A DNA stretch of 62,373 bases from Gemmatimonadales bacterium (GCA_036279355.1 DASUJH010000016.1:1-62373); one strand, 5' to 3'. Counted from the stretch's first letter, positions 1 to 62,373 are shown. Made by a program: numbers and translations. The notes: a model not told the origin generated them from the sequence alone.

Positions 1-57
1 CAATGGGGCGGGGGCGGAGCCGACTGTGTGCTTGTCGGCGGAGCCCCCGCCCCATTG
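1..57. repeat. long near-perfect hairpin at the window edge
   Basis: Bases 1-15 are an exact inverted repeat of bases 43-57. Inside lie matching GGA triplets (16-18 and 40-42) and a second 6-bp stem (19-24 with 34-39) around a 9-base loop. The structure has 21 Watson-Crick pairs and a symmetric GGA/GGA internal loop. No T-run follows on the plus strand; the other flank is outside the window. It lies about 100 bases before the antiporter start and could be a terminator of an upstream gene, a bidirectional terminator or a dispersed repeat. Confidence 0.7.
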
Positions 58-159
58 CTGCGCCGCGACCCCACAGCGATCTCTTCAGGCCGCCCGTCCG
101 CCCGTCCGCTTGCGCCCCCCATCACCGCAGCACAGCCTCGGCCGCCCCCACTCTGCACG

Positions 160-1362
160 ATGCTCGTGCTGCTCGTCTTCACCCTCGCGCTGCTCGGCGC
201 CGTGCTGCTCTCGAGCCGGGCATCGCGCACCGCCCTTTCGACGGCGCTCGTCATGCTCGTCGTCGGCTACCTCGTAGGGCCCGGCGGACTCGGGCTGGTG
301 GCGCTCGATCCGCGGCTTCCGATCGTAGCCCAGGTGGCCGAGCTGGCGCTCTTCAGCACGCTGCTCTCGGAGGGCCTCGGGGTCGACATCAAGGAGCTCC
401 GGTCGGACTGGCACCCGGCCGGCCGCGCTCTCTTCGTGGGGCTCCCGCTCACCATGCTCTTTGCCGCGCTCATCGCGCACGGCCTGCTCGGCATCTCGTG
501 GCGCACCGCCTGGCTGCTCGGCGCCGTGCTCGCACCCACCGATCCGGTGTTCGCGGCGGGGCTGGTGCGGCGGAAGGGCGTGTCGCCGGCGCTCAGGCGG
601 CTGCTCAACGTAGAGAGCGGGTTCAATGACGGGCTAGCGCTTCCGGTGGTGCTCGCGCTGCTCCCGCACCCGGGTGAGGGGCCGGATGCGGCCGGCCTCC
701 TTCTCCCGCTTGGCGGCGGCATCGCGCTCGGCGTGGTGCTGCCCTGGGTGATGCACCGGGTGGAGCAGTTCAAGCTCTTCGGGATCGAGCCGGAATACCG
801 GGCCACGGCGGGATTCGGCTTCGGGCTCCTGGTGTACGTGGTCGCCCGGCTCACCCGGGCCAATTCGTTTCTCGCGGCGTTTTCCGCCGGCATCACCGCG
901 CGCACGGTCCGGCCCGAGCTGTCGGATGCGTTCCGCGGCTACATCGAGGGCACGGCCGACCTGCTCAAGTTCGCCGGCATCTTCGTGTTCGGCGCGCTGC
1001 TTTCGCCGTCGTGGCTCTTCGGCGTATCGGTGTGGGCGTACGTTTTCGCGGTGCTCATGCTCGTCGCGGTGCGTCCGGTGGCCATCGCGATCGCGCTCAT
1101 CGGCAGTGAGCTCGATGCGCGCGAGCGCGCGGTGGCCGCGTGGTTCGGACCCAAGGGGTTCTCCTCCGTGCTCTACGCGACGCTCGTGGTCGCGGCGGCG
1201 CCCGCGGGCGGCCTCAGGTTCTTCGAGCTGGCGGCGCTGGTCGTGACGCTTTCGATCGTGGCGCACTCGTCCACCGACGTGCTGGCGGCTCGATGGCTCG
1301 GGCGGGCCGAATCCGCGGGTGACGCCGCTCACCGCATGCCGGCGGCGGCCGGACGTAGCTGA
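160..1362 (+). CDS. cation:proton antiporter (CPA1-type, NhaP-like)
   Basis: This 400-residue integral membrane protein most likely exchanges Na+ or K+ for H+ across the inner membrane. The chain is almost continuously hydrophobic, with about 11-12 membrane segments. It has the family's conserved middle region: a segment with LAPTDPVFAAG followed by NVESGFNDGLALP, where the acidic residues around the ND pair form the ion site. The ATG at 160 is chosen because the in-frame upstream residues are Pro/Arg-rich and not membrane-like, while translation from 160 begins directly with a hydrophobic segment. There is no C-terminal TrkA domain. The exact ion is not deducible. It reads toward the SMP-30-like gene with a 61-base gap. 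Confidence 0.85.
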   Translation: MLVLLVFTLALLGAVLLSSRASRTALSTALVMLVVGYLVGPGGLGLVALDPRLPIVAQVAELALFSTLLSEGLGVDIKELRSDWHPAGRALFVGLPLTMLFAALIAHGLLGISWRTAWLLGAVLAPTDPVFAAGLVRRKGVSPALRRLLNVESGFNDGLALPVVLALLPHPGEGPDAAGLLLPLGGGIALGVVLPWVMHRVEQFKLFGIEPEYRATAGFGFGLLVYVVARLTRANSFLAAFSAGITARTVRPELSDAFRGYIEGTADLLKFAGIFVFGALLSPSWLFGVSVWAYVFAVLMLVAVRPVAIAIALIGSELDARERAVAAWFGPKGFSSVLYATLVVAAAPAGGLRFFELAALVVTLSIVAHSSTDVLAARWLGRAESAGDAAHRMPAAAGRS

Positions 1363-1423
1363 CGATGCAGAATTGATAGCGTCGACCGGCGTGGACGTCA
1401 GCATGAAGCAATGGAGGAGTGAG

Positions 1424-2524
1424 ATGATGAAGGGGAGAACGGTGACGGCGCGGTGTGCGCTCGCGGCGGGATTGGCACTTGTCGTGGCGGCCTGCTCCGG
1501 TCCGGCGGGAGATCGGGGTGCGCGCGAAACCGGCGCGGGTGCCGCGCCCGGTGATTCGGCGGCGACGCACCCGCAGACGATCGCGGACATCGGGCTCGCG
1601 AGCCCGGAGACGGTGCTCTACGACGCGGTGGAGGATGTGTATCTCGTCTCCAACATCAACGGCGACGCGAGTGCGGCGGACGGCAATGGTTTCATCAGCA
1701 AGCTGGCGCCCGATGGTCACGTGCTCACGCTCAAGTGGATCGAGGGCGGGAAGAACGGCGCCACGTTGAATGGGCCCAAGGGGATGATCTATCTCGGCGA
1801 CACGCTTTTCGTGGCGGACGTCGACGCGGTGCGGCTCTTCAACCTCAGGAGCGGCGCGCCGATGGGCGAGCGGCCGATGCCCGGGCGGGTCGGCCTCAAC
1901 GATCTCGCGATCGGCTCCGATGGCCGCGTGTACGTCACCGACCTCGGCCCCGACTCGGCAACGGCGGCGCCCGCCCCCAAGCGAGGCAAGGCGCGCCGGG
2001 GCGAGGCCCGGACCGAGCAACCGGGTGGCGCGGTGCTCCGGCTCGAAGCCAAGGGCGGAACGCCGATCGCTGAAGGGCCGAACCTTGAGCGCCCGGACGG
2101 CATCGTGGGCGGCTCGGGCAAACTCTTCGTGGCGCCGTTCGGCGGGAGCGACATCTATCAGCTCCCACTGCCGCCCGTCCGGCGCGGGGCCGACTCGACC
2201 CGGTCGCCGGCCGCCGCCGACTCCGCGCCCGCAGGCGCGGACACGACGGCGGGCGGCCCAACGCGCGTGGCACAGGTCCCCACCGGCACGCTGGACGGCC
2301 TGCTGCGGCTCGCCGACGGCGCCATGCTCGTCACGAGCTGGCAGGGATCGGCGGTGTACCGGATCGCGGAGGGCGGCAAGGTCGACACGCTCGCTACCGG
2401 CATCGACTCGCCGGCGCAGATGGGGCTCGACACCAGGCGCGGCCGGCTGCTCGTTCCGTCGCTCCGGAAGAACGCAATCGTAGTGCTGCCGCTGCCCGAA
2501 TCGGAGCGACGCGGAATCACCTGA
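1424..2524 (+). CDS. SMP-30/gluconolactonase-like beta-propeller lipoprotein
   Basis: This 366-residue protein has a lipoprotein signal ending in VVAAC, with Cys24 as the likely acylated residue, so it should be membrane-anchored in the periplasm. The rest reads as a six-bladed propeller of the SMP-30/NHL kind: repeated segments such as GLNDLAIGSDGRVYVTDLG, LERPDGIV and DGLLRLADGAMLVT carry the typical Asp-Gly turns. An Ala/Pro/Asp-rich, probably disordered insertion sits near residues 245-275. The ATG at 1424 has a GGAGGAG ribosome site five bases upstream, which decides it over the earlier in-frame ATG at 1403. Such proteins hydrolyse lactones or act as sensors; no substrate can be assigned. 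Its position before a PQQ dehydrogenase cluster fits a periplasmic lactonase acting on oxidised sugars, but that is inference. Confidence 0.7.
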   Translation: MMKGRTVTARCALAAGLALVVAACSGPAGDRGARETGAGAAPGDSAATHPQTIADIGLASPETVLYDAVEDVYLVSNINGDASAADGNGFISKLAPDGHVLTLKWIEGGKNGATLNGPKGMIYLGDTLFVADVDAVRLFNLRSGAPMGERPMPGRVGLNDLAIGSDGRVYVTDLGPDSATAAPAPKRGKARRGEARTEQPGGAVLRLEAKGGTPIAEGPNLERPDGIVGGSGKLFVAPFGGSDIYQLPLPPVRRGADSTRSPAAADSAPAGADTTAGGPTRVAQVPTGTLDGLLRLADGAMLVTSWQGSAVYRIAEGGKVDTLATGIDSPAQMGLDTRRGRLLVPSLRKNAIVVLPLPESERRGIT

Positions 2525-2559
2525 CGCGGAGCCGGCGCGCGGCGGCGGTAATTCGGGGC

Positions 2560-2575
2560 TGTGACGTTCGTCACC
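2560..2575. promoter_or_regulatory. CRP/FNR-like palindrome upstream of the PQQ cluster
   Basis: The sequence TGTGA-N6-TCACC matches the layout of CRP-family operators (TGTGA-N6-TCACA) at nine of ten fixed bases. It lies in the 103-base gap before the first PQQ dehydrogenase and 53 bases before its start codon, the only sizeable gap before the run ending at 13034. It may control the whole dehydrogenase/oxidase run. No cognate regulator is encoded in the window. Confidence 0.4.
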
Positions 2576-2627
2576 GCTCCACCGGCCGGTCCGATGCTAC
2601 TCAGGGTGCTGGTACTCATGGCAACCC

Positions 2628-4451
2628 ATGCATCGCCGCATCGGTGGACCCGTGATCGCTCGCGTTCGCGCAGTCGGTGTGGTTTCCCTCGTCACGACGC
2701 TCGTGATTGCCGCGGGCTGCGGGCGTCGCGACGCCAATCGAGACGTCGACGTTGCCGTTGCCGGAAGCGACTCGGGTGCTGCCGGCGACACCGGGAACGC
2801 GGCAAAGGCGTCGGCGGCCGGCGATAAGACCGCCGCGGGCGCCGATGCCGCGCTCCGCGCCGCGATGGGCAAGCCCGAGAGCTGGCCCTCCTACGGCCGC
2901 GACTACACCAACCAGCGCTACTCACCGCTCGGCCAGATCACCGCCGCCAACGTCGGCGGCCTCACGCTCGCGTGGCGTTATCACACCGGCATCCCGCACG
3001 CGTTCGAGGCGAGCCCCGTCGTGATGGACGGCGTCATGTACGTCTCGACGCCGCTCAACCACGTGGTGGCCCTCGACGCGCGCACCGGCGAGAAGCGCTG
3101 GGAGTTTGCCGACACGCTCTCCACCACGATCCACTGCTGCGGCGCCGTGAACCGCGGGGTGGCGGTGTACGGCGGGCGGGTGTACATGGGCACGCTCGAC
3201 GGCCGCCTCGTGGCGCTCGACGCGCGGACGGGTCGAAAGCAGTGGGACGTGGTGGTGGGCGAGAACGACCGCGGCTACGCCGTGGACGGCGCGCCGGTCG
3301 CCGCCGACGGCAAGGTGATCGTGGGCGTGAGCGGCGCCGAGTACGGCATCCGCGGCTTCGTGACGGCGTACGACGCCGCGACCGGCCGGCAGGTCTGGCG
3401 CTTCTACACGATTCCGAGCCCGGCCGAAGGCGGCTGGTGGGGCAAGTGGGCCGAGACCGACGCGTTCGGCACCAACCTGAACCGCGACATCGCGCGGGAG
3501 AAGGCCGACAGCGCGCGCTATGCCGACGCCTGGAAGACGGGCGGCGGCTCGGTGTGGCAGGCGCCGGCGGTCGATCGCGACCTGGGGCTCGTGATCTTTT
3601 CCGTGGGCAACGCCTCGCCCGACCTCGACTACACCGTGCGCCCCGGCGACAACCTGTACACCTGCTCCATCGTGGCGGTCGATCTCAAGACCGGCAAGCT
3701 CAAGTGGTATTTCCAGGAGCTGCCGCACGATGCCTGGGACCTCGACGCGATCAGTCCCGTGGTGCTCATGGACGTGACCGACGCGAGCGGGGCGACGGTG
3801 AAGGCCGTAGCGCAAGCCGGGAAGACCGGCTGGGTCTACGTCGTCGACCGCGCCACCGGCAAGCCGATCCGCCGGAGCGATGCGTTCGTGCCGCAGCAGA
3901 ACATATTCGCGCGCCCCACACCCATGGGTGTCCGCATGCTCCCCGGCGCCAACGGCGGCTCCGAGTGGTCCGCGCCCGCCTACAGCCCCGAGACCGGCTA
4001 CCTGTATGTGCTCGGCCTGCACCAGCCGATGTACTACAAGCTGGAGCACGAGCCGCTGCTGCCGCCCGCGTTCTGGCTGGGCGGCGCGTTCTTCGCCACC
4101 GGCGAGCCGCAGTACGGGCTCTTCACTGCGGTGGACCTCAACACCGGCAAGATCGCGTGGCAGAGTCGCGTGGCCGATCCGATGATCGGCGGCGCGCTCG
4201 CCACCGCGGGCGGCGTCGTGTTCACCGGCACCAAGGACCAGCAGGTGCTGGCGTACGACGCGCGCACCGGGCGGCAGCTCTGGAGCTACAAGGCGGACGC
4301 CGGCGTCAACGCGCCGCCCATCACCTACGCGGTGAACGGCGTGCAGTACGTCGCCGTGGCCGCGGGCGGCAACTACCAGATCAACGCGCCTCGGGGCGAC
4401 GAAGTGCTCGTCTTCCGGCTCGACAGCGCGCAGGCGGCGCGAGGCACGTGA
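2628..4451 (+). CDS. PQQ-dependent dehydrogenase, lipoprotein, D-x-D type
   Basis: This 607-residue quinoprotein oxidises an alcohol, aldehyde or sugar in the periplasm and passes electrons to cytochrome c. A signal ending IAAGC places acylated Cys31 at the mature N-terminus, so it is membrane-tethered rather than soluble. Tryptophan-docking propeller repeats recur (VALDARTGEKRWEF, VALDARTGRKQWDV, LAYDARTGRQLWSY). Adjacent cysteines at 170-171 match the redox-active vicinal disulfide of methanol/ethanol dehydrogenases. The catalytic segment is PHDAWDLD, with Asp371 and Asp373; an Asp two residues after the catalytic Asp is the mark of lanthanide-using members of the family. No heme motif is present, so the next gene probably supplies the cytochrome. 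The start is uncertain: GTG at 2652 would also leave a full signal peptide. The stop overlaps the next ATG by one base. Confidence 0.88.
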   Translation: MHRRIGGPVIARVRAVGVVSLVTTLVIAAGCGRRDANRDVDVAVAGSDSGAAGDTGNAAKASAAGDKTAAGADAALRAAMGKPESWPSYGRDYTNQRYSPLGQITAANVGGLTLAWRYHTGIPHAFEASPVVMDGVMYVSTPLNHVVALDARTGEKRWEFADTLSTTIHCCGAVNRGVAVYGGRVYMGTLDGRLVALDARTGRKQWDVVVGENDRGYAVDGAPVAADGKVIVGVSGAEYGIRGFVTAYDAATGRQVWRFYTIPSPAEGGWWGKWAETDAFGTNLNRDIAREKADSARYADAWKTGGGSVWQAPAVDRDLGLVIFSVGNASPDLDYTVRPGDNLYTCSIVAVDLKTGKLKWYFQELPHDAWDLDAISPVVLMDVTDASGATVKAVAQAGKTGWVYVVDRATGKPIRRSDAFVPQQNIFARPTPMGVRMLPGANGGSEWSAPAYSPETGYLYVLGLHQPMYYKLEHEPLLPPAFWLGGAFFATGEPQYGLFTAVDLNTGKIAWQSRVADPMIGGALATAGGVVFTGTKDQQVLAYDARTGRQLWSYKADAGVNAPPITYAVNGVQYVAVAAGGNYQINAPRGDEVLVFRLDSAQAARGT

Positions 4452-5089
4452 TGCGGCGTCTCTCTGGCGCGCTCGCCTTCATCACGCTCGCGCTCACGTT
4501 CGCCGCGCTCGGATTCGCGACGCCGCTTGCCGCGCAGAACTCCCGCGGGTTAACTGCGCCGCCGTCCTCGGCGCCGACCGCCGACTCGACTGGCTTTGGC
4601 GATACGACCGCGGCCGTCGTCGGCCAGAAGGGCCACACCATCGAGGCCGGCCAGGCCACCACGCTGCCGCAGCTGCCCGCCGGCGTCACCCTCGACCTCG
4701 TGCGCGAGGGCGACTCGGTCTTCCACGGCGCGGGCCACTGCTTCGCCTGCCACGGCGCCAACGCGCAGGGCTTGCCCGACGCCGGGTCGGCGCTCACCGC
4801 CGGGCTCAACTTCGTGCCGATCCAGCCGCGGGCCATCGATTCGCTGGTGAGCGTCGGCATTCCCGAAGCGCTCACCCGCTCGGGCATCCGGATGCCGCCG
4901 CGCGGCGGCAAGTCGGATCTCTCCGACGACCAGATCAGGGCGGTGGCCGCCTACGTATGGGCGATCAGCACGGTGAACGGCGAGCCCTGGCCCGGTGGCC
5001 ACGCGTCGCACGACAACATGATTCCGCCCGGCTCGACGGCGGGCACCTCCACGGCGCGTCCCGCCGTCGCGGCGATGCGAAAGCCGTAG
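4451..5089 (+). CDS. periplasmic cytochrome c, partner of PQQ dehydrogenases
   Basis: This 212-residue protein begins with a signal peptide ending near ATPLAAQ. A single class I cytochrome c domain has CFACH at 97-101 and a probable Met axial ligand in the GIRMPPRGG segment, followed by the usual C-terminal helix (DDQIRAVAAYVWAIS). Ser/Pro/Thr-rich linkers flank the domain. It sits between two PQQ dehydrogenase genes and overlaps the first by one base, so it is the likely electron acceptor of one or both, delivering electrons to the downstream caa3 oxidase. It is not close to classical XoxG/MxaG by eye; the assignment rests on the heme motif and context. Confidence 0.88.
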   Translation: MRRLSGALAFITLALTFAALGFATPLAAQNSRGLTAPPSSAPTADSTGFGDTTAAVVGQKGHTIEAGQATTLPQLPAGVTLDLVREGDSVFHGAGHCFACHGANAQGLPDAGSALTAGLNFVPIQPRAIDSLVSVGIPEALTRSGIRMPPRGGKSDLSDDQIRAVAAYVWAISTVNGEPWPGGHASHDNMIPPGSTAGTSTARPAVAAMRKP

Positions 5090-5131
5090 CGCACCCATGT
5101 CCAGGACCCGCTCGTGACCAAGGAACCCAGG

Positions 5132-7006
5132 ATGACCCCAACTCGCGCTGCCATGGGAACCGCGCTCGCGGTGTTGATCGCGGCTGCGGGCGCTTGCTCG
5201 GGCAGCGGCACCGAAACCGGCAGGGCCGGCGTTCCGCGCACCGAGACTGCCGCCGCGGCGGCGTCGGCCAACGGCAGCGAGGGACCCGCCGCCGTGAATC
5301 AGCCCGGCGCGCCGAACGCCGGCGAGTGGACGCTGCCCGGCCGCGACTTTGCCGGCACCCGCTACACGCCGCTCGCGCAGATCACGCCCGCCAACGTGAA
5401 GAACCTCAAGGTGGCGTGGACCTTTTCGACGGGACTCGCGCGCGGCTTCGAGGGCCAGCCGCTCATCGTCGACAACACGATGTACATCGTGACGCCGTGG
5501 CCCAACAAGGTGTTCGCCATCGACCTCACCGATCCCTCGGGTCCGCTCAAGTGGTCGTACAATCCGCCCACCGCGACGGCGGCGCAGGGCGAAGCCTGCT
5601 GCGACGTAGTCAATCGCGGCGCGTCGTACGCGGATGGAAAGATCGTCTTCAACCGGCTCGACAACACGACCGTCGCCCTCGACGCGAAGACCGGGAAGAC
5701 GGCGTGGCAGACCAAGCTCGGTGACATCGCCCTGGGCGAGACGATGACGATGGCGCCGCTCGTGGTGAACGGCCGAGTCTTCGTGGGCAACAGCGGCGCC
5801 GAGCTGGGCGTGCATGGCTGGATCACGGCGCTCGATCTCAAGGACGGCCACATCCTCTGGCGCGCCTACAGCACGGGGCCGGACAGTCTGGTGAAGATCG
5901 GCCCCGACTTCAAGCCGTTCTATGCCGATCTCCGGGGGAAGGACCTCGGCACCAAGACCTGGGCCGGCGATGACTGGAAGCTGGGCGGCGGGACCGTCTG
6001 GGGGTGGGTGAGCTACGATCCCGAGACCGACCTCATCTTCTATGGCACCGCGAATCCGGGCGTATGGAATCCCGACCTTCGCCCGGGGGACAATCTCTGG
6101 ACCGCGGCCGTCTTTGCCCGCGATCCCGCGACGGGCGAGGCACGCTGGGCCTACCAGTACACCCCGCATGACTCGTGGGATTACGACGGAATCAACGAGA
6201 GCATCCCCGTCGACCTGACGATCGACGGCAAGCCCCGCAAGGCGCTGGTGCACTTCGACCGCAACGGCTTCGGCTCGACGCTCGACCGCACCACCGGCGA
6301 GGTGCTGGTCGCGCAGCCATTCAAGTACATCAACTGGTCGACCGGCGTCGACCTCAAGACCGGACGACCGCAGCGGGTGGCCTCGAAGGAAACCCACCAG
6401 GGCATCAACACCCAGGCGATCTGTCCTTCGTCCACCGGCGCGCGCGACCAGCAGCCGGCCGCCTTCTCGCCGCGCACGCACCTGTTCTACACGCCGAGCA
6501 CGAATCTCTGCATGGACTACGAGGGCACCGAGGTGAGCTACATCGCGGGCACGCCATATCTGGGCGCCGAGGTGCAGATGTACGCCGGCCCCGGGGGCAA
6601 GGACGCCCGGGGCGAGTTCCTGGCCTGGGATCCGGTCGCGGGCAAGAAGGTCTGGGGCATCACCGAGCGCTTCCCCGTCTGGAGCGGGCCGGTGGTGACG
6701 GGCTCGGACCTCGTCTTCTACGGCACCATGGACGGCTGGTTCAAGGCCGTCGACGCGAAGAGCGGTACGGAGCTGTGGAAGTTCAAAACCGGCTCGGGCA
6801 TCGTGGGCAATGCGGTCACGTTCATGGGCCCGGACGGCAAGCAATACGTGGCGATCTACTCGGGTGTCGGCGGCTGGTACGGGGCGGTGGCGCTCGGGCT
6901 TTCGCCCAGCGATCCGACGGCCGCGCTCGGTGCCGTCGGGGCGGGGCAGGACCTGCCGCAGTACACTGCGCCGGGCGGCACCGTCTACGTCTTTGCGTTG
7001 CCCTGA
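5132..7006 (+). CDS. PQQ-dependent (XoxF-like) alcohol dehydrogenase, lipoprotein
   Basis: This 624-residue quinoprotein is related to methanol/ethanol dehydrogenases. The vicinal disulfide pair is Cys156-Cys157 in GEACCDVVNRG. The active-site stretch is TPHDSWDYDGINES, with catalytic Asp350 and Asp352 two residues on. Calcium enzymes such as MxaF carry Ala at the second position, while XoxF, ExaF and PedH carry Asp to bind a lanthanide. The signal ends AAAGAC, so Cys22 should be acylated and the enzyme tethered to a membrane, unlike soluble XoxF. ATG 5132 is preferred to GTG 5114 because AAGGA lies seven bases before it. The XoxJ-like gene directly downstream supports membership in the Xox family. 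The substrate could be methanol, ethanol or another alcohol. Confidence 0.9.
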   Translation: MTPTRAAMGTALAVLIAAAGACSGSGTETGRAGVPRTETAAAAASANGSEGPAAVNQPGAPNAGEWTLPGRDFAGTRYTPLAQITPANVKNLKVAWTFSTGLARGFEGQPLIVDNTMYIVTPWPNKVFAIDLTDPSGPLKWSYNPPTATAAQGEACCDVVNRGASYADGKIVFNRLDNTTVALDAKTGKTAWQTKLGDIALGETMTMAPLVVNGRVFVGNSGAELGVHGWITALDLKDGHILWRAYSTGPDSLVKIGPDFKPFYADLRGKDLGTKTWAGDDWKLGGGTVWGWVSYDPETDLIFYGTANPGVWNPDLRPGDNLWTAAVFARDPATGEARWAYQYTPHDSWDYDGINESIPVDLTIDGKPRKALVHFDRNGFGSTLDRTTGEVLVAQPFKYINWSTGVDLKTGRPQRVASKETHQGINTQAICPSSTGARDQQPAAFSPRTHLFYTPSTNLCMDYEGTEVSYIAGTPYLGAEVQMYAGPGGKDARGEFLAWDPVAGKKVWGITERFPVWSGPVVTGSDLVFYGTMDGWFKAVDAKSGTELWKFKTGSGIVGNAVTFMGPDGKQYVAIYSGVGGWYGAVALGLSPSDPTAALGAVGAGQDLPQYTAPGGTVYVFALP

Positions 7007-7013
7007 GCCGGGC

Positions 7014-7994
7014 ATGGGCATGCGCGCGTTTGCCGTTCCGCTCGTGGTGCTGGCGCTCGCCGGCGCGGAGCCGTCGCAGCATCAGCCCGCGCCGGGTGCC
7101 GCGGCTCGTGTCGTGCCGCCCGCGGGTCCGCGCGTGCTCCGCGTGTGCGCCGATCCCGACAACATGCCGTTCTCCAACCGGCGGCTCGAGGGGTTCGAGA
7201 ACCGGATCGTGGCGCTCGTCGCGCGCGACATGGGCGCGAGCGTCGCGTACACCTGGTGGCCCGAGCAGCGCGGCTTTCTCCGGCACACGCTCAACGCGCA
7301 TGCTTGCGATGTCGTCCCTGGCATCTCGGCCGGCGACTCGCGCCTGCTCACCACCGCGCCGTACTTCCGCTCGACCTACGTGTTCGTGTACCGGGCGGAC
7401 CGCGGCTATCACATCAATTCCTTCGACAACCCGGCCCTCCGGCGGCTCCGGATCGGCGTCCACGTGATCGGCGACGACTACAACAGCCTCCCGCCCGGCG
7501 TGGCGCTCGCGCGGCGCGGGCTCGCGTCGCAGGTGGTGGGCTTCAGCATGTACGGCAACTCCACGAAAGATGCCGCGGCGGACCCCGGCGATGCCGCATC
7601 CGCCGACCCCGAGCGGAGCGCACCGTCGGTGCTCATTCGTGCGGTCGCGCGCGGCGACATCGACGTGGCGGTGGCGTGGGGCCCGCTCGCGGGTTACTAC
7701 GCCGCGCGCGATGGCGCGCGGAGCGGGCACCGCCTGCGCGTGGTGCCGGTGCAAGGTGCCGATGCGGGGCCGGCCGGCCGGTTCGTGTACGCCATTGCGA
7801 TGGGCGCCCGCCGCGGCGACTCGACGCTCGTGGCGCAGGTCGACCGCGCGCTCGCGCACCGGCGGGGCGAGATCCATCGAATCCTGAGGCGCTACCACGT
7901 GCCGCTCGTCGGCGATTCCGCGCGGGTCGCCGCCGCGGGGCCGTGTGCACACGGGGCGGAAGTGGCGAAGACTGCGGAGGCGGTATGCGAGTAG
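7014..7994 (+). CDS. xoxJ: XoxJ/MxaJ-like periplasmic binding protein of quinoprotein dehydrogenase
   Basis: This 326-residue secreted protein has the solute-binding fold found beside PQQ methanol dehydrogenases. Recognisable family segments are LRVCADPDNMPFSNRR, FENRIVALVARDMG, YTWWPEQRGFLRHTLNA and CDVVPGISAG, followed by TTAPYFRSTYVFVYR. Members are thought to help mature or activate the dehydrogenase rather than import a solute, and no permease or ATPase is nearby. A weak signal peptide covers residues 1-20. An Ala/Asp-rich insert near residue 185 and a C-terminal tail with two cysteines are not typical. It starts seven bases after the dehydrogenase stop and overlaps the next gene by ten bases, so co-translation is likely. 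ATG 7020 is an equally good start. Confidence 0.85.
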   Translation: MGMRAFAVPLVVLALAGAEPSQHQPAPGAAARVVPPAGPRVLRVCADPDNMPFSNRRLEGFENRIVALVARDMGASVAYTWWPEQRGFLRHTLNAHACDVVPGISAGDSRLLTTAPYFRSTYVFVYRADRGYHINSFDNPALRRLRIGVHVIGDDYNSLPPGVALARRGLASQVVGFSMYGNSTKDAAADPGDAASADPERSAPSVLIRAVARGDIDVAVAWGPLAGYYAARDGARSGHRLRVVPVQGADAGPAGRFVYAIAMGARRGDSTLVAQVDRALAHRRGEIHRILRRYHVPLVGDSARVAAAGPCAHGAEVAKTAEAVCE

Positions 7995-8557
7995 ATGCCC
8001 GGAAGCCCCTCGCGTGGGGTGCGATGGCGGCACTGGCCCTGGCCGGCGCGGCGTGCAACAACTCGCCGAAGCCGAACCGGCAGATGACCGGCCCGCCGCC
8101 GAGCGGCGCGGCGGAAACGGGATTGATGGACGCGAAGGTGGCGGCCGACTCATCGGGCTCCGACGTCTACCGCATGCACCTCGTAGCGGGCGGAGTGCAG
8201 CCCGGCATCCATCCGCACGTGATTTACGGCGAGCGCCACAACCCCTACGGCCAGGACAAGACCGTGCTGACGGAAGGGCGCCGTCTCTTCACCATGTACA
8301 ACTGTTCCGGTTGCCACGGCGGCCACGCCGGCGGCGGCATGGGGCCGAGCCTGCGCGACAGTCTCTGGAGCTACGGCAACACCGACACCCAGCTCTTCGC
8401 CACGATCACCGAGGGGCGGCCCGCGGGCATGCCGGCATGGGGTCCCAAGATTCCGGAAGACCAGATCTGGAAGCTCATCTCCTACATCCGTTCGCTCGAG
8501 ACCTCGCGGGAGCCCGACAAGGTTCCACTCGTGCCGCACGAGGTGAAGATCCAATGA
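7985..8557 (+). CDS. lipoprotein cytochrome c (XoxG-like position)
   Basis: This 190-residue protein has a lipobox AGAAC with Cys24 as the likely anchor, then a linker and one cytochrome c domain with CSGCH at 107-111, a Gly-rich HAGGGMGPSL segment and a probable Met ligand in PAGMPAWG. The C-terminal helix reads QIWKLISYIRSL. Its place directly after the dehydrogenase and XoxJ-like genes corresponds to XoxG/MxaG, so it probably carries electrons from dehydrogenase to oxidase, but as a tethered rather than diffusible carrier. It overlaps the coxB start in an ATGA, which physically joins the dehydrogenase and oxidase genes in one transcript. Confidence 0.85.
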   Translation: MRVDARKPLAWGAMAALALAGAACNNSPKPNRQMTGPPPSGAAETGLMDAKVAADSSGSDVYRMHLVAGGVQPGIHPHVIYGERHNPYGQDKTVLTEGRRLFTMYNCSGCHGGHAGGGMGPSLRDSLWSYGNTDTQLFATITEGRPAGMPAWGPKIPEDQIWKLISYIRSLETSREPDKVPLVPHEVKIQ

Positions 8558-9570
8558 CCCGTGCCGCCGGACGGAGCGCCGCCATCGGCACCGCTGCGTT
8601 CGCGGTCACCGGGTGCGCCGCCGCACCGTCGGTCTTCGACACCCACGGCACCATTGCCAATCGGGTCGCGCCCCTCGGCTGGTACCTCATCATCATGTCG
8701 CTCGTCGTGATGGGGGTGATCATCGTGCTGGTGCTGATGGCGCTCTTCCGCGGCCGTCCTCCGCGCGACACCGAGACCATCGAGCTCGCCGAGCCGCGCA
8801 GCGGCCTCGGCTGGATTCTGTGGGGCGGCATCATCATCCCCGCCATCGTGCTGGCGTTCAGCTTCGTGTTCTCGCTGGTGACGCTCTCCGCCACGGCTCG
8901 GCCGCCGGTCCGCCCCGGCCTCACGGTCGCCATCACCGGGCATCGTTGGTGGTGGGAAGTGAAGTACCTCGATCCCGATGGGAAGCCCGTCATCATCACC
9001 GCGAACGAGATCCACGTGCCGGTCGGGCGGCCGGTGCGGGTCGAGCTCACCTCGGACAACGTGATCCACAGCTTCTGGGTGCCGGAGCTCGCCGGCAAGA
9101 CCGACGTGATTCCGGGCCAGCAAAACGTCGCCTGGCTCGAGGCCACGACGCCCGGGCGCTTCCACGGCCAGTGCGCGGAGTACTGCGGCCTCCAGCACGC
9201 CCACATGCAGCTCGTGGTGGAAGCGGACCCGCCGGCCGAGTTCGATCACTGGATGGCCGGGCAGCGCCAGCCCGCGGCGGAGCCCACCACCTCCCTGGAT
9301 TCGCTCGGGCAGCGCACGTTCGTCGGCCAGGCGTGCTCGCTCTGCCACACGATCCAGGGCACGGCGGCCCACGGCCGGGTGGGCCCCGACCTCACTCACC
9401 TGGCGAGCCGCCAGACGATTGCCGCCGGCACGCTGCCCAACACCCGCGGCAACCTGGCGGGCTGGATCTCCAACACGCAGACGATCAAGCCCGGCAACCT
9501 CATGCCCACGATGTACCTGCACCCGGCCGAGCTGCAGTCGATCGTGGCCTACCTCGAAACCCTGAAGTAG
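8554..9570 (+). CDS. coxB: caa3-type cytochrome c oxidase subunit II with fused cytochrome c (module 1)
   Basis: This 338-residue subunit accepts electrons and passes them to the heme a of subunit I. It has a lipobox AVTGC (Cys21), two membrane helices (about 41-65 and 85-110), a cupredoxin domain with the aromatic GHRWWWE electron-entry patch, and a complete CuA site (Cys207, Glu209, Cys211, His215, Met218). A C-terminal cytochrome c domain carries CSLCH at 261-265 and a likely Met ligand in NLMPTM. This fusion defines caa3 oxidases. It is coupled to the preceding cytochrome gene by an ATGA overlap and lies ten bases before subunit I. Confidence 0.95.
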   Translation: MTRAAGRSAAIGTAAFAVTGCAAAPSVFDTHGTIANRVAPLGWYLIIMSLVVMGVIIVLVLMALFRGRPPRDTETIELAEPRSGLGWILWGGIIIPAIVLAFSFVFSLVTLSATARPPVRPGLTVAITGHRWWWEVKYLDPDGKPVIITANEIHVPVGRPVRVELTSDNVIHSFWVPELAGKTDVIPGQQNVAWLEATTPGRFHGQCAEYCGLQHAHMQLVVEADPPAEFDHWMAGQRQPAAEPTTSLDSLGQRTFVGQACSLCHTIQGTAAHGRVGPDLTHLASRQTIAAGTLPNTRGNLAGWISNTQTIKPGNLMPTMYLHPAELQSIVAYLETLK

Positions 9571-9580
9571 CGGAGCGTCC

Positions 9581-11518
9581 GTGGCCACCCTCGCTCCTCC
9601 CGCCCCCGCGGTCGACGATCGGCTCACCAGGATCTGGGAGACGCCCCGGGGCATCGGCGGCATGCTGTCGACGGTCGATCACAAGACGATCGGCAAGCGC
9701 TACCTGGTGACGTCGTTCGTCTTCCTGGTGCTGGGCGGCGTCGAGGCGGCGGTGATGCGGGCGCAGCTCATCCACTCGAACCTGCGGCTCGTCTCGCCCG
9801 AGGTGTACAACCAGCTCTACTCGATGCACGGCGTGACGATGATGTTCCTCTATGCCTCGCCGGTGCTCTCGGGCTTCAGCAATTACCTCTGGCCGCTCCT
9901 GATCGGCTCGCGCGACATGGCGGTCCCCCGGCTCAACGCGCTGAGCTACTGGATCTTTCTCGCGTCGGGGATCTTCCTTTACTCGAGTTTCCTCGTGGGC
10001 CAGGCGCCGAACGACGGCTGGTTCGCGTACGCGCCGTTCTCGCTCCGGCCGTACGACCCCGGGCTCAACATGGACTACTACGCGCTCGGGCTCGTCTTTC
10101 TCGCCGTCTCGACGACGGTGGGGGCGATCAACTTCATCGTCACCTTCTTCAAATTGCGGGCGCCCGGCATGTCGGTGAATCGGGTGCCGATCATCATGTG
10201 GGGGACGCTCACCGCTTCGGTCGCGATCATCTTCTCGCTCTCGTCGCTCACCGTCGCGTGCATCTACCTCTTCTTCGAGCGCCGCTTCGGGATGCACTTC
10301 TACGACCCCGCGGCCGGCGGGCAGCCGCTCCTCTGGCAGCACCTCTTCTGGATTCTGGCGCACCCATGGGTCTACGTGGTCGTGCTGCCGGCGATGGGCA
10401 TCGTCTCCGACGTGATCCCTACGTTCGCCCGCCGGCCGCTCGTGGGCTACACCTTCGTGGCGCTCGCCACCGTGGCCACCGGCATCCTGGGCTTCGGCGT
10501 CTGGGTGCACCACATGTTCGCGACCGGGCTGTCCGAGATGTCGCTCAGCTTCTTCGGCGCGGCGAGCATGGTGATCGCGATCCCGAGCGCGGTGGCGGTC
10601 TTCGCCTGGATCGCCACGATATGGACCGGGCGGCCGGTGTTCACCACCGCGTTCCTCTTCATGGCGGGGTTCATCATCCTGTTCGTGATCGGCGGCGTAT
10701 CGGGGGTCGTGACGGCGGCGGTACCGTTCGACTGGCAGGTGACCGACACCTACTTCGTGGTGGGCCACATCCACTACGTGCTGATCGGGATCAACGTGTT
10801 CCCGGTGGTCGGTGGCCTCTACTACTGGCTGCCCAAAATGACCGGGCGGATGCTGAGCGAGCGGCTCGGGAAGTGGAACTTCTGGGTGATGTTCGTCGGC
10901 TTCAACCTCGGCTTCTTCCCGATGCATATCTCGGGGCTGCTGGGGATGCCGCGGCGCATCTACACCTATCCCTCGGGGCTCGGCTGGGACACCGCGAACC
11001 TGATTACGAGCATCGGCGCGTACCTCTTCGCGGTCGGCGTGCTGCTCTTCGTGATCAATTTCTTCTGGAGCCTCCGGCGCGGCCGCGTGGCGGGTCCGGA
11101 TCCATGGCGCGGTCCGTCGCTCGAGTGGTCCACGTCTTCACCACCGCCGCCCTACAACTTTGCGGTGATCCCCACCGTGCGGAGCGCGTACCCGATGTGG
11201 GAGCGGCCCGAGCAGCGGGAAGAGGCGGGGAAGGAGCCGAGTCAGCTCGATCGTGGCCCGGTGCTCGATCAGGGCCGGGAGACGGTGGGCACCAGCTCGC
11301 TCGACGGTGAGCCGCTCGCCGTCCTCCAGATGCCGAGCGATTCGTACTGGCCGTTCCTGCTGGCGTTCTCGCTGCTGGTGCTGTTCTTCGGATTGCTCGC
11401 TCCGGTGTGGGCGCTCGTCGTGATCGGCGGCGTAGGGCTCCTCGTCTGCGTGATCGGCTGGCTCTGGCCCACCCGCGAGGAGCGCGAGCTCGCGATGCGC
11501 GAGGAGGCGGCCGCATGA
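9581..11518 (+). CDS. coxA: cytochrome c oxidase subunit I (module 1), atypical proton-channel residues
   Basis: This 645-residue heme-copper oxidase core has about 14 membrane helices. Heme a ligand His lies in SMHGVTMMFL, the CuB histidines in HPWVY (His261) and WVHHMF, and the heme a3 region in GHIHYV. Tyr265 of the His-Tyr cross-link is present. The D-channel entrance Asp is kept (Asp112 in RDMAVPRLN), but the inner Glu of HPEVY is Trp263, and the K-channel Lys of PTGIKVF is Ala339. It has neither the A1 Glu nor the A2 Tyr-Ser pair. The C-terminal 150 residues add a loop and two extra helices, as in caa3 enzymes. It starts with GTG and overlaps subunit III by ATGA. Confidence 0.95.
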   Translation: MATLAPPAPAVDDRLTRIWETPRGIGGMLSTVDHKTIGKRYLVTSFVFLVLGGVEAAVMRAQLIHSNLRLVSPEVYNQLYSMHGVTMMFLYASPVLSGFSNYLWPLLIGSRDMAVPRLNALSYWIFLASGIFLYSSFLVGQAPNDGWFAYAPFSLRPYDPGLNMDYYALGLVFLAVSTTVGAINFIVTFFKLRAPGMSVNRVPIIMWGTLTASVAIIFSLSSLTVACIYLFFERRFGMHFYDPAAGGQPLLWQHLFWILAHPWVYVVVLPAMGIVSDVIPTFARRPLVGYTFVALATVATGILGFGVWVHHMFATGLSEMSLSFFGAASMVIAIPSAVAVFAWIATIWTGRPVFTTAFLFMAGFIILFVIGGVSGVVTAAVPFDWQVTDTYFVVGHIHYVLIGINVFPVVGGLYYWLPKMTGRMLSERLGKWNFWVMFVGFNLGFFPMHISGLLGMPRRIYTYPSGLGWDTANLITSIGAYLFAVGVLLFVINFFWSLRRGRVAGPDPWRGPSLEWSTSSPPPPYNFAVIPTVRSAYPMWERPEQREEAGKEPSQLDRGPVLDQGRETVGTSSLDGEPLAVLQMPSDSYWPFLLAFSLLVLFFGLLAPVWALVVIGGVGLLVCVIGWLWPTREERELAMREEAAA

Positions 11519-12111
11519 CCACCGCCGCCATCGCCACCGAGCTGCCCCGCGACGGCCGGGGCAGACACGCGCTCGGCTGGTGGGGAATGGTCTTCCTCGT
11601 CGTGAACGAGGCGACCTTCTTCGCGTACCTCCTGTTCAGCTACTTCTACGTGGCCTCGGCTGCCCGCGGCACCTGGCCGCCGAGCGGCTCGCCCGAGCTC
11701 AAGATCGCGCTCCCCAACACGATCATCCTGCTCATCAGCAGCGGCACGATGGTCTGGGCGGAGCGCGGCATCACCCGCGGCGATCAGGAGCGGCTCCGCA
11801 TCGGGCTCCTGATCACGTTCCTGCTCGGCGCGCTCTTCATCGTGCTGCAGGGCATCGAGTACGGCAACAAGATGTTCACGCCGCAGTCGGACGTGTACGG
11901 CTCGCTCTTCTTCACCATCACCGGTTTTCATGGCGCCCATGTCGTCGCGGGGCTCCTGATGAACCTTTTCGTCCAGGTGCGCGCCTGGGCGGGGCACTTC
12001 ACGGCCCGGCGCCATCTCGCCGTCTCGAACGTGGCCCTCTACTGGCACTTCGTCGACGTGGTCTGGCTCTTCGTGTTCGCCTCGCTCTACATCGCGCCCC
12101 GGCTGGCATAG
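11515..12111 (+). CDS. coxC: cytochrome c oxidase subunit III (module 1)
   Basis: This 198-residue protein has five membrane helices, the short form of subunit III that lacks the first two helices. Family landmarks are the acidic FLVVNEATFFAYL helix, QGIEYG, TGFHGAHVVAGL and the C-terminal YWHFVDVVWLFVF. The subunit stabilises the core and lies near proton entry to subunit I. ATG 11515 overlaps the subunit I stop as ATGA. A nine-base gap separates it from the next small gene. Confidence 0.93.
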   Translation: MTTAAIATELPRDGRGRHALGWWGMVFLVVNEATFFAYLLFSYFYVASAARGTWPPSGSPELKIALPNTIILLISSGTMVWAERGITRGDQERLRIGLLITFLLGALFIVLQGIEYGNKMFTPQSDVYGSLFFTITGFHGAHVVAGLLMNLFVQVRAWAGHFTARRHLAVSNVALYWHFVDVVWLFVFASLYIAPRLA

Positions 12112-12120
12112 GGGGCCCGC

Positions 12121-12534
12121 ATGACCCACGCGGACACGACGGCGCGGCAGCCGATCAGCGACTGGATGCTCTGGATCACGCTCATGGGCGTGCCGCTGCT
12201 CTGGTCCATCCAGGCGCTGGTCGACACCGCGATCATCGGCCATGCCTGCTTCCCGCGCTCGATGCCGTTGTCGCAACCGGCGCCCGGTGCCTGGACGGCC
12301 GCGCTCATCATCACCCTGATCCTTCTGGCGCTTGCCATCGTGATCACGGTGTATGCGGTGCGCAACTGGCGGAGGATCGGCGCGGAGCAGGCCCACCGCG
12401 GCAGTACAGTGCAGGCGCAGCAGGAGGGCCGCGTGCCGTTCATGGCGTTCTCCGGGGTGCTCTTCAGCGTGCTGTTCCTGTACGGGATTGTGATGAACGG
12501 GCTGTCGCTCTTTCTGGTATCGGCGTGCGGATGA
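12121..12534 (+). CDS. small three-helix membrane protein of the oxidase operon
   Basis: This 137-residue protein has three predicted membrane segments (about 16-38, 60-82 and 105-130) joined by short polar loops. I do not recognise a named family. Its spacing (nine bases after coxC, then a four-base overlap with an in-frame start of the following cytochrome) makes it part of the oxidase operon. Small membrane proteins in this position may act as subunit IV-like or assembly partners. A protein of similar design is encoded in the second module at 18965. Confidence 0.75.
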   Translation: MTHADTTARQPISDWMLWITLMGVPLLWSIQALVDTAIIGHACFPRSMPLSQPAPGAWTAALIITLILLALAIVITVYAVRNWRRIGAEQAHRGSTVQAQQEGRVPFMAFSGVLFSVLFLYGIVMNGLSLFLVSACG

Positions 12535-12554
12535 GGCGGAGGGAGACCAACGGC

Positions 12555-13034
12555 ATGAACACGAGGGACGATGGAGCGATGCGCCGTGGGCGCCGAGAGC
12601 GTTCGGGCGGCAGGGTGCGGGCGGTCACGCGGGGCGCGGCCTACTCCGCGTTCGTGGCCGGCGCGCTCGGCCTGGCCGGCATGCTGGCCGGGCTCACCGG
12701 GTGCGGCAACGGCAACGCGGATGCCGTGGAATCCGGCCGTGCCGCCGTTCCCGGCGGTGATGCCGACCGCGGGAAGCAGGAGATCGTGGCGTACGGCTGC
12801 GGCACCTGTCACATGATCCCGGGCGTGGACAACGCCAATGGGCTGGTCGGGCCGCCGCTCCTCAAATTCGGCCGGCGCACGTACATCGCGGGCGAGGTGC
12901 CCAACACGACGGACTTCCTCATCCGATGGCTCGAGGTGCCACAGGCCATCGAGCCGGGCACCGACATGCCCAATCTGGGCATCACCGAGCAGCAGGCGAG
13001 GGACATCGCTGCCTACCTCTATACGCTGCGGTAG
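12555..13034 (+). CDS. lipoprotein cytochrome c
   Basis: This 159-residue class I cytochrome c has the lipobox GLTGC with Cys50 as anchor and one heme site CGTCH at 82-86. The Met ligand is probably in GTDMPNLG, and the last helix is QARDIAAYLYTLR. ATG 12555 is chosen because GGAGGGAG precedes it by about 11 bases; an ATGA-coupled ATG at 12531 would add eight residues. The domain resembles the small cytochromes fused to subunit II and probably feeds the oxidase. It ends the first respiratory cluster. Confidence 0.85.
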   Translation: MNTRDDGAMRRGRRERSGGRVRAVTRGAAYSAFVAGALGLAGMLAGLTGCGNGNADAVESGRAAVPGGDADRGKQEIVAYGCGTCHMIPGVDNANGLVGPPLLKFGRRTYIAGEVPNTTDFLIRWLEVPQAIEPGTDMPNLGITEQQARDIAAYLYTLR

Positions 13035-13364
13035 CGCACCGCCTGGCGGTGACCCGCTTCACTGTGCCCCCCTGCCGCGGTGCGCTATCGTGCGGGTTGG
13101 CACCTGACGAAGCGCGGAGATGGCTGTGGTGATCGCAGGGCGGGTAACAGTACGACCCAGGCTGAGATGGCGTGCGCGGCGGAGCGGCCGGCGGCGCCGA
13201 CGAGTCCCGGAAGCGAGCAGTGCCGCGGGCCCCAGACCGGCCCGTGTCCGCCTGGCCCCGGCAACGTTCCCCCATGCAGATGCCGCCCCACCCCCGCCGC
13301 CGCGGCGCTCCGCGTCGTGCGACTTCGTCCAGGCGCCGTCATTCGATCACAACAGGAGGAATCC
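13035..13364. other. 330-base intergenic region after the first respiratory cluster
   Basis: No convincing gene is visible. Directly after the cytochrome stop there is a 9-bp inverted repeat (13035-13043 with 13077-13085) that encloses a smaller hairpin. It lacks a T-run but could terminate or process the oxidase transcript. The rest has no clear promoter hexamers. The segment ends in the AGGAGGA ribosome site (13354-13360) of the next gene. Confidence 0.5.
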
Positions 13365-14021
13365 ATGACACACAACATCGGCATGTCTTACCCGGCGACC
13401 GGCCCTGACGCGGCCGTCAGGAGCATCGAAGGCGGATCCACCACCGAGGGGATCTGCGGCGCGGGTGCGGTCATCCTCGCCATCCTTGCGCTGCTCGGGG
13501 TCCTGCCGCTCACGCTCGTCTCCATCGCGACCATCGCGGTCGGGGTGGCAATGGTGGTCGGCGGCGGCGCGGTGCTGGCCAAGTACAACCGCCTGGTGGC
13601 GCTCCGGCCGTCGGAGCAGCACGAAATCAGCGGAGGCCTGGGGCTCGAGGTGCTCGGCGGCATCGCGGGCATCGTCCTCGGCATCCTGGCGTTGCTCGGC
13701 ATCGGGAATCTGATGCTCCTCAGCATTGCCGCTATCGTGCTCGGAGCCGCGCTCCTGCTGTCCAGCGGGTCGCTCGCGCAGCTCGACAACGCCCTGCGGG
13801 TGCGCTCGCTGGAGCCCGGGTCCTCGGCCACCCATGGCGCGGTGGTCACCGCCAGCGGCGCGGAAGTGCTCGTGGGCCTCGGCGCGATCGTGCTCGGCAT
13901 TCTCGGGCTCGCAGGGATCAACCCCTTCCTGCTCGCGACCATCGCAATGCTGGCGCTCGGCGCGGCCACGCTCTTCAGCGGGACATCGTTCGCCAGCCGC
14001 ATCGGGACGCTCTTCGGCTGA
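13365..14021 (+). CDS. membrane protein built from three internal repeats
   Basis: This 218-residue protein consists of three copies of a unit of about 65 residues. Each unit has a short soluble piece followed by two hydrophobic helices, with recurring wording such as GAVILAILALLG, AGIVLGILALLG and GAIVLGILGLAG. Each pair ends in a small-residue-rich helix (VGVAMVVGGGA, LGAALLLSSGS, LGAATLFSGTS). There are therefore six probable membrane helices. I do not recognise a family. The strong AGGAGG site five bases before ATG 13365 suggests high expression and fixes the start. It stands alone between the first oxidase cluster and a convergent Ca2+/H+ antiporter gene. Confidence 0.75.
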   Translation: MTHNIGMSYPATGPDAAVRSIEGGSTTEGICGAGAVILAILALLGVLPLTLVSIATIAVGVAMVVGGGAVLAKYNRLVALRPSEQHEISGGLGLEVLGGIAGIVLGILALLGIGNLMLLSIAAIVLGAALLLSSGSLAQLDNALRVRSLEPGSSATHGAVVTASGAEVLVGLGAIVLGILGLAGINPFLLATIAMLALGAATLFSGTSFASRIGTLFG

Positions 14022-14055
14022 TATGTGCGAACGCTGACTGAGGCAGGCTGACGCC

Positions 14056-14073
14056 GGGGGCTTTCATGCCCCC
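14056..14073. terminator. short G/C hairpin between convergent genes
   Basis: A perfect 6-bp stem (GGGGGC with GCCCCC) closes a TTTCAT loop, 35 bases after the stop of the repeat membrane protein and 66 bases from the end of the convergent antiporter gene. There is no T-run, so termination is only a suggestion from its position. Confidence 0.35.
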
Positions 14074-14138
14074 TCGCCGGCCCCGGCCGCGCGGGGACGC
14101 CCACACGCCCCCGCGCGGGTCCACCGGACGGAGGGAAT

Positions 14139-15215
14139 TCAGCGGACGAAGAAGAACGCGGTGCCGAGAAGGGCGTACACCGCGAGCAGGAGTACGCCCT
14201 CGAACCACGTGGTCTCGCCGTCCTGTGCGATGGCGTTCACGGTGAATGCGGCGCCGGCGATCGCGATGAGCTCGAGCGGATTCGCGAAGACGAGGTTCAT
14301 TGCGTCCCCGAGAGCCCACGAGACGAGCACGAGCACCGGTGCCGTGAGCAGCGCGATCTGAATGCTCGACCCCACCGCGATCGACATCACCAGGTTCATC
14401 CGGTTCTGCCGGGCGAAGTAGATGGCGGCGAAGAATTCGGCCGCGTTACCGATGAGCGGCAGCACGATCACGCCGACGAAGAACGGCGTGAGCCCGAAGC
14501 GTTGCGCGGCGGACTCGAGCGCGCCTGAGACCAGCGCGGCCTCGAGCGCCACGGCGGCCGTGGCGGCGACCAGGATCCCGATGGCGGCCCATGCGGACCA
14601 GGCCGGCTTGCCCATCTCCTCGCCCCCGGCCGCAAAGACATCGCGCCGGCTCACCAGCGTGTACACGAGATTCGCGCCATAGGCCAGAATGAGCACCACC
14701 GCGACCCCGAGACTCAGGCGCTCGTCCAGCGCCCCCGCGTTCGGCACGCCGCGCAGGCTCCGCTCCGTGTAGTCGAAGAGCGCCGGCACGAGGAGCGCGA
14801 TCACCGACAGGATAAAGAGGCTCGCGAGCAGGCCCGCGCGCTCCCGCTTGAACCTCTGGACATCCCGACCCCAGCTCCCGACCACGATGGCGAGCCCGAG
14901 CCCGAGCAGGCTGTTGCCGACGATCGATCCGGTGATCGTCGCCTTCACCACCGCGGGCTTGCCGCTGGCCAGGACGAAAAGCGCCAGGATCAGCTCGGCG
15001 GCGTTGCCGAAGGTGACGTTGAGCAGCCCCCCGGCGGCCGGCCCGAAGCTCGCCGCCAGCGCCTCGGTGCCGCGCCGGATCCAGTCGGCGAGCGGCACGA
15101 TGGCGACAGCGGAAGCGACGAATACCCACGTGGGCGGCGCGCCAAAATGGCTCATGGCGAGCGAGAGCGGCACCAGCAGGAGCGCGCCGTAGCGGACCAC
15201 GCGGCCGAGGCTCAT
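14139..15215 (-). CDS. cax: Ca2+/H+ antiporter (CAX family)
   Basis: This 358-residue protein has about 11 membrane helices in two homologous halves. Each half has the cation-binding alpha repeat: VTFGNAAELILAL in the first and PLIGNAAEFFAAIYF in the second, with the Glu residues that define calcium/cation exchangers. It probably extrudes Ca2+ in exchange for protons at the inner membrane. ATG 15215 places the start just before the first hydrophobic segment; an in-frame GTG at 15272 would add 19 polar residues. It is transcribed opposite to the second oxidase module, with 178 bases between the starts. Confidence 0.9.
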   Translation of the reverse strand: MSLGRVVRYGALLLVPLSLAMSHFGAPPTWVFVASAVAIVPLADWIRRGTEALAASFGPAAGGLLNVTFGNAAELILALFVLASGKPAVVKATITGSIVGNSLLGLGLAIVVGSWGRDVQRFKRERAGLLASLFILSVIALLVPALFDYTERSLRGVPNAGALDERLSLGVAVVLILAYGANLVYTLVSRRDVFAAGGEEMGKPAWSAWAAIGILVAATAAVALEAALVSGALESAAQRFGLTPFFVGVIVLPLIGNAAEFFAAIYFARQNRMNLVMSIAVGSSIQIALLTAPVLVLVSWALGDAMNLVFANPLELIAIAGAAFTVNAIAQDGETTWFEGVLLLAVYALLGTAFFFVR

Positions 15216-15393
15216 CGGCCACAATAACCCGGGGAGGGCGCGGGGGCGGGTGACCTGCCGCACAGCAACCACGCGCCGTCGCCGCCCACTTTGGTGGCAC
15301 GCACGGCACGTCGTGGCCGCCGGTGCGGCAGCTCGAGGCTACTCGCATGCGCGGTGAGGACACCGTGTTTCTTGATGGTCGGCTGCACGCCCG

Positions 15394-16398
15394 ATGAGCG
15401 GATTCCCGCTGCTCCATCCCACCGGCATCCAGTCGGCGCGCATCGCCGCGCTCCTCATAGGCATCATGGCCGCGGGCGCCGCGGTGTATCTCATCACGCT
15501 GCTCGTGCTCGCGCTTGCGGTCCGGCACGGATGGCGGCGGGCGCGCGCCGAAGGCGGCGCCGAGCCGGGCAGCGCACCCGGCGAGCCGACGCCCTCCGTT
15601 GCGCCGGACGCCGAGCGACGGCTCGGGCGCGTGGTGCTGGGCGCGGCGCTCCTCACCGCGCTGGTCCTCTTCATCTACATCGGCGCGAGCGCGCGCACCG
15701 GCCGCGCGCTCAACCTGCTCGCCCAGGCGCCGCCCGGCGCGCCGGAGCCGGTCACGGTGTCGGTCACGGGGCACCGCTGGTGGTGGGAGTTCACCTACAA
15801 GAAGGCGAGGCCGCTCGAGCATCTGGTCACCGCGAACGAGCTGCATGTCCCGGTCGGGCGCACGGTTCACCTCGTCGGGACGTCGTACGACGTGATCCAC
15901 AGCTTCTGGGCGCCCAACCTCCACGGCAAGCGCGATCTCATCCCCGGCTACAGCAGCGAAGCCTGGTTCCGCGCCGACACGCCCGGCGTCTGGACCGGCG
16001 AGTGCGCCGAGTTCTGCGGCTTGCAGCATGCGCACATGCGCTTCGTCGTGGTGGCGCAGTCCGATGCGGACTACGCGGCGTGGTATGCCGGCCAGCTCGC
16101 GCCGGCCGCTGAGCCCATCGAGACGTCGCGCGCGCACGGCGAGCAGGTCTTTCTCGCCCATAGCTGCTCGCTCTGCCACACGATCCGCGGCACGCCGGCC
16201 GGCGGGCGCCTCGGCCCCGACCTCACCCACGTCGGCAGCCGCGCGCAGATTGCCGCCGGCCTCCTGCCGAACACGCGCGGCAACCTGGCCGGCTGGATCC
16301 TCGATCCGCGCACGCTCAAGCCGGGCACGCCCATGCCGGCGACATCGCTCTCATCATCCGACCTCAATAGTCTGGTCGACTATCTGGAAGGGCTCTGA
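15394..16398 (+). CDS. coxB: caa3-type cytochrome c oxidase subunit II with fused cytochrome c (module 2)
   Basis: This 334-residue second subunit II has two membrane helices (about 17-45 and 80-102), the GHRWWWEF aromatic patch, a complete CuA site starting CAEFCGLQHAHM (Cys204, Cys208), and a C-terminal cytochrome c with CSLCH at 258-262. Unlike the first copy it has no lipobox; the N-terminus goes directly into a helix. An acidic Gly/Pro-rich loop links the helices. The cytochrome domain resembles that of the first copy closely (LLPNTRGNLAGWI against TLPNTRGNLAGWI), so the two modules are related paralogs. The stop overlaps the next ATG by one base. Confidence 0.95.
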   Translation: MSGFPLLHPTGIQSARIAALLIGIMAAGAAVYLITLLVLALAVRHGWRRARAEGGAEPGSAPGEPTPSVAPDAERRLGRVVLGAALLTALVLFIYIGASARTGRALNLLAQAPPGAPEPVTVSVTGHRWWWEFTYKKARPLEHLVTANELHVPVGRTVHLVGTSYDVIHSFWAPNLHGKRDLIPGYSSEAWFRADTPGVWTGECAEFCGLQHAHMRFVVVAQSDADYAAWYAGQLAPAAEPIETSRAHGEQVFLAHSCSLCHTIRGTPAGGRLGPDLTHVGSRAQIAAGLLPNTRGNLAGWILDPRTLKPGTPMPATSLSSSDLNSLVDYLEGL

Positions 16399-18347
16399 TG
16401 ACACCGGCCGAGCCGGCGCTCGCCGCCGCCTCCACCGCCGGAGCCCCGAGCGCGGCCGAGGATGCAAAGGTGCGCCAAACGCTCGAGCGGACCTGGCGCA
16501 ACCCGCCCGGCCTCTGGGGCTGGATTACGTCGGTCGACCATAAGTCGATTGCGCTCCGCTACATCATCACGGCGCTCGCGTTCTTTCTCGCCGCCGGCAT
16601 CCAGGCGGCGCTCATGCGCCTCCAACTCGCGCGCCCGGACGGGCACGTGCTGAGCCCCGACCGCTACAACCAGTTCTTCACGACCCACGGCTCGACGATG
16701 ATGTTCCTCTTTGCCGTGCCGGTGATGGAGGCGATGGGGCTCTTTCTCGTGCCGCTCATGATCGGCACCCGCAACGTCGCCTTTCCGCGACTCAACGCGT
16801 ACGGGTACTGGACCTATCTCATCGGCGGACTCTTCATCTACGTCTATCTCTTCGCCAACAACGGGCCCGACGCCGGCTGGTTCGCCTACGTGCCGCTTTC
16901 GGGCCCCGAGTTTTCGCCCAGCAAGCGGGTCGATGTGTGGGCGCAGATGATCACCTTCACCGAGATCGCCGCCATCGTGGGCGCGGTGGAGCTCATCGTC
17001 ACCGCGTTCAAGCAGCGGGCGCCGGGGATGTCGCTCGACCGGGTGCCGCTCTTCGTCTGGGCCATGGTGATCACCGCGTTCATGGTGCTGTTCGCCATGC
17101 CGGTGGTCGCGTCGGCCAGCATGATGCTCGCGATGGATCGCCTCGTGCACACCCGGTTCTTCGACGTGACGATGGGCGGCGACGCGATCTTCTGGCAGCA
17201 CCTCTACTGGTTCTTCGGGCATCCGGAGGTGTACATCACCTTTATCCCGGGCCTAGGCATCATCTCGTCGATCGTGGCGACGTTCAGCCGCCGGCCGGTC
17301 TTCGGCTACACCGCGGTGGTGCTCTCGATGATCTCCGTCGCTTTCCTGAGCTTCGGCCTCTGGGTGCACCACATGTTCGCGACGCCGCTGCCCCAGCTCG
17401 GCCAGACCTTTTTCACGGCGGCGAGCGCGATGATCGCCATCCCCACCGGCATCCAGCTCTTCTGCTGGATCGCGACCCTCTGGTCCGGCCGCCCGCGGCT
17501 CGAAGTACCGCTCCTGTATGTGCTCGGATTCTTCGTGATCTTCGTGCTGGGCGGCATGACGGGGCTCGTCCTGGCCTCCGTGCCGGCCGACCTGCAGGTC
17601 ACCGACACCTACTTCGTGCCCGGCCACATCCACTACGTGATGCTCGGCGGGATGGTGTTCCCGCTGCTCGGCGGTTTCCATTACTGGTTCCCCAAGGCGA
17701 CCGGCCGCCTGCTGCACGAAGGCTGGGCGCGGGTGCAGTTCTGGCTGCTCGTGATCGGCGTCAACGTGACGTTTTTCCCGTTCTTTCTGCTCGCGCTCAA
17801 GGGGATGCCGCGGCGCGTTTATACCTATCCCGCCGAGAGCGGCTGGGGCGGGTTGAGCCTCGTGGCGACGCTCGGTGCTGGGCTCATCGCGCTCAGCATC
17901 CTCGTCTTTCTGGGCAACGTCCTGTGGTCGCTCCGCCGCGGCCGGGTGGCGGCCGCCGATCCCTGGGGTGGCGAAACGCTGGAGTGGGCCACCGATTCGC
18001 CCGCGCCGCCCTATAACTTCGCGCGCCTGCCGGTGGTGCGTGGCCGTTCGGCGCTCTGGGACGCCGGCCCCGTGCACGAGGTGACGACGGGACTCTCCGA
18101 CCACCGGCGCGAGGTGCTGCTCACCACCATGCTCGATGCGGTGCCCGACGTGCGGCACACCCAACCCTCGCCCACGGTGGCGCCGCTGCTGCTGGCGCTC
18201 GCTACCGGTGTGACGCTCGTACCCGGCATCTACACCGCGTGGGCATTCGTCTTCGGGCCGGCGCTCGCCTTCCTCGCCCTCCTCGTGTGGGCGTGGCCCC
18301 GCGGTGCGGGCAGGGCGCCGCCCGAAGTCGTCGAGGTGCCGCGGTGA
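16398..18347 (+). CDS. coxA: cytochrome c oxidase subunit I (module 2)
   Basis: This 649-residue heme-copper oxidase core keeps the ligands in TTHGSTMMFL, HPEVY (His275, Glu277, Tyr279), WVHHMF and GHIHYV. It has the A1-type Glu277 but replaces the D-channel entrance Asp by Asn126 (TRNVAFPRLN) and the K-channel Lys by Gln353 (PTGIQLF). Two extra C-terminal helices follow a polar loop, as in the first module. It is joined to subunit II by a one-base overlap and to subunit III by a GTGA overlap. Compared with the first module, the two enzymes differ at exactly the positions that shape proton delivery. Confidence 0.95.
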   Translation: MTPAEPALAAASTAGAPSAAEDAKVRQTLERTWRNPPGLWGWITSVDHKSIALRYIITALAFFLAAGIQAALMRLQLARPDGHVLSPDRYNQFFTTHGSTMMFLFAVPVMEAMGLFLVPLMIGTRNVAFPRLNAYGYWTYLIGGLFIYVYLFANNGPDAGWFAYVPLSGPEFSPSKRVDVWAQMITFTEIAAIVGAVELIVTAFKQRAPGMSLDRVPLFVWAMVITAFMVLFAMPVVASASMMLAMDRLVHTRFFDVTMGGDAIFWQHLYWFFGHPEVYITFIPGLGIISSIVATFSRRPVFGYTAVVLSMISVAFLSFGLWVHHMFATPLPQLGQTFFTAASAMIAIPTGIQLFCWIATLWSGRPRLEVPLLYVLGFFVIFVLGGMTGLVLASVPADLQVTDTYFVPGHIHYVMLGGMVFPLLGGFHYWFPKATGRLLHEGWARVQFWLLVIGVNVTFFPFFLLALKGMPRRVYTYPAESGWGGLSLVATLGAGLIALSILVFLGNVLWSLRRGRVAAADPWGGETLEWATDSPAPPYNFARLPVVRGRSALWDAGPVHEVTTGLSDHRREVLLTTMLDAVPDVRHTQPSPTVAPLLLALATGVTLVPGIYTAWAFVFGPALAFLALLVWAWPRGAGRAPPEVVEVPR

Positions 18348-18961
18348 GCGCGCCGTCCGCCATCCGCCCGGTGGTCGATCTCTCGGATCTCCCGAGTGTC
18401 GCATTCGGTTCGCGCGACGTGCTCTGGTGGGGCGTAATCGGGTTCATGATCGTGGAGGGAATGACACTCGCCTGCGCCGCCGCCGCATGGTTCTTCCTGC
18501 AGCGAGACGCCGCCGCGTGGCCGCCGCCCGGCACGCCGCTCCCCGGGCTCGTCATCCCGACCATCAACCTCGCCATATTGCTCGCCTCGCTCGTGCCCTA
18601 CGGCATCCTCGACCGTGCGGCCAAGCGGCTCGACGCCCCGGCCACCACCCGCTGGCTCTGGATCTCGACCGCTTTCGGCGCCGCCACGGTGGTGCTCCGC
18701 TGGTTCGAGCTGCGTGCGGTGCACGTGAGCTGGGACGGCAGCGGCTATGGCTCGGCCGTGTGGGCCGTGCTCGTCGGACATTACACGCTGCTCATCGTCG
18801 ACCTGCTCGAAACCGGCACCAGCGCGGTCATCTTTGCCGCCGGCGACTACGAGCCCAAGCACTTTCCCGATGCGAGCGACAACGTGTTCTATACCCGCTT
18901 CATGGTGCTCGTGTGGGTGCCGCTCTATGCGATGGTGTACCTCTTGCCCCGCTGGATCTGA
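18344..18961 (+). CDS. coxC: cytochrome c oxidase subunit III-like protein (module 2)
   Basis: This 205-residue protein has five predicted membrane helices, the short subunit III layout. The helix with FMIVEGMTLACAAAAWFFL carries the conserved acidic residue, and the segment with WAVLVGHYTLLIVDLLETG replaces the usual HGAHV helix. It diverges more from textbook subunit III than the first module's copy but its place after subunit I supports the call. GTG 18344 overlaps the subunit I stop as GTGA. The next gene starts three bases after its stop. Confidence 0.8.
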   Translation: MSAPSAIRPVVDLSDLPSVAFGSRDVLWWGVIGFMIVEGMTLACAAAAWFFLQRDAAAWPPPGTPLPGLVIPTINLAILLASLVPYGILDRAAKRLDAPATTRWLWISTAFGAATVVLRWFELRAVHVSWDGSGYGSAVWAVLVGHYTLLIVDLLETGTSAVIFAAGDYEPKHFPDASDNVFYTRFMVLVWVPLYAMVYLLPRWI

Positions 18962-18964
18962 CCG

Positions 18965-19414
18965 GTGAGTGCCCCTCCCATCGTCCGCCCCGCGGCGCCG
19001 CCGCGCGAGCATCCGCCGGTCTCCAATCTCGCGGCCTGGGCCGGAGTGCTGCTCGGACCGGTCGCGTTCGTGCTGAACCATCTGGCGCTCACGTTCGCGG
19101 AGCCGTCGGCGTGCACCAACGATGCGCAGCTTCCGCTTGACCTCATTGCGCTCGTGACCTTTCTCATCGCCCTTGCCGGCGTGGCGATCGCCTGGCGCAC
19201 CTGGGGGCGCGCCGGACGCAGCGATGCTGCCGGACGCAGCGATGCTGCCGACCGCGCCGACCGCGAGTGGCCCCGTGCCGGCGCCGGCGGCCCGCTCGGT
19301 CGGACGCGATTCATGGGCGCGCTCGGATTCATCCTGAGCGTGCTCTTCGCGACCGTCGTGATCGCGCAGTGGATACCGATCACGATGCTGCCGCTTTGCG
19401 GAAGCGCTGGATGA
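18965..19414 (+). CDS. small membrane protein of the second oxidase module
   Basis: This 149-residue protein has three hydrophobic helices (about 20-42, 57-77 and 118-140), with a low-complexity, charged linker between helices two and three. The linker contains two exact copies of an 18-base DNA repeat. I do not recognise a family. By layout it matches the three-helix protein after subunit III in module 1 (12121-12534): both contain a conserved-looking tail ending near a Cys-Gly. It begins with GTG and its stop overlaps the ctaG start as ATGA. Confidence 0.7.
   Translation: MSAPPIVRPAAPPREHPPVSNLAAWAGVLLGPVAFVLNHLALTFAEPSACTNDAQLPLDLIALVTFLIALAGVAIAWRTWGRAGRSDAAGRSDAADRADREWPRAGAGGPLGRTRFMGALGFILSVLFATVVIAQWIPITMLPLCGSAG
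19211..19246. repeat. two tandem copies of an 18-base unit within a gene
   Basis: Two exact copies of an 18-base unit encode the repeated residues GRSDAA inside the linker of the small membrane protein. The unit length is a multiple of three, so copy number can change without a frameshift. Confidence 0.8.
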
Positions 19415-20382
19415 CGTTCGCTCCGCTCCTCGCTCTCGCACTCCATGGCGACGGCGCCCTTGTGCCGCACGATCTCTGGCGCGCATGGACCTGGGAGCCC
19501 GGCCAGGTCACGCTCCTTGGACTGAGCGGCGTGCTCTACGCCCGCGGCGCGCTCGCGATGCGGCGCCGGCGGGGCGTGCCCCCCGCCGAGTTGACGCTGT
19601 TCGCGCTCGGCTGGATCTCGCTCGCCCTGGCGCTCGTCTCGCCGATCCACGAGCTGGGCGAGTCGCTCTTCTCCGCGCATATGGTGCAGCACGAGCTGCT
19701 CATGGCCGTCGCGGCGCCGCTCCTCGTGCTCGGCCGGCCGCTCGCGCCGATGCTCCGGGGTCTCCCGCGCTCATGGCGACTCGCGCTCGGTGCCCTGGCG
19801 CGCCGGCCGAGCGTACGGCGCGCGTGGCGGTGGCTCTCCCGCCCCGCGGTTGCCACTGCCATCCAGATGCTCGTCCTCTGGATCTGGCACCTGCCGGCCG
19901 TCTTCTCGACGGTGCTCGTGAGCGACCTCGCCCACGCGGCGCAGCACGCGAGCTTTCTCGGCTCGGCGCTCCTCTTCTGGTGGGCGATGCTGGGCCCGCG
20001 CGCCCGGCGGGTGCACGCCGGCGAGAACGTCGGATGGCTCTTCGTCACGATGCTTCTCACCGGCGCGCTCGGCGCGCTGCTCACCCTCGCCACGGTGCCG
20101 TGGTACCCGGCGTATGCAGCGCGGACCGCGGCCTGGGGTGTCACACCGCTCGAAGATCAGCAGCTCGCGGGGCTCATCATGTGGGTGCCGGCCGGCACCG
20201 CGTACATCGCCGCCGCACTCTGGCTCTTCGTCTGCTGGCTGCACGAGGCGGAGCGCCAGGCCGTGCGACACGAGCGCGAGCGCGATGCCCGCGAGCGCGA
20301 TGCCCGCGAGCGCGATGCCCGCGATCGAAATGCCGGCGAGCGGCGCGCCCCGCGGGCGATGCACCAGTCGGCCCTCTCGTAG
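19411..20382 (+). CDS. ctaG: CtaG-family caa3 oxidase assembly protein
   Basis: This 323-residue integral membrane protein has about seven helices and the CtaG_caa3 family features: SPIHELGESLFSAHMVQHELLM near residue 80, LWIWHLPAVF, and HAAQHASFLGSALLFWWAML, with conserved histidines that may handle copper for the CuB site. It is needed for caa3 oxidase assembly in Bacillus. The C-terminus ends in an unusual charged tail built from the five-residue repeat RERDA, encoded by a 15-base tandem repeat. The start overlaps the previous stop as ATGA, and the FNT-family gene begins ten bases later. Confidence 0.88.
   Translation: MTFAPLLALALHGDGALVPHDLWRAWTWEPGQVTLLGLSGVLYARGALAMRRRRGVPPAELTLFALGWISLALALVSPIHELGESLFSAHMVQHELLMAVAAPLLVLGRPLAPMLRGLPRSWRLALGALARRPSVRRAWRWLSRPAVATAIQMLVLWIWHLPAVFSTVLVSDLAHAAQHASFLGSALLFWWAMLGPRARRVHAGENVGWLFVTMLLTGALGALLTLATVPWYPAYAARTAAWGVTPLEDQQLAGLIMWVPAGTAYIAAALWLFVCWLHEAERQAVRHERERDARERDARERDARDRNAGERRAPRAMHQSALS
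20281..20340. repeat. 15-base tandem repeat encoding the CtaG C-terminal tail
   Basis: Four consecutive 15-base units follow the pattern cgcgatgcccgcgag; the first two are identical, the third has one change and the fourth several. They encode an alternating Arg/Asp/Glu tail. The repeat is in frame and should be length-variable between strains. Confidence 0.85.
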
Positions 20383-20392
20383 ACGCCCCGCA

Positions 20393-21229
20393 ATGGCCGA
20401 ACCTCCACGCGGAATCGCTCCTGAGCACCGGAACGCGCCGCCACCCGAGCCGGCCAAGGATACGCGCCTCTCGGCCGCCGAGATCCACGACAACATCCTG
20501 GAGCCGGCCGAGCGCGAGCTGGTGCGGCCGGTGTGGGCGGTGTTGCTCTCCGCGCTCTCCTCCGGCCTCGCGATCGGCTTCAGCTTTCTCGCGGGCGGCT
20601 ACGTCCAGCTCCTCGTGCCCGATGGCTTGGGCCAGGCGGCCGCCGCGGCCGTGTACCCGCTCGGGTTCATCTTCGTCATCATGGCCCGCAGCGCGCTCTT
20701 CACCGAGAACACGCTGGTGCCGATCCTCCCGCTGCTCAACCGGCGTGACCTCCGGACGCTCTGGCGGGTATTTCGTCTCTGGGGATTGCTGCTCCTCGGG
20801 AATCTGGTCGGGGCCGCGATCTTCGCCTGGGCGCTCGCGTCTACGCCGATGATCGACGCCGTGCTCGCGGCGCCGCTCGCAAAGGTGTCGATGCACGCCA
20901 CGGCCGGCGGATTCTGGCTCGTCGCATATCAGGCGATCTTTGCCGGCTGGCTCATCGCGCTCCTCACCTGGCTTCTTGGCTCGACCCGCGCCACCGGCGC
21001 GCAGCTGGCGCTCATCTGGCTCGCCACCGCGCCCATTTCCGCGTTCCACTTTCGCCACTCGATTGCGGGCTCGGTGGAGGCGTTCTACCGCGTCGCGATC
21101 CACTCGGCGAGCTTGGGACAGATGGCCGGCGAGTTCATCGTGCCCGCCGTGCTCGGCAACGCGGTGGGCGGCGTGATCATCGTGGCGCTGCTCAATTACG
21201 GGCAGGTGGCGGCGGACCGGCGCGGGTAG
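20393..21229 (+). CDS. formate/nitrite transporter (FNT) family channel
   Basis: This 278-residue protein has six membrane helices of the aquaporin-like FNT fold, preceded by a soluble N-terminal helix (DTRLSAAEIHDNI). Family landmarks include the re-entrant region with ARSALFTENTLVPI after helix two and the late segment SASLGQMAGEFIVPAVLGNAVGG. Members conduct small monovalent acids such as formate, nitrite or hydrosulfide, or act as YfdC-like proteins; the sequence does not show which. It lies ten bases after ctaG and may be co-transcribed with the second oxidase. Confidence 0.88.
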   Translation: MAEPPRGIAPEHRNAPPPEPAKDTRLSAAEIHDNILEPAERELVRPVWAVLLSALSSGLAIGFSFLAGGYVQLLVPDGLGQAAAAAVYPLGFIFVIMARSALFTENTLVPILPLLNRRDLRTLWRVFRLWGLLLLGNLVGAAIFAWALASTPMIDAVLAAPLAKVSMHATAGGFWLVAYQAIFAGWLIALLTWLLGSTRATGAQLALIWLATAPISAFHFRHSIAGSVEAFYRVAIHSASLGQMAGEFIVPAVLGNAVGGVIIVALLNYGQVAADRRG

Positions 21230-21301
21230 CGCTCCAGCGCGACGCGCGCGGGTGTGCGCCGCCGGTTTGCGTTCCGGCCATCCCGGCGCGATCTTCGCGC
21301 G

Positions 21302-22282
21302 ATGCAGTCCCCCAGCTTTCCGCGCACGCGGCTCGTGCTCGCCGCCGTGCTCTTTTCGACCGGAGGCGCGGCGATCAAGTCGGCCGCGTTCACCGGCTGG
21401 CAGGTGGCGAGCTTCCGGTCGGGCGTCGCCGCGCTGGTACTGCTGCTGTTCCTGCCCGAGGCCCGGCGCGGCTGGACCTGGCGCGCGGCGGTGGTGGGCA
21501 TCGCCTACGCGGCGACGCTCATCCTCTATGTGCTCGCCAACAGGCTCACCACGTCGGCCAACACCATTTTTCTCCAGTCCACGGCGCCGCTCTACCTGCT
21601 GCTCTTCGGGCCGTGGCTGTTGCATGAGCCGGTGCGCCCCCGGGACGTGGCGCTCATGGCGCTCGTGGCGCTCGGTCTCGCGATGTTCTTCGTCGCGGGC
21701 CAGGAGCCGCTCGCCACCGCGCCCGATCCGGCGCGCGGCGATCTGCTCGCCGCGCTGAGCGGCGTCACCTGGGCGCTTACCGTCGTGGGCCTCCGGTGGA
21801 TGGCGGCCAGCGAGCCGGGGCCCGATGCACAGGCGTACCGGGCGGTGGCGGCCAGCGGCGTGGCGCGCGTCCGCACGGCCCGGGGCGGGGAATCCGCGCT
21901 CGCCGCCGTCGTCGTGGGCAACGTCATTGCGTGCGCGGCGGCGCTTCCGCTCGCGCTTCCCGTCGCACCGCACGCCGCGCCCGATTGGCTCGTCATCATA
22001 TATCTCGGCGCGATCCAGATCGGGCTCGCGTACGTGTTCGTAACGTCGGCGCTCCGCGCCGTCCCCGCGTTCACGGCATCGATGATCCTCCTGGTCGAGC
22101 CCGCGCTGAACCCGCTCTGGACCTGGGTGCTCGAAGGTGAGGTGCCGGGCGCGTGGGCGCTCGTAGGCGGCGCGGTGATCCTCGGCGCCACCGCCGCGAA
22201 GACCTGGCTCGACTCCCGTAAGGAAACGGCGCTCGACATGGGCGCCCGGCCGCCCGAACCCTGCCCACCGACGGCCGCGTGA
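21302..22282 (+). CDS. EamA/DMT-superfamily transporter
   Basis: This 326-residue protein has ten membrane helices in two EamA halves. It starts with FSTGGAAIKSAAFTGWQVASFRSG, the typical first repeat, and the second half contains a matching segment ending in VEPALNPLWTWVLEGE. Such proteins export amino acids, metabolites or drugs. A non-membrane loop of about 40 residues after helix six (near residue 170) is longer than usual. The C-terminal tail is polar. The next gene starts seven bases downstream. Confidence 0.85.
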   Translation: MQSPSFPRTRLVLAAVLFSTGGAAIKSAAFTGWQVASFRSGVAALVLLLFLPEARRGWTWRAAVVGIAYAATLILYVLANRLTTSANTIFLQSTAPLYLLLFGPWLLHEPVRPRDVALMALVALGLAMFFVAGQEPLATAPDPARGDLLAALSGVTWALTVVGLRWMAASEPGPDAQAYRAVAASGVARVRTARGGESALAAVVVGNVIACAAALPLALPVAPHAAPDWLVIIYLGAIQIGLAYVFVTSALRAVPAFTASMILLVEPALNPLWTWVLEGEVPGAWALVGGAVILGATAAKTWLDSRKETALDMGARPPEPCPPTAA

Positions 22283-22289
22283 GCCCCAG

Positions 22290-22958
22290 GTGACGGCGAC
22301 GCTCATCGAAACCATCCGCGTGCGAAACGGCACGGCGCCGCTCTGGGGCCTGCACCTTCGGCGTCTCGTGCGAAGCTGTCGCGAGCTCGGTGTGCCCTTT
22401 CCCGCCGAGTTCGCGGTGCCGGCGGGTGGTGCGGACCGGGTCCATCGGCTGGAAGTGACGGGGCGAGGCGGCAAGGCGCGCGTCAGCGTGTCCGAGCGGA
22501 GGGTGGGCCAGACCGAGCCTGTGCGGCTCGTGACGAGCGCGGTGGTCCACCAGCCGTATCCGCACAAGACCACCGAGCGCCGCCAGTTCGACGAGGCGGC
22601 GGCGGAGGCCGCGCGCGCGGGCGCCGACGACGCGCTGCTCCTCACCGCCGCCGGCCTCGTGGCCGAGACATCGATCTGGGACGTATTCTGGTGGGAAGCG
22701 GGCCGCCTCTGCGCGCCGGCGCTCGAGTTGGGCGTGCTGCCGGGGGTGGCCCGCGCGCGGATCGAGGAGCTGACCGATCTCGCCGGCCGCCGGGAGCCGC
22801 GCGGCGCGCTCGACGGCACGCCGATGTTCGTCGCCAACGCGGTGCGAGGCATCGTGGAGGTAGCGACGCTCGACGGCGTTCCGGTGCCCGCACCGGGCGC
22901 GCTCGGGAGCGCCGTCGAGGCTGCGTTCGCCGCGCTTCGGCGCCAATTCTGGGCTTGA
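22290..22958 (+). CDS. class IV aminotransferase (4-amino-4-deoxychorismate lyase-like)
   Basis: This 222-residue PLP enzyme is shorter than typical BCAT proteins and closest in layout to PabC-type lyases. The Schiff-base lysine is probably in YPHKTTERR near residue 93, and the cofactor-binding segment is VAETSIWDVFWWEAGRL, followed by LELGVLPGVAR and the C-terminal FVANAVRGIVEV. It may convert aminodeoxychorismate to p-aminobenzoate for folate, or act on D-amino acids. It starts with GTG. Its stop codon lies inside the -35 box of the tRNA promoter. Confidence 0.8.
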   Translation: MTATLIETIRVRNGTAPLWGLHLRRLVRSCRELGVPFPAEFAVPAGGADRVHRLEVTGRGGKARVSVSERRVGQTEPVRLVTSAVVHQPYPHKTTERRQFDEAAAEAARAGADDALLLTAAGLVAETSIWDVFWWEAGRLCAPALELGVLPGVARARIEELTDLAGRREPRGALDGTPMFVANAVRGIVEVATLDGVPVPAPGALGSAVEAAFAALRRQFWA

Positions 22959-22984
22959 CCCGCCTCGCGCGGAGCCGATATTTT
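22955..22984 (+). promoter_or_regulatory. sigma-70-like promoter of the tRNA cluster
   Basis: TTGACC (22955-22960) and TATTTT (22979-22984) are separated by 18 bases, a strong match for this GC-rich sequence. Transcription would begin near 22991, about 40 bases before tRNA-His. Confidence 0.65.
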
Positions 22985-23029
22985 GAGCGGCTGGGCGCGG
23001 TCGCGGCTCCGCAGGTGGTCATAGCTCGC

Positions 23030-23104
23030 GGTGGTTGTAGCTCAATCGGTTAGAGCGCCGGACTGTGGCTCCGGAGGTTGCGGGTTCAAGTCCCGTCAGC
23101 CACC
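23030..23104 (+). tRNA. tRNA-His (GTG)
   Basis: All four arms fold. The acceptor stem (23031-23037 with 23097-23103) has one G-T pair, the anticodon loop is CTGTGGC with anticodon GTG, and the T loop is TTCAAGT. G at 23030 can form the extra G-1 opposite C at 23104, the mark of histidine tRNAs. CCA is not encoded. Confidence 0.95.
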
Positions 23105-23144
23105 CTTGCGGTCGCATTTCCGCGGGTGCATGTCCGGGGGATGT

Positions 23145-23217
23145 AGGTCCGTAGCTCAATTGGTAGAGCACCGGTCTCCAAAACCGGGGGTTGGGGGTTC
23201 GATTCCCTCCGGGCCTG
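23145..23217 (+). tRNA. tRNA-Trp (CCA)
   Basis: The cloverleaf is complete: acceptor 23145-23151 with 23210-23216, anticodon loop CTCCAAA with anticodon CCA, T loop TTCGATT, discriminator G at 23217. CCA is not encoded at the 3' end. Confidence 0.95.
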
Positions 23218-23279
23218 TGGTGTTGGCGTCGCGTGGGGCGCGCGGAGGCCGCGCGGGGCTGGCACACGGCGGCGCACCT

Positions 23280-23352
23280 GGCGCTATCGTCTAGGGGACT
23301 AGGACGGGGCCCTCTCAAGGCCCAAACACGGGTTCGAATCCCGTTAGCGCTA
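23280..23352 (+). tRNA. tRNA-Glu (CTC)
   Basis: The anticodon loop is CTCTCAA between perfect GGGCC/GGCCC stems, giving anticodon CTC. The D arm starts TCGTCTA as in other glutamate tRNAs. With T at position 8 the acceptor pairs as GGCGCTA with TAGCGCT, leaving a G-T pair at 1-72. CCA is not encoded. Confidence 0.92.
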
Positions 23353-23380
23353 TTGTTCGACGTCGGCTCGACGGGACCGC

Positions 23381-23453
23381 GGCCCCATCGTCTATCGGTT
23401 CAGGACGCGACCCTTTCAAGGTCGAAAGACGGGTTCGATTCCCGTTGGGGCTA
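23381..23453 (+). tRNA. tRNA-Glu (TTC)
   Basis: The second glutamate isoacceptor has anticodon loop CTTTCAA (anticodon TTC) and acceptor GGCCCCA with TGGGGCT, again with a G-T pair at 1-72. The T loop is TTCGATT. It is close in sequence to the preceding tRNA, so the pair likely arose by duplication. Confidence 0.92.
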
Positions 23454-23502
23454 TACCCTCGCGGGGGCTTTCCCCTCCCGCACGGCCGATTCGATCGGTC
23501 AC

Positions 23503-23575
23503 GCGCCTCTAGCTCAATTGGCAGAGCAAGGGACTCTTAATCCCTAGGTTCAGGGTTCGACTCCCTGGGGGCGCA
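23503..23575 (+). tRNA. tRNA-Lys (CTT)
   Basis: The cloverleaf is complete: acceptor GCGCCTC with GGGGCGC, anticodon loop CTCTTAA with anticodon CTT, T loop TTCGACT, discriminator A. It is the last tRNA of the cluster. No clear terminator is visible in the 200 bases that follow. Confidence 0.95.
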
Positions 23576-23775
23576 TTCAGTTCCAATCGCCATCCGCTCT
23601 ACCACCCTCTCCTCCATGCAGAGCGCACCGCGCCTCGCTAGCTTTTGCCGATTCACCATTGCGGAAGCGGCCGTTGCATCCTTCTGATCCACCCGCTCCG
23701 GGCCATCCTCCCGATCATCGCGGTCGCCTGCGCCGGCACGTACTGGGCAATCGAGCGCCGTCGCGCCGCGCTCGC

Positions 23776-24693
23776 GTGAGCGCCCGGCTCGTCGTCGCCA
23801 TCGTCATCGGGGGCGCCGCCCTTGCCGCCGCCGGACCCGCCCGTCGGCCGGCCCTCGATGTCACCACCCGCGATATCACCCTCGGCCCCGATGAAGTCGT
23901 GCGCACGACCTTGCTCGGGATCGGCAAGCCGGTGGTGCTCATTCCGGGTCTCGTGGGCGGCGCGTACAGTTGGCGCACGATCATGGCTCCGCTCGCCGAG
24001 CGCGGGTACCAGGCGATCATCATCGACCCGCTCGGCACCGGCTTCTCCGGCTACCCCAAGCACGCCGACTACTCGCTGACGGCGCAAGCCGATCGCATCG
24101 GTCGAGCGCTGGACACGCTGGGCGTGACGCACGCAATGCTTGTCGCCCAATCGGTCGGCGCCTCGATCGCGTTCCGCCTCGCGTATCGGCGGCCCGAGCT
24201 GGTGCGAAGCGTGGTTTCGCTCGACGGCGGCCCGGTCGAGGAGGCCGCCACGCCGGGCCTCCGGAGCGCCATGCGCTTCGCCGGTCTCATCAAGCTCTTC
24301 ATGGGGAGCGGCACGCTGCGCAAGAAAGTCCGCCACGGCATGTTGGAGAACTCGGCCGACAGCACCTGGATCACCGACTCCGTGGTGTACGGCTACACCG
24401 CCGGTCCCGCGCGCAACGTTCACCAGGCCATCGACGCGATGCACGGCATGGCGCGGGCAAAGGAGCCGGAGCTCCTGCGGGATCACCTGGGCGGGATCCG
24501 CGGCCCGGTGCGGCTCCTCGTCGGCAGCATGCGCCACGGGAGCGGCATCGGCGACACCGAGATCGCGGAGCTGAAGCAGGGCCTCCGGGACTTTGCCGTG
24601 GACAGCATCTTCGGCGCAGGCCAGTTTATCCAGGAGGAACGTCCGGAGGCGGTGCTAGCCGCCATCGACTCGGTAGATCGCTCCAGACCCTGA
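23776..24693 (+). CDS. alpha/beta hydrolase, membrane-anchored or secreted
   Basis: This 305-residue protein has an N-terminal hydrophobic segment (residues 3-20) that is a signal peptide or anchor, followed by an alpha/beta-hydrolase fold. PVVLIPGLVGGAYSW is the oxyanion-hole strand-loop, IIIDPLGTGFSGYP follows, and the nucleophile elbow is VAQSVGASIA with Ser in G/Q-x-S-x-G form. An Asp and a late His would complete the triad, though the C-terminal His position is unclear (an HGSG segment). GTG 23776 is the best start because upstream in-frame residues are Arg/Pro-rich. Substrate unknown; esterase, lipase or epoxide hydrolase are all possible. Confidence 0.75.
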   Translation: MSARLVVAIVIGGAALAAAGPARRPALDVTTRDITLGPDEVVRTTLLGIGKPVVLIPGLVGGAYSWRTIMAPLAERGYQAIIIDPLGTGFSGYPKHADYSLTAQADRIGRALDTLGVTHAMLVAQSVGASIAFRLAYRRPELVRSVVSLDGGPVEEAATPGLRSAMRFAGLIKLFMGSGTLRKKVRHGMLENSADSTWITDSVVYGYTAGPARNVHQAIDAMHGMARAKEPELLRDHLGGIRGPVRLLVGSMRHGSGIGDTEIAELKQGLRDFAVDSIFGAGQFIQEERPEAVLAAIDSVDRSRP

Positions 24694-24706
24694 CCACGAG
24701 CCTCCC

Positions 24707-26317
24707 ATGCGCCGTATCGTCTACGTGCTGCTCGGCCTCGTCGTGCTGCTGTTCGTCGCCGCGTTCGTCGGCTTGCGCGCGCTCGGCACCGAAACCGGAC
24801 GCACGCGGATCGCGGGGGCGCTCTCGACCGCGCTTGGCCAGCCGGTCACAATCGGCGACATGTCGCTCTCGCTCCTGCCGACGCCGACGCTCCGTGCCGG
24901 TAGCATCCACGTGGGTGCCGCGGATTCGGGCGCGGCACGGAGCGCCGCGGGGGCGCCCGGCATCGCGCTCGCCGGGCTCACCGTCGTACCCACGATCAGC
25001 TCGTTTCTTCCCGGGCGCACGCCGACGATCTCGCGGGTCGAGCTCGTGGGCCTTACGGTGTCGGTGTTGCGCGATCCGGCGGGCCACTGGCACTTGCCGG
25101 TGCCGCCCGCGAGCGCGGCGCCCAAGTCCGGCGCGCCGGGCGCCGCGCCCGCATCGACGGCCTTTGTGCTGGGCGTGCTGCGCGTGCGGAACGGCGCCAT
25201 TCGGGTGGTGGACGAAAGCCTCCACACCGCCGCGGGCGCGCCCACGATCACCACGATCTCCGACATCGGGGCCGACCTCCACGCCTCCGGCGGCGCGGTC
25301 TCCGTTCCGCAGTTCACCGGCCGCCTCGGCGGCACCACCGTCACCGGCTCGGCCGAGGCGAGCCCCAGGCACACCGAGCTGCGGCTCGCCTCGGAGTCGA
25401 TCCGGGATGCCGACGTGGCCGCGCTCTTCGGCCTTGCCGGGCTCGCGCCGTATCCGGGCCTGAGCTTTTCCGGCAAGGCGCCGTTCGAGATGACGACCAC
25501 GGTGGGCTCCGACCTCGCGAGCCTCGCCGTGAACGGTAAGGCGGCGGTCGAGCGCGTGCGCCTCGGCACGCTCACGCTCGAGGGGCTTCAGGCGAATTTC
25601 CGCCTGTCGAATGGCACCTTTATGCTCGACCCGATCACGTTCGCCGCTTACGGCGGGCGTCAGCGGGGCACGGTGACGATCGCGCTGGCCAAGCCGCCGG
25701 CCGGCTATGCTATCCGCACCGCGCTCGACGGGCTCGACATCAACCAGGCGTTGAGCGCCAACACGACGATGAAAGATTTTCTGACCGGCACCGGCAGGCT
25801 CAGCGCGGACGTGCGCGGCCGGGGCAACGAGGCGGCGGCCATTCAGCGTAGCCTCTCGGGCACCGTCAAGTTTGAGCTCAAGGACGGCGTGCTACGCGGA
25901 TTCCCCCTCGTCTCGGCGGTGAACCACGCCCTCGGCCTCACCGGCGGCGACGCGCGCGACACGAAGTACGATGTGCTTTCGGGGTCGGCCGTAATCGCCG
26001 GCGGGAAGGCGCGTACGGACGACCTTCTGATGAAGGCGGGCGACCTCGCGATGACCGGCAAGGGGGTGCTCGGCTTCGATCGGACGCTCGACTTCCGGCT
26101 CAACGCGGGCTTTAGCGCGGCCAAGTCGGCCGAGCTCGCGTCCAAGGTGGGGGCGCTCCGGCAGATGGAGAACGGGCGCGGGGAGATCAGCGTCCCGGTG
26201 ACCGTCACCGGGACGACGACGGCGCCGAAGACCTCGGTCGACGTGGGCTCGATGGCGAAGGCCAAGGCGAAGGAGGAAGTGAAGAAGGGATTGCTGAAGC
26301 TGTTTCAGAAGCACTGA
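24707..26317 (+). CDS. AsmA-family protein
   Basis: This 536-residue protein has one N-terminal membrane helix (residues 3-25) and a long periplasmic beta-rich region. The N-terminal ALSTALGQPVTIGDMSLSLLPTPTLRAG matches the AsmA start, and the C-terminal half with GTVKFELKDGVLRGF and TGKGVLGFDRTLDFRLNAG matches the AsmA_2/chorein-like end. Members are thought to move or regulate lipids between inner and outer membranes, which supports a diderm cell. It starts 13 bases after the hydrolase stop, so the pair may form an operon. Confidence 0.85.
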   Translation: MRRIVYVLLGLVVLLFVAAFVGLRALGTETGRTRIAGALSTALGQPVTIGDMSLSLLPTPTLRAGSIHVGAADSGAARSAAGAPGIALAGLTVVPTISSFLPGRTPTISRVELVGLTVSVLRDPAGHWHLPVPPASAAPKSGAPGAAPASTAFVLGVLRVRNGAIRVVDESLHTAAGAPTITTISDIGADLHASGGAVSVPQFTGRLGGTTVTGSAEASPRHTELRLASESIRDADVAALFGLAGLAPYPGLSFSGKAPFEMTTTVGSDLASLAVNGKAAVERVRLGTLTLEGLQANFRLSNGTFMLDPITFAAYGGRQRGTVTIALAKPPAGYAIRTALDGLDINQALSANTTMKDFLTGTGRLSADVRGRGNEAAAIQRSLSGTVKFELKDGVLRGFPLVSAVNHALGLTGGDARDTKYDVLSGSAVIAGGKARTDDLLMKAGDLAMTGKGVLGFDRTLDFRLNAGFSAAKSAELASKVGALRQMENGRGEISVPVTVTGTTTAPKTSVDVGSMAKAKAKEEVKKGLLKLFQKH

Positions 26318-26381
26318 GGCACGGCTCCGCGGGGGCGGCCGACCGCCTGCTGGGCCCGGGCAGCGATGTCGGATGGGGCGG

Positions 26382-26912
26382 CTACTTCGTCGGTGCCTCC
26401 TTGAGAAGCGACTCGAGATCGAGTGCCCGAGTAACCATCTCGAGCCCACCGTCCGCCGAGCGCGGCCACGCCTCGCGCGGACGGTCCCAGTACAGTTCCA
26501 CCCCGTTCTGATCCGGATCGCGCAGATAGAGCGCCTCGCTCACGCCGTGGTCACTGGCACCGTCAAGCCGCACGCCCGCCTCGAGCAGCCGGCGGAGCGC
26601 CTCGGCCAGCGCTGCGCGCGTGGGGTACCGAATGGCGAGATGATACAGCCCGGTGCTGCCGGGCGCCGGCGGAGAGCCGCCGAGGCTCTGCCAGGTGTTG
26701 AGCCCGATGTGGTGGTGATATCCGCCCGCGGAGACGAACGCCGCCCCGGTCCCGTAGCGCTGGGTCAGCTCGAAGCCGAGCACGCCGGTGTAGAACGCGA
26801 GCGCACGCTCGAGGTCGGCCACGCGCAAATGCACGTGGCCGATGTCGGCGTCGGTGGGGATGGTGTAGCGGGAGGTCGTAGGCCCTATCGCGTGAGCGAC
26901 TCGATCGTGAAT
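26382..26912 (-). CDS. VOC-superfamily (glyoxalase/dioxygenase-like) protein, start unresolved
   Basis: The clear protein segment begins with IGHVHLRVADLERALAFY, a typical VOC first repeat whose His is a metal ligand. It continues through GGYHHHIGLNTW (second ligand region), TGLYHLAIRYPTR and ends with LRDPDQNGVELYWDRP, which carries the Glu ligand. This resembles one half of catechol 2,3-dioxygenase-type proteins. The 5' end is odd: no ATG, GTG or TTG lies in frame before the first ligand His until deep inside the upstream gene. The coordinate given uses an ATT at 26912 inside the end of that gene. Non-standard initiation or a frameshift from the upstream gene are possible. Confidence 0.65.
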   Translation of the reverse strand: MHDRVAHAIGPTTSRYTIPTDADIGHVHLRVADLERALAFYTGVLGFELTQRYGTGAAFVSAGGYHHHIGLNTWQSLGGSPPAPGSTGLYHLAIRYPTRAALAEALRRLLEAGVRLDGASDHGVSEALYLRDPDQNGVELYWDRPREAWPRSADGGLEMVTRALDLESLLKEAPTK

Positions 26913-27286
26913 CGCCCCAGGAAGTTGATGAAGTGGCCGCCGTGCTGGCGCAGAATGTCCGCCGCCTTCGTCTTGCGCTCGGGCGTCGGCGCCAGGACCG
27001 ATACGACGTACTGCCCGTCGCGGAGCGCCTTCTCGTACCGATCTTTCGTTTCCATCTCCTCGTCGCGCACTCCGATCCGCTGCGCCACCCGCACCAGCCG
27101 ATCCACGAGTCCCGCGTGCCCGGTGCTCCTCGCGAGCTGCTCCGCGCGCTGGGTTCCGCACGCCGCGCTCACCTCCGACTCGAGAAAGCCGCCGCTCGTG
27201 AGCTGCGCGAGCGAGGTGCTGAGCGCCTCGGGCGTGTCGATGACGCCGACGACGTGATTTTCCGGATAGCGAGCCTGATCCGCCAT
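26885..27286 (-). CDS. conserved hypothetical small protein
   Basis: This 133-residue soluble protein is not recognised as a named family. It begins with NHVVGVIDTPEALSTSLAQL, a ferredoxin-like or stress-protein-like first strand and helix, has an acidic central helix (RDEEMETKDRYEKALRDG), and ends with QYVVSVLAP and ADILRQHGGHFINFLGRF. Similar strand-helix layouts occur in small general-stress proteins, but that is only a suggestion. ATG 27286 is fixed by a GGGAGG site five bases upstream. A -10-like TATGAT lies about 50 bases before it on the minus strand. Its end overlaps the start region of the VOC gene. Confidence 0.7.
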   Translation of the reverse strand: MADQARYPENHVVGVIDTPEALSTSLAQLTSGGFLESEVSAACGTQRAEQLARSTGHAGLVDRLVRVAQRIGVRDEEMETKDRYEKALRDGQYVVSVLAPTPERKTKAADILRQHGGHFINFLGRFTIESLTR

Positions 27287-27332
27287 GGCGCCTCCCGCCG
27301 TGTGAGTCCCGGTCGTGCGACGTGCCGGCACG

Positions 27333-27338
27333 ATCATA
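27333..27338 (-). promoter_or_regulatory. -10 box for the small hypothetical gene
   Basis: On the minus strand the hexamer is TATGAT, a 5/6 match to TATAAT. It would start transcription near 27326 and give a leader of about 40 bases with the GGGAGG ribosome site. No good -35 is visible because the region upstream forms a hairpin. Confidence 0.4.
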
Positions 27339-27343
27339 ACTCA

Positions 27344-27494
27344 GGTCCGGCGATTCGCGCCACATCTCTGCGTGCGCGAATCGCGATCGGACCGCGTCGC
27401 TGTGGAGATCGTGCGCGCACATCTGCACACCATGTGGAAGCGCGCTCCAAGCGCGCCTGCGCGCGACCGTTGGCGCTCCACAGCAATCCACATG
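27344..27494. repeat. three consecutive strong hairpins
   Basis: First, 27344-27393 pairs a 6-bp and an 11-bp stem (GCGATTCGCGC with GCGCGAATCGC) with a three-base bulge. Second, 27406-27424 pairs AGAT with ATCT around a GTGCGCGCAC palindrome. Third, CATGTGG at 27431 pairs with CCACATG at 27488, enclosing a TGTGGA/TCCACA pairing and a GCGCGC hairpin at 27440-27456. Such density is far above what neighbouring coding DNA shows. Confidence 0.7.
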
Positions 27495-27525
27495 ACGAGG
27501 GCGTAACCCGAAGAAACAAAGGCAC

Positions 27526-27553
27526 TTGCGGGATTTCTAGCGACCGGTAGATT
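27526..27553 (+). promoter_or_regulatory. candidate promoter of a non-coding transcript
   Basis: TTGCGG (27526-27531) and TAGATT (27548-27553) are spaced by 16 bases on the plus strand. Transcription would start near 27560 and run through the hairpin-rich region to the terminator at 27943. No protein gene follows on this strand. Confidence 0.4.
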
Positions 27554-27559
27554 GGGCCC

Positions 27560-27978
27560 ACGCTTCGCCGCTCGCGCGCCCCGGCCCCCGGCCTCGGCAG
27601 CGAATGGAAGAGCGGACCGGACGAGGAGTTCGGGGGAGGGCGCCGATGCAACCAAGGGCTCAGGCGCCTGTCGATCCCAATGGGCATCTCGTTTGGGCGA
27701 GTGGGGCCAGTCGCGTGTCCCATTCACTCCGGGCTGGCGCGCCGGAGTGCAGTGCGGAAGATCGGTCCGCGACCCGATCCGATCCGCAGCGCTCGCAGGA
27801 ACGAACCAGGCGGGACGGCCATCCGGCCTGGGGATCGAAACCGAGGCCTCGTGCGGCCCCACCGCGGTCCATCAACCGCCGGCGGTCGCCGAGAGGAGAA
27901 CGGCGGCAGCGATGCCCCGCCCTCGGCCTAGTTCACGCGGAGACGGCCGCCGAGCTTCGGCTCGGCGGCCGTTTCGTT
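27560..27978 (+). ncRNA. candidate structured RNA of about 420 bases
   Basis: A promoter-like start, several local stems and a strong terminator frame a stretch with no plausible protein on the plus strand. Stems include CTCG/CGAG (27688-27701), CACTCCGG/CCGGAGTG (27726-27750), a GATCGG/CCGATC stem, CCAGGC/GCCTGG, and CGCCG/CGGCG around a purine-rich GAGAGGAGAA loop near 27890. I compared it by eye with RNase P, tmRNA, SRP RNA and common riboswitch cores and found no match. Its 3' end is antisense to the last codons of the CDP-alcohol phosphotransferase. It could also be a long untranslated relic; confidence is limited. Confidence 0.35.
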
Positions 27979-28580
27979 GCGTGCCCGTCGGACTCCAGCG
28001 CGTCCTCGAGCGCCACCGCGCGCGAGGCGACCGTGTCCAGATCGCCGCCCAGCGCATCCATCGCCCGCTGAAACTGGCAGTCGATCACGAGCAGACCGAT
28101 CACGTACGCAGCCAGGTTAACCCCGAAGATCACCTCGAACAGCACCGGGTAGGGCACCCAGAGGCCGAGGTAGAGCACCACGCGCTTGGCGCCGGGGTCG
28201 AGACCGGAACGGTCGCAGACGGTGGTGAGCAGCAGCACGGCGGCCACTGCGAGCAGCGCGAGCTCGAGCGACACTCGGCCGGCGGCCGCGAACGCCAGAA
28301 AGATGACCGTTTCCGACGCGCGGTCCAGCAGGGTGTCGAGCCGGTGGCCCTGGGGCGACTGGAGCCCGAACGTGCGGGCCATGGCGCCATCGAGCCCGTC
28401 GAGCACCTGGCCCGCGAGCATGAGCGCAAGCCCGGCCTCGATCCGCCCGAGCGCGATCGACGCCGCGGCTCCCGCGCTCACCGCGAACGCGAACCACGAC
28501 ACCTGGCTCGGCGAGAGGCCGAACGTCACGTGCAGCAGCCGCGCGGCCGGCCGCACCGCGCGATCGGCGATCCGTCTCAT
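27933..28580 (-). CDS. CDP-alcohol phosphotransferase (short form)
   Basis: This 215-residue membrane enzyme has about six helices and the complete family signature between helices two and three: Asp61, Asp64, Gly, Ala-Arg, Gly, Asp82, Asp86 (DGLDGAMAR, then HRLDTLLD). The four aspartates bind two metals and the CDP-alcohol. The reaction joins a phosphoalcohol from a CDP-alcohol to a second alcohol, as in phosphatidylglycerophosphate or phosphatidylinositol synthesis. It is the last gene of the minus arm and overlaps the upstream gene as ATGA. The C-terminal tail is antisense to a terminator. Its partner at 31120 is longer, so the two probably use different acceptors. Confidence 0.88.
   Translation of the reverse strand: MRRIADRAVRPAARLLHVTFGLSPSQVSWFAFAVSAGAAASIALGRIEAGLALMLAGQVLDGLDGAMARTFGLQSPQGHRLDTLLDRASETVIFLAFAAAGRVSLELALLAVAAVLLLTTVCDRSGLDPGAKRVVLYLGLWVPYPVLFEVIFGVNLAAYVIGLLVIDCQFQRAMDALGGDLDTVASRAVALEDALESDGHATKRPPSRSSAAVSA
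27943..27978 (+). terminator. strong intrinsic terminator
   Basis: A perfect 13-bp stem (27943-27955 with 27960-27972) with a TTCG tetraloop is followed by TTTCGTT on the plus strand. On the minus strand no T-run follows, so it acts best for plus-strand transcription, although it lies inside the last codons of a minus-strand gene. Confidence 0.65.
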
Positions 28581-29017
28581 CGGCGGACGAGGTAAAGCGC
28601 GACGGTGAGCACGGCGAGCGCGGCGAACACGACCGACTCCTTGGTCCGGTCGGGAACATCGACGAGCCACCCGCGCGTGACCCAGCGGGAGTAGGGATAG
28701 AGCGGCATCTTCTCGAATCGCACCGAATAATCCATTGCGAGGTGAACCCCAAAGCAGACGATCGGCACCACGGTGCCGAGCAGGAGCGAGAGCGGCACGA
28801 TCCAGAGGAAGGCGATCGGCTCCTGCAGCGAGGAGCGCCAGTAGTAGCCCCGCTTGTCGCGGAGCCCGATTGCGCGCAGGTAATAGGGCGCCTTGATCAG
28901 GTGGTCCACGTCCACGGCGACGCCAAAGAGATAGGCGAGGGCGATCTGCTTGGGATCGCGGAGACCCATCGCCTGCACCACGGCGGTGGTGGCGAGGATG
29001 TGGGTGAAGATCGTCAT
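28577..29017 (-). CDS. small multi-helix membrane protein, possible YdjM-like metal-dependent hydrolase
   Basis: This 146-residue protein begins with MTIFTHILATTAVVQAMG and has a histidine/aspartate motif in LFGVAVDVDHLIKAPYY, then two helices and FGVHLAMDYSVRFEKMPLYPYS. The spaced His and Asp residues within membrane-associated segments recall the YdjM/LexA-regulated membrane hydrolase family, but length and match are marginal. It overlaps both neighbours by four bases, so it belongs to the lipid-type operon between a flippase-like protein and a CDP-alcohol phosphotransferase. A role in lipid headgroup or glycolipid processing is inference. Confidence 0.65.
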   Translation of the reverse strand: MTIFTHILATTAVVQAMGLRDPKQIALAYLFGVAVDVDHLIKAPYYLRAIGLRDKRGYYWRSSLQEPIAFLWIVPLSLLLGTVVPIVCFGVHLAMDYSVRFEKMPLYPYSRWVTRGWLVDVPDRTKESVVFAALAVLTVALYLVRR

Positions 29018-30036
29018 CCGGCCACCCCCGGCGGCGTCGCGGGCACGGGAACGCGGGGACGCCGCTCGTGGCGCACGACGGCGAGCAGCGTAAGCCCGGC
29101 CGCAATCCAGAGCATGTCGCGCGCTCGGCTTACGATCGCCGTGTAGACGCCGGCGCTCGGATCGAGACCCACGAGACTGAACAGGACGTACAGTGTCCCC
29201 TCCTTCGACCCCAGCTCGAACGGAATGAAGAAGAGCGCGTTGAGCGCGAGCGACGAGAGGCCTCCGATGAGGTACGCCTTGGCGTATGTCACCGGAATGC
29301 CCACCGCGAGACAGATGAGCCAGTACTCCACCATGTAGAGGCCGCGGGCGGTGTACTCGAGGGCGAGCGCCGCGAAGAAGGCGACCGGCGACGCGTGATA
29401 GAACTCGGCGATCTGCCGGTCCATGTCGGCCAGCATTTCCCGGCGGGGCTCGAATCGCGCCGCCACGCGGCGAACGAGCGGCATGCGGTGCAGCAGGTCG
29501 AGCGCGCCCTCCAGCACGCCGTGGCGGTGTCCGCGCACGAGGAGCCACGCGAGCAAGGCCACCACCGCCGTCGCCGCGAGAAGGGTCCCGACGACCGGCG
29601 CGCTCCGCGGCAGCAGCACGAGCGCCAGTACGAGCGCCGTGAGCCAGGTCAGCAGCAGCGCCAGTGTGTGCAGCATCCGGTGCAGGATCACCGTGCTCGT
29701 CGCCTTCCGGCGACCGAACCAGGGCACCACGGCGGCCGCGCGGAACGGCTCGCCGCCGGCGTTGACCATCGGCGTCACGAAGTTGAGCGAGAAACCCGAG
29801 ACGGTGATCGCGTAGGTGCGCCAGAACGATGGACGCTCGTACCCGCGCGGCATCGCGAGGCGCCAGGCGGCGGTATTGCAGGCGTAGGCCACGCCATAGA
29901 GCGCCAGAATCGGGACGAAGTACCACCCGACCGCGATGGCGTTCGCCACAATCTCGCCGGCGCCGATCCGGCGCACCACCAGCGTGAAGAGGAGCGCGCC
30001 GAGCGCGAGCAGGGCGAGTTGCCAGCGGCGGCTCAC
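29014..30036 (-). CDS. flippase-like membrane protein (LPG synthase TM-domain family)
   Basis: This 340-residue protein has about eight membrane helices of the UPF0104/AglD/MprF-N-terminal family. The landmark FVTPMVNAGGEPFRAAAV near residue 90 corresponds to the conserved PxxxGGEPxR segment, and a later block reads LALNALFFIPFELGSKEGTLYVLF with the typical ELGSKEG-type motif. Members flip aminoacylated or glycosylated lipids or act in glycolipid assembly. There is no C-terminal synthetase domain. GTG 30036 overlaps the upstream stop as GTGA. With two CDP-alcohol phosphotransferases in the same operon, it may flip the lipid they make. Confidence 0.82.
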   Translation of the reverse strand: MSRRWQLALLALGALLFTLVVRRIGAGEIVANAIAVGWYFVPILALYGVAYACNTAAWRLAMPRGYERPSFWRTYAITVSGFSLNFVTPMVNAGGEPFRAAAVVPWFGRRKATSTVILHRMLHTLALLLTWLTALVLALVLLPRSAPVVGTLLAATAVVALLAWLLVRGHRHGVLEGALDLLHRMPLVRRVAARFEPRREMLADMDRQIAEFYHASPVAFFAALALEYTARGLYMVEYWLICLAVGIPVTYAKAYLIGGLSSLALNALFFIPFELGSKEGTLYVLFSLVGLDPSAGVYTAIVSRARDMLWIAAGLTLLAVVRHERRPRVPVPATPPGVAG

Positions 30037-31136
30037 CTGACGCGGGCCTTTCGCACGGGCTCCTTCCGCGACCTCCGCTTCCCACTCTGCGCGGAGGCAG
30101 GCGTTGCGGGCGGCCCTCCCGGCGCGGTTGCGACACCACCGCTCGCCGCGGAGCGGTACGCGGCATCCAGCACGTCGGCCACCGCGGTGATGTCGTCGAG
30201 CGGCGCCGTGGTGCCGCCATCGAGCGCCGCCGCAAAGTCGCTGAAGAGGTCGGCGTACCAGCGCGCATAGGCGGTCTTGTCCAGCTCGGCGGAGTAGTCG
30301 AAGCATTCCGTGATGCCGCCGCGCTCGAGCATCAGGATGCCGCCCACCCACTCGATCGTCCCTAGCTCACCCACGAAGCGGACCTTCGCCTCGCGGCGCG
30401 GCCCGCCCCAGGTGAGAAAGATCCTGGCCAGCCGCTCCGGGTATTCGAGCAGCAGGTGGGCGGAGTCCTCGACGTCGTAGTCGCGGTGGCGGAGCCGTCC
30501 GGTCCAGGCGCGCACCGCGGCGGGCGCGCCGGCGAGGTCGAGCAGCTCGTACACCAGGTGCGTACCGTGGTCGAGCAGTACCCCGCCGCGTGCCGCCGCC
30601 GCGCGGGCGCGCCACGGCACAGGGCGCTTGTCGTTGCCGCGGTCGGCATGCGCCCGGTACACGTCGAGCTCGGCGAGATGCCATCGCCCGATCGTGCCCG
30701 CGTCGAGCCAGGCCCGCATCTGCCGCCATGCCGGGTTGTAGCGGTACTGATGGCAGGGCATCACCACGCGCCCCGCCCGCGCCGCCGCGCGGCGGAGATA
30801 GTCGGCCTCCGCGCGAGTCGTGGCCACCGGCTTTTCACAGAGCACGTGCCAGCCGCGCTCGAGGCACGCGAGCGTGAGGTCGAGATGCGTGCCCGTCGGC
30901 GTGCAGATATCGACGAAGTCGAGCGGCCCGACCAGCTCGGAGAGGTCGAACAGGTTGCGCACGAGCGCCACGTCAACCGGCGGCACGGTGTGCGGCGCCG
31001 GTTCGCACACCGCCGCCAGCGTGAGCCGCGATGCGGCGGGCTCGAGCCGGTACGCCGGTACGTGCGACTGTCGCGCCACGTTTCCCAACCCGATGATGGC
31101 GCCGCGATAGCGGCGCGGCTCAGGCGACGCGTACAT
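30033..31136 (-). CDS. Gfo/Idh/MocA-family NAD(P)-dependent oxidoreductase
   Basis: This 367-residue cytosolic enzyme has an N-terminal Rossmann fold (GAIIGLGNVARQSHVPAY), the CEKPVATT motif with the catalytic-site Lys near residue 96, and a C-terminal GFO_IDH_MocA domain with MPCHQYRYNPAW and GGVLLDHGTHLVYELL, which contains the conserved catalytic HxxH-like pair region. Relatives oxidise inositols, glucose or sugar amines. The last 30 residues are basic and low in complexity. In a locus with aminotransferases and sugar kinases, oxidation of a cyclitol or sugar hydroxyl before amination is a reasonable inference. Confidence 0.87.
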   Translation of the reverse strand: MYASPEPRRYRGAIIGLGNVARQSHVPAYRLEPAASRLTLAAVCEPAPHTVPPVDVALVRNLFDLSELVGPLDFVDICTPTGTHLDLTLACLERGWHVLCEKPVATTRAEADYLRRAAARAGRVVMPCHQYRYNPAWRQMRAWLDAGTIGRWHLAELDVYRAHADRGNDKRPVPWRARAAAARGGVLLDHGTHLVYELLDLAGAPAAVRAWTGRLRHRDYDVEDSAHLLLEYPERLARIFLTWGGPRREAKVRFVGELGTIEWVGGILMLERGGITECFDYSAELDKTAYARWYADLFSDFAAALDGGTTAPLDDITAVADVLDAAYRSAASGGVATAPGGPPATPASAQSGKRRSRKEPVRKARVR

Positions 31137-32028
31137 GGGTCGGCGTGGGCACGGCGGGCGCAGACGCCGCCGCGCCGAGCAGTGCGCGGGCGCGCGACTC
31201 CTGCGCGCGCACCAGAAGCACGAGGATCAGATTGAGCGGCCCCACCGTGATCCAAAAAAATCCCGCCGGCCAGCCCACGGCGGCGGTCACCGCGAGCAGC
31301 GCGAATCGGGCGTTCTGTCCGATCCACGCGCAGCGCGGCACGAGCGCGGTGGCTCGGTCCCGGTACTCTGTGCGGACCGATTCGGCGGCGTGCGGACCGG
31401 CGGCGCGCACCAGTTCCGCCGTGCGCGGCAGCAGCCCCGCCTGCTTCCGCACGTAGTCGCGGTAGAGCGCCGCCCCGACGCGCCGCAGGAGCGAGCCGCC
31501 GCGCGGGAGCGGGAGCGATTCCGGCAGGTCCAACTCGCTCCCCGACCCGGCGCCGAGGTACAGATACGCCTGCCGGATGAAATCCACCGCCGCGCTCTGG
31601 AGCGAATGACTCACACCCGCCGCGAGCGCCAGCACCAGCGCGTCCGCGCCCCAGCCCGCGTGTACCAGGCGGAGCAGCAGGCAGAGATAGAGATTGATGA
31701 ACCGCAGGTTGTCGGACACCCCGTCGAGGATGCGGCCGAACCGGGTCGAGCTGCCGCGCATGCGGGCGAGCTGGCCGTCGGCGCTGTCGAGCACGTCGGA
31801 GGCGACGAAGAGCGCCACACCGAGCAGATTGAGTGGCGTGCTGGGGAAGTAGAACAGTGTCCCCGCCAGGAGCCCAAGCACGAGGCAGGCGAGCGTTACC
31901 TGGTCCGGCGTCGCGCGCGTCGGGCCGAGGCGCCGGGCGATGGCGAAGCCGAGCGGGCGGAAGAAGTGGAGGTCGATCCACTCCTCCACCACCTGGCCCT
32001 TAGCGGCCAGCGCGTTCGGCGGCTTCAC
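31120..32028 (-). CDS. CDP-alcohol phosphotransferase (long form)
   Basis: This 302-residue membrane enzyme carries the full signature with Asp81, Asp84, Ala-Arg, Gly and then Asp102 and Asp106 (DSADGQLAR, RILDGVSD). The N-terminal 40 residues are soluble, and a hydrophilic stretch of about 75 residues (roughly 165-240) interrupts the later helices, which makes it longer than PgsA or PssA. It starts with GTG inside the end of the aminotransferase gene and overlaps the next gene by 17 bases. It likely transfers a phospho-polyol head from a CDP-alcohol made by the nearby nucleotidyltransferase. Confidence 0.87.
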   Translation of the reverse strand: MKPPNALAAKGQVVEEWIDLHFFRPLGFAIARRLGPTRATPDQVTLACLVLGLLAGTLFYFPSTPLNLLGVALFVASDVLDSADGQLARMRGSSTRFGRILDGVSDNLRFINLYLCLLLRLVHAGWGADALVLALAAGVSHSLQSAAVDFIRQAYLYLGAGSGSELDLPESLPLPRGGSLLRRVGAALYRDYVRKQAGLLPRTAELVRAAGPHAAESVRTEYRDRATALVPRCAWIGQNARFALLAVTAAVGWPAGFFWITVGPLNLILVLLVRAQESRARALLGAAASAPAVPTPTHVRVA

Positions 32029-33334
32029 GCAGCACGTCCTTCATGGTGGCGAGGGCCTGCATCGCCTCGTCATCGCGGATGACGAGGGGCGGGTTGATCC
32101 GCACCGCCGGGGTGTAGATCATCGCGAGCACGCCGCGGGCGAGCAGCGTGTCGAAGATGGAGCGGGTCGCGCGCCCGTCGAGCGGCGTGCGTGTCCCCGG
32201 CACCACCAGGTCGAAGCCGATCATGAGCCCGCGCCCGCGTGCGCCGCGAACGATGGGAATTTCGTCCTCCCAACTCGCGATCTCGTCCAGCATGCGTGCG
32301 CCGAGCGCGCGGCTGTGCTCGACCAGGTCTTCCTCCAGGATCGTCTCGATCGTGATCCGTGCGGCGCACGCCGCGAGCGGGTTGCCCCCGTACGACGACG
32401 AGCTGCCGCTCGGATTGGCCCACGGCCGGGCGAACGCGACCGCCTCGCGCGCGATGATCCCGCTCATCGGAAACCCGCCGCCGAAGCCTTTGCCCACCAG
32501 CATGACGTCAGGCCGGACCGCCTCATGCTCCACGCCGAACATCCGTCCCGTGCGGCCGAAGCCGGTGATCATCTCATCGGCAACGAGGAGCGCACCCAGC
32601 TCGTCGGCCACCGCGCGGAGGCCCGGAAGGAATCCGGGCGCGGGGACCACGTTGCCGGCGGTGCCCTGGATCGGCTCCACGATGATCGCCGCGACGTCGT
32701 TGCTCGTCTCGCATGCGATCTTCTGCCGGAGAAAATCGAGGCACGCGGCGGCGCACGATGCCTCGTCACGGCCGAGTGGCGTGCGTCCCCAGGCGGCATA
32801 GGGGCTCGAATACATGCCGGGCATGAGCGGCCCGAGCCCGTGCTTGAAGCTGCCGCTCAGGAGCGGCAGCACGCCGCCGGTCTTGCCATGGAAGCCGCCC
32901 CAGAAGCCCACCACCTCGGTGCGGCCGGTGTGCGACTTGGCGAGCCGCACCGCCGCCTCGACTGCTTCGGCGCCGCTCGAGTAGAGCTGGGTGCGGTTGA
33001 GGTCGCCCGGGGCGAGATCCGCGATGAGCCGCACCAGCGCGGCGCGGTGTTCCGACGTGAAGCTTCCCACATGCACCCGGGTGAGCTGGCGCTGCATCGC
33101 GGCGACGTAGCGAGGGTGCGCGTAGCCCAGGCTCGCGACGCCGACGCCGGCCAGGAGATCGATGTAGCGGTGGCCGTCTGCGTCATAGAGGAACGCGCCG
33201 TCCCCCCGATCGATGCAGAGCCGGCTGAAGAGGGCGACGCTCTGTGTGCCGGGGGCCAGGTGCCGCGCTTCGGCATCGAACAGCGCGCGCGAGCGCGGGC
33301 CGGGAAGGGCGAGGAGCGGCTCGACCGCGGTCAT
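32000..33334 (-). CDS. class III aminotransferase (minus arm)
   Basis: This 444-residue PLP enzyme has YIDLLAGVGVASLGYAHP at the entry, NRTQLYSSGAEAVEAAVRLA for phosphate binding, GFHGKTGGVLPL, IIVEPIQGTAGNVVP, VADEMITGFGRTG with the ring-stacking Asp, and VGKGFGGGFPMSG with the Schiff-base Lys. It resembles ornithine/GABA/acetylornithine aminotransferases, but members also aminate sugars and cyclitols. It lies between an ATP-grasp ligase and a CDP-alcohol phosphotransferase, overlapping both. A second class III enzyme lies in the plus arm. Confidence 0.88.
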   Translation of the reverse strand: MTAVEPLLALPGPRSRALFDAEARHLAPGTQSVALFSRLCIDRGDGAFLYDADGHRYIDLLAGVGVASLGYAHPRYVAAMQRQLTRVHVGSFTSEHRAALVRLIADLAPGDLNRTQLYSSGAEAVEAAVRLAKSHTGRTEVVGFWGGFHGKTGGVLPLLSGSFKHGLGPLMPGMYSSPYAAWGRTPLGRDEASCAAACLDFLRQKIACETSNDVAAIIVEPIQGTAGNVVPAPGFLPGLRAVADELGALLVADEMITGFGRTGRMFGVEHEAVRPDVMLVGKGFGGGFPMSGIIAREAVAFARPWANPSGSSSSYGGNPLAACAARITIETILEEDLVEHSRALGARMLDEIASWEDEIPIVRGARGRGLMIGFDLVVPGTRTPLDGRATRSIFDTLLARGVLAMIYTPAVRINPPLVIRDDEAMQALATMKDVLREAAERAGR

Positions 33335-34200
33335 GCGGCAACTCCGGTCCGCGCGGCGTTGTGGACGTACCGCGCGATGGCCGCCGCCGCATCCCTGCGG
33401 AAGGGCGCGAAGCTCGGCCAGTCGTTGATATCGATGAGCACCGGCGCATCCGGCGCCGGGAGTGCCACGTCGCCGCCGAAGACATTGAGGCCGAGCCGCG
33501 CGGCCGCGCCAAACGCCACGGCGCGAAGCCGGGCCTCGTCCACCCGCGGCGGAGGCGCGGCGGCCCCCGCCTCGGCGCCGTAGAACCGGAAGAAACTCTG
33601 ATCGGCGAGTCCGTAGAACTTGAGCACGGGTCCGGGCACGTGCGCCTGCACCGCAAGCCGCGTGATGCCGCGCGCGCCGAACGTGGCAATGCACGCGGGC
33701 ACCTCGTCCGGCTCGACGCAGAGCACGTCGTCCGGTCGCTCGGCGTGCACGTCGCCGCGCTTCACCCAGACGAGCGCGTGTCCCGCGAGGAAGTCGGCCA
33801 GGGCGCGCGCGGTGTCGTCCGGAATCCAGGTGGGCACGATGAGCGTGTGCGGAAACGGGATGTCGCCGCCGGCCAGCGCGCGCACCAGCGCGTGCCGGTG
33901 GCAGGCGAGGACGCTCTCCGGTCGGTTGACGACGAGCGCGCCGGCCCGCTCGACGTCGGCCAGTCGCGCGGAGGCCGCGGCGCCCTGACACATGTTGAGG
34001 ATGAGATCTGCGGCAGGCCGCGCGCGATCAGCCTCGACGTCCTGCTCGTGTGTCCTGGCGATCTCCCAGCCGCTGCGTGCGAGCTCGAGCACCACCGCGT
34101 CCATGATCGCGGCGTCGTTCGCAAGGTGCTGCTGAGGTGAGTAGGCGGGCTTGCGGTAGATCGCGACACAATGTCCCGCGCGATCACGAATTGGGGCCAA
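33331..34200 (-). CDS. ATP-grasp-fold protein
   Basis: This 289-residue protein resembles RimK/glutathione-synthase-like ATP-grasp ligases. Segments that support this are LVWVKRGDVHAERPDDVLCV (nucleotide-binding lysine strand), TRLAVQAHVPGPVLKFYGL and the C-terminal LGLNVFGGDVALPAPDAPVLIDINDWPSF, where Asp and Asn/Asp residues would bind Mg. The N-terminal domain is short. The reaction would join a carboxylate and an amine with ATP. It starts with TTG, supported by AGGAGA seven bases upstream. It is followed by an aminotransferase with an ATGA overlap, which fits amination of a carbonyl and acylation of the new amine. Confidence 0.75.
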   Translation of the reverse strand: MAPIRDRAGHCVAIYRKPAYSPQQHLANDAAIMDAVVLELARSGWEIARTHEQDVEADRARPAADLILNMCQGAAASARLADVERAGALVVNRPESVLACHRHALVRALAGGDIPFPHTLIVPTWIPDDTARALADFLAGHALVWVKRGDVHAERPDDVLCVEPDEVPACIATFGARGITRLAVQAHVPGPVLKFYGLADQSFFRFYGAEAGAAAPPPRVDEARLRAVAFGAAARLGLNVFGGDVALPAPDAPVLIDINDWPSFAPFRRDAAAAIARYVHNAARTGVAA

Positions 34201-34239
34201 AATGTCTCCTGGTTGCCGGCGCAGACTGATGCGCGCCGA

Positions 34240-34989
34240 TCATTCGCAGGAGTCCTGCCACGCAGCGGCGTCCCACGTGTTGGCGGCATCGAGGTCGCGC
34301 CGGTGATCGAGATCGATGATGCGCGCGATCTCGACCGAGCCCACCGCCGCGCCGTCGCGCACGAGGAGATCGAGAAAGGCGCGCATCCGATCCATGCCGG
34401 CCGCGCGGGCGAAGGCGGCGCGCGCGCGGGCGCGCGGCCCGAATCCGTAGAGGCCGCCGGAAACGCAGGGCGGGTCGGACGCTGCGCCGCCGATCTCGCG
34501 CACGCGGCCCTCGGTGTCGCGGCCCACGTGGAGCGGACGCTCGTCGTCGACGTGCGGCGTCACGACAAGAATCGCGTCCAGCATTTCGCACCTGGCCCGG
34601 TGATGGTCATCCGGGTCGAGCGCGCGGCGTGCGGCGTCGTGCGCGCGGGCCCAGTCGGCCCAGGGCATCACCGTGTCCACCATGCTGCAGAACACCGGGC
34701 CCGGCGGCACCGCCTCGAGTCCCACCGCGAGCGTGTGAAGCGAGGATGGCGTATGGCAACGAAGCAGGGTCGAAGGCAGCGGCAGCCGCGCGAGCTCGCA
34801 CCGCGCCGGTTCGGGCGGGACATCGTCTCTGAGCGCCACGGTCACCGAGTCTGAGCCGAGCCGTGCGAACGTGCGAATGAGCCGGACGAGTTGCGGCGTT
34901 CCGCCGACGGGGACCAGCGCCTTGGGCTCCGCCACGCCGCTCGCCGCGAGCCGGGTGCCTTCTCCGCCGGCGAGGATGAGTCCGTGCAT
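34240..34989 (-). CDS. sugar-phosphate nucleotidyltransferase
   Basis: This 249-residue protein begins with HGLILAGGEGTRL, the NTP_transferase signature in its first residues, followed by KALVPVGGTPQLVRLI with the catalytic Lys. A central FCSMVDTVMPW segment holds the metal-binding Asp. The chain ends after a helical region, without a C-terminal beta-helix. It should activate a sugar- or polyol-phosphate with CTP, GTP or UTP. Coming before two CDP-alcohol phosphotransferases, a cytidylyltransferase is attractive; an HddC-like guanylyltransferase is the alternative given the HAD and GHMP genes. Confidence 0.85.
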   Translation of the reverse strand: MHGLILAGGEGTRLAASGVAEPKALVPVGGTPQLVRLIRTFARLGSDSVTVALRDDVPPEPARCELARLPLPSTLLRCHTPSSLHTLAVGLEAVPPGPVFCSMVDTVMPWADWARAHDAARRALDPDDHHRARCEMLDAILVVTPHVDDERPLHVGRDTEGRVREIGGAASDPPCVSGGLYGFGPRARARAAFARAAGMDRMRAFLDLLVRDGAAVGSVEIARIIDLDHRRDLDAANTWDAAAWQDSCE

Positions 34990-35011
34990 GCGTGATCCGG
35001 AAAGCGTCGCG

Positions 35012-35677
35012 TCAGCGCACGAGTGGCTCGAGCTCGGCGAGCCGCGCGATGCGCGCCGTGGCGACGCCGGACGCGGGGACCGGGCGCGCGGCCGGTGCCA
35101 GCCACGCGGTGGCGAGCCCGAGCGCCGCCGCGGGCCGGATGTCGGCCTCGAAGTTGTCGCCCACCATCCAGGCATCGGCAGGGCGAGCCCCGCCGGCCGC
35201 GAGCGCGTGGAGAAAGATCGCGGCATCCGGCTTCGATGCGCCGACGATGGCCGAGTCCGCCACGACGGAAAATAGCTCGGCGATGCCGAGCTCGGCCAAG
35301 CAGCGGTCGAGGTTGCCGGTGAAGTTGGAGACGGCGCCGAGCGGGCGCCGCGCGGCGAGCCGCTCGAGCACGGGCCGGTTGCGTGTCACCGCGGCGATGG
35401 TCTCCTCGTGAAAGTCGCGGGCGACGCGCCCGAAATCGAGTCGCGCCCCGTCCGCCACGAGCCCGCGCAGGAGCTCGGCCTGCGCCCGCGCCATGGCCGC
35501 GAGGCCGAGCGTACGGATGCCGGCGCGCTGCTCCAGGCATCGGTCCGAGCGGCGGAACTGGTACTCGAATTCATCCAACGGAAGCGTGCCGCCCGCCGCC
35601 CGGTACGCGCGGTAAAATCGGACGCACCAACGCTCGCCGTCCGCGTCGAGCGTGCCACCGAAATCGAAGAGGATCAT
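35012..35677 (-). CDS. HAD-superfamily hydrolase-like protein with altered motif I
   Basis: This 221-residue protein has the HAD Rossmann fold and an alpha-helical cap. Motif I is FDFGGTLD: the nucleophile Asp5 is present, but the second Asp of DxD, the general acid/base, is Gly7. Motif II is GAVSNFTGN, motif III is a Lys in GASKPDAAIF, and motif IV is AWMVGDNFEADIRPA. The GDN-x-x-x-D end is intact. Loss of the second Asp is seen in some non-phosphatase HADs. It may be a phosphatase or mutase of a sugar-phosphate. It overlaps the permease gene as ATGA. Confidence 0.82.
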   Translation of the reverse strand: MILFDFGGTLDADGERWCVRFYRAYRAAGGTLPLDEFEYQFRRSDRCLEQRAGIRTLGLAAMARAQAELLRGLVADGARLDFGRVARDFHEETIAAVTRNRPVLERLAARRPLGAVSNFTGNLDRCLAELGIAELFSVVADSAIVGASKPDAAIFLHALAAGGARPADAWMVGDNFEADIRPAAALGLATAWLAPAARPVPASGVATARIARLAELEPLVR

Positions 35678-36552
35678 GAATGGGCGGTCAGTGCACTCTG
35701 GATGGCGTCGCCAAGCAAGGTGCAGGCCACCACGACGAGTACGAGCGCCACGCCCGGCGCGGCCGCCACCCACGGCGCGTTCATCAGCGCGTCGCGGCCC
35801 GAGGCGATCATGTTGCCCCACGACGGGGCCGGCGGCTGCACGCCGAGGCCGAGGAACGAAAGGCCTGCCTCGAGCAGGATTGCGTTGCCGACGCCGAGGG
35901 CAGCGGCCACGATCACGGGGGTCAGCACGTTGGGCAGAAGGTGCCGCGCGACCAACCGGCCGCGCCCCGCACCGAGCGCCACCGCGCCCTCCACGAACGG
36001 GCGCGCCACGAGCCCGCGCACCTCGCCATGCACCAGCCGCGCGATCGGCATCCAGCCGGTGACGCCGAGCACGACGATCGTGAGCGTGGCGCTGGGTGAC
36101 CAGAGCGCCGCGAGCAGCAGTAGCAGGACCACGCGGGGCAGCGCCAGCATGAAGTCGGTCGCCCCGAGCAGGACGATCCGCACCGGTCCGCGCCAGAGTC
36201 CGGCGACGGCGCCCACCAGCAGTCCGATCGCGAGCGAAATCGCGACTGCCAGCACGCCCACGCCGATTGACACCCGCGCGCCGTACACGAGCCGCGTCCA
36301 GACGTCGCGGCCGAGTCGATCGGTCCCGAGCAGGTGGAGCACGCCGTGCAGGTCGACGCTCGCGGGAGGCAGGAAGCGGGTCGCCACGACGTCGCGCTGG
36401 AGCGCGGGCGTGCCGGTCGAGATGAGCGGCGCCAGCGCTGCCGCGAGCACGATGATCGCGAGCACGACGGCGCCGAAGCGCCCGCGCGGGTCGCGGAGCG
36501 ATGCGCCCAGCGTGGAGGGCGCGCGGGGCGCCGGAGCCGCTTCAGCCGCCAC
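35674..36552 (-). CDS. ABC transporter permease, DppC/OppC type
   Basis: This 292-residue inner-membrane protein has six helices. The N-terminal HLLGTDRLGRDVWTRLVYGARVSI is typical for OppC/DppC, and the coupling helix EGAVALGAGRGRLVARHLLPNV contacts an ATPase. The last helix region WGNMIASGRDALMNAPWVAAAPG is also typical. It forms a heteromeric pair with the following DppB-type permease. The gene starts with GTG and overlaps the upstream permease by 11 bases. No ATPase gene is found in the window. Confidence 0.92.
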   Translation of the reverse strand: MAAEAAPAPRAPSTLGASLRDPRGRFGAVVLAIIVLAAALAPLISTGTPALQRDVVATRFLPPASVDLHGVLHLLGTDRLGRDVWTRLVYGARVSIGVGVLAVAISLAIGLLVGAVAGLWRGPVRIVLLGATDFMLALPRVVLLLLLAALWSPSATLTIVVLGVTGWMPIARLVHGEVRGLVARPFVEGAVALGAGRGRLVARHLLPNVLTPVIVAAALGVGNAILLEAGLSFLGLGVQPPAPSWGNMIASGRDALMNAPWVAAAPGVALVLVVVACTLLGDAIQSALTAHS

Positions 36553-37531
36553 GCCCCCGCCCGCCCTCGGCGCCCCGCACCCGCGGGTCGGCCCAGGCCG
36601 TGAACAGCTCGGCCAGCAGATTGCCGATCACGACCAGGATCGCGCTCACGGCGGTCGCGGCGAGCACCACCGGATAGTCCCGCGCCTGCACCGCCTCGAC
36701 CAGCACCCGTCCCACCCCGGGCCACGCAAAGATGGCCTCGACGAACACCGCGCCCGAAAAGATCGCGGGGAGCGAGAGGCCGAGCAGCGTGAGCACGGGG
36801 ATGAGCGCGTTCCGAAACGCGTGACGCAGGAGTACGCGGCGGGGCGAGAGCCCCTTGGCGCGGGCCACGGACAGAAAGAGGCTGCCGCGCAGGTCGAGCA
36901 TCGCACCGCGGACGAACCGCGCGACGCTGCCGATGCCGATGAGCGCCAGCGTGAGGAGTGGCAGCGCCAGATGTCGGAGCGCGTCGAGCGCGCGCGCGCC
37001 GGCCGGGAGAAATTCGGCGTCGAGTCCGCTCGCTCCGAAGGCGGGGAGCAGCCTGAGCTCGTAGGTGAAGACGAGCACCAGCATGAGGCCGAGCCAATAG
37101 CCCGGCAGCGCGAAAAGCGTGACGCTCACCACCGAGAGCGCGGTATCGAGCCGCGTCCCGCCCACGCCCGCCTGCATGACGCCGACCGCGATGCCGAACG
37201 CGTAGCTCAGCAGGAGCGAGAGGCCCACGAGCCACGCGGTGGCCGGCCACGCGGTGGCGAGCACCTGCCGCACGGGCCGGCCGCTCGCGATGCTCGTGCC
37301 CCAGTCGCCGCGCGCGAAGCGGCCGAGCCACTCGACGTATTGCTCGGCGACGGGCCGATCGAGGCCCAGCGTGTGCCGCTCGGCCGCGAGCTGCACCGGC
37401 GTCGCCGTCGGGCCCAGGAGCAGCGCCGCGGGATCGCCGGGCGCCACGCGGAGCAGCAGGAATACCGCCGTCACCACGCCCCAGACGACGGCGAGGCCGG
37501 CGACGCCGCGCACCAGCAGTTGGCGAATCAT
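36542..37531 (-). CDS. ABC transporter permease, DppB/OppB type
   Basis: This 329-residue inner-membrane protein has six helices. It opens with the family-typical FLLLRVAPGDPAALLLGP, includes GDWGTSIASGRPVRQVL and carries the coupling segment ARAKGLSPRRVLLRHAFRNALIPV. The ATG at 37531 begins the minus arm, 52 bases from the divergent start of its binding protein, so the three genes encode one importer for peptides or oligosaccharides. The C-terminal tail is Gly/Arg rich. Confidence 0.92.
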   Translation of the reverse strand: MIRQLLVRGVAGLAVVWGVVTAVFLLLRVAPGDPAALLLGPTATPVQLAAERHTLGLDRPVAEQYVEWLGRFARGDWGTSIASGRPVRQVLATAWPATAWLVGLSLLLSYAFGIAVGVMQAGVGGTRLDTALSVVSVTLFALPGYWLGLMLVLVFTYELRLLPAFGASGLDAEFLPAGARALDALRHLALPLLTLALIGIGSVARFVRGAMLDLRGSLFLSVARAKGLSPRRVLLRHAFRNALIPVLTLLGLSLPAIFSGAVFVEAIFAWPGVGRVLVEAVQARDYPVVLAATAVSAILVVIGNLLAELFTAWADPRVRGAEGGRGRGG

Positions 37532-37548
37532 GCCGCAATGTCGTGCGG

Positions 37549-37577
37549 TTCGCAGCCGGGGGCAATTTGAGTAGAAT
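37549..37577 (+). promoter_or_regulatory. promoter of the plus arm, leaderless
   Basis: TTCGCA (37549-37554) and TAGAAT (37572-37577) are spaced by 17 bases. The -10 ends six bases before GTG 37584, so transcription should begin at or next to the start codon. The divergent minus-arm promoter must overlap this 52-base gap, which allows joint control. Confidence 0.55.
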
Positions 37578-37583
37578 CCGCGA

Positions 37584-39062
37584 GTGCTTCGTTTGCCGAG
37601 TCGCTCCGTGTCGCGCGCCGCCATCGCGGCGGCCGCCGTTGCCGTCGCGGTCGCCGTGCCTGCCTGCCGCCCCGCCGCGGCGCTCCGCGGCGCCACGGTG
37701 CTCTACGCCTCGGGTGCGGATCTTCAGAGCATCAACCCGCTTCTCACCCTGCACCCGCTCGCGAGGCAGGTGCAGAAGTACGTGCTGCTCACGACGCTCG
37801 CGCGCTACGATTCGGCGCTCCGGCCCGTGCCGTACCTCGCGCGGGCGTGGCGGTGGTCGGACGATCGCCGCACGCTCGCCTTCGCGTTGCACCGCGACGT
37901 GCGCTGGCACGACGGGGTTGCCACCACCGCGCGAGACGTCGCCTGGACCCTCGACGCGGCGCGCCGCCCGGCAACCGGGTATCCGCGCGCCAACGATCTC
38001 GCCGATCTCGAGCGCGTGGACGCGCCGGATGACTCGACCGCCGTGCTCCGTTTCCGCACGCCCCAGGACGACTTTCCCGACGTGCTCACCGACCTCGCCA
38101 TTCTCCCCGCGCATCTGCTCGATTCGGTGCCGCCCGGGCGCCTGCGCGGGGCCGCATGGAACCAGCGCCCCGTGGGCAACGGACCGTTCCGCTTCGTGTC
38201 CCACCAACCCAACCGGCGCTGGGTGTTCGAGCGTAATCCCGACTTCCCCGCGTCGCTCGGCGGGCCGCCGCGACTCCAGCGCTTCGTCGTCGCGGTGGTG
38301 GACGAGCCGGTGACCAAGCTCGCCGCCCTCGTCTCGGGTGAGCTCGACATCGCCGGCATCCAGCCGGCGCACGTCGCGTTCGTGCGGCGCGACCCGCGGC
38401 TCGAGGTGCTCGACTATCCGCTGCTCTTCACCTATGGCATCGTGCTCAACACGCGGCGGCCGCCGTTCGACCGGCTCGCCGCGCGCCGCGCCGTGTCCGC
38501 GGCGCTCGACCGGCGCGAAATCGTCCAGGCGTACGTGTACGGCTACGGCACGCCCGCGACCGGCCCCGTGCCGCCCGGCGTGCCCGGCGCGCTGGCGCTC
38601 ACGCCTACGCCGCCATCGATGCCGCATGCCGCGCGCCTTGCCGCAGCGCGCCGCGCCGACCCCGTACGCATCGAGCTGCTCACCGTCGGCAGCGGGGATA
38701 ACGTGCTGGAGCAACTGATCCAGGCCCAGCTTCGCGACGCCGGCTTCAGCGTCGTCATCCGGCAGCTCGAGCTTTCGGCGTTTCTCGGCCGCGTGTACGG
38801 GCCGGCGCACGATTTCGACGCCGCGGTGCTCGGCGTTTCGGGCGATCTCGGACTCGGCTATCTTGGGCCGCTCGCCGCCCTCGCGGGCCTCGACGCCCCG
38901 CGCGACCCCGCCGCGGCCCAGCGCTTCTTCGCCGATTCGGTGCCGGTCGCCTTTCTTTATCATGCGCGCGGCGTACAGGGAATGAACCGGCGAGTGCGCG
39001 GCGTCACGATGGATCTCCGGGGAGAGCTCGTTACAGTGCACGACTGGTGGGTGCGGGAGTGA
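37584..39062 (+). CDS. ABC transporter substrate-binding protein, family 5 (Dpp/Opp type)
   Basis: This 492-residue lipoprotein has the signal AVAVPAC with the acylated Cys near residue 28. The family 5 landmarks are ASGADLQSINPLLTLHP, YLARAWRWSDDRRTLAFALH with RDVRWHDGVATTARDVAWTL, and VGNGPFRFVSHQPNRRWVFERNP. The protein is slightly short and the C-terminal lobe is compressed. Family 5 proteins bind peptides, and in several phyla oligosaccharides. It lies divergent from its permeases. It begins with GTG and probably has a leaderless mRNA. Its stop overlaps the kinase start as GTGA. Confidence 0.9.
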   Translation: MLRLPSRSVSRAAIAAAAVAVAVAVPACRPAAALRGATVLYASGADLQSINPLLTLHPLARQVQKYVLLTTLARYDSALRPVPYLARAWRWSDDRRTLAFALHRDVRWHDGVATTARDVAWTLDAARRPATGYPRANDLADLERVDAPDDSTAVLRFRTPQDDFPDVLTDLAILPAHLLDSVPPGRLRGAAWNQRPVGNGPFRFVSHQPNRRWVFERNPDFPASLGGPPRLQRFVVAVVDEPVTKLAALVSGELDIAGIQPAHVAFVRRDPRLEVLDYPLLFTYGIVLNTRRPPFDRLAARRAVSAALDRREIVQAYVYGYGTPATGPVPPGVPGALALTPTPPSMPHAARLAAARRADPVRIELLTVGSGDNVLEQLIQAQLRDAGFSVVIRQLELSAFLGRVYGPAHDFDAAVLGVSGDLGLGYLGPLAALAGLDAPRDPAAAQRFFADSVPVAFLYHARGVQGMNRRVRGVTMDLRGELVTVHDWWVRE

Positions 39063-40096
39063 GCGGCGCCGGAGATGGCCCGCACGTGAATCGACCGCGC
39101 GCGGCGTCCGCCGAGGCGCCGGTGCGGCTCGATTTCGCCGGCGGGTGGACCGACGTGCCCCCGTTCTCCGCGCGCGAGGGCGGCGTCGCGGTGAACGCCG
39201 CCATCCGGCTGTTCGCGCGCGCCACCGTCGAGCCGGGCGGCCGCTCGGTCAGGCTTTGCTCGGAGGACCTGGGCGAGCGGGTCGAGCTCGCGGCCGGGGC
39301 CGCGCCGCCGCTCGAAGGGAGGCTCGGTCTCCTCGGCGCGGCGCTGCGGGTAATGCCGGCCGCCGGTCCGCTCACGCTCACGACCCGTTGCGGCGCGCCG
39401 ATCGGCGGTGGGCTCGGCAGCTCCGGCGCGCTCGACGTTGCGATGGTTGGCGCACTCGCCGCCGCCACGGGCATCTCGCTCGCGCCGCATGAGCTGGCCG
39501 AGCGCGCGTGGCGCCTCGAAGCGGTCGAGGCGCGGGTGCCGGGAGGCAAACAGGATCAGTACTCGGCCGCACTCGGAGGATTCAACCTGCTGACGTTCCG
39601 CGATCCTGAAGTCACGGTGGACCCGCTCCGGCTCGACCCGGCCACGGCGGCCGAGCTCGAGCACCGACTCGTGCTCTGCTACACGGGCGCATCGCGCTTT
39701 TCCGGCTCTACGATTGGCCGGGTGATGGCGGAGTACGAGGCGGGTAATGCGGCCGTGGGCAATGCGCTCCGCCGCCTGCGCGACGTGGCGTGCCGGATGG
39801 CCGATGCGCTCCGGGCCGGCGATCTCGCGCGCATGGGCCGGCTGCTCTCCGAGAACTGGACCCAGCAACAGGCGCTCGACGCCGGTATGCGGACCGCGGA
39901 GATGGCCGAGCTGGAGGACGCGATGCAGCGGACCGGTGCGCTGGGGGGTAAGGCGGCGGGCTCCGGGGCAGGCGGGTGCATGTTCTTTCTCGCGCCCGAC
40001 GCCGCGACGGCCAGCCGCATGCGCACCGCAGCCGCCGGCGCGGGCGCGGTCGTCTTTCCCGTGCGCTGGGCCAGCGAAGGAGCATGCGCGTGCTGA
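39059..40096 (+). CDS. GHMP-superfamily sugar kinase
   Basis: This 345-residue cytosolic kinase has PVRLDFAGGWTDVPPFSAREGG at the N-terminus, typical of HddA and fucokinase/galacturonokinase-like members, then the phosphate loop APIGGGLGSSGAL near residues 117-129, and the C-terminal GHMP motif GGKAAGSGAGGCMFFL. HddA phosphorylates D-glycero-D-manno-heptose 7-phosphate at C1, other relatives phosphorylate free sugars or sugar acids at C1. GTG 39059 is chosen from the GTGA overlap with the previous stop; GTG 39047 is also possible. It overlaps the next gene by 13 bases. Confidence 0.87.
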   Translation: MSGAGDGPHVNRPRAASAEAPVRLDFAGGWTDVPPFSAREGGVAVNAAIRLFARATVEPGGRSVRLCSEDLGERVELAAGAAPPLEGRLGLLGAALRVMPAAGPLTLTTRCGAPIGGGLGSSGALDVAMVGALAAATGISLAPHELAERAWRLEAVEARVPGGKQDQYSAALGGFNLLTFRDPEVTVDPLRLDPATAAELEHRLVLCYTGASRFSGSTIGRVMAEYEAGNAAVGNALRRLRDVACRMADALRAGDLARMGRLLSENWTQQQALDAGMRTAEMAELEDAMQRTGALGGKAAGSGAGGCMFFLAPDAATASRMRTAAAGAGAVVFPVRWASEGACAC

Positions 40097-42879
40097 CTGC
40101 CGACGCGCTGGCGGCGCGCCAAGCCGAGATCGCCGGGTCCCCCGACCTCGCCGCGCTGTACGCGCGACTCGCCGAGCGTGCCCGGCCGGTGCTCGACCGC
40201 ATGCCCACCATTCCCGAGCACAAGGCGCTGCTCTCGATGGACGGCGGCGTCTGCCCGCGCGACGGGTCCACCCTCACGTTCGATCCGTGGGCCGCGGGGC
40301 GGCACCGCTGCCCTCGCTGCGGCGAGTATTACGCCGGCGAGCGCCACGAGCGCTGGTGGGCGCGGTTCCAGCATCTCTGGCTCGCCGAGCGGATGGCGCA
40401 CCTCGCCGCGGTCGCCGCCTTCGCTCCCGATGAATCGGCCGATGCCTCGAGCTCGGCCACGGCGGAGGCCGCCGCTGCACGCGCCCGCGAGCTGCTTGCC
40501 GCGTACGGCGAGCGCTACCTCATCTATCCCAATCGCGACAACGTCCTCGGCCCGGCTCGGCTCTTCTTCTCCACCTATCTCGAGTCGATCTGGCTCACGA
40601 ACTATCTCGCCGCCGCCGTGCTCCTGCGCGAGTCGGCATTGCTCGACGAGACCACCGAGCAGCTCGTCTCGCAATTGGCCGATGAGGCCGCCAATCTGAT
40701 CGGCGATTTTGACGAGGGCGCCTCCAATCGCCAGACCTGGCACAACGCGGCGCTCGCCGCCATCGCCGTCTGGTTCGAGGACGAAGAGCTGCTCGCTCGC
40801 GCGGTCGAGGGCCCGACCGGCCTGCTCGCGCACCTGCTGAGCGGATTCGGCGCCGACGGGATGTGGTTCGAGGGCGAGAATTACCATCTCTTCGCCCTGC
40901 GCGGACTCCTCACGGGATTTTCTTGGGCGCGCGCGGCCGGCGTGGATCCGTTTGCCGAGCCCGAGCTGGCCGCGCGGCTCACCGCCGCACTCCGCGCACC
41001 TGCGCTCACGGCACTCCCCGACCTGACGTTTCCCGCGCGCAAGGACTCGCGCTTCGGCGTTTCGCTCGCGCAGCCGATGTACCTGGAGTTGTGGGAGGCG
41101 GGTCTCGCGGGTCTCATCGGGGCCGAACGCGACACCGCGGGCCTTGCGGACTGGCTCGCCGCGCTCTACGCAGCGCCCGCGCCCGCGGCGGAGCTGTTCG
41201 ACTCCTACCTGCACGAGGCCGGCCAGCCCGCGCCCGAGTCGCGGAGTCGCGCCGATCTCTCCTGGTGGATGCTCCTCGCCGCGGCGCCGGCGCTCGACGG
41301 CGCGGCCGAGCGCTGGCAGGCCGGTAGCGCGCTGCTCGAGCCCCAGGGCCTCGCCGTGCTGCGCGCGCCCGCCCGCTACGCGAGCCTCGAGTGCGGCGCG
41401 TACGGCGGCGGCCACGGCCACCCTGACCGGCTGAACATCTCGCTCCATGCCGACGGTGTTTATTGGTTGCCGGACTTCGGCACGGGCTCGTATGTATCGC
41501 CCGACCTGGCGTGGTATCGCTCGACGCTCGCGCACAATGCCCCGCTGCTCGACGGCCGCTCGCAAGCGCCGGGCGACGCCGTGTGCGAGTTCTTTGACGC
41601 CGACGGCGAGTGGACCTGGGTGCGTGGCCGTTTTGGCGACGTGAGCCGATCCATCATCGGAGGCCCCGATTACCTGCTCGACGTCGTGGAGCTCGCGTCG
41701 GAGGGCGAGCATACGCTCCAGTTGCCGTGGCATCCGACCGGTGAGGCCGAGGTCCGGAGCCCGGGCGTGTGGGAGCCGGCCGAGCTCGAGGGCGCCGAGC
41801 GCGCGGGCGGTCATGCGTCGCGAGTCGAGCGGTTTCGTCCGGCCGGGCCGGCCCCGATCGTGCTGCACGCTGTCGTACCGGTCGGCGCGTCGCTCACGCT
41901 GACGCTGGCGCACGACGGTGAGTTGTTCCGTGGAGTCGCCCCCGGCGCGCCGGGCACCGGCGAGGCGCCGTTTTACGTCGCGCGCGCGCGCGGGAAGAGC
42001 GCGCGCATCGTGTCGGTGCTCACGCCGGCTGCCGCCGGAGCCGGCGGCAGCCCGCCGGCCGTCCGTGTCGCCGGCGAAGCGATCGAAATCGAGACCTCCG
42101 CGGGAGTCGATCGCCACCACCTCGTGCTCGAGGGATGGAACATCGACGGCCCCGGCGCTTCGGTGCGCCTGCGCGGCCGCCGCCCGACGGAGCGCTCGCT
42201 CCCGTCGCTGCTCCCGCGCGAGGAGCCGTTCCGCCAGCGCGGGGTCGCGACTCGCATCGCCGAGCCGCCTCCGCTCGACGGCACGACGGACGGCTTCGAG
42301 GCCGACGAGCCGCTGCTGCTCGATCACGAGGACCAGTACCGCCGGAGCGAGGAGCCATTCGCCGGCGCCGACGAGCTGAGCGCCATCGCTGAAGCATGCT
42401 GGGATGACGAGGCGCTCTACCTCGCGGTCGCGGTGACGAAGCCCGATCTCTGTCTCCGCCCCGCGGATGCGCCGGCGCTTCGATTCGACAATGAGGCCGA
42501 TGACATCCACTCCGACGGCCTGCAAGTGTATCTCCGGCTCGAGCCGGATGGCCCGGTGTTCGGCTGGCTCGTCGTGCCCGAAACGTCGGGGGAGCTTCGC
42601 GTGCGCGCGGTGCCCGGCACGGGCGCCGCCGGCGAGATGCTCTCCGGCGCCTGGGCGGAGGGTGAGGGCGGCTACACGGTGACGCTCGCCCTCCGCCCGC
42701 CGGGCTGGGATACCCGCGTGGCCGGCGACGCCATCGACTTCGATCTGCTGGTGAACGAGATGCTGCCCGACCGCGAGCGGCGCGCGGGTCAGCTCGTCTG
42801 GAGCGGCGGCGGCGGCTGGGTCTACCTCCGCGGCGATCGGCAGGACCCGGCGCGCTTCGGCCGGCTCGAGCTCGCCTGA
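40084..42879 (+). CDS. heparinase II/III-like polysaccharide lyase with C-terminal CBM9-like domain, no signal peptide
   Basis: This 931-residue protein starts with a helical region containing CPRDG and HRCPRCGEYY (paired Cys near residues 57 and 76-79, a probable zinc ribbon), followed by an (alpha/alpha) toroid up to about residue 420. A heparinase II/III beta-sheet domain follows, with YGGGHGHPDRLNISLHADG and WYRSTLAHNAPLLDG, where Tyr, His and Asn would serve in beta-elimination. The last 200 residues, from about 715, resemble a CBM9/DOMON-type sugar-binding domain (EACWDDEALYLAVAVTKPDL). No signal peptide is visible, so it should act in the cytosol on imported oligosaccharide. Confidence 0.8.
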   Translation: MRVLTADALAARQAEIAGSPDLAALYARLAERARPVLDRMPTIPEHKALLSMDGGVCPRDGSTLTFDPWAAGRHRCPRCGEYYAGERHERWWARFQHLWLAERMAHLAAVAAFAPDESADASSSATAEAAAARARELLAAYGERYLIYPNRDNVLGPARLFFSTYLESIWLTNYLAAAVLLRESALLDETTEQLVSQLADEAANLIGDFDEGASNRQTWHNAALAAIAVWFEDEELLARAVEGPTGLLAHLLSGFGADGMWFEGENYHLFALRGLLTGFSWARAAGVDPFAEPELAARLTAALRAPALTALPDLTFPARKDSRFGVSLAQPMYLELWEAGLAGLIGAERDTAGLADWLAALYAAPAPAAELFDSYLHEAGQPAPESRSRADLSWWMLLAAAPALDGAAERWQAGSALLEPQGLAVLRAPARYASLECGAYGGGHGHPDRLNISLHADGVYWLPDFGTGSYVSPDLAWYRSTLAHNAPLLDGRSQAPGDAVCEFFDADGEWTWVRGRFGDVSRSIIGGPDYLLDVVELASEGEHTLQLPWHPTGEAEVRSPGVWEPAELEGAERAGGHASRVERFRPAGPAPIVLHAVVPVGASLTLTLAHDGELFRGVAPGAPGTGEAPFYVARARGKSARIVSVLTPAAAGAGGSPPAVRVAGEAIEIETSAGVDRHHLVLEGWNIDGPGASVRLRGRRPTERSLPSLLPREEPFRQRGVATRIAEPPPLDGTTDGFEADEPLLLDHEDQYRRSEEPFAGADELSAIAEACWDDEALYLAVAVTKPDLCLRPADAPALRFDNEADDIHSDGLQVYLRLEPDGPVFGWLVVPETSGELRVRAVPGTGAAGEMLSGAWAEGEGGYTVTLALRPPGWDTRVAGDAIDFDLLVNEMLPDRERRAGQLVWSGGGGWVYLRGDRQDPARFGRLELA

Positions 42880-44057
42880 TGGCGGAGTGGCCCGTCGCCG
42901 GCTTCACGTCGACCGGCAGCAAGCGGCCGGAGGCGCTCTTCGGTGCGGACGTGGCGCCCGCCACCGGCGACGTTCCCATCCGCATGCGCCGCGCGAGCGG
43001 ATGCCGAGTGTGGAGCATCGACGACCGCGAGTACATCGATTGGATCATGGCCCTGGGCGCCGTCGCCCTTGGCTATGCCCATCCCGAGGTGAACCGCGCG
43101 GCGTGCGAGGCGGTCGGAGCGGGCGTCGTCGGCCCGCTCGCGCCCGCGCTCGAGGTCGAGGTGGCCGACACGCTCCGGCGGCTCATGCCGTGGATGGAGC
43201 AGACCCGCTTCTTGAAGAGCGGCGCCGAGGCGTGCGCCGCCGCCGTACGCCTCGCGCGTGTCGCCACCGGCCGCGAGCTCGTGCTCGGCTGCGGCTATCA
43301 CGGCTGGCTCGACTGGTGTCAGAGCGGACCGGGCGTGCCCGCGGCCACCAGCGCGCTCTACGGCGAGCTGGTGTTCAACGACGCCGACGCCGCGCGCGGG
43401 GCCATCCGTGCCGCCGGCGACCGGCTCGCGTGCGTGATTACCGAGCCGATCGTCCTGGTTGAGCCCTCGCGCGAATGGCTGGACGCGCTGCGGGAGGAGA
43501 CCGAGCGCGTCGGTGCGTTGCTCGTGATCGACGAGATCAAGACCGCGGGGCGGATCGCGGTGGGCGGGGGCACCGAGCGCTATCGCATCCTCCCCGACCT
43601 CGTCGTCCTCGGCAAGGCGATTGCGAACGGCTTTCCGCTCGCTGCGGTCGGCGGCCGGCGCGAGGTGATGGCAGGCGTGTCGCGCACCTGGATCTCGTCC
43701 ACCCTGGCCACCGAGTACGTGTCGCTGGCCGCCGCCCGCGCCACGCTCGGCGTGATCGAGCGGGAGCAGGTGCCGGCGCGGCTCCGCGCCGCGGGCCGGC
43801 GCCTGCTCAACGGCCTTGCCGGCCTTGCTGCGGGCCATCCGGAGCTCGTGGCCGGTGTCGCGGGCATCCCGGAAATGTGTTTTCTCCAGTTCACCGACGA
43901 GCGGATCGGCGCGGCGCTGGTCCGCGACGTGGCCCCCCGGGGCGTCCTCTTCAAGCGCTCGGCCTACAACTTCGCGTCGGTGGCGCACGACGAGGCGGCG
44001 GTCGATCGTACGCTCGCCGCCCTCGACGAGGCCCTGGCCGCGGCCCTCACCCGCTGA
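42879..44057 (+). CDS. class III aminotransferase, glutamate-1-semialdehyde-aminomutase-like (plus arm)
   Basis: This 392-residue PLP enzyme has WSIDDREYIDWIMALGAVALGYAHP, the phosphate-binding RFLKSGAEACAAAVRLAR, GYHGWLDW, VIDEIKTAGRIAVGG and LVVLGKAIANGFPLAAVGG with the Schiff-base Lys. FLKSGAEA and the GYHG-type motif are shared with GSA aminomutases and with sugar or cyclitol aminotransferases that resemble them. It overlaps the heparinase-like gene by one base. Together with the minus-arm enzyme, two distinct class III aminotransferases serve the locus. Confidence 0.86.
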   Translation: MAEWPVAGFTSTGSKRPEALFGADVAPATGDVPIRMRRASGCRVWSIDDREYIDWIMALGAVALGYAHPEVNRAACEAVGAGVVGPLAPALEVEVADTLRRLMPWMEQTRFLKSGAEACAAAVRLARVATGRELVLGCGYHGWLDWCQSGPGVPAATSALYGELVFNDADAARGAIRAAGDRLACVITEPIVLVEPSREWLDALREETERVGALLVIDEIKTAGRIAVGGGTERYRILPDLVVLGKAIANGFPLAAVGGRREVMAGVSRTWISSTLATEYVSLAAARATLGVIEREQVPARLRAAGRRLLNGLAGLAAGHPELVAGVAGIPEMCFLQFTDERIGAALVRDVAPRGVLFKRSAYNFASVAHDEAAVDRTLAALDEALAAALTR

Positions 44058-44152
44058 TTCGCGCCGCTGTGATCTGCATCTCCGACGCCTGCCGTCCCGC
44101 GGGCCACCTTTCGCGCCATGAACCCCGACTTCAGGCCTGCGCGGAGGTGAGA

Positions 44153-44440
44153 ATGAGCAACCCCGAGTTCCCGGTCGAGCGCCCCAAGTTCTACGACCGG
44201 AAGCCAACCGTGGACAACATTGACGACGTGGACGACGAGGACGGCACCGTGAGCCAGGATATCTCGGACGATACCGACCTCACGCTGCACGAAGTGAATC
44301 CGAGCGAGGTGACCGGCCCCGCGGGCACGATCGAGGGCGATCACGACGTGCCGCCGCCCCCCGGCACCATCTACCGAGACGATCGCGACCCCGCCGAGAT
44401 CGTCCACGAGCGCAATCGGGACGAGGACGTGCATTTGTAG
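44153..44440 (+). CDS. small, very acidic hypothetical protein
   Basis: This 95-residue protein has no membrane segment, signal or cysteine and is dominated by Asp, Glu, Pro and Thr. The middle reads DNIDDVDDEDG followed by SDDTDLTLHEV, and the end is charged (ERNRDEDVHL). It is likely disordered. A strong GGAGGTGA ribosome site before ATG 44153 argues that it is translated, probably well. I do not recognise it. It could be a nucleic-acid mimic or a metal-binding or stress protein, but nothing visible supports one over the others. Confidence 0.7.
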   Translation: MSNPEFPVERPKFYDRKPTVDNIDDVDDEDGTVSQDISDDTDLTLHEVNPSEVTGPAGTIEGDHDVPPPPGTIYRDDRDPAEIVHERNRDEDVHL

Positions 44441-44449
44441 CCGGGGCTG

Positions 44450-44455
44450 TATCTT
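44450..44455 (+). promoter_or_regulatory. -10-like box six bases before ATG 44462
   Basis: TATCTT sits with six bases between it and the ATG, the same spacing as at 37584 and 48169. It lies in the loop of a GCCGGG/CCCGGC inverted repeat (44440-44445 with 44456-44461). No good -35 is visible. Confidence 0.35.
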
Positions 44456-44461
44456 CCCGGC

Positions 44462-45265
44462 ATGCTGGTCGACGTCCACGCCCATTTCTACACCGACCGT
44501 TCCCCCCGCGATGACTGGCGCGCGCGCAACGCGAGCCGGCTCGGCGCGGGGGAGCGCGTCGGCATCACCATTCACGTCGCCTCCATCCTCGGCAGTTGGG
44601 GGCTGACGTCGCCCACGTACTTTCCCTCGCCCGACGATCTCGAGTACGCCAACGATGGACTCGTCGCACTCCAGCACGCGCATCCCGCGCGGATCCGGGG
44701 TTACGTCGCGGTCAATCCGAACTACACCGCGCACGCGCTGCGTGAAATCCGCCGGGGTGTCGCGGCCGGCATGATCGGCGTGAAGCTCGCCGCGAGCCGC
44801 CGCGCCGATGACCCGCTGCTCGATCCCGTAGCAGATGCGGCGCGCGAGCATGGCCTGCCGGTGCTGCACCACATCTGGCAGCACCGCCGCGGCGACGTGC
44901 CGGGGCAGGAGGCGTCGGACGCGGTGGAGCTCTGCGCGCTCGCGGCGCGCCACGCGGCGGTGTCGTTCATCCTCGCGCACATCGGCGGCGGCGGCGACTG
45001 GCTGCATTCGCTGCGTGCGCTCCGCGACGTGCCTAACGTATTTGTGGATCTCTCGGGGAGCGGCGTCGACGGCGGCATGCTCGAGGCCTGCCTCGACGCG
45101 GTGGGCATCGAGCGCATCCTTTGGGGCTGCGATCTCACGATTTGCACCGGCTGGGCAAAGCTCCGCTACCTCGCGCACCTACTCTCGCCGGGCGAGCTGG
45201 AGCTGGTCCGCTGGCGGAACGCCGCGCGCATCTTCCCGCCCGGCGCGTTCCCAACCGGCGATTGA
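44462..45265 (+). CDS. amidohydrolase-2 family protein with intact metal site
   Basis: This 267-residue TIM-barrel protein begins MLVDVHAHFYTD with the HxH metal pair. It keeps GMIGVKLAAS on strand four, LPVLHHIWQH and FILAHIGGGGDW with further His ligands, and LWGCDLTIC with the catalytic Asp near the end. It belongs to the ACMSD/2-pyrone-dicarboxylate-lactonase-like group, which hydrolyses lactones or decarboxylates. It is short for the family. The 21-base gap after the acidic protein gene contains a -10-like TATCTT. Confidence 0.82.
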   Translation: MLVDVHAHFYTDRSPRDDWRARNASRLGAGERVGITIHVASILGSWGLTSPTYFPSPDDLEYANDGLVALQHAHPARIRGYVAVNPNYTAHALREIRRGVAAGMIGVKLAASRRADDPLLDPVADAAREHGLPVLHHIWQHRRGDVPGQEASDAVELCALAARHAAVSFILAHIGGGGDWLHSLRALRDVPNVFVDLSGSGVDGGMLEACLDAVGIERILWGCDLTICTGWAKLRYLAHLLSPGELELVRWRNAARIFPPGAFPTGD

Positions 45266-45289
45266 CGCGTCCCACATGATGCCTCGCTG

Positions 45290-46063
45290 ATGCTCCTCGA
45301 CGCGAACGTCTTTCTCGGCGGGTATCCCTATCGGCGCGTGCCCGGAACCTCTCCCGCTGCGGTACTCGGCGATATGGACCGCATTGGCGCAGACAGCGCG
45401 TGGGTGACGCACCTCCCCGGCATTTTCTGGCGGGACCCGACCGAAGGCAATCCGTGGCTCCTCGATGTCTGCCGCGAGATGCCGCGGCTCCGCCCGGCCC
45501 TCGCCGTGCACCCGGGACTCCCGCGCTGGGAAGCGGTGCTCGCCGAGGCCGCGGCGACACGCGCACCGGCCGTGCGCGCCGATCCGACCTACTACGGGAT
45601 CGATCCCGCCGGCGCGGCGATGCGGCGGCTCGTTGCGGCGTGCGCCGAGGCCGGCATCCCGCTGGTGCTTGCGGTGCGGCTCGAAGACCCGCGCCAGCGG
45701 CATCCGCTCGACCGCGCGCCCGAGCTGCCGGCCGCCGCCGTGCGCGCGCTGCTCCGATCCCATGCACGCGCGCGTCTCCTCGTCACCCACGCGGGCCGCG
45801 GGTTCATCGAGGAGGTGCACTTCGGCTCGACACCCGAAGAGGCGGCGCGCATCTGGTGGGACATCTGCTGGATCTGGGGACCGCCCGAGGACCATCTCGA
45901 GCTGCTGCTCTCGACCATGGGCGCCGAGCGTTTCGTCTTCGGCACCGGCATGCCGCTCAGGATTCCGGAGACGAGTGTCGCCAAGCTCGATCTGCTCGAT
46001 TTGGCGCCCGAGCGGCGCGCGCTGATCGAGCACGCGAACCTGGAGCGGCTGGCGGCCGGATGA
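45290..46063 (+). CDS. amidohydrolase-2-like protein lacking the HxH metal pair
   Basis: This 257-residue protein has the same barrel outline as its neighbour but begins MLLDANVFLGGYPYRR: the two metal His of strand one are replaced by Asn and Phe. Some later ligands remain (LLVTHAGRG, and FGTGMPLRIPE near the end, where Gly-Met replaces the usual Asp). It is probably metal-free or uses a different mechanism, or is a regulatory partner of the preceding enzyme. It begins 24 bases after that gene and overlaps the aldolase gene as ATGA. Confidence 0.78.
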   Translation: MLLDANVFLGGYPYRRVPGTSPAAVLGDMDRIGADSAWVTHLPGIFWRDPTEGNPWLLDVCREMPRLRPALAVHPGLPRWEAVLAEAAATRAPAVRADPTYYGIDPAGAAMRRLVAACAEAGIPLVLAVRLEDPRQRHPLDRAPELPAAAVRALLRSHARARLLVTHAGRGFIEEVHFGSTPEEAARIWWDICWIWGPPEDHLELLLSTMGAERFVFGTGMPLRIPETSVAKLDLLDLAPERRALIEHANLERLAAG

Positions 46064-46983
46064 CCGCGGGCGGCGCACGTGTGATCGAACCCGCCGCGCA
46101 GATCCGCGAGCGGCTCGACGGCGGTCTGGTGCCTGCTGTTCCGGTGCCGTTCCGCGGCCGCGCGCTCGACCGCGAGGCGCTCGCCGCGTACGCGCGCTGG
46201 ATGGCGCGCCAGCCGATTGCGGGCGTCGCGGTCAACGTGCACACCGGCCGTGGCCCGCACCTGACTCCCGACGACCGGCGTTTGGTGCTTTCCACCTGGC
46301 GCGCCGCGCTTCCCGACCGCGTCCTCATTGCGGGAGCCTGGGATGTTGCGACCGCGGCCGAAGCCCGCGCGCTCGCCGCCGACGCGCTGCTCGCCTTCCC
46401 GCGGAGCGCCGACGCGGGGGACGCCGTCGCCTACCACGAGCATCTCGGCCGCGAGCTGCCGGTGCTCGCCTTCTATCTCTACGCCGCTGCGGGCGGCGCT
46501 GCGTACGACGATGCGGCGCTCCGCGGCATCCTGGCGCTGCCGAGCGTGGTGGGCATCAAGGTCGCGACGCTCGATTCGGTGATGACCTTCCAGCGCCTGG
46601 CGCGCCTCGTCACCCCGCTCTCCGACAAGCTGCTCATGACCGGCGAGGACCGGTTCCTCGGCTATTCGCTGCTCCTGGGGGCGCGCTCCGCGCTCGTGGG
46701 CATGGGCGCGGCGCTCACCGACGTGCAGGCCCGGCTCCTGTGCGCGCATGCGGCGGGCGACTGGCCGCGCTTCGTCGCCCTCTCCGCCGTCTGCGACCGC
46801 TTCGGCGAAGCCACCTTCACACCGCCGATGGAAGGCTACGTGCGCCGGATGCTCTGGGCCGCCGCCGCCGACGGCGCCATCTCGGCCGACGCCTGCGACG
46901 ATCCGTGGGGTCCGGCGCTCCCGGACGCCGAGCGGGAGGTCGTGCAGCAGGCGGTGCGGGATGCGCGCGCGGCTCTCCGCTGA
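46060..46983 (+). CDS. dihydrodipicolinate synthase/N-acetylneuraminate lyase family aldolase
   Basis: This 307-residue TIM barrel has GLVPAVPVPFRGRALDREAL at the start, GVAVNVHTGRGPHLTPDDRRLV for pyruvate binding (with changes from the usual GTTGE), LAFYLYAAAGG with the proton-relay Tyr, and SVVGIKVATLDS with the Schiff-base Lys near residue 168. The residues around GTTGE differ, so DapA itself is unlikely; KDG-type aldolase, dehydratase or racemase-like functions are possible. It overlaps the next gene by 23 bases. Confidence 0.83.
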   Translation: MTAGGARVIEPAAQIRERLDGGLVPAVPVPFRGRALDREALAAYARWMARQPIAGVAVNVHTGRGPHLTPDDRRLVLSTWRAALPDRVLIAGAWDVATAAEARALAADALLAFPRSADAGDAVAYHEHLGRELPVLAFYLYAAAGGAAYDDAALRGILALPSVVGIKVATLDSVMTFQRLARLVTPLSDKLLMTGEDRFLGYSLLLGARSALVGMGAALTDVQARLLCAHAAGDWPRFVALSAVCDRFGEATFTPPMEGYVRRMLWAAAADGAISADACDDPWGPALPDAEREVVQQAVRDARAALR

Positions 46984-48100
46984 CTTCGAGCGCTTCAGGC
47001 GCGAGCTCCCGCGCGACTTTGCCGATCACGTCCGGCAGGCGTACGGGGTGAACCTCGCCACGCACTATCTCGGCATGCCGCTGCCGCACCCGATCGGCAA
47101 GGGCTCGGGCCAGCTCTCGCTCAACGCCGACCAGCTCGAGACCGATTGCGTGGCGGGGCTCGCGTACGTCGTGCTCAAGACCGTGATCGCCGAAGATCCC
47201 TCGGGCGCGCGCGCCATGGACGCGTGGGCCATCCACGAAACCCGCATGCGGGTCGAGCCGCGGCGCGCGCGCGACGGGCGCGAGGGATGGACCGTGACAT
47301 GGAAAGGCCGCGGCTGGGACCGCGACCTCGCCGCGTACTGCGAGCTCGTGCGGTCCGGCCGCCGGATCATGGACGAGCACGGGATGCTCGTGGTGCCGTC
47401 CGTCAAGTACCATCTGCCCCGGGTCGACGAGCCGTTCCGCGACGCCGAGTACGTGCACACGACGGCCGAGCTGGCGCGCGCCTGGGGCGCGGGGCCGCTG
47501 CTGGTGGAGCAGGACTTTTCCCCCACCCTCGCCGGCGACGCACTGGGCGACGAGCGTGCCCGCATTCTCCGCTGGATCGCGGAGGTGCCGGCGCGAGTTC
47601 GCGCCGCTGCGCCGGGCGGCGCGCGCGTGTCCCTCAAGCTCATGAACGCGCGCTTCGACGACGACTTTCAGGTAGCGATGCTCGAGGCCGCCGCCCGCTC
47701 GGCCGATGCGGCCGTCGCGTTCAACCGGCTCTTCGACGCCGAGCTCGGCGCCGCCTACGGCGGCTGGGACCTGAGCGATCGCAACTTTCGCGCGCTTGCC
47801 CTCGCGCGCGGACGCGGCGTGTCCCTCCCGCCGCTCGCCGGCAGTGGCAATGTCTGCTCCGGCCATCTGCTGCTGGAGTACGCCCGCCTCGGCTGCGCCA
47901 GCGTGCAGTTGCACACGTTCTTCCAGCTCCCGCTTGGCGCCTACCCCGCGACCGCCGGCTCCCGCACCCAGCGCGCGCTGCACGCGCTCGTCTTCCATCC
48001 CATCGATGGGCTCGTGGCCGGCCTGCTCGATCGCGCGGACCAGGGGCAGCTCGAGCGGCGCGGCGGGGAACTGCATTTTCTCGATGTGGTCGGCGCGTGA
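46961..48100 (+). CDS. dihydroorotate dehydrogenase-like FMN TIM-barrel protein
   Basis: This 379-residue protein looks like a flavin-dependent TIM barrel: NLATHYLGMPLPHPIGKGSG and CVAGLAYVVLKTVIAE at the start, VSLKLMNARFDDDFQVAML in the middle, and PPLAGSGNVCSGHLLLEYARLGCASVQLHTFFQLP at the end, which resembles the phosphate-binding strands of PyrD-type enzymes. It is longer than PyrD and lacks clear orotate-binding residues, so another substrate is likely. It closes the main part of the plus arm before a toxin-antitoxin pair. Confidence 0.7.
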   Translation: MRARLSADFERFRRELPRDFADHVRQAYGVNLATHYLGMPLPHPIGKGSGQLSLNADQLETDCVAGLAYVVLKTVIAEDPSGARAMDAWAIHETRMRVEPRRARDGREGWTVTWKGRGWDRDLAAYCELVRSGRRIMDEHGMLVVPSVKYHLPRVDEPFRDAEYVHTTAELARAWGAGPLLVEQDFSPTLAGDALGDERARILRWIAEVPARVRAAAPGGARVSLKLMNARFDDDFQVAMLEAAARSADAAVAFNRLFDAELGAAYGGWDLSDRNFRALALARGRGVSLPPLAGSGNVCSGHLLLEYARLGCASVQLHTFFQLPLGAYPATAGSRTQRALHALVFHPIDGLVAGLLDRADQGQLERRGGELHFLDVVGA

Positions 48101-48133
48101 GGCGATGCGCGCCGGCCGCCCGCGGCCGGGGGA

Positions 48134-48162
48134 TTGCCCCGGTACATGTAACGCGCTACAGT
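48134..48162 (+). promoter_or_regulatory. promoter with overlapping operator of the VapBC pair
   Basis: TTGCCC (48134-48139) and TACAGT (48157-48162) are spaced by 17 bases. The -10 ends six bases before ATG 48169, so the mRNA is likely leaderless. TGTAACGCGCTACA (48147-48160) is palindromic at 12 of 14 positions and covers the spacer and -10, the classic place for autorepression by an RHH antitoxin. Confidence 0.6.
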
Positions 48163-48168
48163 CGCATC

Positions 48169-48444
48169 ATGATGCCACGCAAACCGCCCCGCCGCACTGT
48201 TCGGGAACCGGTCCAGGTCTACCTGGCTCCCGATGACCGAGCGCTGCTCGAGTCGCTGGTGCGCTCCAGCGGACTTTCCCGCGCCGAGATCCTGCGCCGC
48301 GGCATCCGGAGCTTTGCCGCGGCAGCCAGTGGCACCGACAGCCCCATGCTGGCGTTCCTGAACGAGGCGGAAGCCGGGGATTGGCCCACGGGCATCGCCA
48401 AGGGGCATGACGACGTGCTGGCCGAGGCCCATCGCGCGCCGTGA
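48169..48444 (+). CDS. vapB: RHH-type antitoxin of a VapBC module
   Basis: This 91-residue protein has a basic start and a ribbon-helix-helix core: EPVQVYLAPDDRALLESLV forms the DNA-contacting strand and first helix, SGLSRAEILRRGIRSFAA the second. The C-terminal part would wrap the toxin. It should repress its own promoter at the palindrome just upstream and neutralise the PIN toxin. Its stop overlaps the toxin GTG as GTGA. The pair lies inside the plus arm and reads as a stability module inserted between locus genes. Confidence 0.85.
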   Translation: MMPRKPPRRTVREPVQVYLAPDDRALLESLVRSSGLSRAEILRRGIRSFAAAASGTDSPMLAFLNEAEAGDWPTGIAKGHDDVLAEAHRAP

Positions 48445-48866
48445 ACGGCGCGCTTTTCCTCGATACATCCGGCTGGTTCGCGGCGCTGAGCCGGCGGGAG
48501 TCGTCGCACGCAGGGGCGCGCGCCGCGTATGCCGATCAGGTCCGGCGCGGAGGAGCGCTCATCACCACCGCGCCCGTCCTCGCCGAAATGCACATCCTCC
48601 TGCTCGAGCTGGGCGGCCCGGCAATGGCGCTCAGGTTTCTGGACGGCGTCGCCACCGATCCCACGCATGAAGTCATTGACGTCGGCCGGGACTTGCGCCT
48701 CGCCGCCGTCGAGCGGTGGCTCCGCCGTTTCACCGACCAGGACCTGAGCCTCACCGACGCCATGAGCTTCGAGGTGATGCGCCAGCGACGGCTCCGCCGC
48801 GCGCTCGCGCTGGACCGGCACTTCGCGGTCGCAGGCTTTGAGCTCGTGCCGGGGCCGCGGGCCTGA
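48441..48866 (+). CDS. vapC: PIN-domain toxin of a VapBC module
   Basis: This 141-residue ribonuclease-like toxin has all four acidic PIN residues: Asp8 (LFLDTSGW), Glu49 (PVLAEMH), Asp106 (LSLTDAMSF) and Asp125 (LALDRHFAVAGF). They hold Mg for RNA cleavage, in known members usually in tRNA or rRNA loops. All catalytic residues are present, so it is probably functional. GTG start coupled to the antitoxin stop. Confidence 0.9.
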   Translation: MNGALFLDTSGWFAALSRRESSHAGARAAYADQVRRGGALITTAPVLAEMHILLLELGGPAMALRFLDGVATDPTHEVIDVGRDLRLAAVERWLRRFTDQDLSLTDAMSFEVMRQRRLRRALALDRHFAVAGFELVPGPRA

Positions 48867-48890
48867 GACTTACCACCGGCGGACCGCCGC

Positions 48891-50021
48891 ATGCACATCG
48901 CCAGCGCCGAGCTCTACGAGCTGACCCTCCCCCTTCGCGAGCCGTTTGCCATCTCCGGCGGCACTATGCGCGAGCGGCGATCGCTCGTCGTCGTCCTGCA
49001 CGACGAGGCGGGCCACATGGGCTATGGCGAGTCGCCTCCGTTCGAGCTGCCGTTCTACTCGGAGGAGACGCTCGCCTCCGCGCGTGATCTCATCCAGCGG
49101 GCGCTGCTGCCGCGCGTCGTGGGTGGCGAGTTCGAGAACCCCGAAGCAGTGGACGCGGCGCTCCGCCCCGGCATCCGCGGCAACCCCTTCGCGCGGTCAG
49201 GCATCGAGACCGCCGCCTGGGATCTCGAAGCCGCGCGCCTCGGCACCAGTCTCGCGGCCTGCCTGTCGGCGCGCGTCGGCGAGCCGCCGGCCCCCGCGAT
49301 CCCCTGCGGCATTTCCCTCGGCATCCCGGAAGACCGGCAGCCGGCTACCCTCGAGCGAGCCGTTCACGAGGCGCTCGGTCACGGGTATCGTCGAGTGAAA
49401 ATCAAGGTAATGCCCGGCTGGGACGTGGAGCCTGTCATCGCAGCACGGCGCGCGCTCGCCGGCAGCGGCGTTCCGCTCACGGTGGACGCCAACGGCGCCT
49501 ACGAGTGGCCGCGCGACGAGGCGAGTCTGCGCGTGCTCGACGACGCCGAGCTCCTCTACATCGAGCAGCCGCTCGCGCCCGACGAGCTGGTGGGCCACGC
49601 GCGTCTCGCGCACAGGCTTCGCACCCTAATCTGCGTGGACGAGACGCTCCGCGATGCGCGCGCCGCCCGGCAGCTCATCGAGCTCGACGGTCCCAAGGTC
49701 TGGAACCTCAAAGTGCACCGGGTCGGCGGGCTCACCGAAGCGCTCCGCATCCACGCCGCCGCGCGAGAATTCGGCGCCGCGCTCTGGGGCGGCACCATGC
49801 CCGAGTCCGGGCTCGGCAGCCAGGCCGCGATCGCGATGGCGGCGCAGGCGGGGTTTGTCTACCCCTCGGACCTGGAGCCGAGCACGCGCTGGTTCGGCCG
49901 AAACGTGGACGTGATCAAACTGACGATGAATCGCGAGGGGTGGATGACGGTGCCCGGCGTGTCGATCGCGCGGCTGCTCGATCGCGCGCGGTTCGCGGCG
50001 TCCGTCAGCCGGATTTGCTGA
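48891..50021 (+). CDS. enolase-superfamily enzyme, o-succinylbenzoate synthase/N-succinylamino acid racemase type
   Basis: This 376-residue enzyme has the full muconate-lactonising subgroup active site: Lys170 and Lys172 in RRVKIKVMPG, metal ligands Asp199 (VDANGAYEW), Glu225 (YIEQPLAPDEL) and Asp250 (CVDETL), and Lys274 in NLKVHRVGGL. The KIKVMPGWDVEP and VHRVGG wording is close to the OSBS/NSAR family, whose members make o-succinylbenzoate for menaquinone or racemise N-acylamino acids. No other menaquinone gene is near, so racemase activity on a substrate of this locus is preferred. It starts 24 bases after the toxin. Confidence 0.85.
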   Translation: MHIASAELYELTLPLREPFAISGGTMRERRSLVVVLHDEAGHMGYGESPPFELPFYSEETLASARDLIQRALLPRVVGGEFENPEAVDAALRPGIRGNPFARSGIETAAWDLEAARLGTSLAACLSARVGEPPAPAIPCGISLGIPEDRQPATLERAVHEALGHGYRRVKIKVMPGWDVEPVIAARRALAGSGVPLTVDANGAYEWPRDEASLRVLDDAELLYIEQPLAPDELVGHARLAHRLRTLICVDETLRDARAARQLIELDGPKVWNLKVHRVGGLTEALRIHAAAREFGAALWGGTMPESGLGSQAAIAMAAQAGFVYPSDLEPSTRWFGRNVDVIKLTMNREGWMTVPGVSIARLLDRARFAASVSRIC

Positions 50022-50034
50022 GCGCGTAGCGCCC

Positions 50035-51093
50035 TCAGGCGGGCCCCACGCCGACGGTCACGGGTACCACGAAGTTGTTCGCGTAGCCCTTCCGGTTGGG
50101 GGGCAGCGCGTCGGGCTGCCGGTTGCCCGCCGTGTCGCAGGCGCGCGCCACGAGCGTATGCTCGCCCGGCCTCGCGTCCCACTCTGATTCCCAGAGACGC
50201 CAGGCGCCCGGCACCGCAGCGCCGAGCAGATGCGCGGATCGCCAGCGGGCTCCTCCGTCCGTGCTCACCTCGACCGATGCGATCGTGCCCGTGCCGGTCC
50301 ACGCCGCCCCGGCAATCCGCACCGTTCCCGCACGGAGCGGGGCGCCGGCACGCGGCATCGCGATCACCGACGCCACCCGCAGCGGGCCAAGCTCGTCGCC
50401 CGGCCCTCCATCACCGTACCACAACCGATAGTCGGCGGTCTGAAACGCTCCCGGCTCCGGTTCCGCCGCAGCCGTGATCGCCCGCAGCCACTTCACCGAA
50501 TCCATTCCGTAGCGCGTCGGCACGACGAGGCGTACCGGCGCGCCGTGCAACGGCGGGAGCGGCACGCCGTTCATGGTGAGCGCGAGCAGGGCGCCGTCTT
50601 GCTCCGCCAACGTGCGGGGCACGCTCCGCGCGAACGCGAGGTCGCCACCCTCGCTCGCACAGCGGTCCGCGCCCGCAAGTCGGATGTGCAGCGCCTCCGG
50701 CCTGAGCCCGGCGCGCGCAAGCACGTCGGCCAGGCGCGGCCCGCCCCAGCGCGCCGTGCTCACCGCGCCTTCCTGCCATTGAACGCCGCCGGGCACGGGC
50801 CGCTGCAGCGTGCGCCGATTGCCCGCACATTCGAGCGTCGCGATGCACTCCGCCTGCGGGAGCGCACGCAGCGCCGCGAGGTCGAGCGTCAACGGCCGCG
50901 TGACGAGGCCGCCAACGTCGAGCCGCCAATCGGCCGCGGCGTCGGGCACCGTGCCGTGGCAGCGGACGTAGAACTGATCGGTCGGGGTGAGTAGCGTCGT
51001 GAGCCGAGCGAGGTCCAGCTCGTAGTTCGGCGGTTCGGCGCTGCGGACAATGCGGCCTGGCGCCGCGCGGCGCGCAGTGGTCGGGTCAGGCAT
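50035..51093 (-). CDS. sulfite-oxidase-like molybdopterin oxidoreductase
   Basis: This 352-residue protein has the oxidoreductase molybdopterin-binding domain with the Mo-ligating Cys89 in ATLECAGNRR, the upstream FYVRCHGTVP, and LVVPTRYGMDSVKWLRAI typical for sulfite oxidase and YedY-like enzymes. A C-terminal Mo-co dimerisation (Ig-like) domain follows, with SVEVSTDGGARWRSAHL and the end GYANNFVVPVTV. No heme domain and no Tat or Sec signal is visible from this start. The gene is convergent with the enolase-superfamily gene, with 13 bases between their stops. ATG 51093 is a choice; ATG 51108 is also possible. Confidence 0.87.
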   Translation of the reverse strand: MPDPTTARRAAPGRIVRSAEPPNYELDLARLTTLLTPTDQFYVRCHGTVPDAAADWRLDVGGLVTRPLTLDLAALRALPQAECIATLECAGNRRTLQRPVPGGVQWQEGAVSTARWGGPRLADVLARAGLRPEALHIRLAGADRCASEGGDLAFARSVPRTLAEQDGALLALTMNGVPLPPLHGAPVRLVVPTRYGMDSVKWLRAITAAAEPEPGAFQTADYRLWYGDGGPGDELGPLRVASVIAMPRAGAPLRAGTVRIAGAAWTGTGTIASVEVSTDGGARWRSAHLLGAAVPGAWRLWESEWDARPGEHTLVARACDTAGNRQPDALPPNRKGYANNFVVPVTVGVGPA

Positions 51094-51107
51094 CGGGGCA
51101 ACATACA

Positions 51108-51136
51108 TTGACGGCCGACATGGCGGCATGTAGCGT
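51108..51136 (+). promoter_or_regulatory. candidate promoter for the small genes at 51233
   Basis: TTGACG (51108-51113) and TAGCGT (51131-51136) are spaced by 17 bases. Transcription would start near 51143, giving a 90-base leader for the small membrane protein. Confidence 0.4.
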
Positions 51137-51232
51137 AGAGCGGGTCCGTGGGGCCGGCCGGCGGATGGGGGCCGGTGCGGCGGGCGCCGGCAAGTGGGTG
51201 CTGGAGCGGCGGGTGCTGGTCCGGAGGGATAT

Positions 51233-51385
51233 ATGGTCGAGTACGCGCTGCTCACCTTCGGGGCCGGCCTCAGTACGGTAACTGCCACGGTGACTGAGGC
51301 AGTGCACTCGGCCGGGTGGGTGTTCTTTGCCGGCGCGGGGCTCGGGCTCGCGACCCTCTGGTACATCTTCTCCTCCCGGGCCTGA
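51233..51385 (+). CDS. 50-residue membrane protein, Flp-pilin-like N-terminus
   Basis: The protein starts MVEYALLTFGAG and has two hydrophobic stretches (5-22 and 27-46). A GGAGGG site five bases before ATG 51233 supports translation. The VEYALL opening is like the mature N-terminus of Flp/Fap pilins, but there is no leader peptide before it and no Tad pilus gene nearby. I do not recognise a family. Confidence 0.6.
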   Translation: MVEYALLTFGAGLSTVTATVTEAVHSAGWVFFAGAGLGLATLWYIFSSRA

Positions 51386-51418
51386 CGCGGCGCACTTTTC
51401 GGTTCTGCTCTCCTCCTC

Positions 51419-51718
51419 ATGGCGTACACCCGCGACCAGATCCGTGCCTCCGTCGAGCGCGCCGGCGACGACCAGTGGCGCGCCCTCGTGAGTCACCACG
51501 AGGACGCCTATCCCGCGAGCCGCCCGACGCCCGGCGACGTCTGCCGTTCCGAAGCCGAGCGCCTCAACCAGATGGGCCTGGGCGGCCGCGACGACTTCGA
51601 GCTGCTCGAGACCCGCGTCGAGCGGGTCGGCGATGACCAGGTCAGCCTCACCCACGTCTTCCGCTTCAAGCCCCTCGACCTTCGCGTGCTGCTCGAGCCG
51701 TACACCAATTACAGTTGA
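51419..51718 (+). CDS. hypothetical small soluble protein
   Basis: This 99-residue protein is acidic, with no membrane segment. The start YTRDQIRASVERAGDDQWRALV is helical, and the end VSLTHVFRFKPLDLRVLLEP is strand-like. I do not recognise a family. Coding potential is suggested by even amino acid use and by the TTGA overlap of its stop with the alpha-mannosidase start. No ribosome site is obvious before ATG 51419. Confidence 0.6.
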   Translation: MAYTRDQIRASVERAGDDQWRALVSHHEDAYPASRPTPGDVCRSEAERLNQMGLGGRDDFELLETRVERVGDDQVSLTHVFRFKPLDLRVLLEPYTNYS

Positions 51719-54336
51719 GCGTGCCCGCGCTCGTTTTCCATCTCATCCCGCATACCCATTGGGACCGGGAGTGGTATCTGCCGGCCGCGGCGTTTCGCGC
51801 GCGGTTGGTCGAGCTGCTCGACGATCTCGTAGACCGGCTGGAGCGCGAGCCTGGCCTGCGGAGTTTCCTGCTCGACGGCCAGACCGTGGTGATCGAGGAC
51901 TACCTCGCGGTGCGACCCGAGCGCGAGCCGCTCATTCGTGCGCTGACCGCGGCCGGCCGCGTGCAGCTCGGCCCCTGGTACGTGCTCGCCGACGAGCAGA
52001 TTCCCTCGGGCGAGTCGCTTGTGCGCAACCTCCTGGCCGGTGCGGCGGACGCCGAGCGACTTGGGCGTCGGAGCGACGTGCTCTATTCGCCCGATGCGTT
52101 CGGCCACCCCGCGACACTGCCCGATCTGGCGAACGAGTTCGGCCTCGGCTCCGTTGCGCTTTGGCGCGGGCTTGCCGGCGCGCGCGACCTCTATCGCTGG
52201 CGTGGGGCCGCCGGTGGCGACGTGCTGCTCTATCACCTGCCGCCCGACGGATACGAAATCGGCGCTGCGCTCTCGAGCGGCGACGAGCTCGCGTCGGCAT
52301 GGCGCCGAGCGCGCGCCGAGCTTGTGCCGCGCGCGGTGACGCGCCACGTCGCTGTCCTCGTCGGTGCCGATCACCACTGGGTGCACTCAGATCTCACGGG
52401 GCTCCGCGACGCGCTCGCGGCGCTCGAGCCGGGCCATGAGGTGCGGATCTCGCGCCTGGACGAGTTCTGCGCCGCTGCGGCTGATGACGTGCGAACCGCA
52501 GCGCCGCCCGCCGCGCTCGCCGGCGAGCTTCGCTGGTCCTACGGGTACACCTGGACGCTGCAAGGCGTGCACGGCACCCGGGCGCACCTCAAGCGGCGCA
52601 ATTCGCTCGCCGAGCTCGCCCTCGAGCGAGTGGCCGAGCCGCTCGTCGCGCTCACGGGTGCCGCGGGCGCGGGCCCCGCGCTGCTGCGCCATGCCTGGCG
52701 CACGCTGCTGCGCAACCAGTTCCATGACTCGATCTCGGGCTCGGTGAGCGACGCCGTAGTGGCCGCCATGCGCGCGCGCTTCGGCGCGGTCGAGGCCGTC
52801 TCGCGCGAGGTGAGCCACCGCGCGCTGGCTCGGCTCGTCGGTCTCGATGCCGATCGCGCGCGCGACGAGCCCGGCGCCGTGCGCCCGCGCCTCGTGCTCT
52901 GGAATCCGGCGGTGCGCCGGCGCGGCGGCATCATCGTCGCCGACCTCACCTTCTTTCGGCGCGACGTGCTCGTCGGGCCGCCCGGCGCGCGCCAGCCGCG
53001 GCGGGGCAGCGGGTGGCAGCCGCTTTCGCTCCGCGCCACGGACGGCACCCGCATCCCGCTGCAGATCCTGGGGCGCCGCGTCGCGCAGCGTCGACTGGAT
53101 GCGGACCACCACTATCCGGACCAGGACGAAGTCGACCTGGTCCGCATCGCCTTTCGTGCGCCCGCCATCGCCGGGCTCGGCGCGGCGGTTCTTGACCCCG
53201 CGCCGCCGGGCGCCGGCCCGCGCGGGCGCACGCGCGCGGTCGGGCGCACGTTGCGGAACGAGTTCGTCGAAGTGGCCGTCGCCCGCGACGGCTCGCTCCG
53301 CCTCACCGACCGCCGCACCGGCGCGCGGTTCGACCGCTTGCTCGCGCTCGAGAGCGGCGGCGACGTGGGCGACACGTACACCTACGCTCCGCCGCTGAAC
53401 GACCGGGTCGAGCGGGCGCGCGGTCCCGCGCGCGTGCGGGTGCTCGCGGCGGGACCGCTCGTGTCCGTGCTGGAAGCCCGCTACGCGCTCCCCGCCGGGC
53501 GCGGCACCGCTCGCCTCGTCGTGCGATTGCACGATGACAGCCCGCTCGTGCACTGCCGGCTCGAGGTCGACAATCATGCGACCGATCACCGCCTCCGCGC
53601 CCGCCTGCCGCTCGGCCTCGTGGGGGCGCCGCTCGTGACGGGTGCGCAGTTCGGCATGGCGGCACGGATGCCCGTCGAGGCCGATCCGCGCGAGTATCCC
53701 CGCGAGACTCCGGTGCCAACGGCGCCCGCGCACCGCGTCGCCGCGGCGGCGGAGGGCACGCGAGGACTTGCCCTGTTCATCCCCGGCTTCTTCGAGGTCG
53801 AGTGGACTGCGGCGGGCGATCTCCTGCTCACGCTGTTCCGCGCGGTGGGCGCGCTCTCGCGCGGTGACCTCGCCGCGCGCCCCGGCCACGCAGCGTGGCC
53901 CGAGCCGACCCCGCTCGCGCAGTGCCTCGGCCCCGATGCGATCGACCTCGCGCTTTGCCCCATCACGGCGGCCGACCTGGATCCGGGCGATCGGCTCGCC
54001 GCGCGCTGGGAAGACGCCTTTCTCCCGCTCCGCCCCTGGTGGGTGGCCGATGCCGTGGCACTCGCGCCATCGCCGGAGTCCATCGCGCTCGAGGGCGACG
54101 GCCTCGTCGTCTCCGCCGTGAAGCCGGCCGAAGCGGGTGATGGCGTCGTGCTGCGCTGCGTGAACCTGAGCGCGAGATCGGTGCACGGCCGGTGGTGCTT
54201 CGGCACGTCGCGTGGCCGGGCATGGCGGGTGCGTGCCGACGAGCGCGAGCCCCGGCCGGCGCCGCTCACCGACAGCGGATGCACGCTCGCGTTCAGCGCG
54301 CCGCCGCACGCGTTCGTGACGCACCGCGTGCTCTAA
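51715..54336 (+). CDS. glycoside hydrolase family 38 alpha-mannosidase
   Basis: This 873-residue cytosolic enzyme has the family start IPHTHWDREWY (His13, His15, Asp17: zinc site) and LYSPDAFGHPATLPD with the nucleophile Asp127. NQFHDSISGSVSDAV near residue 338 is the next conserved block with zinc or substrate residues. The middle helical domain and the C-terminal beta-sandwich domains are complete. It removes alpha-linked mannose from oligosaccharides. No signal peptide is present, which fits breakdown of imported sugar chains. It may start at TTG 51715 (TTGA overlap) or GTG 51721. Confidence 0.9.
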   Translation: MSVPALVFHLIPHTHWDREWYLPAAAFRARLVELLDDLVDRLEREPGLRSFLLDGQTVVIEDYLAVRPEREPLIRALTAAGRVQLGPWYVLADEQIPSGESLVRNLLAGAADAERLGRRSDVLYSPDAFGHPATLPDLANEFGLGSVALWRGLAGARDLYRWRGAAGGDVLLYHLPPDGYEIGAALSSGDELASAWRRARAELVPRAVTRHVAVLVGADHHWVHSDLTGLRDALAALEPGHEVRISRLDEFCAAAADDVRTAAPPAALAGELRWSYGYTWTLQGVHGTRAHLKRRNSLAELALERVAEPLVALTGAAGAGPALLRHAWRTLLRNQFHDSISGSVSDAVVAAMRARFGAVEAVSREVSHRALARLVGLDADRARDEPGAVRPRLVLWNPAVRRRGGIIVADLTFFRRDVLVGPPGARQPRRGSGWQPLSLRATDGTRIPLQILGRRVAQRRLDADHHYPDQDEVDLVRIAFRAPAIAGLGAAVLDPAPPGAGPRGRTRAVGRTLRNEFVEVAVARDGSLRLTDRRTGARFDRLLALESGGDVGDTYTYAPPLNDRVERARGPARVRVLAAGPLVSVLEARYALPAGRGTARLVVRLHDDSPLVHCRLEVDNHATDHRLRARLPLGLVGAPLVTGAQFGMAARMPVEADPREYPRETPVPTAPAHRVAAAAEGTRGLALFIPGFFEVEWTAAGDLLLTLFRAVGALSRGDLAARPGHAAWPEPTPLAQCLGPDAIDLALCPITAADLDPGDRLAARWEDAFLPLRPWWVADAVALAPSPESIALEGDGLVVSAVKPAEAGDGVVLRCVNLSARSVHGRWCFGTSRGRAWRVRADEREPRPAPLTDSGCTLAFSAPPHAFVTHRVL

Positions 54337-54485
54337 GGGCGACATCGCGCGCTGCACTTTGCCGCCGTGTCAGCGCACAACTAATTTGGCGCATGCTCAC
54401 TCCAGCCCGAAGCGCGCCTCGGTCGCCAGCCCTCTGAGCCACTCGGCGGCCATCTGCTGACCGAGATCCTCGCGAGGAACGCCCG

Positions 54486-54842
54486 ATGAGCGCACCGCGC
54501 GCGTATCCCGCGCTTCCCTGCTTTCCGTGCCCGCACGGCTCCGCGTGTTGCGCCTACGGCGTCACGTTGAGCGAGGACGAGGCCGCGGCAATTTCCCGCG
54601 TGCACGGGGCGCACACTGTATATCGCACGCGCTGGGGCGAGTGGCGCACGCGGGTGCGCAGGCGGCGTTGCATCTTCCTGGTGGAGAATTGCTGCACGAT
54701 CCATCGGGAGCCGTACTACCCCGCGGTCTGCCGGGGATTCCCCTGGACCGACGCGGAGACCGGCGGGCCCTACGAGTTCGACCGCACGATCTGCCCTGAG
54801 TTCATTGCGCACCCGGAGCTGGTGCAACTCGGGCGCGCCTAG
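54486..54842 (+). CDS. YkgJ-family Cys-cluster protein
   Basis: This 118-residue protein has CFPCPHGSACCAYGV at the start and more cysteines later (RRCIFLVENCCTIH, AVCRGFP, TICPEF). The spacing matches the zinc/iron-chelating YkgJ family (CxxCxxxCC, then CxxL...C), whose role is mostly unknown. The gene follows a 149-base gap with no other feature. Its stop TAG lies within CTAG, shared with the convergent SURF1 stop. Confidence 0.8.
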   Translation: MSAPRAYPALPCFPCPHGSACCAYGVTLSEDEAAAISRVHGAHTVYRTRWGEWRTRVRRRRCIFLVENCCTIHREPYYPAVCRGFPWTDAETGGPYEFDRTICPEFIAHPELVQLGRA

Positions 54843-55579
54843 ATCTCCCGCGGGGCGCCCGTGCCCCGGCGCCACACGACGGCGGCAAACACCAGTGCGA
54901 TGACCGCGAACGAGAACCATTGGATCGCGTAGTCGAGGTGCGGACCATCGTCCAGCGCCGGCGGCGGACGGCGCCGCGGGAAGCTCGGCAGTGCGGCATT
55001 GGGCTCTTGCAGAATCACGACGTCGAGGACGGGGTAGGGGAGCCGCGCGCGCACGGCGCCCAGGTCGATCCGGCGCCAGGTGGTGCGGCCCGCAGTCACC
55101 ACCGGCCGGCCCGAATCGGGCGCCGCGTGCATCGGGCTCGCGAGGCCGATCACGTCACGCACGCCCGGCTCGTCGATCGCCGCGCGGGTCGAGTCGCTCA
55201 GCGTGAGCGCGTCGGGCGAGGGCACGAATCCGCGGTCCACCAGCACCGCGGTGTCACTGCCCGCAAGGCGCAGCGGTGTGACGATCTCGACGCCGGGCGT
55301 TTCGATCACCTCGCCGCGAACCACGAATTCATGCGCGCGATCGTAGGTGCCGCGCGCCCGCACGCGGCGTCCGGAGAGCGCGGTGTCCGGCGCGTGCTGG
55401 GCCAGATTCGCCTCGGGGAGCGCGCGCTCCGCGAGTGCCCGAGCATTGGCGGCGCGGCGCTGCTCGAGCCGGTGCACCTGCCAGACACCGAGCCGCGCGC
55501 ACACGGCTGCGACAACGAAGAACAGAATGACGAGAATGACGCGTGATTTCCGGGCCGGCTTTGTCGGCGAGCTTTCCAT
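54839..55579 (-). CDS. SURF1-family oxidase assembly protein
   Basis: This 246-residue protein has one helix near each end (about 12-32 and 215-238) and the periplasmic SURF1 domain between. Family features are LGVWQVHRLEQRRAANARALAER after helix one, RVRARGTYDRAHEFVVRG, and VLVDRGFVPSPDAL, then the last helix YAIQWFSFAVIALVF. SURF1 helps insert heme a in subunit I, so it probably serves the two oxidases at 8554-12111 and 15394-18961, at a distance. ATG 55579 has GGAGG four bases upstream. Divergent from the first Ig-like gene. Confidence 0.88.
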   Translation of the reverse strand: MESSPTKPARKSRVILVILFFVVAAVCARLGVWQVHRLEQRRAANARALAERALPEANLAQHAPDTALSGRRVRARGTYDRAHEFVVRGEVIETPGVEIVTPLRLAGSDTAVLVDRGFVPSPDALTLSDSTRAAIDEPGVRDVIGLASPMHAAPDSGRPVVTAGRTTWRRIDLGAVRARLPYPVLDVVILQEPNAALPSFPRRRPPPALDDGPHLDYAIQWFSFAVIALVFAAVVWRRGTGAPREI

Positions 55580-55719
55580 GCTCCTCCAAGGGGGGCCAAT
55601 TGTGTCGGCGGCCGCGCTAGATTGTCGCTGGCGCTTCTGCCGTCCCTTCTCCGCAAATTGTGGCGACGGACCTACACGAAGCGCCCCGCACACCACGAAA
55701 CTCTAAGCAGGATAAGCTC

Positions 55720-58332
55720 ATGCATCCTCAGTGGCAGGGCATGGAAGATGCCCGTCGCCGTGCTGTGCATATCGCATGTCGGCGCCTCGCGCGCCACCGA
55801 TCCCGTCCGGTCTCCGTTGCGCGGGCCGGCGCCGCTCTCGGCTTCGTGCCGTGCATGGCCTTGGCGCTTGCGTTGGCCGCCACCGCATGCGGCGGTAACG
55901 ACCTCACGCTGCCCGCCGAGAGCGTCGCCGCGAAGATCGTGGTCCTGGGCGGCGACAAGCAGAGCGGCACGGTGGGCGGTGTGCTCGGCGACAGTATCGC
56001 GGTGCGCGTTACCGATTCGAAGGATCGTCCCGTCCAGAACCAGAAGGTGAGCTTCACGCCCGGCGCGAATAGCGGCACCGTGGTGCCGCCGTCGCCGTCC
56101 ACCGACGCCAACGGGCGCGCCGCCGCCGCTTGGCTGCTGGGCGACGTCGCGGGCGCGCAGACCGTCGTGGCAAAGCCCACCGGGAATGGTGCGCCGGCAA
56201 ATCTCTCGGCGACGTTCACGGCGACGGCGGCGGCATCGCCCCCGGCGAGGGTTGCGAAGTCGGCCGGCGACGGCCAGACCGCGAACGCGGGCAGCGAGGT
56301 GGCCGTGCCGCCGGCCGTCAAGGTGACCGACGCCAATGACAATCCGGTGGCGGGCGTCGCCGTCACCTTCGCGGTGACCGGGGGCGGCGGCAGCGTGGCG
56401 CCCATCACGCCGGTCAAGACCAATGCGAACGGCGTCGCCTCGGCCACCTCGTGGCGGCTCGGCGTGATCGCGGGGCGGAATACGCTGACGGCGACCGCCG
56501 CCGGCACGGGGCCGCAAGGAAATCCCGCGACGTTCATCGCGACCGGCACGATCGGCATCAGCAACAAACTCGTCTTCGTCGTGCAGCCGTCCAACGCCAC
56601 GGTGGGCGCGGCGATCACGCCCGCCGTCAAGGTCCAGGTCCAGGATGCCGCGGGCAACGTGGTGACGGGCGCTAGCAACCAGATCACAGTCGCGCTGGGC
56701 AGCAATGCGACCGGCGCATCCCTGGGCGGCACGACGACGGTGAGCGCGGTGAACGGCACGGCGACGTTCGCCAATCTGACGGTTAATCGGCCGGGGACGG
56801 GCTACACGCTCACCGCGCTGGCTTCAGGCCTCGTGAGTGCGGAGAGCAACGCCTTCAATGTGGCCGGCGGCAGCACCACGACCAACGTGACGGTGCCCGC
56901 CGGCGCCACCGTGGTCGGCCAAGCCTACACAGTGAGCTTCAGCGTGAACCCGGTGCCGCCCGCGAGCGGCACGCCGACCGGATCGGTGACCGTGAGCGAC
57001 GGCGCCGGTGCCACGTGCCAGGCCTCCGCGCCCAGCGGAAGCTGCTCCCTGCTCTCGACCACCGCGGGCGTCAAGACCGTCACCGCGAGCTACAGCGGCG
57101 ACGGCACGTTCTCTCCCAGCATCTCGGCCGGTGCCGCGCACCAGGTGAACCAGGCGACGACTACGACCGTCATCGCCTCAGATACGCCGGACCCCTCGGT
57201 CTTCGGCCAGTCCATCACCGTGAGCTATACCTTGACGGTGAACGGGCCGGGAAGCGGCGATCCCGCCGGCAACGTGGTCGTGGCGCTGCAAGGCGCCGGC
57301 GGCTGCACCGGCACCGTAGCCGCCGGCCAGTGCAGCTTCGTGCCGACCGCGGTCGTCGCGAGCGCGAATCTCACCGCGGCCTACCAGGGTTCGGCCGATT
57401 TCGCCGGAAGCACCAGCTCGCCACGCACGCATACGGTGAGCGCGGCGAGCACGACGACCATGGTCACGACTTCGAAGACGCCTTCCGACTTCGGCGAGAG
57501 CGTGACCTTCACGGCCACGGTCGCCGCGGCGGCGCCTGGTGCGGGCACACCGACCGGCAACGTGCAGTTCCAGATCGACGGCTCGAATTCCGGCTCGCCT
57601 GTCGCCCTCTCGAGCGGCAAGGCGACCCTCACGACGAGCACGCTGGCGCCGGGCACGCACACCGTGAGCGCGAGCTACGCGGGAACGGCGAGCTTCAAGT
57701 CGAGCAGCGGCTCGCTGACCGGCGGGCAGACGGTGGGAGCCGCCGGGACCAACACCTCCGTGAGCTCCAGCAACGCGAGCTCCGTGTTCGGTGAGGGCGT
57801 CACGTTCACGGCCACCGTGTCCGGCTCGGGCGGTACGCCGGGAGGGACGGTGACGTTCAAGGACAATGCGACGTGCGCGAGTGGCACCGGGACGATCGCG
57901 AGCGCGTCGCTCAACGGTGCAGGGACTGCGAGCTCTGGCGCGATCGGCACGCTAAGCGTCGGCGCGCACACCATTCGCGCGTGCTACGCCGGGTCCGGGA
58001 GCTTCGGCCCGTCGGAGGGGACCACGGCGCAGCTAGTTGGCCAAGCCAGCACAACGACCACCATCACCGGGTTCAGCCCCGAGCCCTCGACGGTCGGCAG
58101 TGCCGTGACGGTCACATTCACAGTTGTGGTGAACGCGCCCGGCGCAGGCACGCCGACCGGCACGGTGAATGTGAGCACCGACGGGACGGAGAGCTGCTCC
58201 GCGAGCGTTCAAATCGGCCAATGCGATATCACGTTTACGGCGTCCGGGACTCGCCAGGTCACCGCCACCTACGCGGGTGACGGTAATTTCAGCACCTCGG
58301 CAGCGACCGAACCTCACTTGGTAACTCCTTGA
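55720..58332 (+). CDS. Ig-like repeat lipoprotein 1 of 4
   Basis: This 870-residue protein has a long basic N-terminus (residues 1-38), a hydrophobic signal ending LAATAC, and then the tag CGGNDLTLP. Two Big_1/invasin-type Ig domains follow (GDKQSGTVGG and GDGQTANAGS starts), then a beta domain beginning LVFVVQPSNATVGAA, and at least five Ig-like repeats of the Big_3_5 type with PTGSVTVSDG and VTASYSGDGTFSPS wording. ATG 55720 has AGGA eight bases upstream. The protein should be a cell-surface or outer-membrane lipoprotein that extends as a beta-rich rod. It may serve adhesion or surface coverage; no enzyme domain is seen. Confidence 0.85.
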   Translation: MHPQWQGMEDARRRAVHIACRRLARHRSRPVSVARAGAALGFVPCMALALALAATACGGNDLTLPAESVAAKIVVLGGDKQSGTVGGVLGDSIAVRVTDSKDRPVQNQKVSFTPGANSGTVVPPSPSTDANGRAAAAWLLGDVAGAQTVVAKPTGNGAPANLSATFTATAAASPPARVAKSAGDGQTANAGSEVAVPPAVKVTDANDNPVAGVAVTFAVTGGGGSVAPITPVKTNANGVASATSWRLGVIAGRNTLTATAAGTGPQGNPATFIATGTIGISNKLVFVVQPSNATVGAAITPAVKVQVQDAAGNVVTGASNQITVALGSNATGASLGGTTTVSAVNGTATFANLTVNRPGTGYTLTALASGLVSAESNAFNVAGGSTTTNVTVPAGATVVGQAYTVSFSVNPVPPASGTPTGSVTVSDGAGATCQASAPSGSCSLLSTTAGVKTVTASYSGDGTFSPSISAGAAHQVNQATTTTVIASDTPDPSVFGQSITVSYTLTVNGPGSGDPAGNVVVALQGAGGCTGTVAAGQCSFVPTAVVASANLTAAYQGSADFAGSTSSPRTHTVSAASTTTMVTTSKTPSDFGESVTFTATVAAAAPGAGTPTGNVQFQIDGSNSGSPVALSSGKATLTTSTLAPGTHTVSASYAGTASFKSSSGSLTGGQTVGAAGTNTSVSSSNASSVFGEGVTFTATVSGSGGTPGGTVTFKDNATCASGTGTIASASLNGAGTASSGAIGTLSVGAHTIRACYAGSGSFGPSEGTTAQLVGQASTTTTITGFSPEPSTVGSAVTVTFTVVVNAPGAGTPTGTVNVSTDGTESCSASVQIGQCDITFTASGTRQVTATYAGDGNFSTSAATEPHLVTP

Positions 58333-58416
58333 TGCCACTCACGATGCGCCGGCACCCCTTCCGCCCGCTCGGCCCGCCCGTACCTTAGCCTTGACTCTTG
58401 GCGGAACTCGGCTGCT

Positions 58417-60072
58417 ATGCCTGCATCTCGCGCCATCGCCTCGCTTGCCGATTCCGTCCGCGCCCCCCGTGCGCCGCGCGGCGTGTTGGCCTGGGTGGCG
58501 GCCTGCGCGGGCTTGGCCGTTGCCGCGGCGTGCGGCGGCAGCGACCTCCTCCTGCCGAGTGACAACGCCGCCGCTTCCATCACGATCGCCGCCGGCGACG
58601 GCCAGTCGGCCGCAGCCGGCGCGACGCTGCCCGACTCCGTCGCCGTGCGCGTGACCGACGCGAACGGGCGTCCCGTCGCCGGGCAACGCGTGGCGTTCGT
58701 CGTGACGGCCGGCGCGGGGGCCGCCGCGCCGGATACCGCACTCACCGACGCACAGGGCCGTGCCGCCGCGCACTGGACCCTTGGCGGGAGCGCCGGCGCG
58801 CAGACCCTCGAGGCCCGCGTGGTGGGCGCGAGCGCGGCCCTCGCGGCCCATTTCGCGGCCACCGCAACCGCCGGCACGCCGGCCCGGCTCGCGCTCGTGA
58901 GCGGCGACAAGCAAACGGCCGCCGCGGGGAGCGCGCTCCCCGATTCGCTGGTGGTGCGCGCCACCGACGCGGACGGCAATCCTGCGCCCGGCGCGCATGT
59001 GGTGTGGACCTTGTCCGGCGGCGGGTCGGTGAATGCCACGAACACCACCACGGGCGCCGACGGTCGAGCGGCCGTGCAGCGCGTCCTCGGTTCCAGGATC
59101 GGCGAGGCGCGCACGGTCGCGACCGCGGCCGGTCTCGCCGGTTCACCGATCACGTTTTCCGCGAGCGCCACGGTGGGAGGCGCGAGCGCGCTCGCCGTCG
59201 TTCGCCAGCCGTCCGCGTCGGCCCAGCAACGGACGCCGTTTTCCCGCCAGCCGCAGGTGCAGCTGACCGACGCCTTCGGCAACGCCGTGCGCCAGGCCGG
59301 GATCGCCATCTCGGCCGAGCTTCCGAGTGACGCGGGCGGCGTGCTGGACGGCCAGCTCACTGCCTCCACCGACGCGAGCGGACTGGCCACCTTCATAGAT
59401 CTGGCCCTGCACGGGGCGGCGACGAGCTACACGCTGCGGTTTTCCAACGCCGGCTCCGCGATTGCGCCGGCGGTCTCGGATCCGATCGCACTGAGCCCGG
59501 GGCCGGTGAGCGGCAGCCGCTCGAGTGTCACGGTCAATCCATCGTCGATTCCGGCCGCGGGCACCAGCACCGTCACGGTGGCCGCGCGCGACGAATTCGA
59601 CAACCCGATCGCCGGCGTGTCCGCGTCCGCCAGCTCGAGCGGCGCCTCGGCGACGATCGCGCCGGCCTCGGCGCCCACCAACGCTTCGGGGGCCGCCACG
59701 TTCAGTTTCAGCGCGACGAAGGTCGGCAGCTACACGATCACCGCCAAGGTGGGCGGCATCGCCGTCGCGACACCGGCCACCGTCACGGTGACGAAGGCGC
59801 CGAGCACCACGACGATCACCGGCGTCACCGAGAGCCGGAACTTCCTGCTTCGGCTCGTTCGCGTGTCGTTCACCGTGATGTCGGCGACAGCGCAGACGCC
59901 GACCGGCAAAGTGGCCGTAACCGACGGCCCCGACTCCTGCACCGCCGACGTGGCGAGCGGATTCTGCTCGTTCGTCCCCTCGGTGCGCGGGACGACTACG
60001 ATCACGGCGACGTATTCGGGCGACGACACCTTCGCCCCGAGCTCGGGGAAGACGACGTTCGATGTCCAGTGA
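58417..60072 (+). CDS. Ig-like repeat lipoprotein 2 of 4
   Basis: This 551-residue paralog has a signal ending AVAAAC and the tag CGGSDLLLP. It has two Big_1-type domains (AGDGQSAAAG, SGDKQTAAAG), then LAVVRQPSASAQQRTPF and a further Big_1/filamin-like region with SSIPAAGTSTVTVAARDEFD, ending in one Big_3_5-like unit (PTGKVAVTDG, ITATYSGDDTFAPSS). It begins 84 bases after the first copy and its end overlaps the next gene by 11 bases. Confidence 0.85.
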   Translation: MPASRAIASLADSVRAPRAPRGVLAWVAACAGLAVAAACGGSDLLLPSDNAAASITIAAGDGQSAAAGATLPDSVAVRVTDANGRPVAGQRVAFVVTAGAGAAAPDTALTDAQGRAAAHWTLGGSAGAQTLEARVVGASAALAAHFAATATAGTPARLALVSGDKQTAAAGSALPDSLVVRATDADGNPAPGAHVVWTLSGGGSVNATNTTTGADGRAAVQRVLGSRIGEARTVATAAGLAGSPITFSASATVGGASALAVVRQPSASAQQRTPFSRQPQVQLTDAFGNAVRQAGIAISAELPSDAGGVLDGQLTASTDASGLATFIDLALHGAATSYTLRFSNAGSAIAPAVSDPIALSPGPVSGSRSSVTVNPSSIPAAGTSTVTVAARDEFDNPIAGVSASASSSGASATIAPASAPTNASGAATFSFSATKVGSYTITAKVGGIAVATPATVTVTKAPSTTTITGVTESRNFLLRLVRVSFTVMSATAQTPTGKVAVTDGPDSCTADVASGFCSFVPSVRGTTTITATYSGDDTFAPSSGKTTFDVQ

Positions 60073-61108
60073 GCCGCGCGGCCTCCGCCGCCCCTCGCCG
60101 GCACTCCTCGTCGCCGCCATCGGCGCCGCGGCGGGCGCGGCCTTTGCCTGCGGTGGCAGTGACCTTCTCCTTCCAGGCGACATCCCCGCGGTCACCATCG
60201 CCGCCGTCTCGGGAAACGGGCAGACCGCGCCCGCCGGGGGCGCGCTCCCCGCGCCCCTCGTCGTGAAGGCCACCGACGGCGCCGGCCAGCCGGTCGCCGG
60301 GCTCGCCATCGCGTGGAGCGTCACCGGCGGCGGCAGCCTCAACACCTCGAGCACGGCAACGGGCGCCGATGGCCGTGCCTCCGTCGAGCGCATTCTCGGC
60401 CCCGACGCGGGCACCCAGAAGACGACTGCGAGCGCGGACAACGCCGCCGGCTCGCCGGTCACGTTCACGGCGATCGCCACGGCCATTGAGCTCCCGGCAC
60501 CCACGACGACCTCGATCACGAGCGTGAAGCCGGAGCCCTCGACCGTGTTCGCGCCGTATACGGTCGCCTTTACCGTGACGGCAGCCGCACCGGTCGGCAA
60601 TCCGACCGGCACCGTCACGGTGAGCGACGGAAGCGCCACGTGCTCGGCATCCGTGGCCGATGGCCAGTGCGCCCTCACCCCCACTACGGCGAGCGACAAG
60701 ACCATCACCGCCTCCTATGCCGGCGATGCCGATCACCTGCCGAGCAGCGGAAGCGCGCAGCACCACGTGGATCATGTCGCCGCGGAGGCCAGCGGACCCA
60801 GCTCGAGCGACCCGGTGATCAGCCAGGGGCAGCGGGTGACTTTCACCACGAGTGTCACTCCCAAGGTGAGCGTGCACGGGGCGCCGGCCCCGAGTGGCAG
60901 CGTCACCTTCCAGCGGGGCGCCTGCGGGGCCGGCGGCACGCTGCTTAGCGAAAAGCCGATCGCGCTCGACGATGAGGGCCGCGCCTCGTTCACCACCCGC
61001 GAGCTTCCGGTGGGAACCTATCTCGTCGTCGCATGCTACGGCGGCGATTCGATTTACGGGGCCGCCGCGAGCCCCGGCGTCCCGCAGACCGTGCTGCCGA
61101 AGCTGTGA
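60062..61108 (+). CDS. Ig-like repeat lipoprotein 3 of 4
   Basis: This 348-residue paralog has a signal ending GAAFAC and the tag CGGSDLLLP, identical to copy 2. It is the shortest: one Big_1-type domain (SGNGQTAPAG, GADGRASVERILG) and two Big_3_5-type units (PTGTVTVSDG, ITASYAGDADHLPSSG, then PSGSVTFQRG). Its start lies inside the last codons of copy 2, so the two are translationally coupled. Confidence 0.85.
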   Translation: MSSEPRGLRRPSPALLVAAIGAAAGAAFACGGSDLLLPGDIPAVTIAAVSGNGQTAPAGGALPAPLVVKATDGAGQPVAGLAIAWSVTGGGSLNTSSTATGADGRASVERILGPDAGTQKTTASADNAAGSPVTFTAIATAIELPAPTTTSITSVKPEPSTVFAPYTVAFTVTAAAPVGNPTGTVTVSDGSATCSASVADGQCALTPTTASDKTITASYAGDADHLPSSGSAQHHVDHVAAEASGPSSSDPVISQGQRVTFTTSVTPKVSVHGAPAPSGSVTFQRGACGAGGTLLSEKPIALDDEGRASFTTRELPVGTYLVVACYGGDSIYGAAASPGVPQTVLPKL

Positions 61109-61155
61109 TCTAGCTCCTATCCAGGCCTCCGGTCGGACCGCTATCTGTAGCGTGA

Positions 61156-61175
61156 CCTTTCAATTCTTCGAAAGG
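61156..61175. repeat. short inverted repeat before Ig-like gene 4
   Basis: CCTTTC pairs with GAAAGG around an 8-base AT-rich loop, ten bases before ATG 61186. It could act as an operator or regulate translation of the fourth copy. Nothing else is clear in the 77-base gap. Confidence 0.4.
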
Positions 61176-61185
61176 GCTCGCACGG

Positions 61186-62373
61186 ATGCGTTACCTGCCA
61201 GTCGCGCTGCTCGGGGCGGCCTTGTCATTCGCGTGTGGCGGCGAGGACCTCGTGCTTCCAGCCGAGGGCGAGCCCGCTGCGGTCGCGATCGTACAAGGGG
61301 ACGGCCAAACCGCCAAAGTTGGCGCGGCGCTGGATGACTCGCTGGTCGTACGCGTCACCGATACGCGCGACCGGCCCGTGGCCGACGCCACCGTCGCGTT
61401 CGTGCTCATCGACGGCAGCGGCCAGATCACGATCAATGCCGGGCAGCTCAGGCCCGATACCGTCCGGACTGACGCGGATGGCCGCGCGGCTTCGCGCTGG
61501 ACGCTCGGCGCCTCCGCCGGTGCCCAGCGAGCCGAGGCGCGCGTGGTGGGTGCGGCGAATCCCCTCATCGCGAAATTCACGGCCACGGCGGGTGCGGGAC
61601 GTGCCGCCGCGCTCGCGGCGGTAAGCGGCGACAAGCAGTCCGCCCCCGCGGGCGCCCCGCTGCCTGACTCGCTCGTGGTTCGTGCGAGCGACGCGGCCGG
61701 CAATCCCGTCGCCGGCGCCTCGGTCACCTGGAGCGTGACCGGCGGCGGCAGCGTGAGCGCGCCGACCACGGCGACCGACGCCGCGGGCCTCACGGCCGTG
61801 CAGCGTATCCTCGGCCCCAACGCGGGTGCGCAGGCTGCGGTCGCCCGCACGGCGGGTGTGAGTGCGCCCGTCATCTTCACGGCCACGGCCACCGCCGGCT
61901 CCGCGGCCAGGATTTCCATCATCTCAGGAAACAATCAGTCCGCCGCGGCCGGATCGGCGCTGCCCGCGCCGCTCGTGGTGCGGATCGTCGATGCCGACGC
62001 CAACGGCGTGCCGGGTCGCTCGGTCGCGTGGGTCATCGGGCAGGGTGGGGGCAGTGCCAATCCGGCCACGAGCAAGACCGACGCAAACGGACAGGCATCC
62101 ACAAGCTGGACGCTCGGCCCCGCCGCCGGGACCAACACGCTTACGGCAGTCGTGTCGGACGTGGGCTCCGTTGTGTTCACCGCGAGTGCCGGGCCCAGCG
62201 GCAGCCGATCGGGCGTGTCCGCGTCGCCCACGACCTTCGTCGCGGGCCAGGGCTCGTCCAACGTCACGGTGACCGTGCGCGATGCGGGCGGCAATCCGCT
62301 CTCGGGCATCGCGGTGAGGATCGCGGCGAGCGGCGACGGCAACACGATCGCGCAGCCGAACGGCCCCACCAAT
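61186..62373 (+). CDS. Ig-like repeat lipoprotein 4 of 4 (runs off the window)
   Basis: The frame is open from ATG 61186 to the last base, 396 codons without a stop. The signal ends LSFAC with Cys17, and the tag reads CGGEDLVLP. Three Big_1-type Ig domains follow at intervals of about 100 residues (QGDGQTAKVG, SGDKQSAPAG, SGNNQSAAAG), each with a TDANG or TDADG turn and a WTLG or RILG strand. A fourth unit begins with SGVSASPTTFVAGQ. The C-terminus and full repeat number are not known. Confidence 0.85.
   Translation, partial: MRYLPVALLGAALSFACGGEDLVLPAEGEPAAVAIVQGDGQTAKVGAALDDSLVVRVTDTRDRPVADATVAFVLIDGSGQITINAGQLRPDTVRTDADGRAASRWTLGASAGAQRAEARVVGAANPLIAKFTATAGAGRAAALAAVSGDKQSAPAGAPLPDSLVVRASDAAGNPVAGASVTWSVTGGGSVSAPTTATDAAGLTAVQRILGPNAGAQAAVARTAGVSAPVIFTATATAGSAARISIISGNNQSAAAGSALPAPLVVRIVDADANGVPGRSVAWVIGQGGGSANPATSKTDANGQASTSWTLGPAAGTNTLTAVVSDVGSVVFTASAGPSGSRSGVSASPTTFVAGQGSSNVTVTVRDAGGNPLSGIAVRIAASGDGNTIAQPNGPTN

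Follow-up and report, generated by a model that had tools for sequence, protein, structure and literature searches.

A XoxF3-type alcohol oxidation gene run with a caa3 oxidase of altered proton-channel residues and a second PQQ dehydrogenase in a Gemmatimonadales genome

In a Gemmatimonadales genome, genes for two PQQ-dependent dehydrogenases run directly into genes for a terminal oxidase, which raises the question of whether they encode one chain that carries electrons from alcohol to O2, and whether such a chain is a new kind of system. We analysed the whole stretch of DNA (62,373 nucleotides, hereafter the window) and found ten open reading frames on the plus strand between 2628 and 13034, with intergenic gaps of at most 42 nt and several overlaps. 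QP1 ends in a TGA that shares 1 nt with the start codon (ATG) of cytA at position 4451, the XoxJ and cytB genes share about 10 nt, and 4-nt overlaps connect cytB with coxB and coxA with coxC. The host is a soil-type Gemmatimonadota genome. The features of this run, and of a second oxidase that follows it, are:

2628..4451, plus strand: QP1, PQQ alcohol dehydrogenase of 607 aa, lipobox-type, motif WDLD (D371/D373), in a clade of its own outside XoxF
4451..5089, plus strand: cytA, c-type cytochrome with a Sec signal and without a lipobox, a recurrent partner of QP1 (QP1-cytA module)
5132..7006, plus strand: QP2, XoxF3-type quinoprotein methanol/alcohol dehydrogenase of 624 aa, motif WDYD (D350/D352), lipobox-type N-terminus
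7020..7994, plus strand: XoxJ homologue, quinoprotein-associated periplasmic binding protein (TIGR03871)
7985..8557, plus strand: cytB, XoxG-like c-type cytochrome, lipobox-type N-terminus
8554..9570, plus strand: coxB, subunit II with a CuA motif and a C-terminal cytochrome c, lipobox-type N-terminus
9581..11518, plus strand: coxA, subunit I with Trp at the Glu278 position (AHPWVY) and Ala at the K354 position (PSAVAVF)
11515..12111, plus strand: coxC, subunit III
12121..12534, plus strand: coxD, small protein of 137 aa without a family match that contains hydrophobic stretches
12555..13034, plus strand: cytC, c-type cytochrome, lipobox LTG-C
15394..18347, plus strand: second caa3 oxidase, coxB2 and coxA2
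18239-18961, plus strand: coxC2, start uncertain
18965-19414, plus strand: coxD2
19414-20382, plus strand: ctaG assembly factor (PF09678, 211 bits)

The original prediction had described a single run from the quinoproteins to the oxidase, and the ten ORFs, with overlaps reaching subunit III, bear this out. The XoxJ-like protein that it named matched TIGR03871 at 251.8 bits (cut-off 212). The oxidase was likewise called correctly: coxB carries COX2 and Cytochrom_C domains with a CXXCH motif, and is of the caa3 type because both domains lie in one protein. The tethered cytochromes that had been placed between the quinoproteins and the oxidase were found only in part. Just one, the lipobox-type cytB, lies there; cytA stands between the two quinoproteins and has no lipobox, and cytC follows the oxidase. 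A family-profile search gave no match for coxD. Its position corresponds to that of a hypothetical protein of 110-130 aa that published XoxF3 clusters have between CoxIII and CtaG.

Next, we aligned both quinoproteins with solved enzymes. Each has the adjacent Cys-Cys pair, Glu and Asn as metal ligands, and Asp both at the catalytic position and at +2 (site strings CCENDLDK in QP1 and CCENDYDR in QP2), with the catalytic motifs at W370-D371-L372-D373 and W349-D350-Y351-D352, exactly where the Asp-x-Asp pairs had been predicted. The same alignment reproduced the expected split at +2, where MxaF has Ala, ExaA has Ser and the quinohaemoprotein alcohol dehydrogenases (ADHs) have Thr. The presence of Asp-x-Asp is not in itself proof that an enzyme uses lanthanides, and for QP1 least of all. 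At these sites QP2 agrees residue for residue with 4mae, a lanthanide enzyme (CC-E-N-D-Y-D-R). It matched the PQQ methanol/ethanol dehydrogenase family TIGR03075 at 642.9 bits (cut-off 480), and scored 719 bits against 4mae compared with at most 557 bits against Ca-type MxaF. It falls in a clade of 78 sequences (FastTree support 1.0) apart from the XoxF1, XoxF2, XoxF5 and MxaF references, including the solved 4mae, 7o6z, 6oc5, 6dam and 4tqo; this tree, in which we call the clade XoxF3, held no named, published XoxF3 sequence. In a reduced set, IQ-TREE joined QP2 to its nearest relatives with support of 100 and gave moderate support to the wider XoxF3 grouping (77, with inner nodes of 57 and 50). 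A PDB search returned no XoxF3 structure. The closest solved one, XoxF2 of Methylacidiphilum fumariolicum SolV (4mae), shares fold and ligand set with QP2, whereas it is a methanotroph enzyme from a different XoxF clade. Judged from sequence, QP2 is thus a true XoxF that belongs to the XoxF3 clade and has a lanthanide-type ligand set. The genome also encodes pqqC, pqqE and fae. We considered and rejected the possibility that the host lacks PQQ and its quinoproteins are 'empty' (TIGR04528), as the match was below the cut-off and pqqC and pqqE are present.

The link between XoxF3 and an oxidase extends well beyond this genome. Among 62 XoxF loci with enough flanking sequence, drawn from Gemmatimonadota, Acidobacteria, Proteobacteria, Verrucomicrobia and others, 50 carry COX1 in the same orientation and no more than 8 kb away (this set is distinct from the 62 oxidase sequences discussed below). 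The order in the 78-member clade is XoxF-XoxJ-cytochrome c-coxBAC-hypothetical-ctaG-cytochrome c, and an annotated Mesorhizobium plasmid is an exact case (XoxF, XoxJ, cytochrome c, coxB, ctaD, cox3, hypothetical, ctaG, cytochrome c). Even sampling of the class (246 genomes) yielded 12 close homologues of coxA, of which 11 cluster with XoxF or, at a contig end (G198:C34), with XoxJ and a XoxG-like cytochrome; the twelfth, in G160, has no XoxF on its 12-kb contig. Related clusters also occur in cultured bacteria, namely Mesorhizobium, Methylocella, Microvirga, Sphingomonas and Azohydromonas.

Such clusters have been published. XoxF3-XoxJ-XoxG-coxBAC clusters were reported in Acidobacteria and Gemmatimonadetes (PMC10875860, which cites Keltjens et al. 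2014), and they share with the window XoxF3, XoxG, XoxJ, CoxI-III, the small hypothetical protein, CtaG and a cytochrome c. The sections of PMC4013037 covered here describe PQQ enzymes inside COX operons of type a-II, a Proteobacteria operon type in which the oxidase genes are often accompanied by a PQQ methanol dehydrogenase. Because the window matches both, XoxF3 with a dedicated oxidase is a correct description of a known kind of system, of which the window is a variant form. Type a-II oxidases and XoxF3-linked oxidases may be the same; loss of D- or K-channel residues was not found in those sections. The window differs from the published XoxF3 clusters in that QP1-cytA stands in front of XoxF3, a second caa3 oxidase follows, ctaG accompanies the second oxidase and not the first, and XoxF3 bears a lipobox; the word 'lipoprotein' does not occur in the text of PMC10875860, and no channel analysis was found in it. 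What the window adds is the second alcohol dehydrogenase and the altered proton-channel residues of the oxidase.

We favour, with a probability of about 0.8, the reading that these genes specify a chain of the XoxF3 type, very probably dependent on lanthanides, that oxidizes methanol (short-chain alcohols) and has its own oxidase. The PQQ-lanthanide site of QP2 would act in the periplasm on methanol or other short alcohols and pass electrons singly to the XoxG-like cytB. From there they would reach coxB, through its cytochrome c domain and CuA, then coxA and finally O2. XoxJ may aid the maturation or docking of QP2. QP1 and cytA would form a second, distinct alcohol dehydrogenase module that delivers the electrons of another alcohol to the same oxidase or to the cytochrome pool. 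Co-encoding of a dehydrogenase and an oxidase is not proof of electron transfer between them.

The place of QP1 in this scheme is less certain. Two trees, one of them from IQ-TREE, put it outside XoxF/MxaF, PedH/ExaA and the quinohaemoprotein ADHs, which excludes it as a XoxF; PedH and ExaA pair with each other and leave QP1 apart, so it is not a PedH/ExaF enzyme either. Its closest solved structures by both sequence and fold are the quinohaemoprotein ADHs (1yiq, 1kb0, 1kv9) and PedH (6zcv). It differs from the former in having Asp rather than Thr at +2 and only the PQQ propeller, the cytochrome being the separate gene cytA, and an assignment to type II quinohaemoprotein ADH was rejected for want of the fused C-terminal cytochrome c domain. 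On sequence criteria, QP1 and its cytochrome belong to a separate PQQ-dehydrogenase clade. The sub-clade consists of the window, G003, G198, L035, G361 (69%), G369, G375 and G259, and in most members a cytA homologue follows QP1. XoxF or cox clusters contain or adjoin the pair in all but the last two, near which (G375, a short contig, and G259:C64) no such link was seen. Ideonella and Alloyangia also encode related pairs of QP1 and a cytochrome.

The original prediction had taken both quinoproteins as lanthanide-type and XoxF-like. This stands for QP2. For QP1, which is not a XoxF, lanthanide use is a weaker inference, and it is only moderately likely because in two close relatives the +2 Asp has been replaced (by Ala in L137, by Ser in L144). 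The strongest competing possibility, to which we give somewhat less than even odds, is that QP1 is an alcohol or polyol dehydrogenase dependent on Ca or another divalent metal, with a D-x-D like that of membrane glucose dehydrogenases. Those two relatives, the position outside the three named groups, the nearest folds (Ca-type quinohaemoprotein ADHs) and a Lys at the catalytic Arg position, shared with the same enzymes, all point this way. However, the ligand set Glu, Asn, Asp, Asp is complete in QP1 and kept in most of its family, and an argument has been put forward, as a proposal, for lanthanide use by D-x-D families outside XoxF (PMC11996626). The predicted structure of QP1 had a mean pLDDT of 74, with low confidence in the catalytic loop (below 50 at residues 338-340).

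We then considered how the components are held at the membrane. Both quinoproteins have the lipobox-type N-termini that had been predicted (VIAAG-C31 in QP1 and AAGA-C22 in QP2), permissive rather than strong, and further ones occur in cytB (AGAA-C), coxB (VTG-C) and cytC (LTG-C). Lipid-anchored XoxF-like enzymes had been called unusual. This did not survive the comparison, since a strict lipobox rule picked out 12 of 17 Gemmatimonadota XoxF3 proteins and three more were lipobox-like by eye; anchoring appears to be the rule in this group, and its rarity there was ruled out by these counts. Lipoboxes were found in 11 of 60 members of the rest of the XoxF3 clade, in 2 of 27 proteins of other XoxF clades (both from a Gemmatimonadota group adjoining XoxF3 in the tree) and not in any XoxF5-like paralogue that this genome encodes. 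None of the lipobox proteins of the window has an Asp after the Cys. In E. coli, lipoproteins without that Asp go to the outer membrane, a rule that may not be that of Gemmatimonadota. The idea of a tethered chain without a soluble carrier is unsupported, because cytA, with its cleavable signal and no lipobox, looks soluble, and because the E. coli sorting rule may not hold in Gemmatimonadota.

The most unusual feature of the locus, absent from the original prediction, is that its oxidase lacks proton-channel residues. Compared with solved mycobacterial COX1, coxA has AHPWVY against GHPEVY and PSAVAVF against PTGIKFF, that is, Trp at Glu278 and Ala at Lys354 (Paracoccus numbering). With its six His ligands, the active-site Tyr280 and a TIGR02891 score of 690.4 bits (cut-off 670.75), coxA is a broadly A-type haem-copper oxidase; it lacks the Glu278 of the D-channel and the Lys354 of the K-channel by which A1 oxidases are defined (PMC3084760). 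To this sequence we added the other XoxF-linked ones, giving 62 COX1 (61 from XoxF loci, window coxA included, and window coxA2). K354 was missing in all 62. E278W was found in 19, window coxA among them, and these keep Asp or Glu at D124; the other 43 keep E278, and in 39 of the 43 the D124 position is either non-acidic or falls in a gap. Apart from one gap, all sequences conserve Tyr280 and the six histidines examined at haem and CuB. The 62 form one clade (support 1.0) with two branches, E...Q and W...(A/S/T/Q). The window's second copy, coxA2, which lies 9 kb from XoxF, keeps Glu278, carries Gln in place of K354 and Asn in place of D124, and falls in the same branch as XoxF3-linked oxidases of other phyla. 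As controls, 30 of 30 COX1 from 30 Gemmatimonadota genomes, including one on contig C49 of this genome, have both E278 and K354, each being the top TIGR02891 scorer of its genome, so that the selection may have been biased towards canonical enzymes. A literature search covering journals other than subscription ones found no earlier report of missing channel residues in XoxF-linked oxidases.

These losses, in a single clade that keeps its haem/CuB histidines and Tyr280 while the other COX1 of related genomes are canonical, would fit weakly coupled or non-pumping XoxF3-linked caa3 oxidases that serve as fast electron sinks and take protons by another route, possibly from the periplasm, into which alcohol oxidation releases them. 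This is compatible with the XoxF3 chain proposed above, as it concerns only the working of the oxidase; we regard it as possible, with the balance tilted against it. Pumping cannot be read from sequence, because A2-type oxidases, with Tyr for Glu, and B-type oxidases, with an altered K-channel, pump nonetheless (PMC3084760), so an oxidase that lacks the canonical residues need not have lost its pumping. Other paths may run through newly acquired acidic residues, for example the Glu that many coxA2-type sequences have at position N199. S291 is retained in nearly all of the 62, which counts against a simple B-type K-channel, and a B-type-like alternative was rejected as a poor fit for that reason.

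It is very unlikely that these respiratory genes form only a loose assemblage, with QP1-cytA unrelated to the oxidase: XoxF and cox genes are absent from the vicinity of some members of the QP1 clade, and in Proteobacteria the broader family of QP1 stands alone, but the core gene order is kept across phyla, and QP1-cytA recurs beside XoxF/cox in other genera and another family, on varying sides of the cluster. The preferred reading remains a XoxF3 chain with a dedicated oxidase. An extended form of it, which we hold to be rather unlikely, is that XoxF3-linked caa3 oxidases are an A-type clade without canonical proton channels that acts in several phyla as uncoupled or weakly coupled sinks for periplasmic rare-earth alcohol oxidation, the Gemmatimonadota chain being lipid-anchored and fed in addition by a second, non-XoxF quinoprotein.

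XoxF3 was the most often assembled methanol dehydrogenase type in one soil survey (340 of 411 sequences), and the same paper states that there are no biochemical data on it (PMC10875860, 2024). The oxidase feature described here is under-described as well. If the dedicated oxidase is non-pumping, the energy yield of methanol oxidation in soil would be lower than has been assumed, and this A-type clade with altered channels would offer a natural test of which residues are needed.

The K-channel lysine is absent from every COX1 linked to XoxF3, that is, from both copies in the window (9581-11518 and 16398-18347) and from 60 COX1 at XoxF loci elsewhere. Glu278 or Asp124 (Paracoccus numbering) is frequently missing too in this same set, and the redox ligands are intact despite the loss of channel residues. 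The window's second oxidase operon represents the other XoxF3-linked branch than the first:

15394-20382: second caa3 oxidase operon, including ctaG, 2.4 kb downstream of the first oxidase operon

Between the two operons, a gene on the reverse strand (14139-15272) encodes a membrane protein whose sequence reads like that of a Ca2+/H+ exchanger. Directly after ctaG lies a formate/nitrite transporter family gene (PF01226, 20390-21229), possibly tied to C1 metabolism.

Approximately 100 nt upstream of the PQQ alcohol dehydrogenase gene QP1, and on the same strand, we found a gene (1319-2524) for a lipobox-type beta-propeller protein with weak SMP-30/ScyD-like similarity. Homologues of this protein also precede XoxF in three compared genomes (G045, G047 and G176).

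In a separate contig, G000:C28, two further XoxF genes are arranged in tandem (161457-167142, L170). The pair was placed in a XoxF5-like Gemmatimonadota clade and is without lipoboxes; fae is found at 193 kb of this contig.

At five compared loci (L135, L138, L139, L200 and L201), a QP1-family protein lacking a homologue of the cytochrome gene cytA is encoded about 3-4 kb ahead of a XoxF-XoxJ pair, which is a second linkage between the QP1 family and XoxF. In two close QP1 relatives, L137 and L144, the +2 residue (the second Asp of Asp-x-Asp) is Ala and Ser, respectively, and in L137 the Glu metal ligand is replaced by Asp as well. These substitutions suggest that metal preference may have switched inside the QP1 family.
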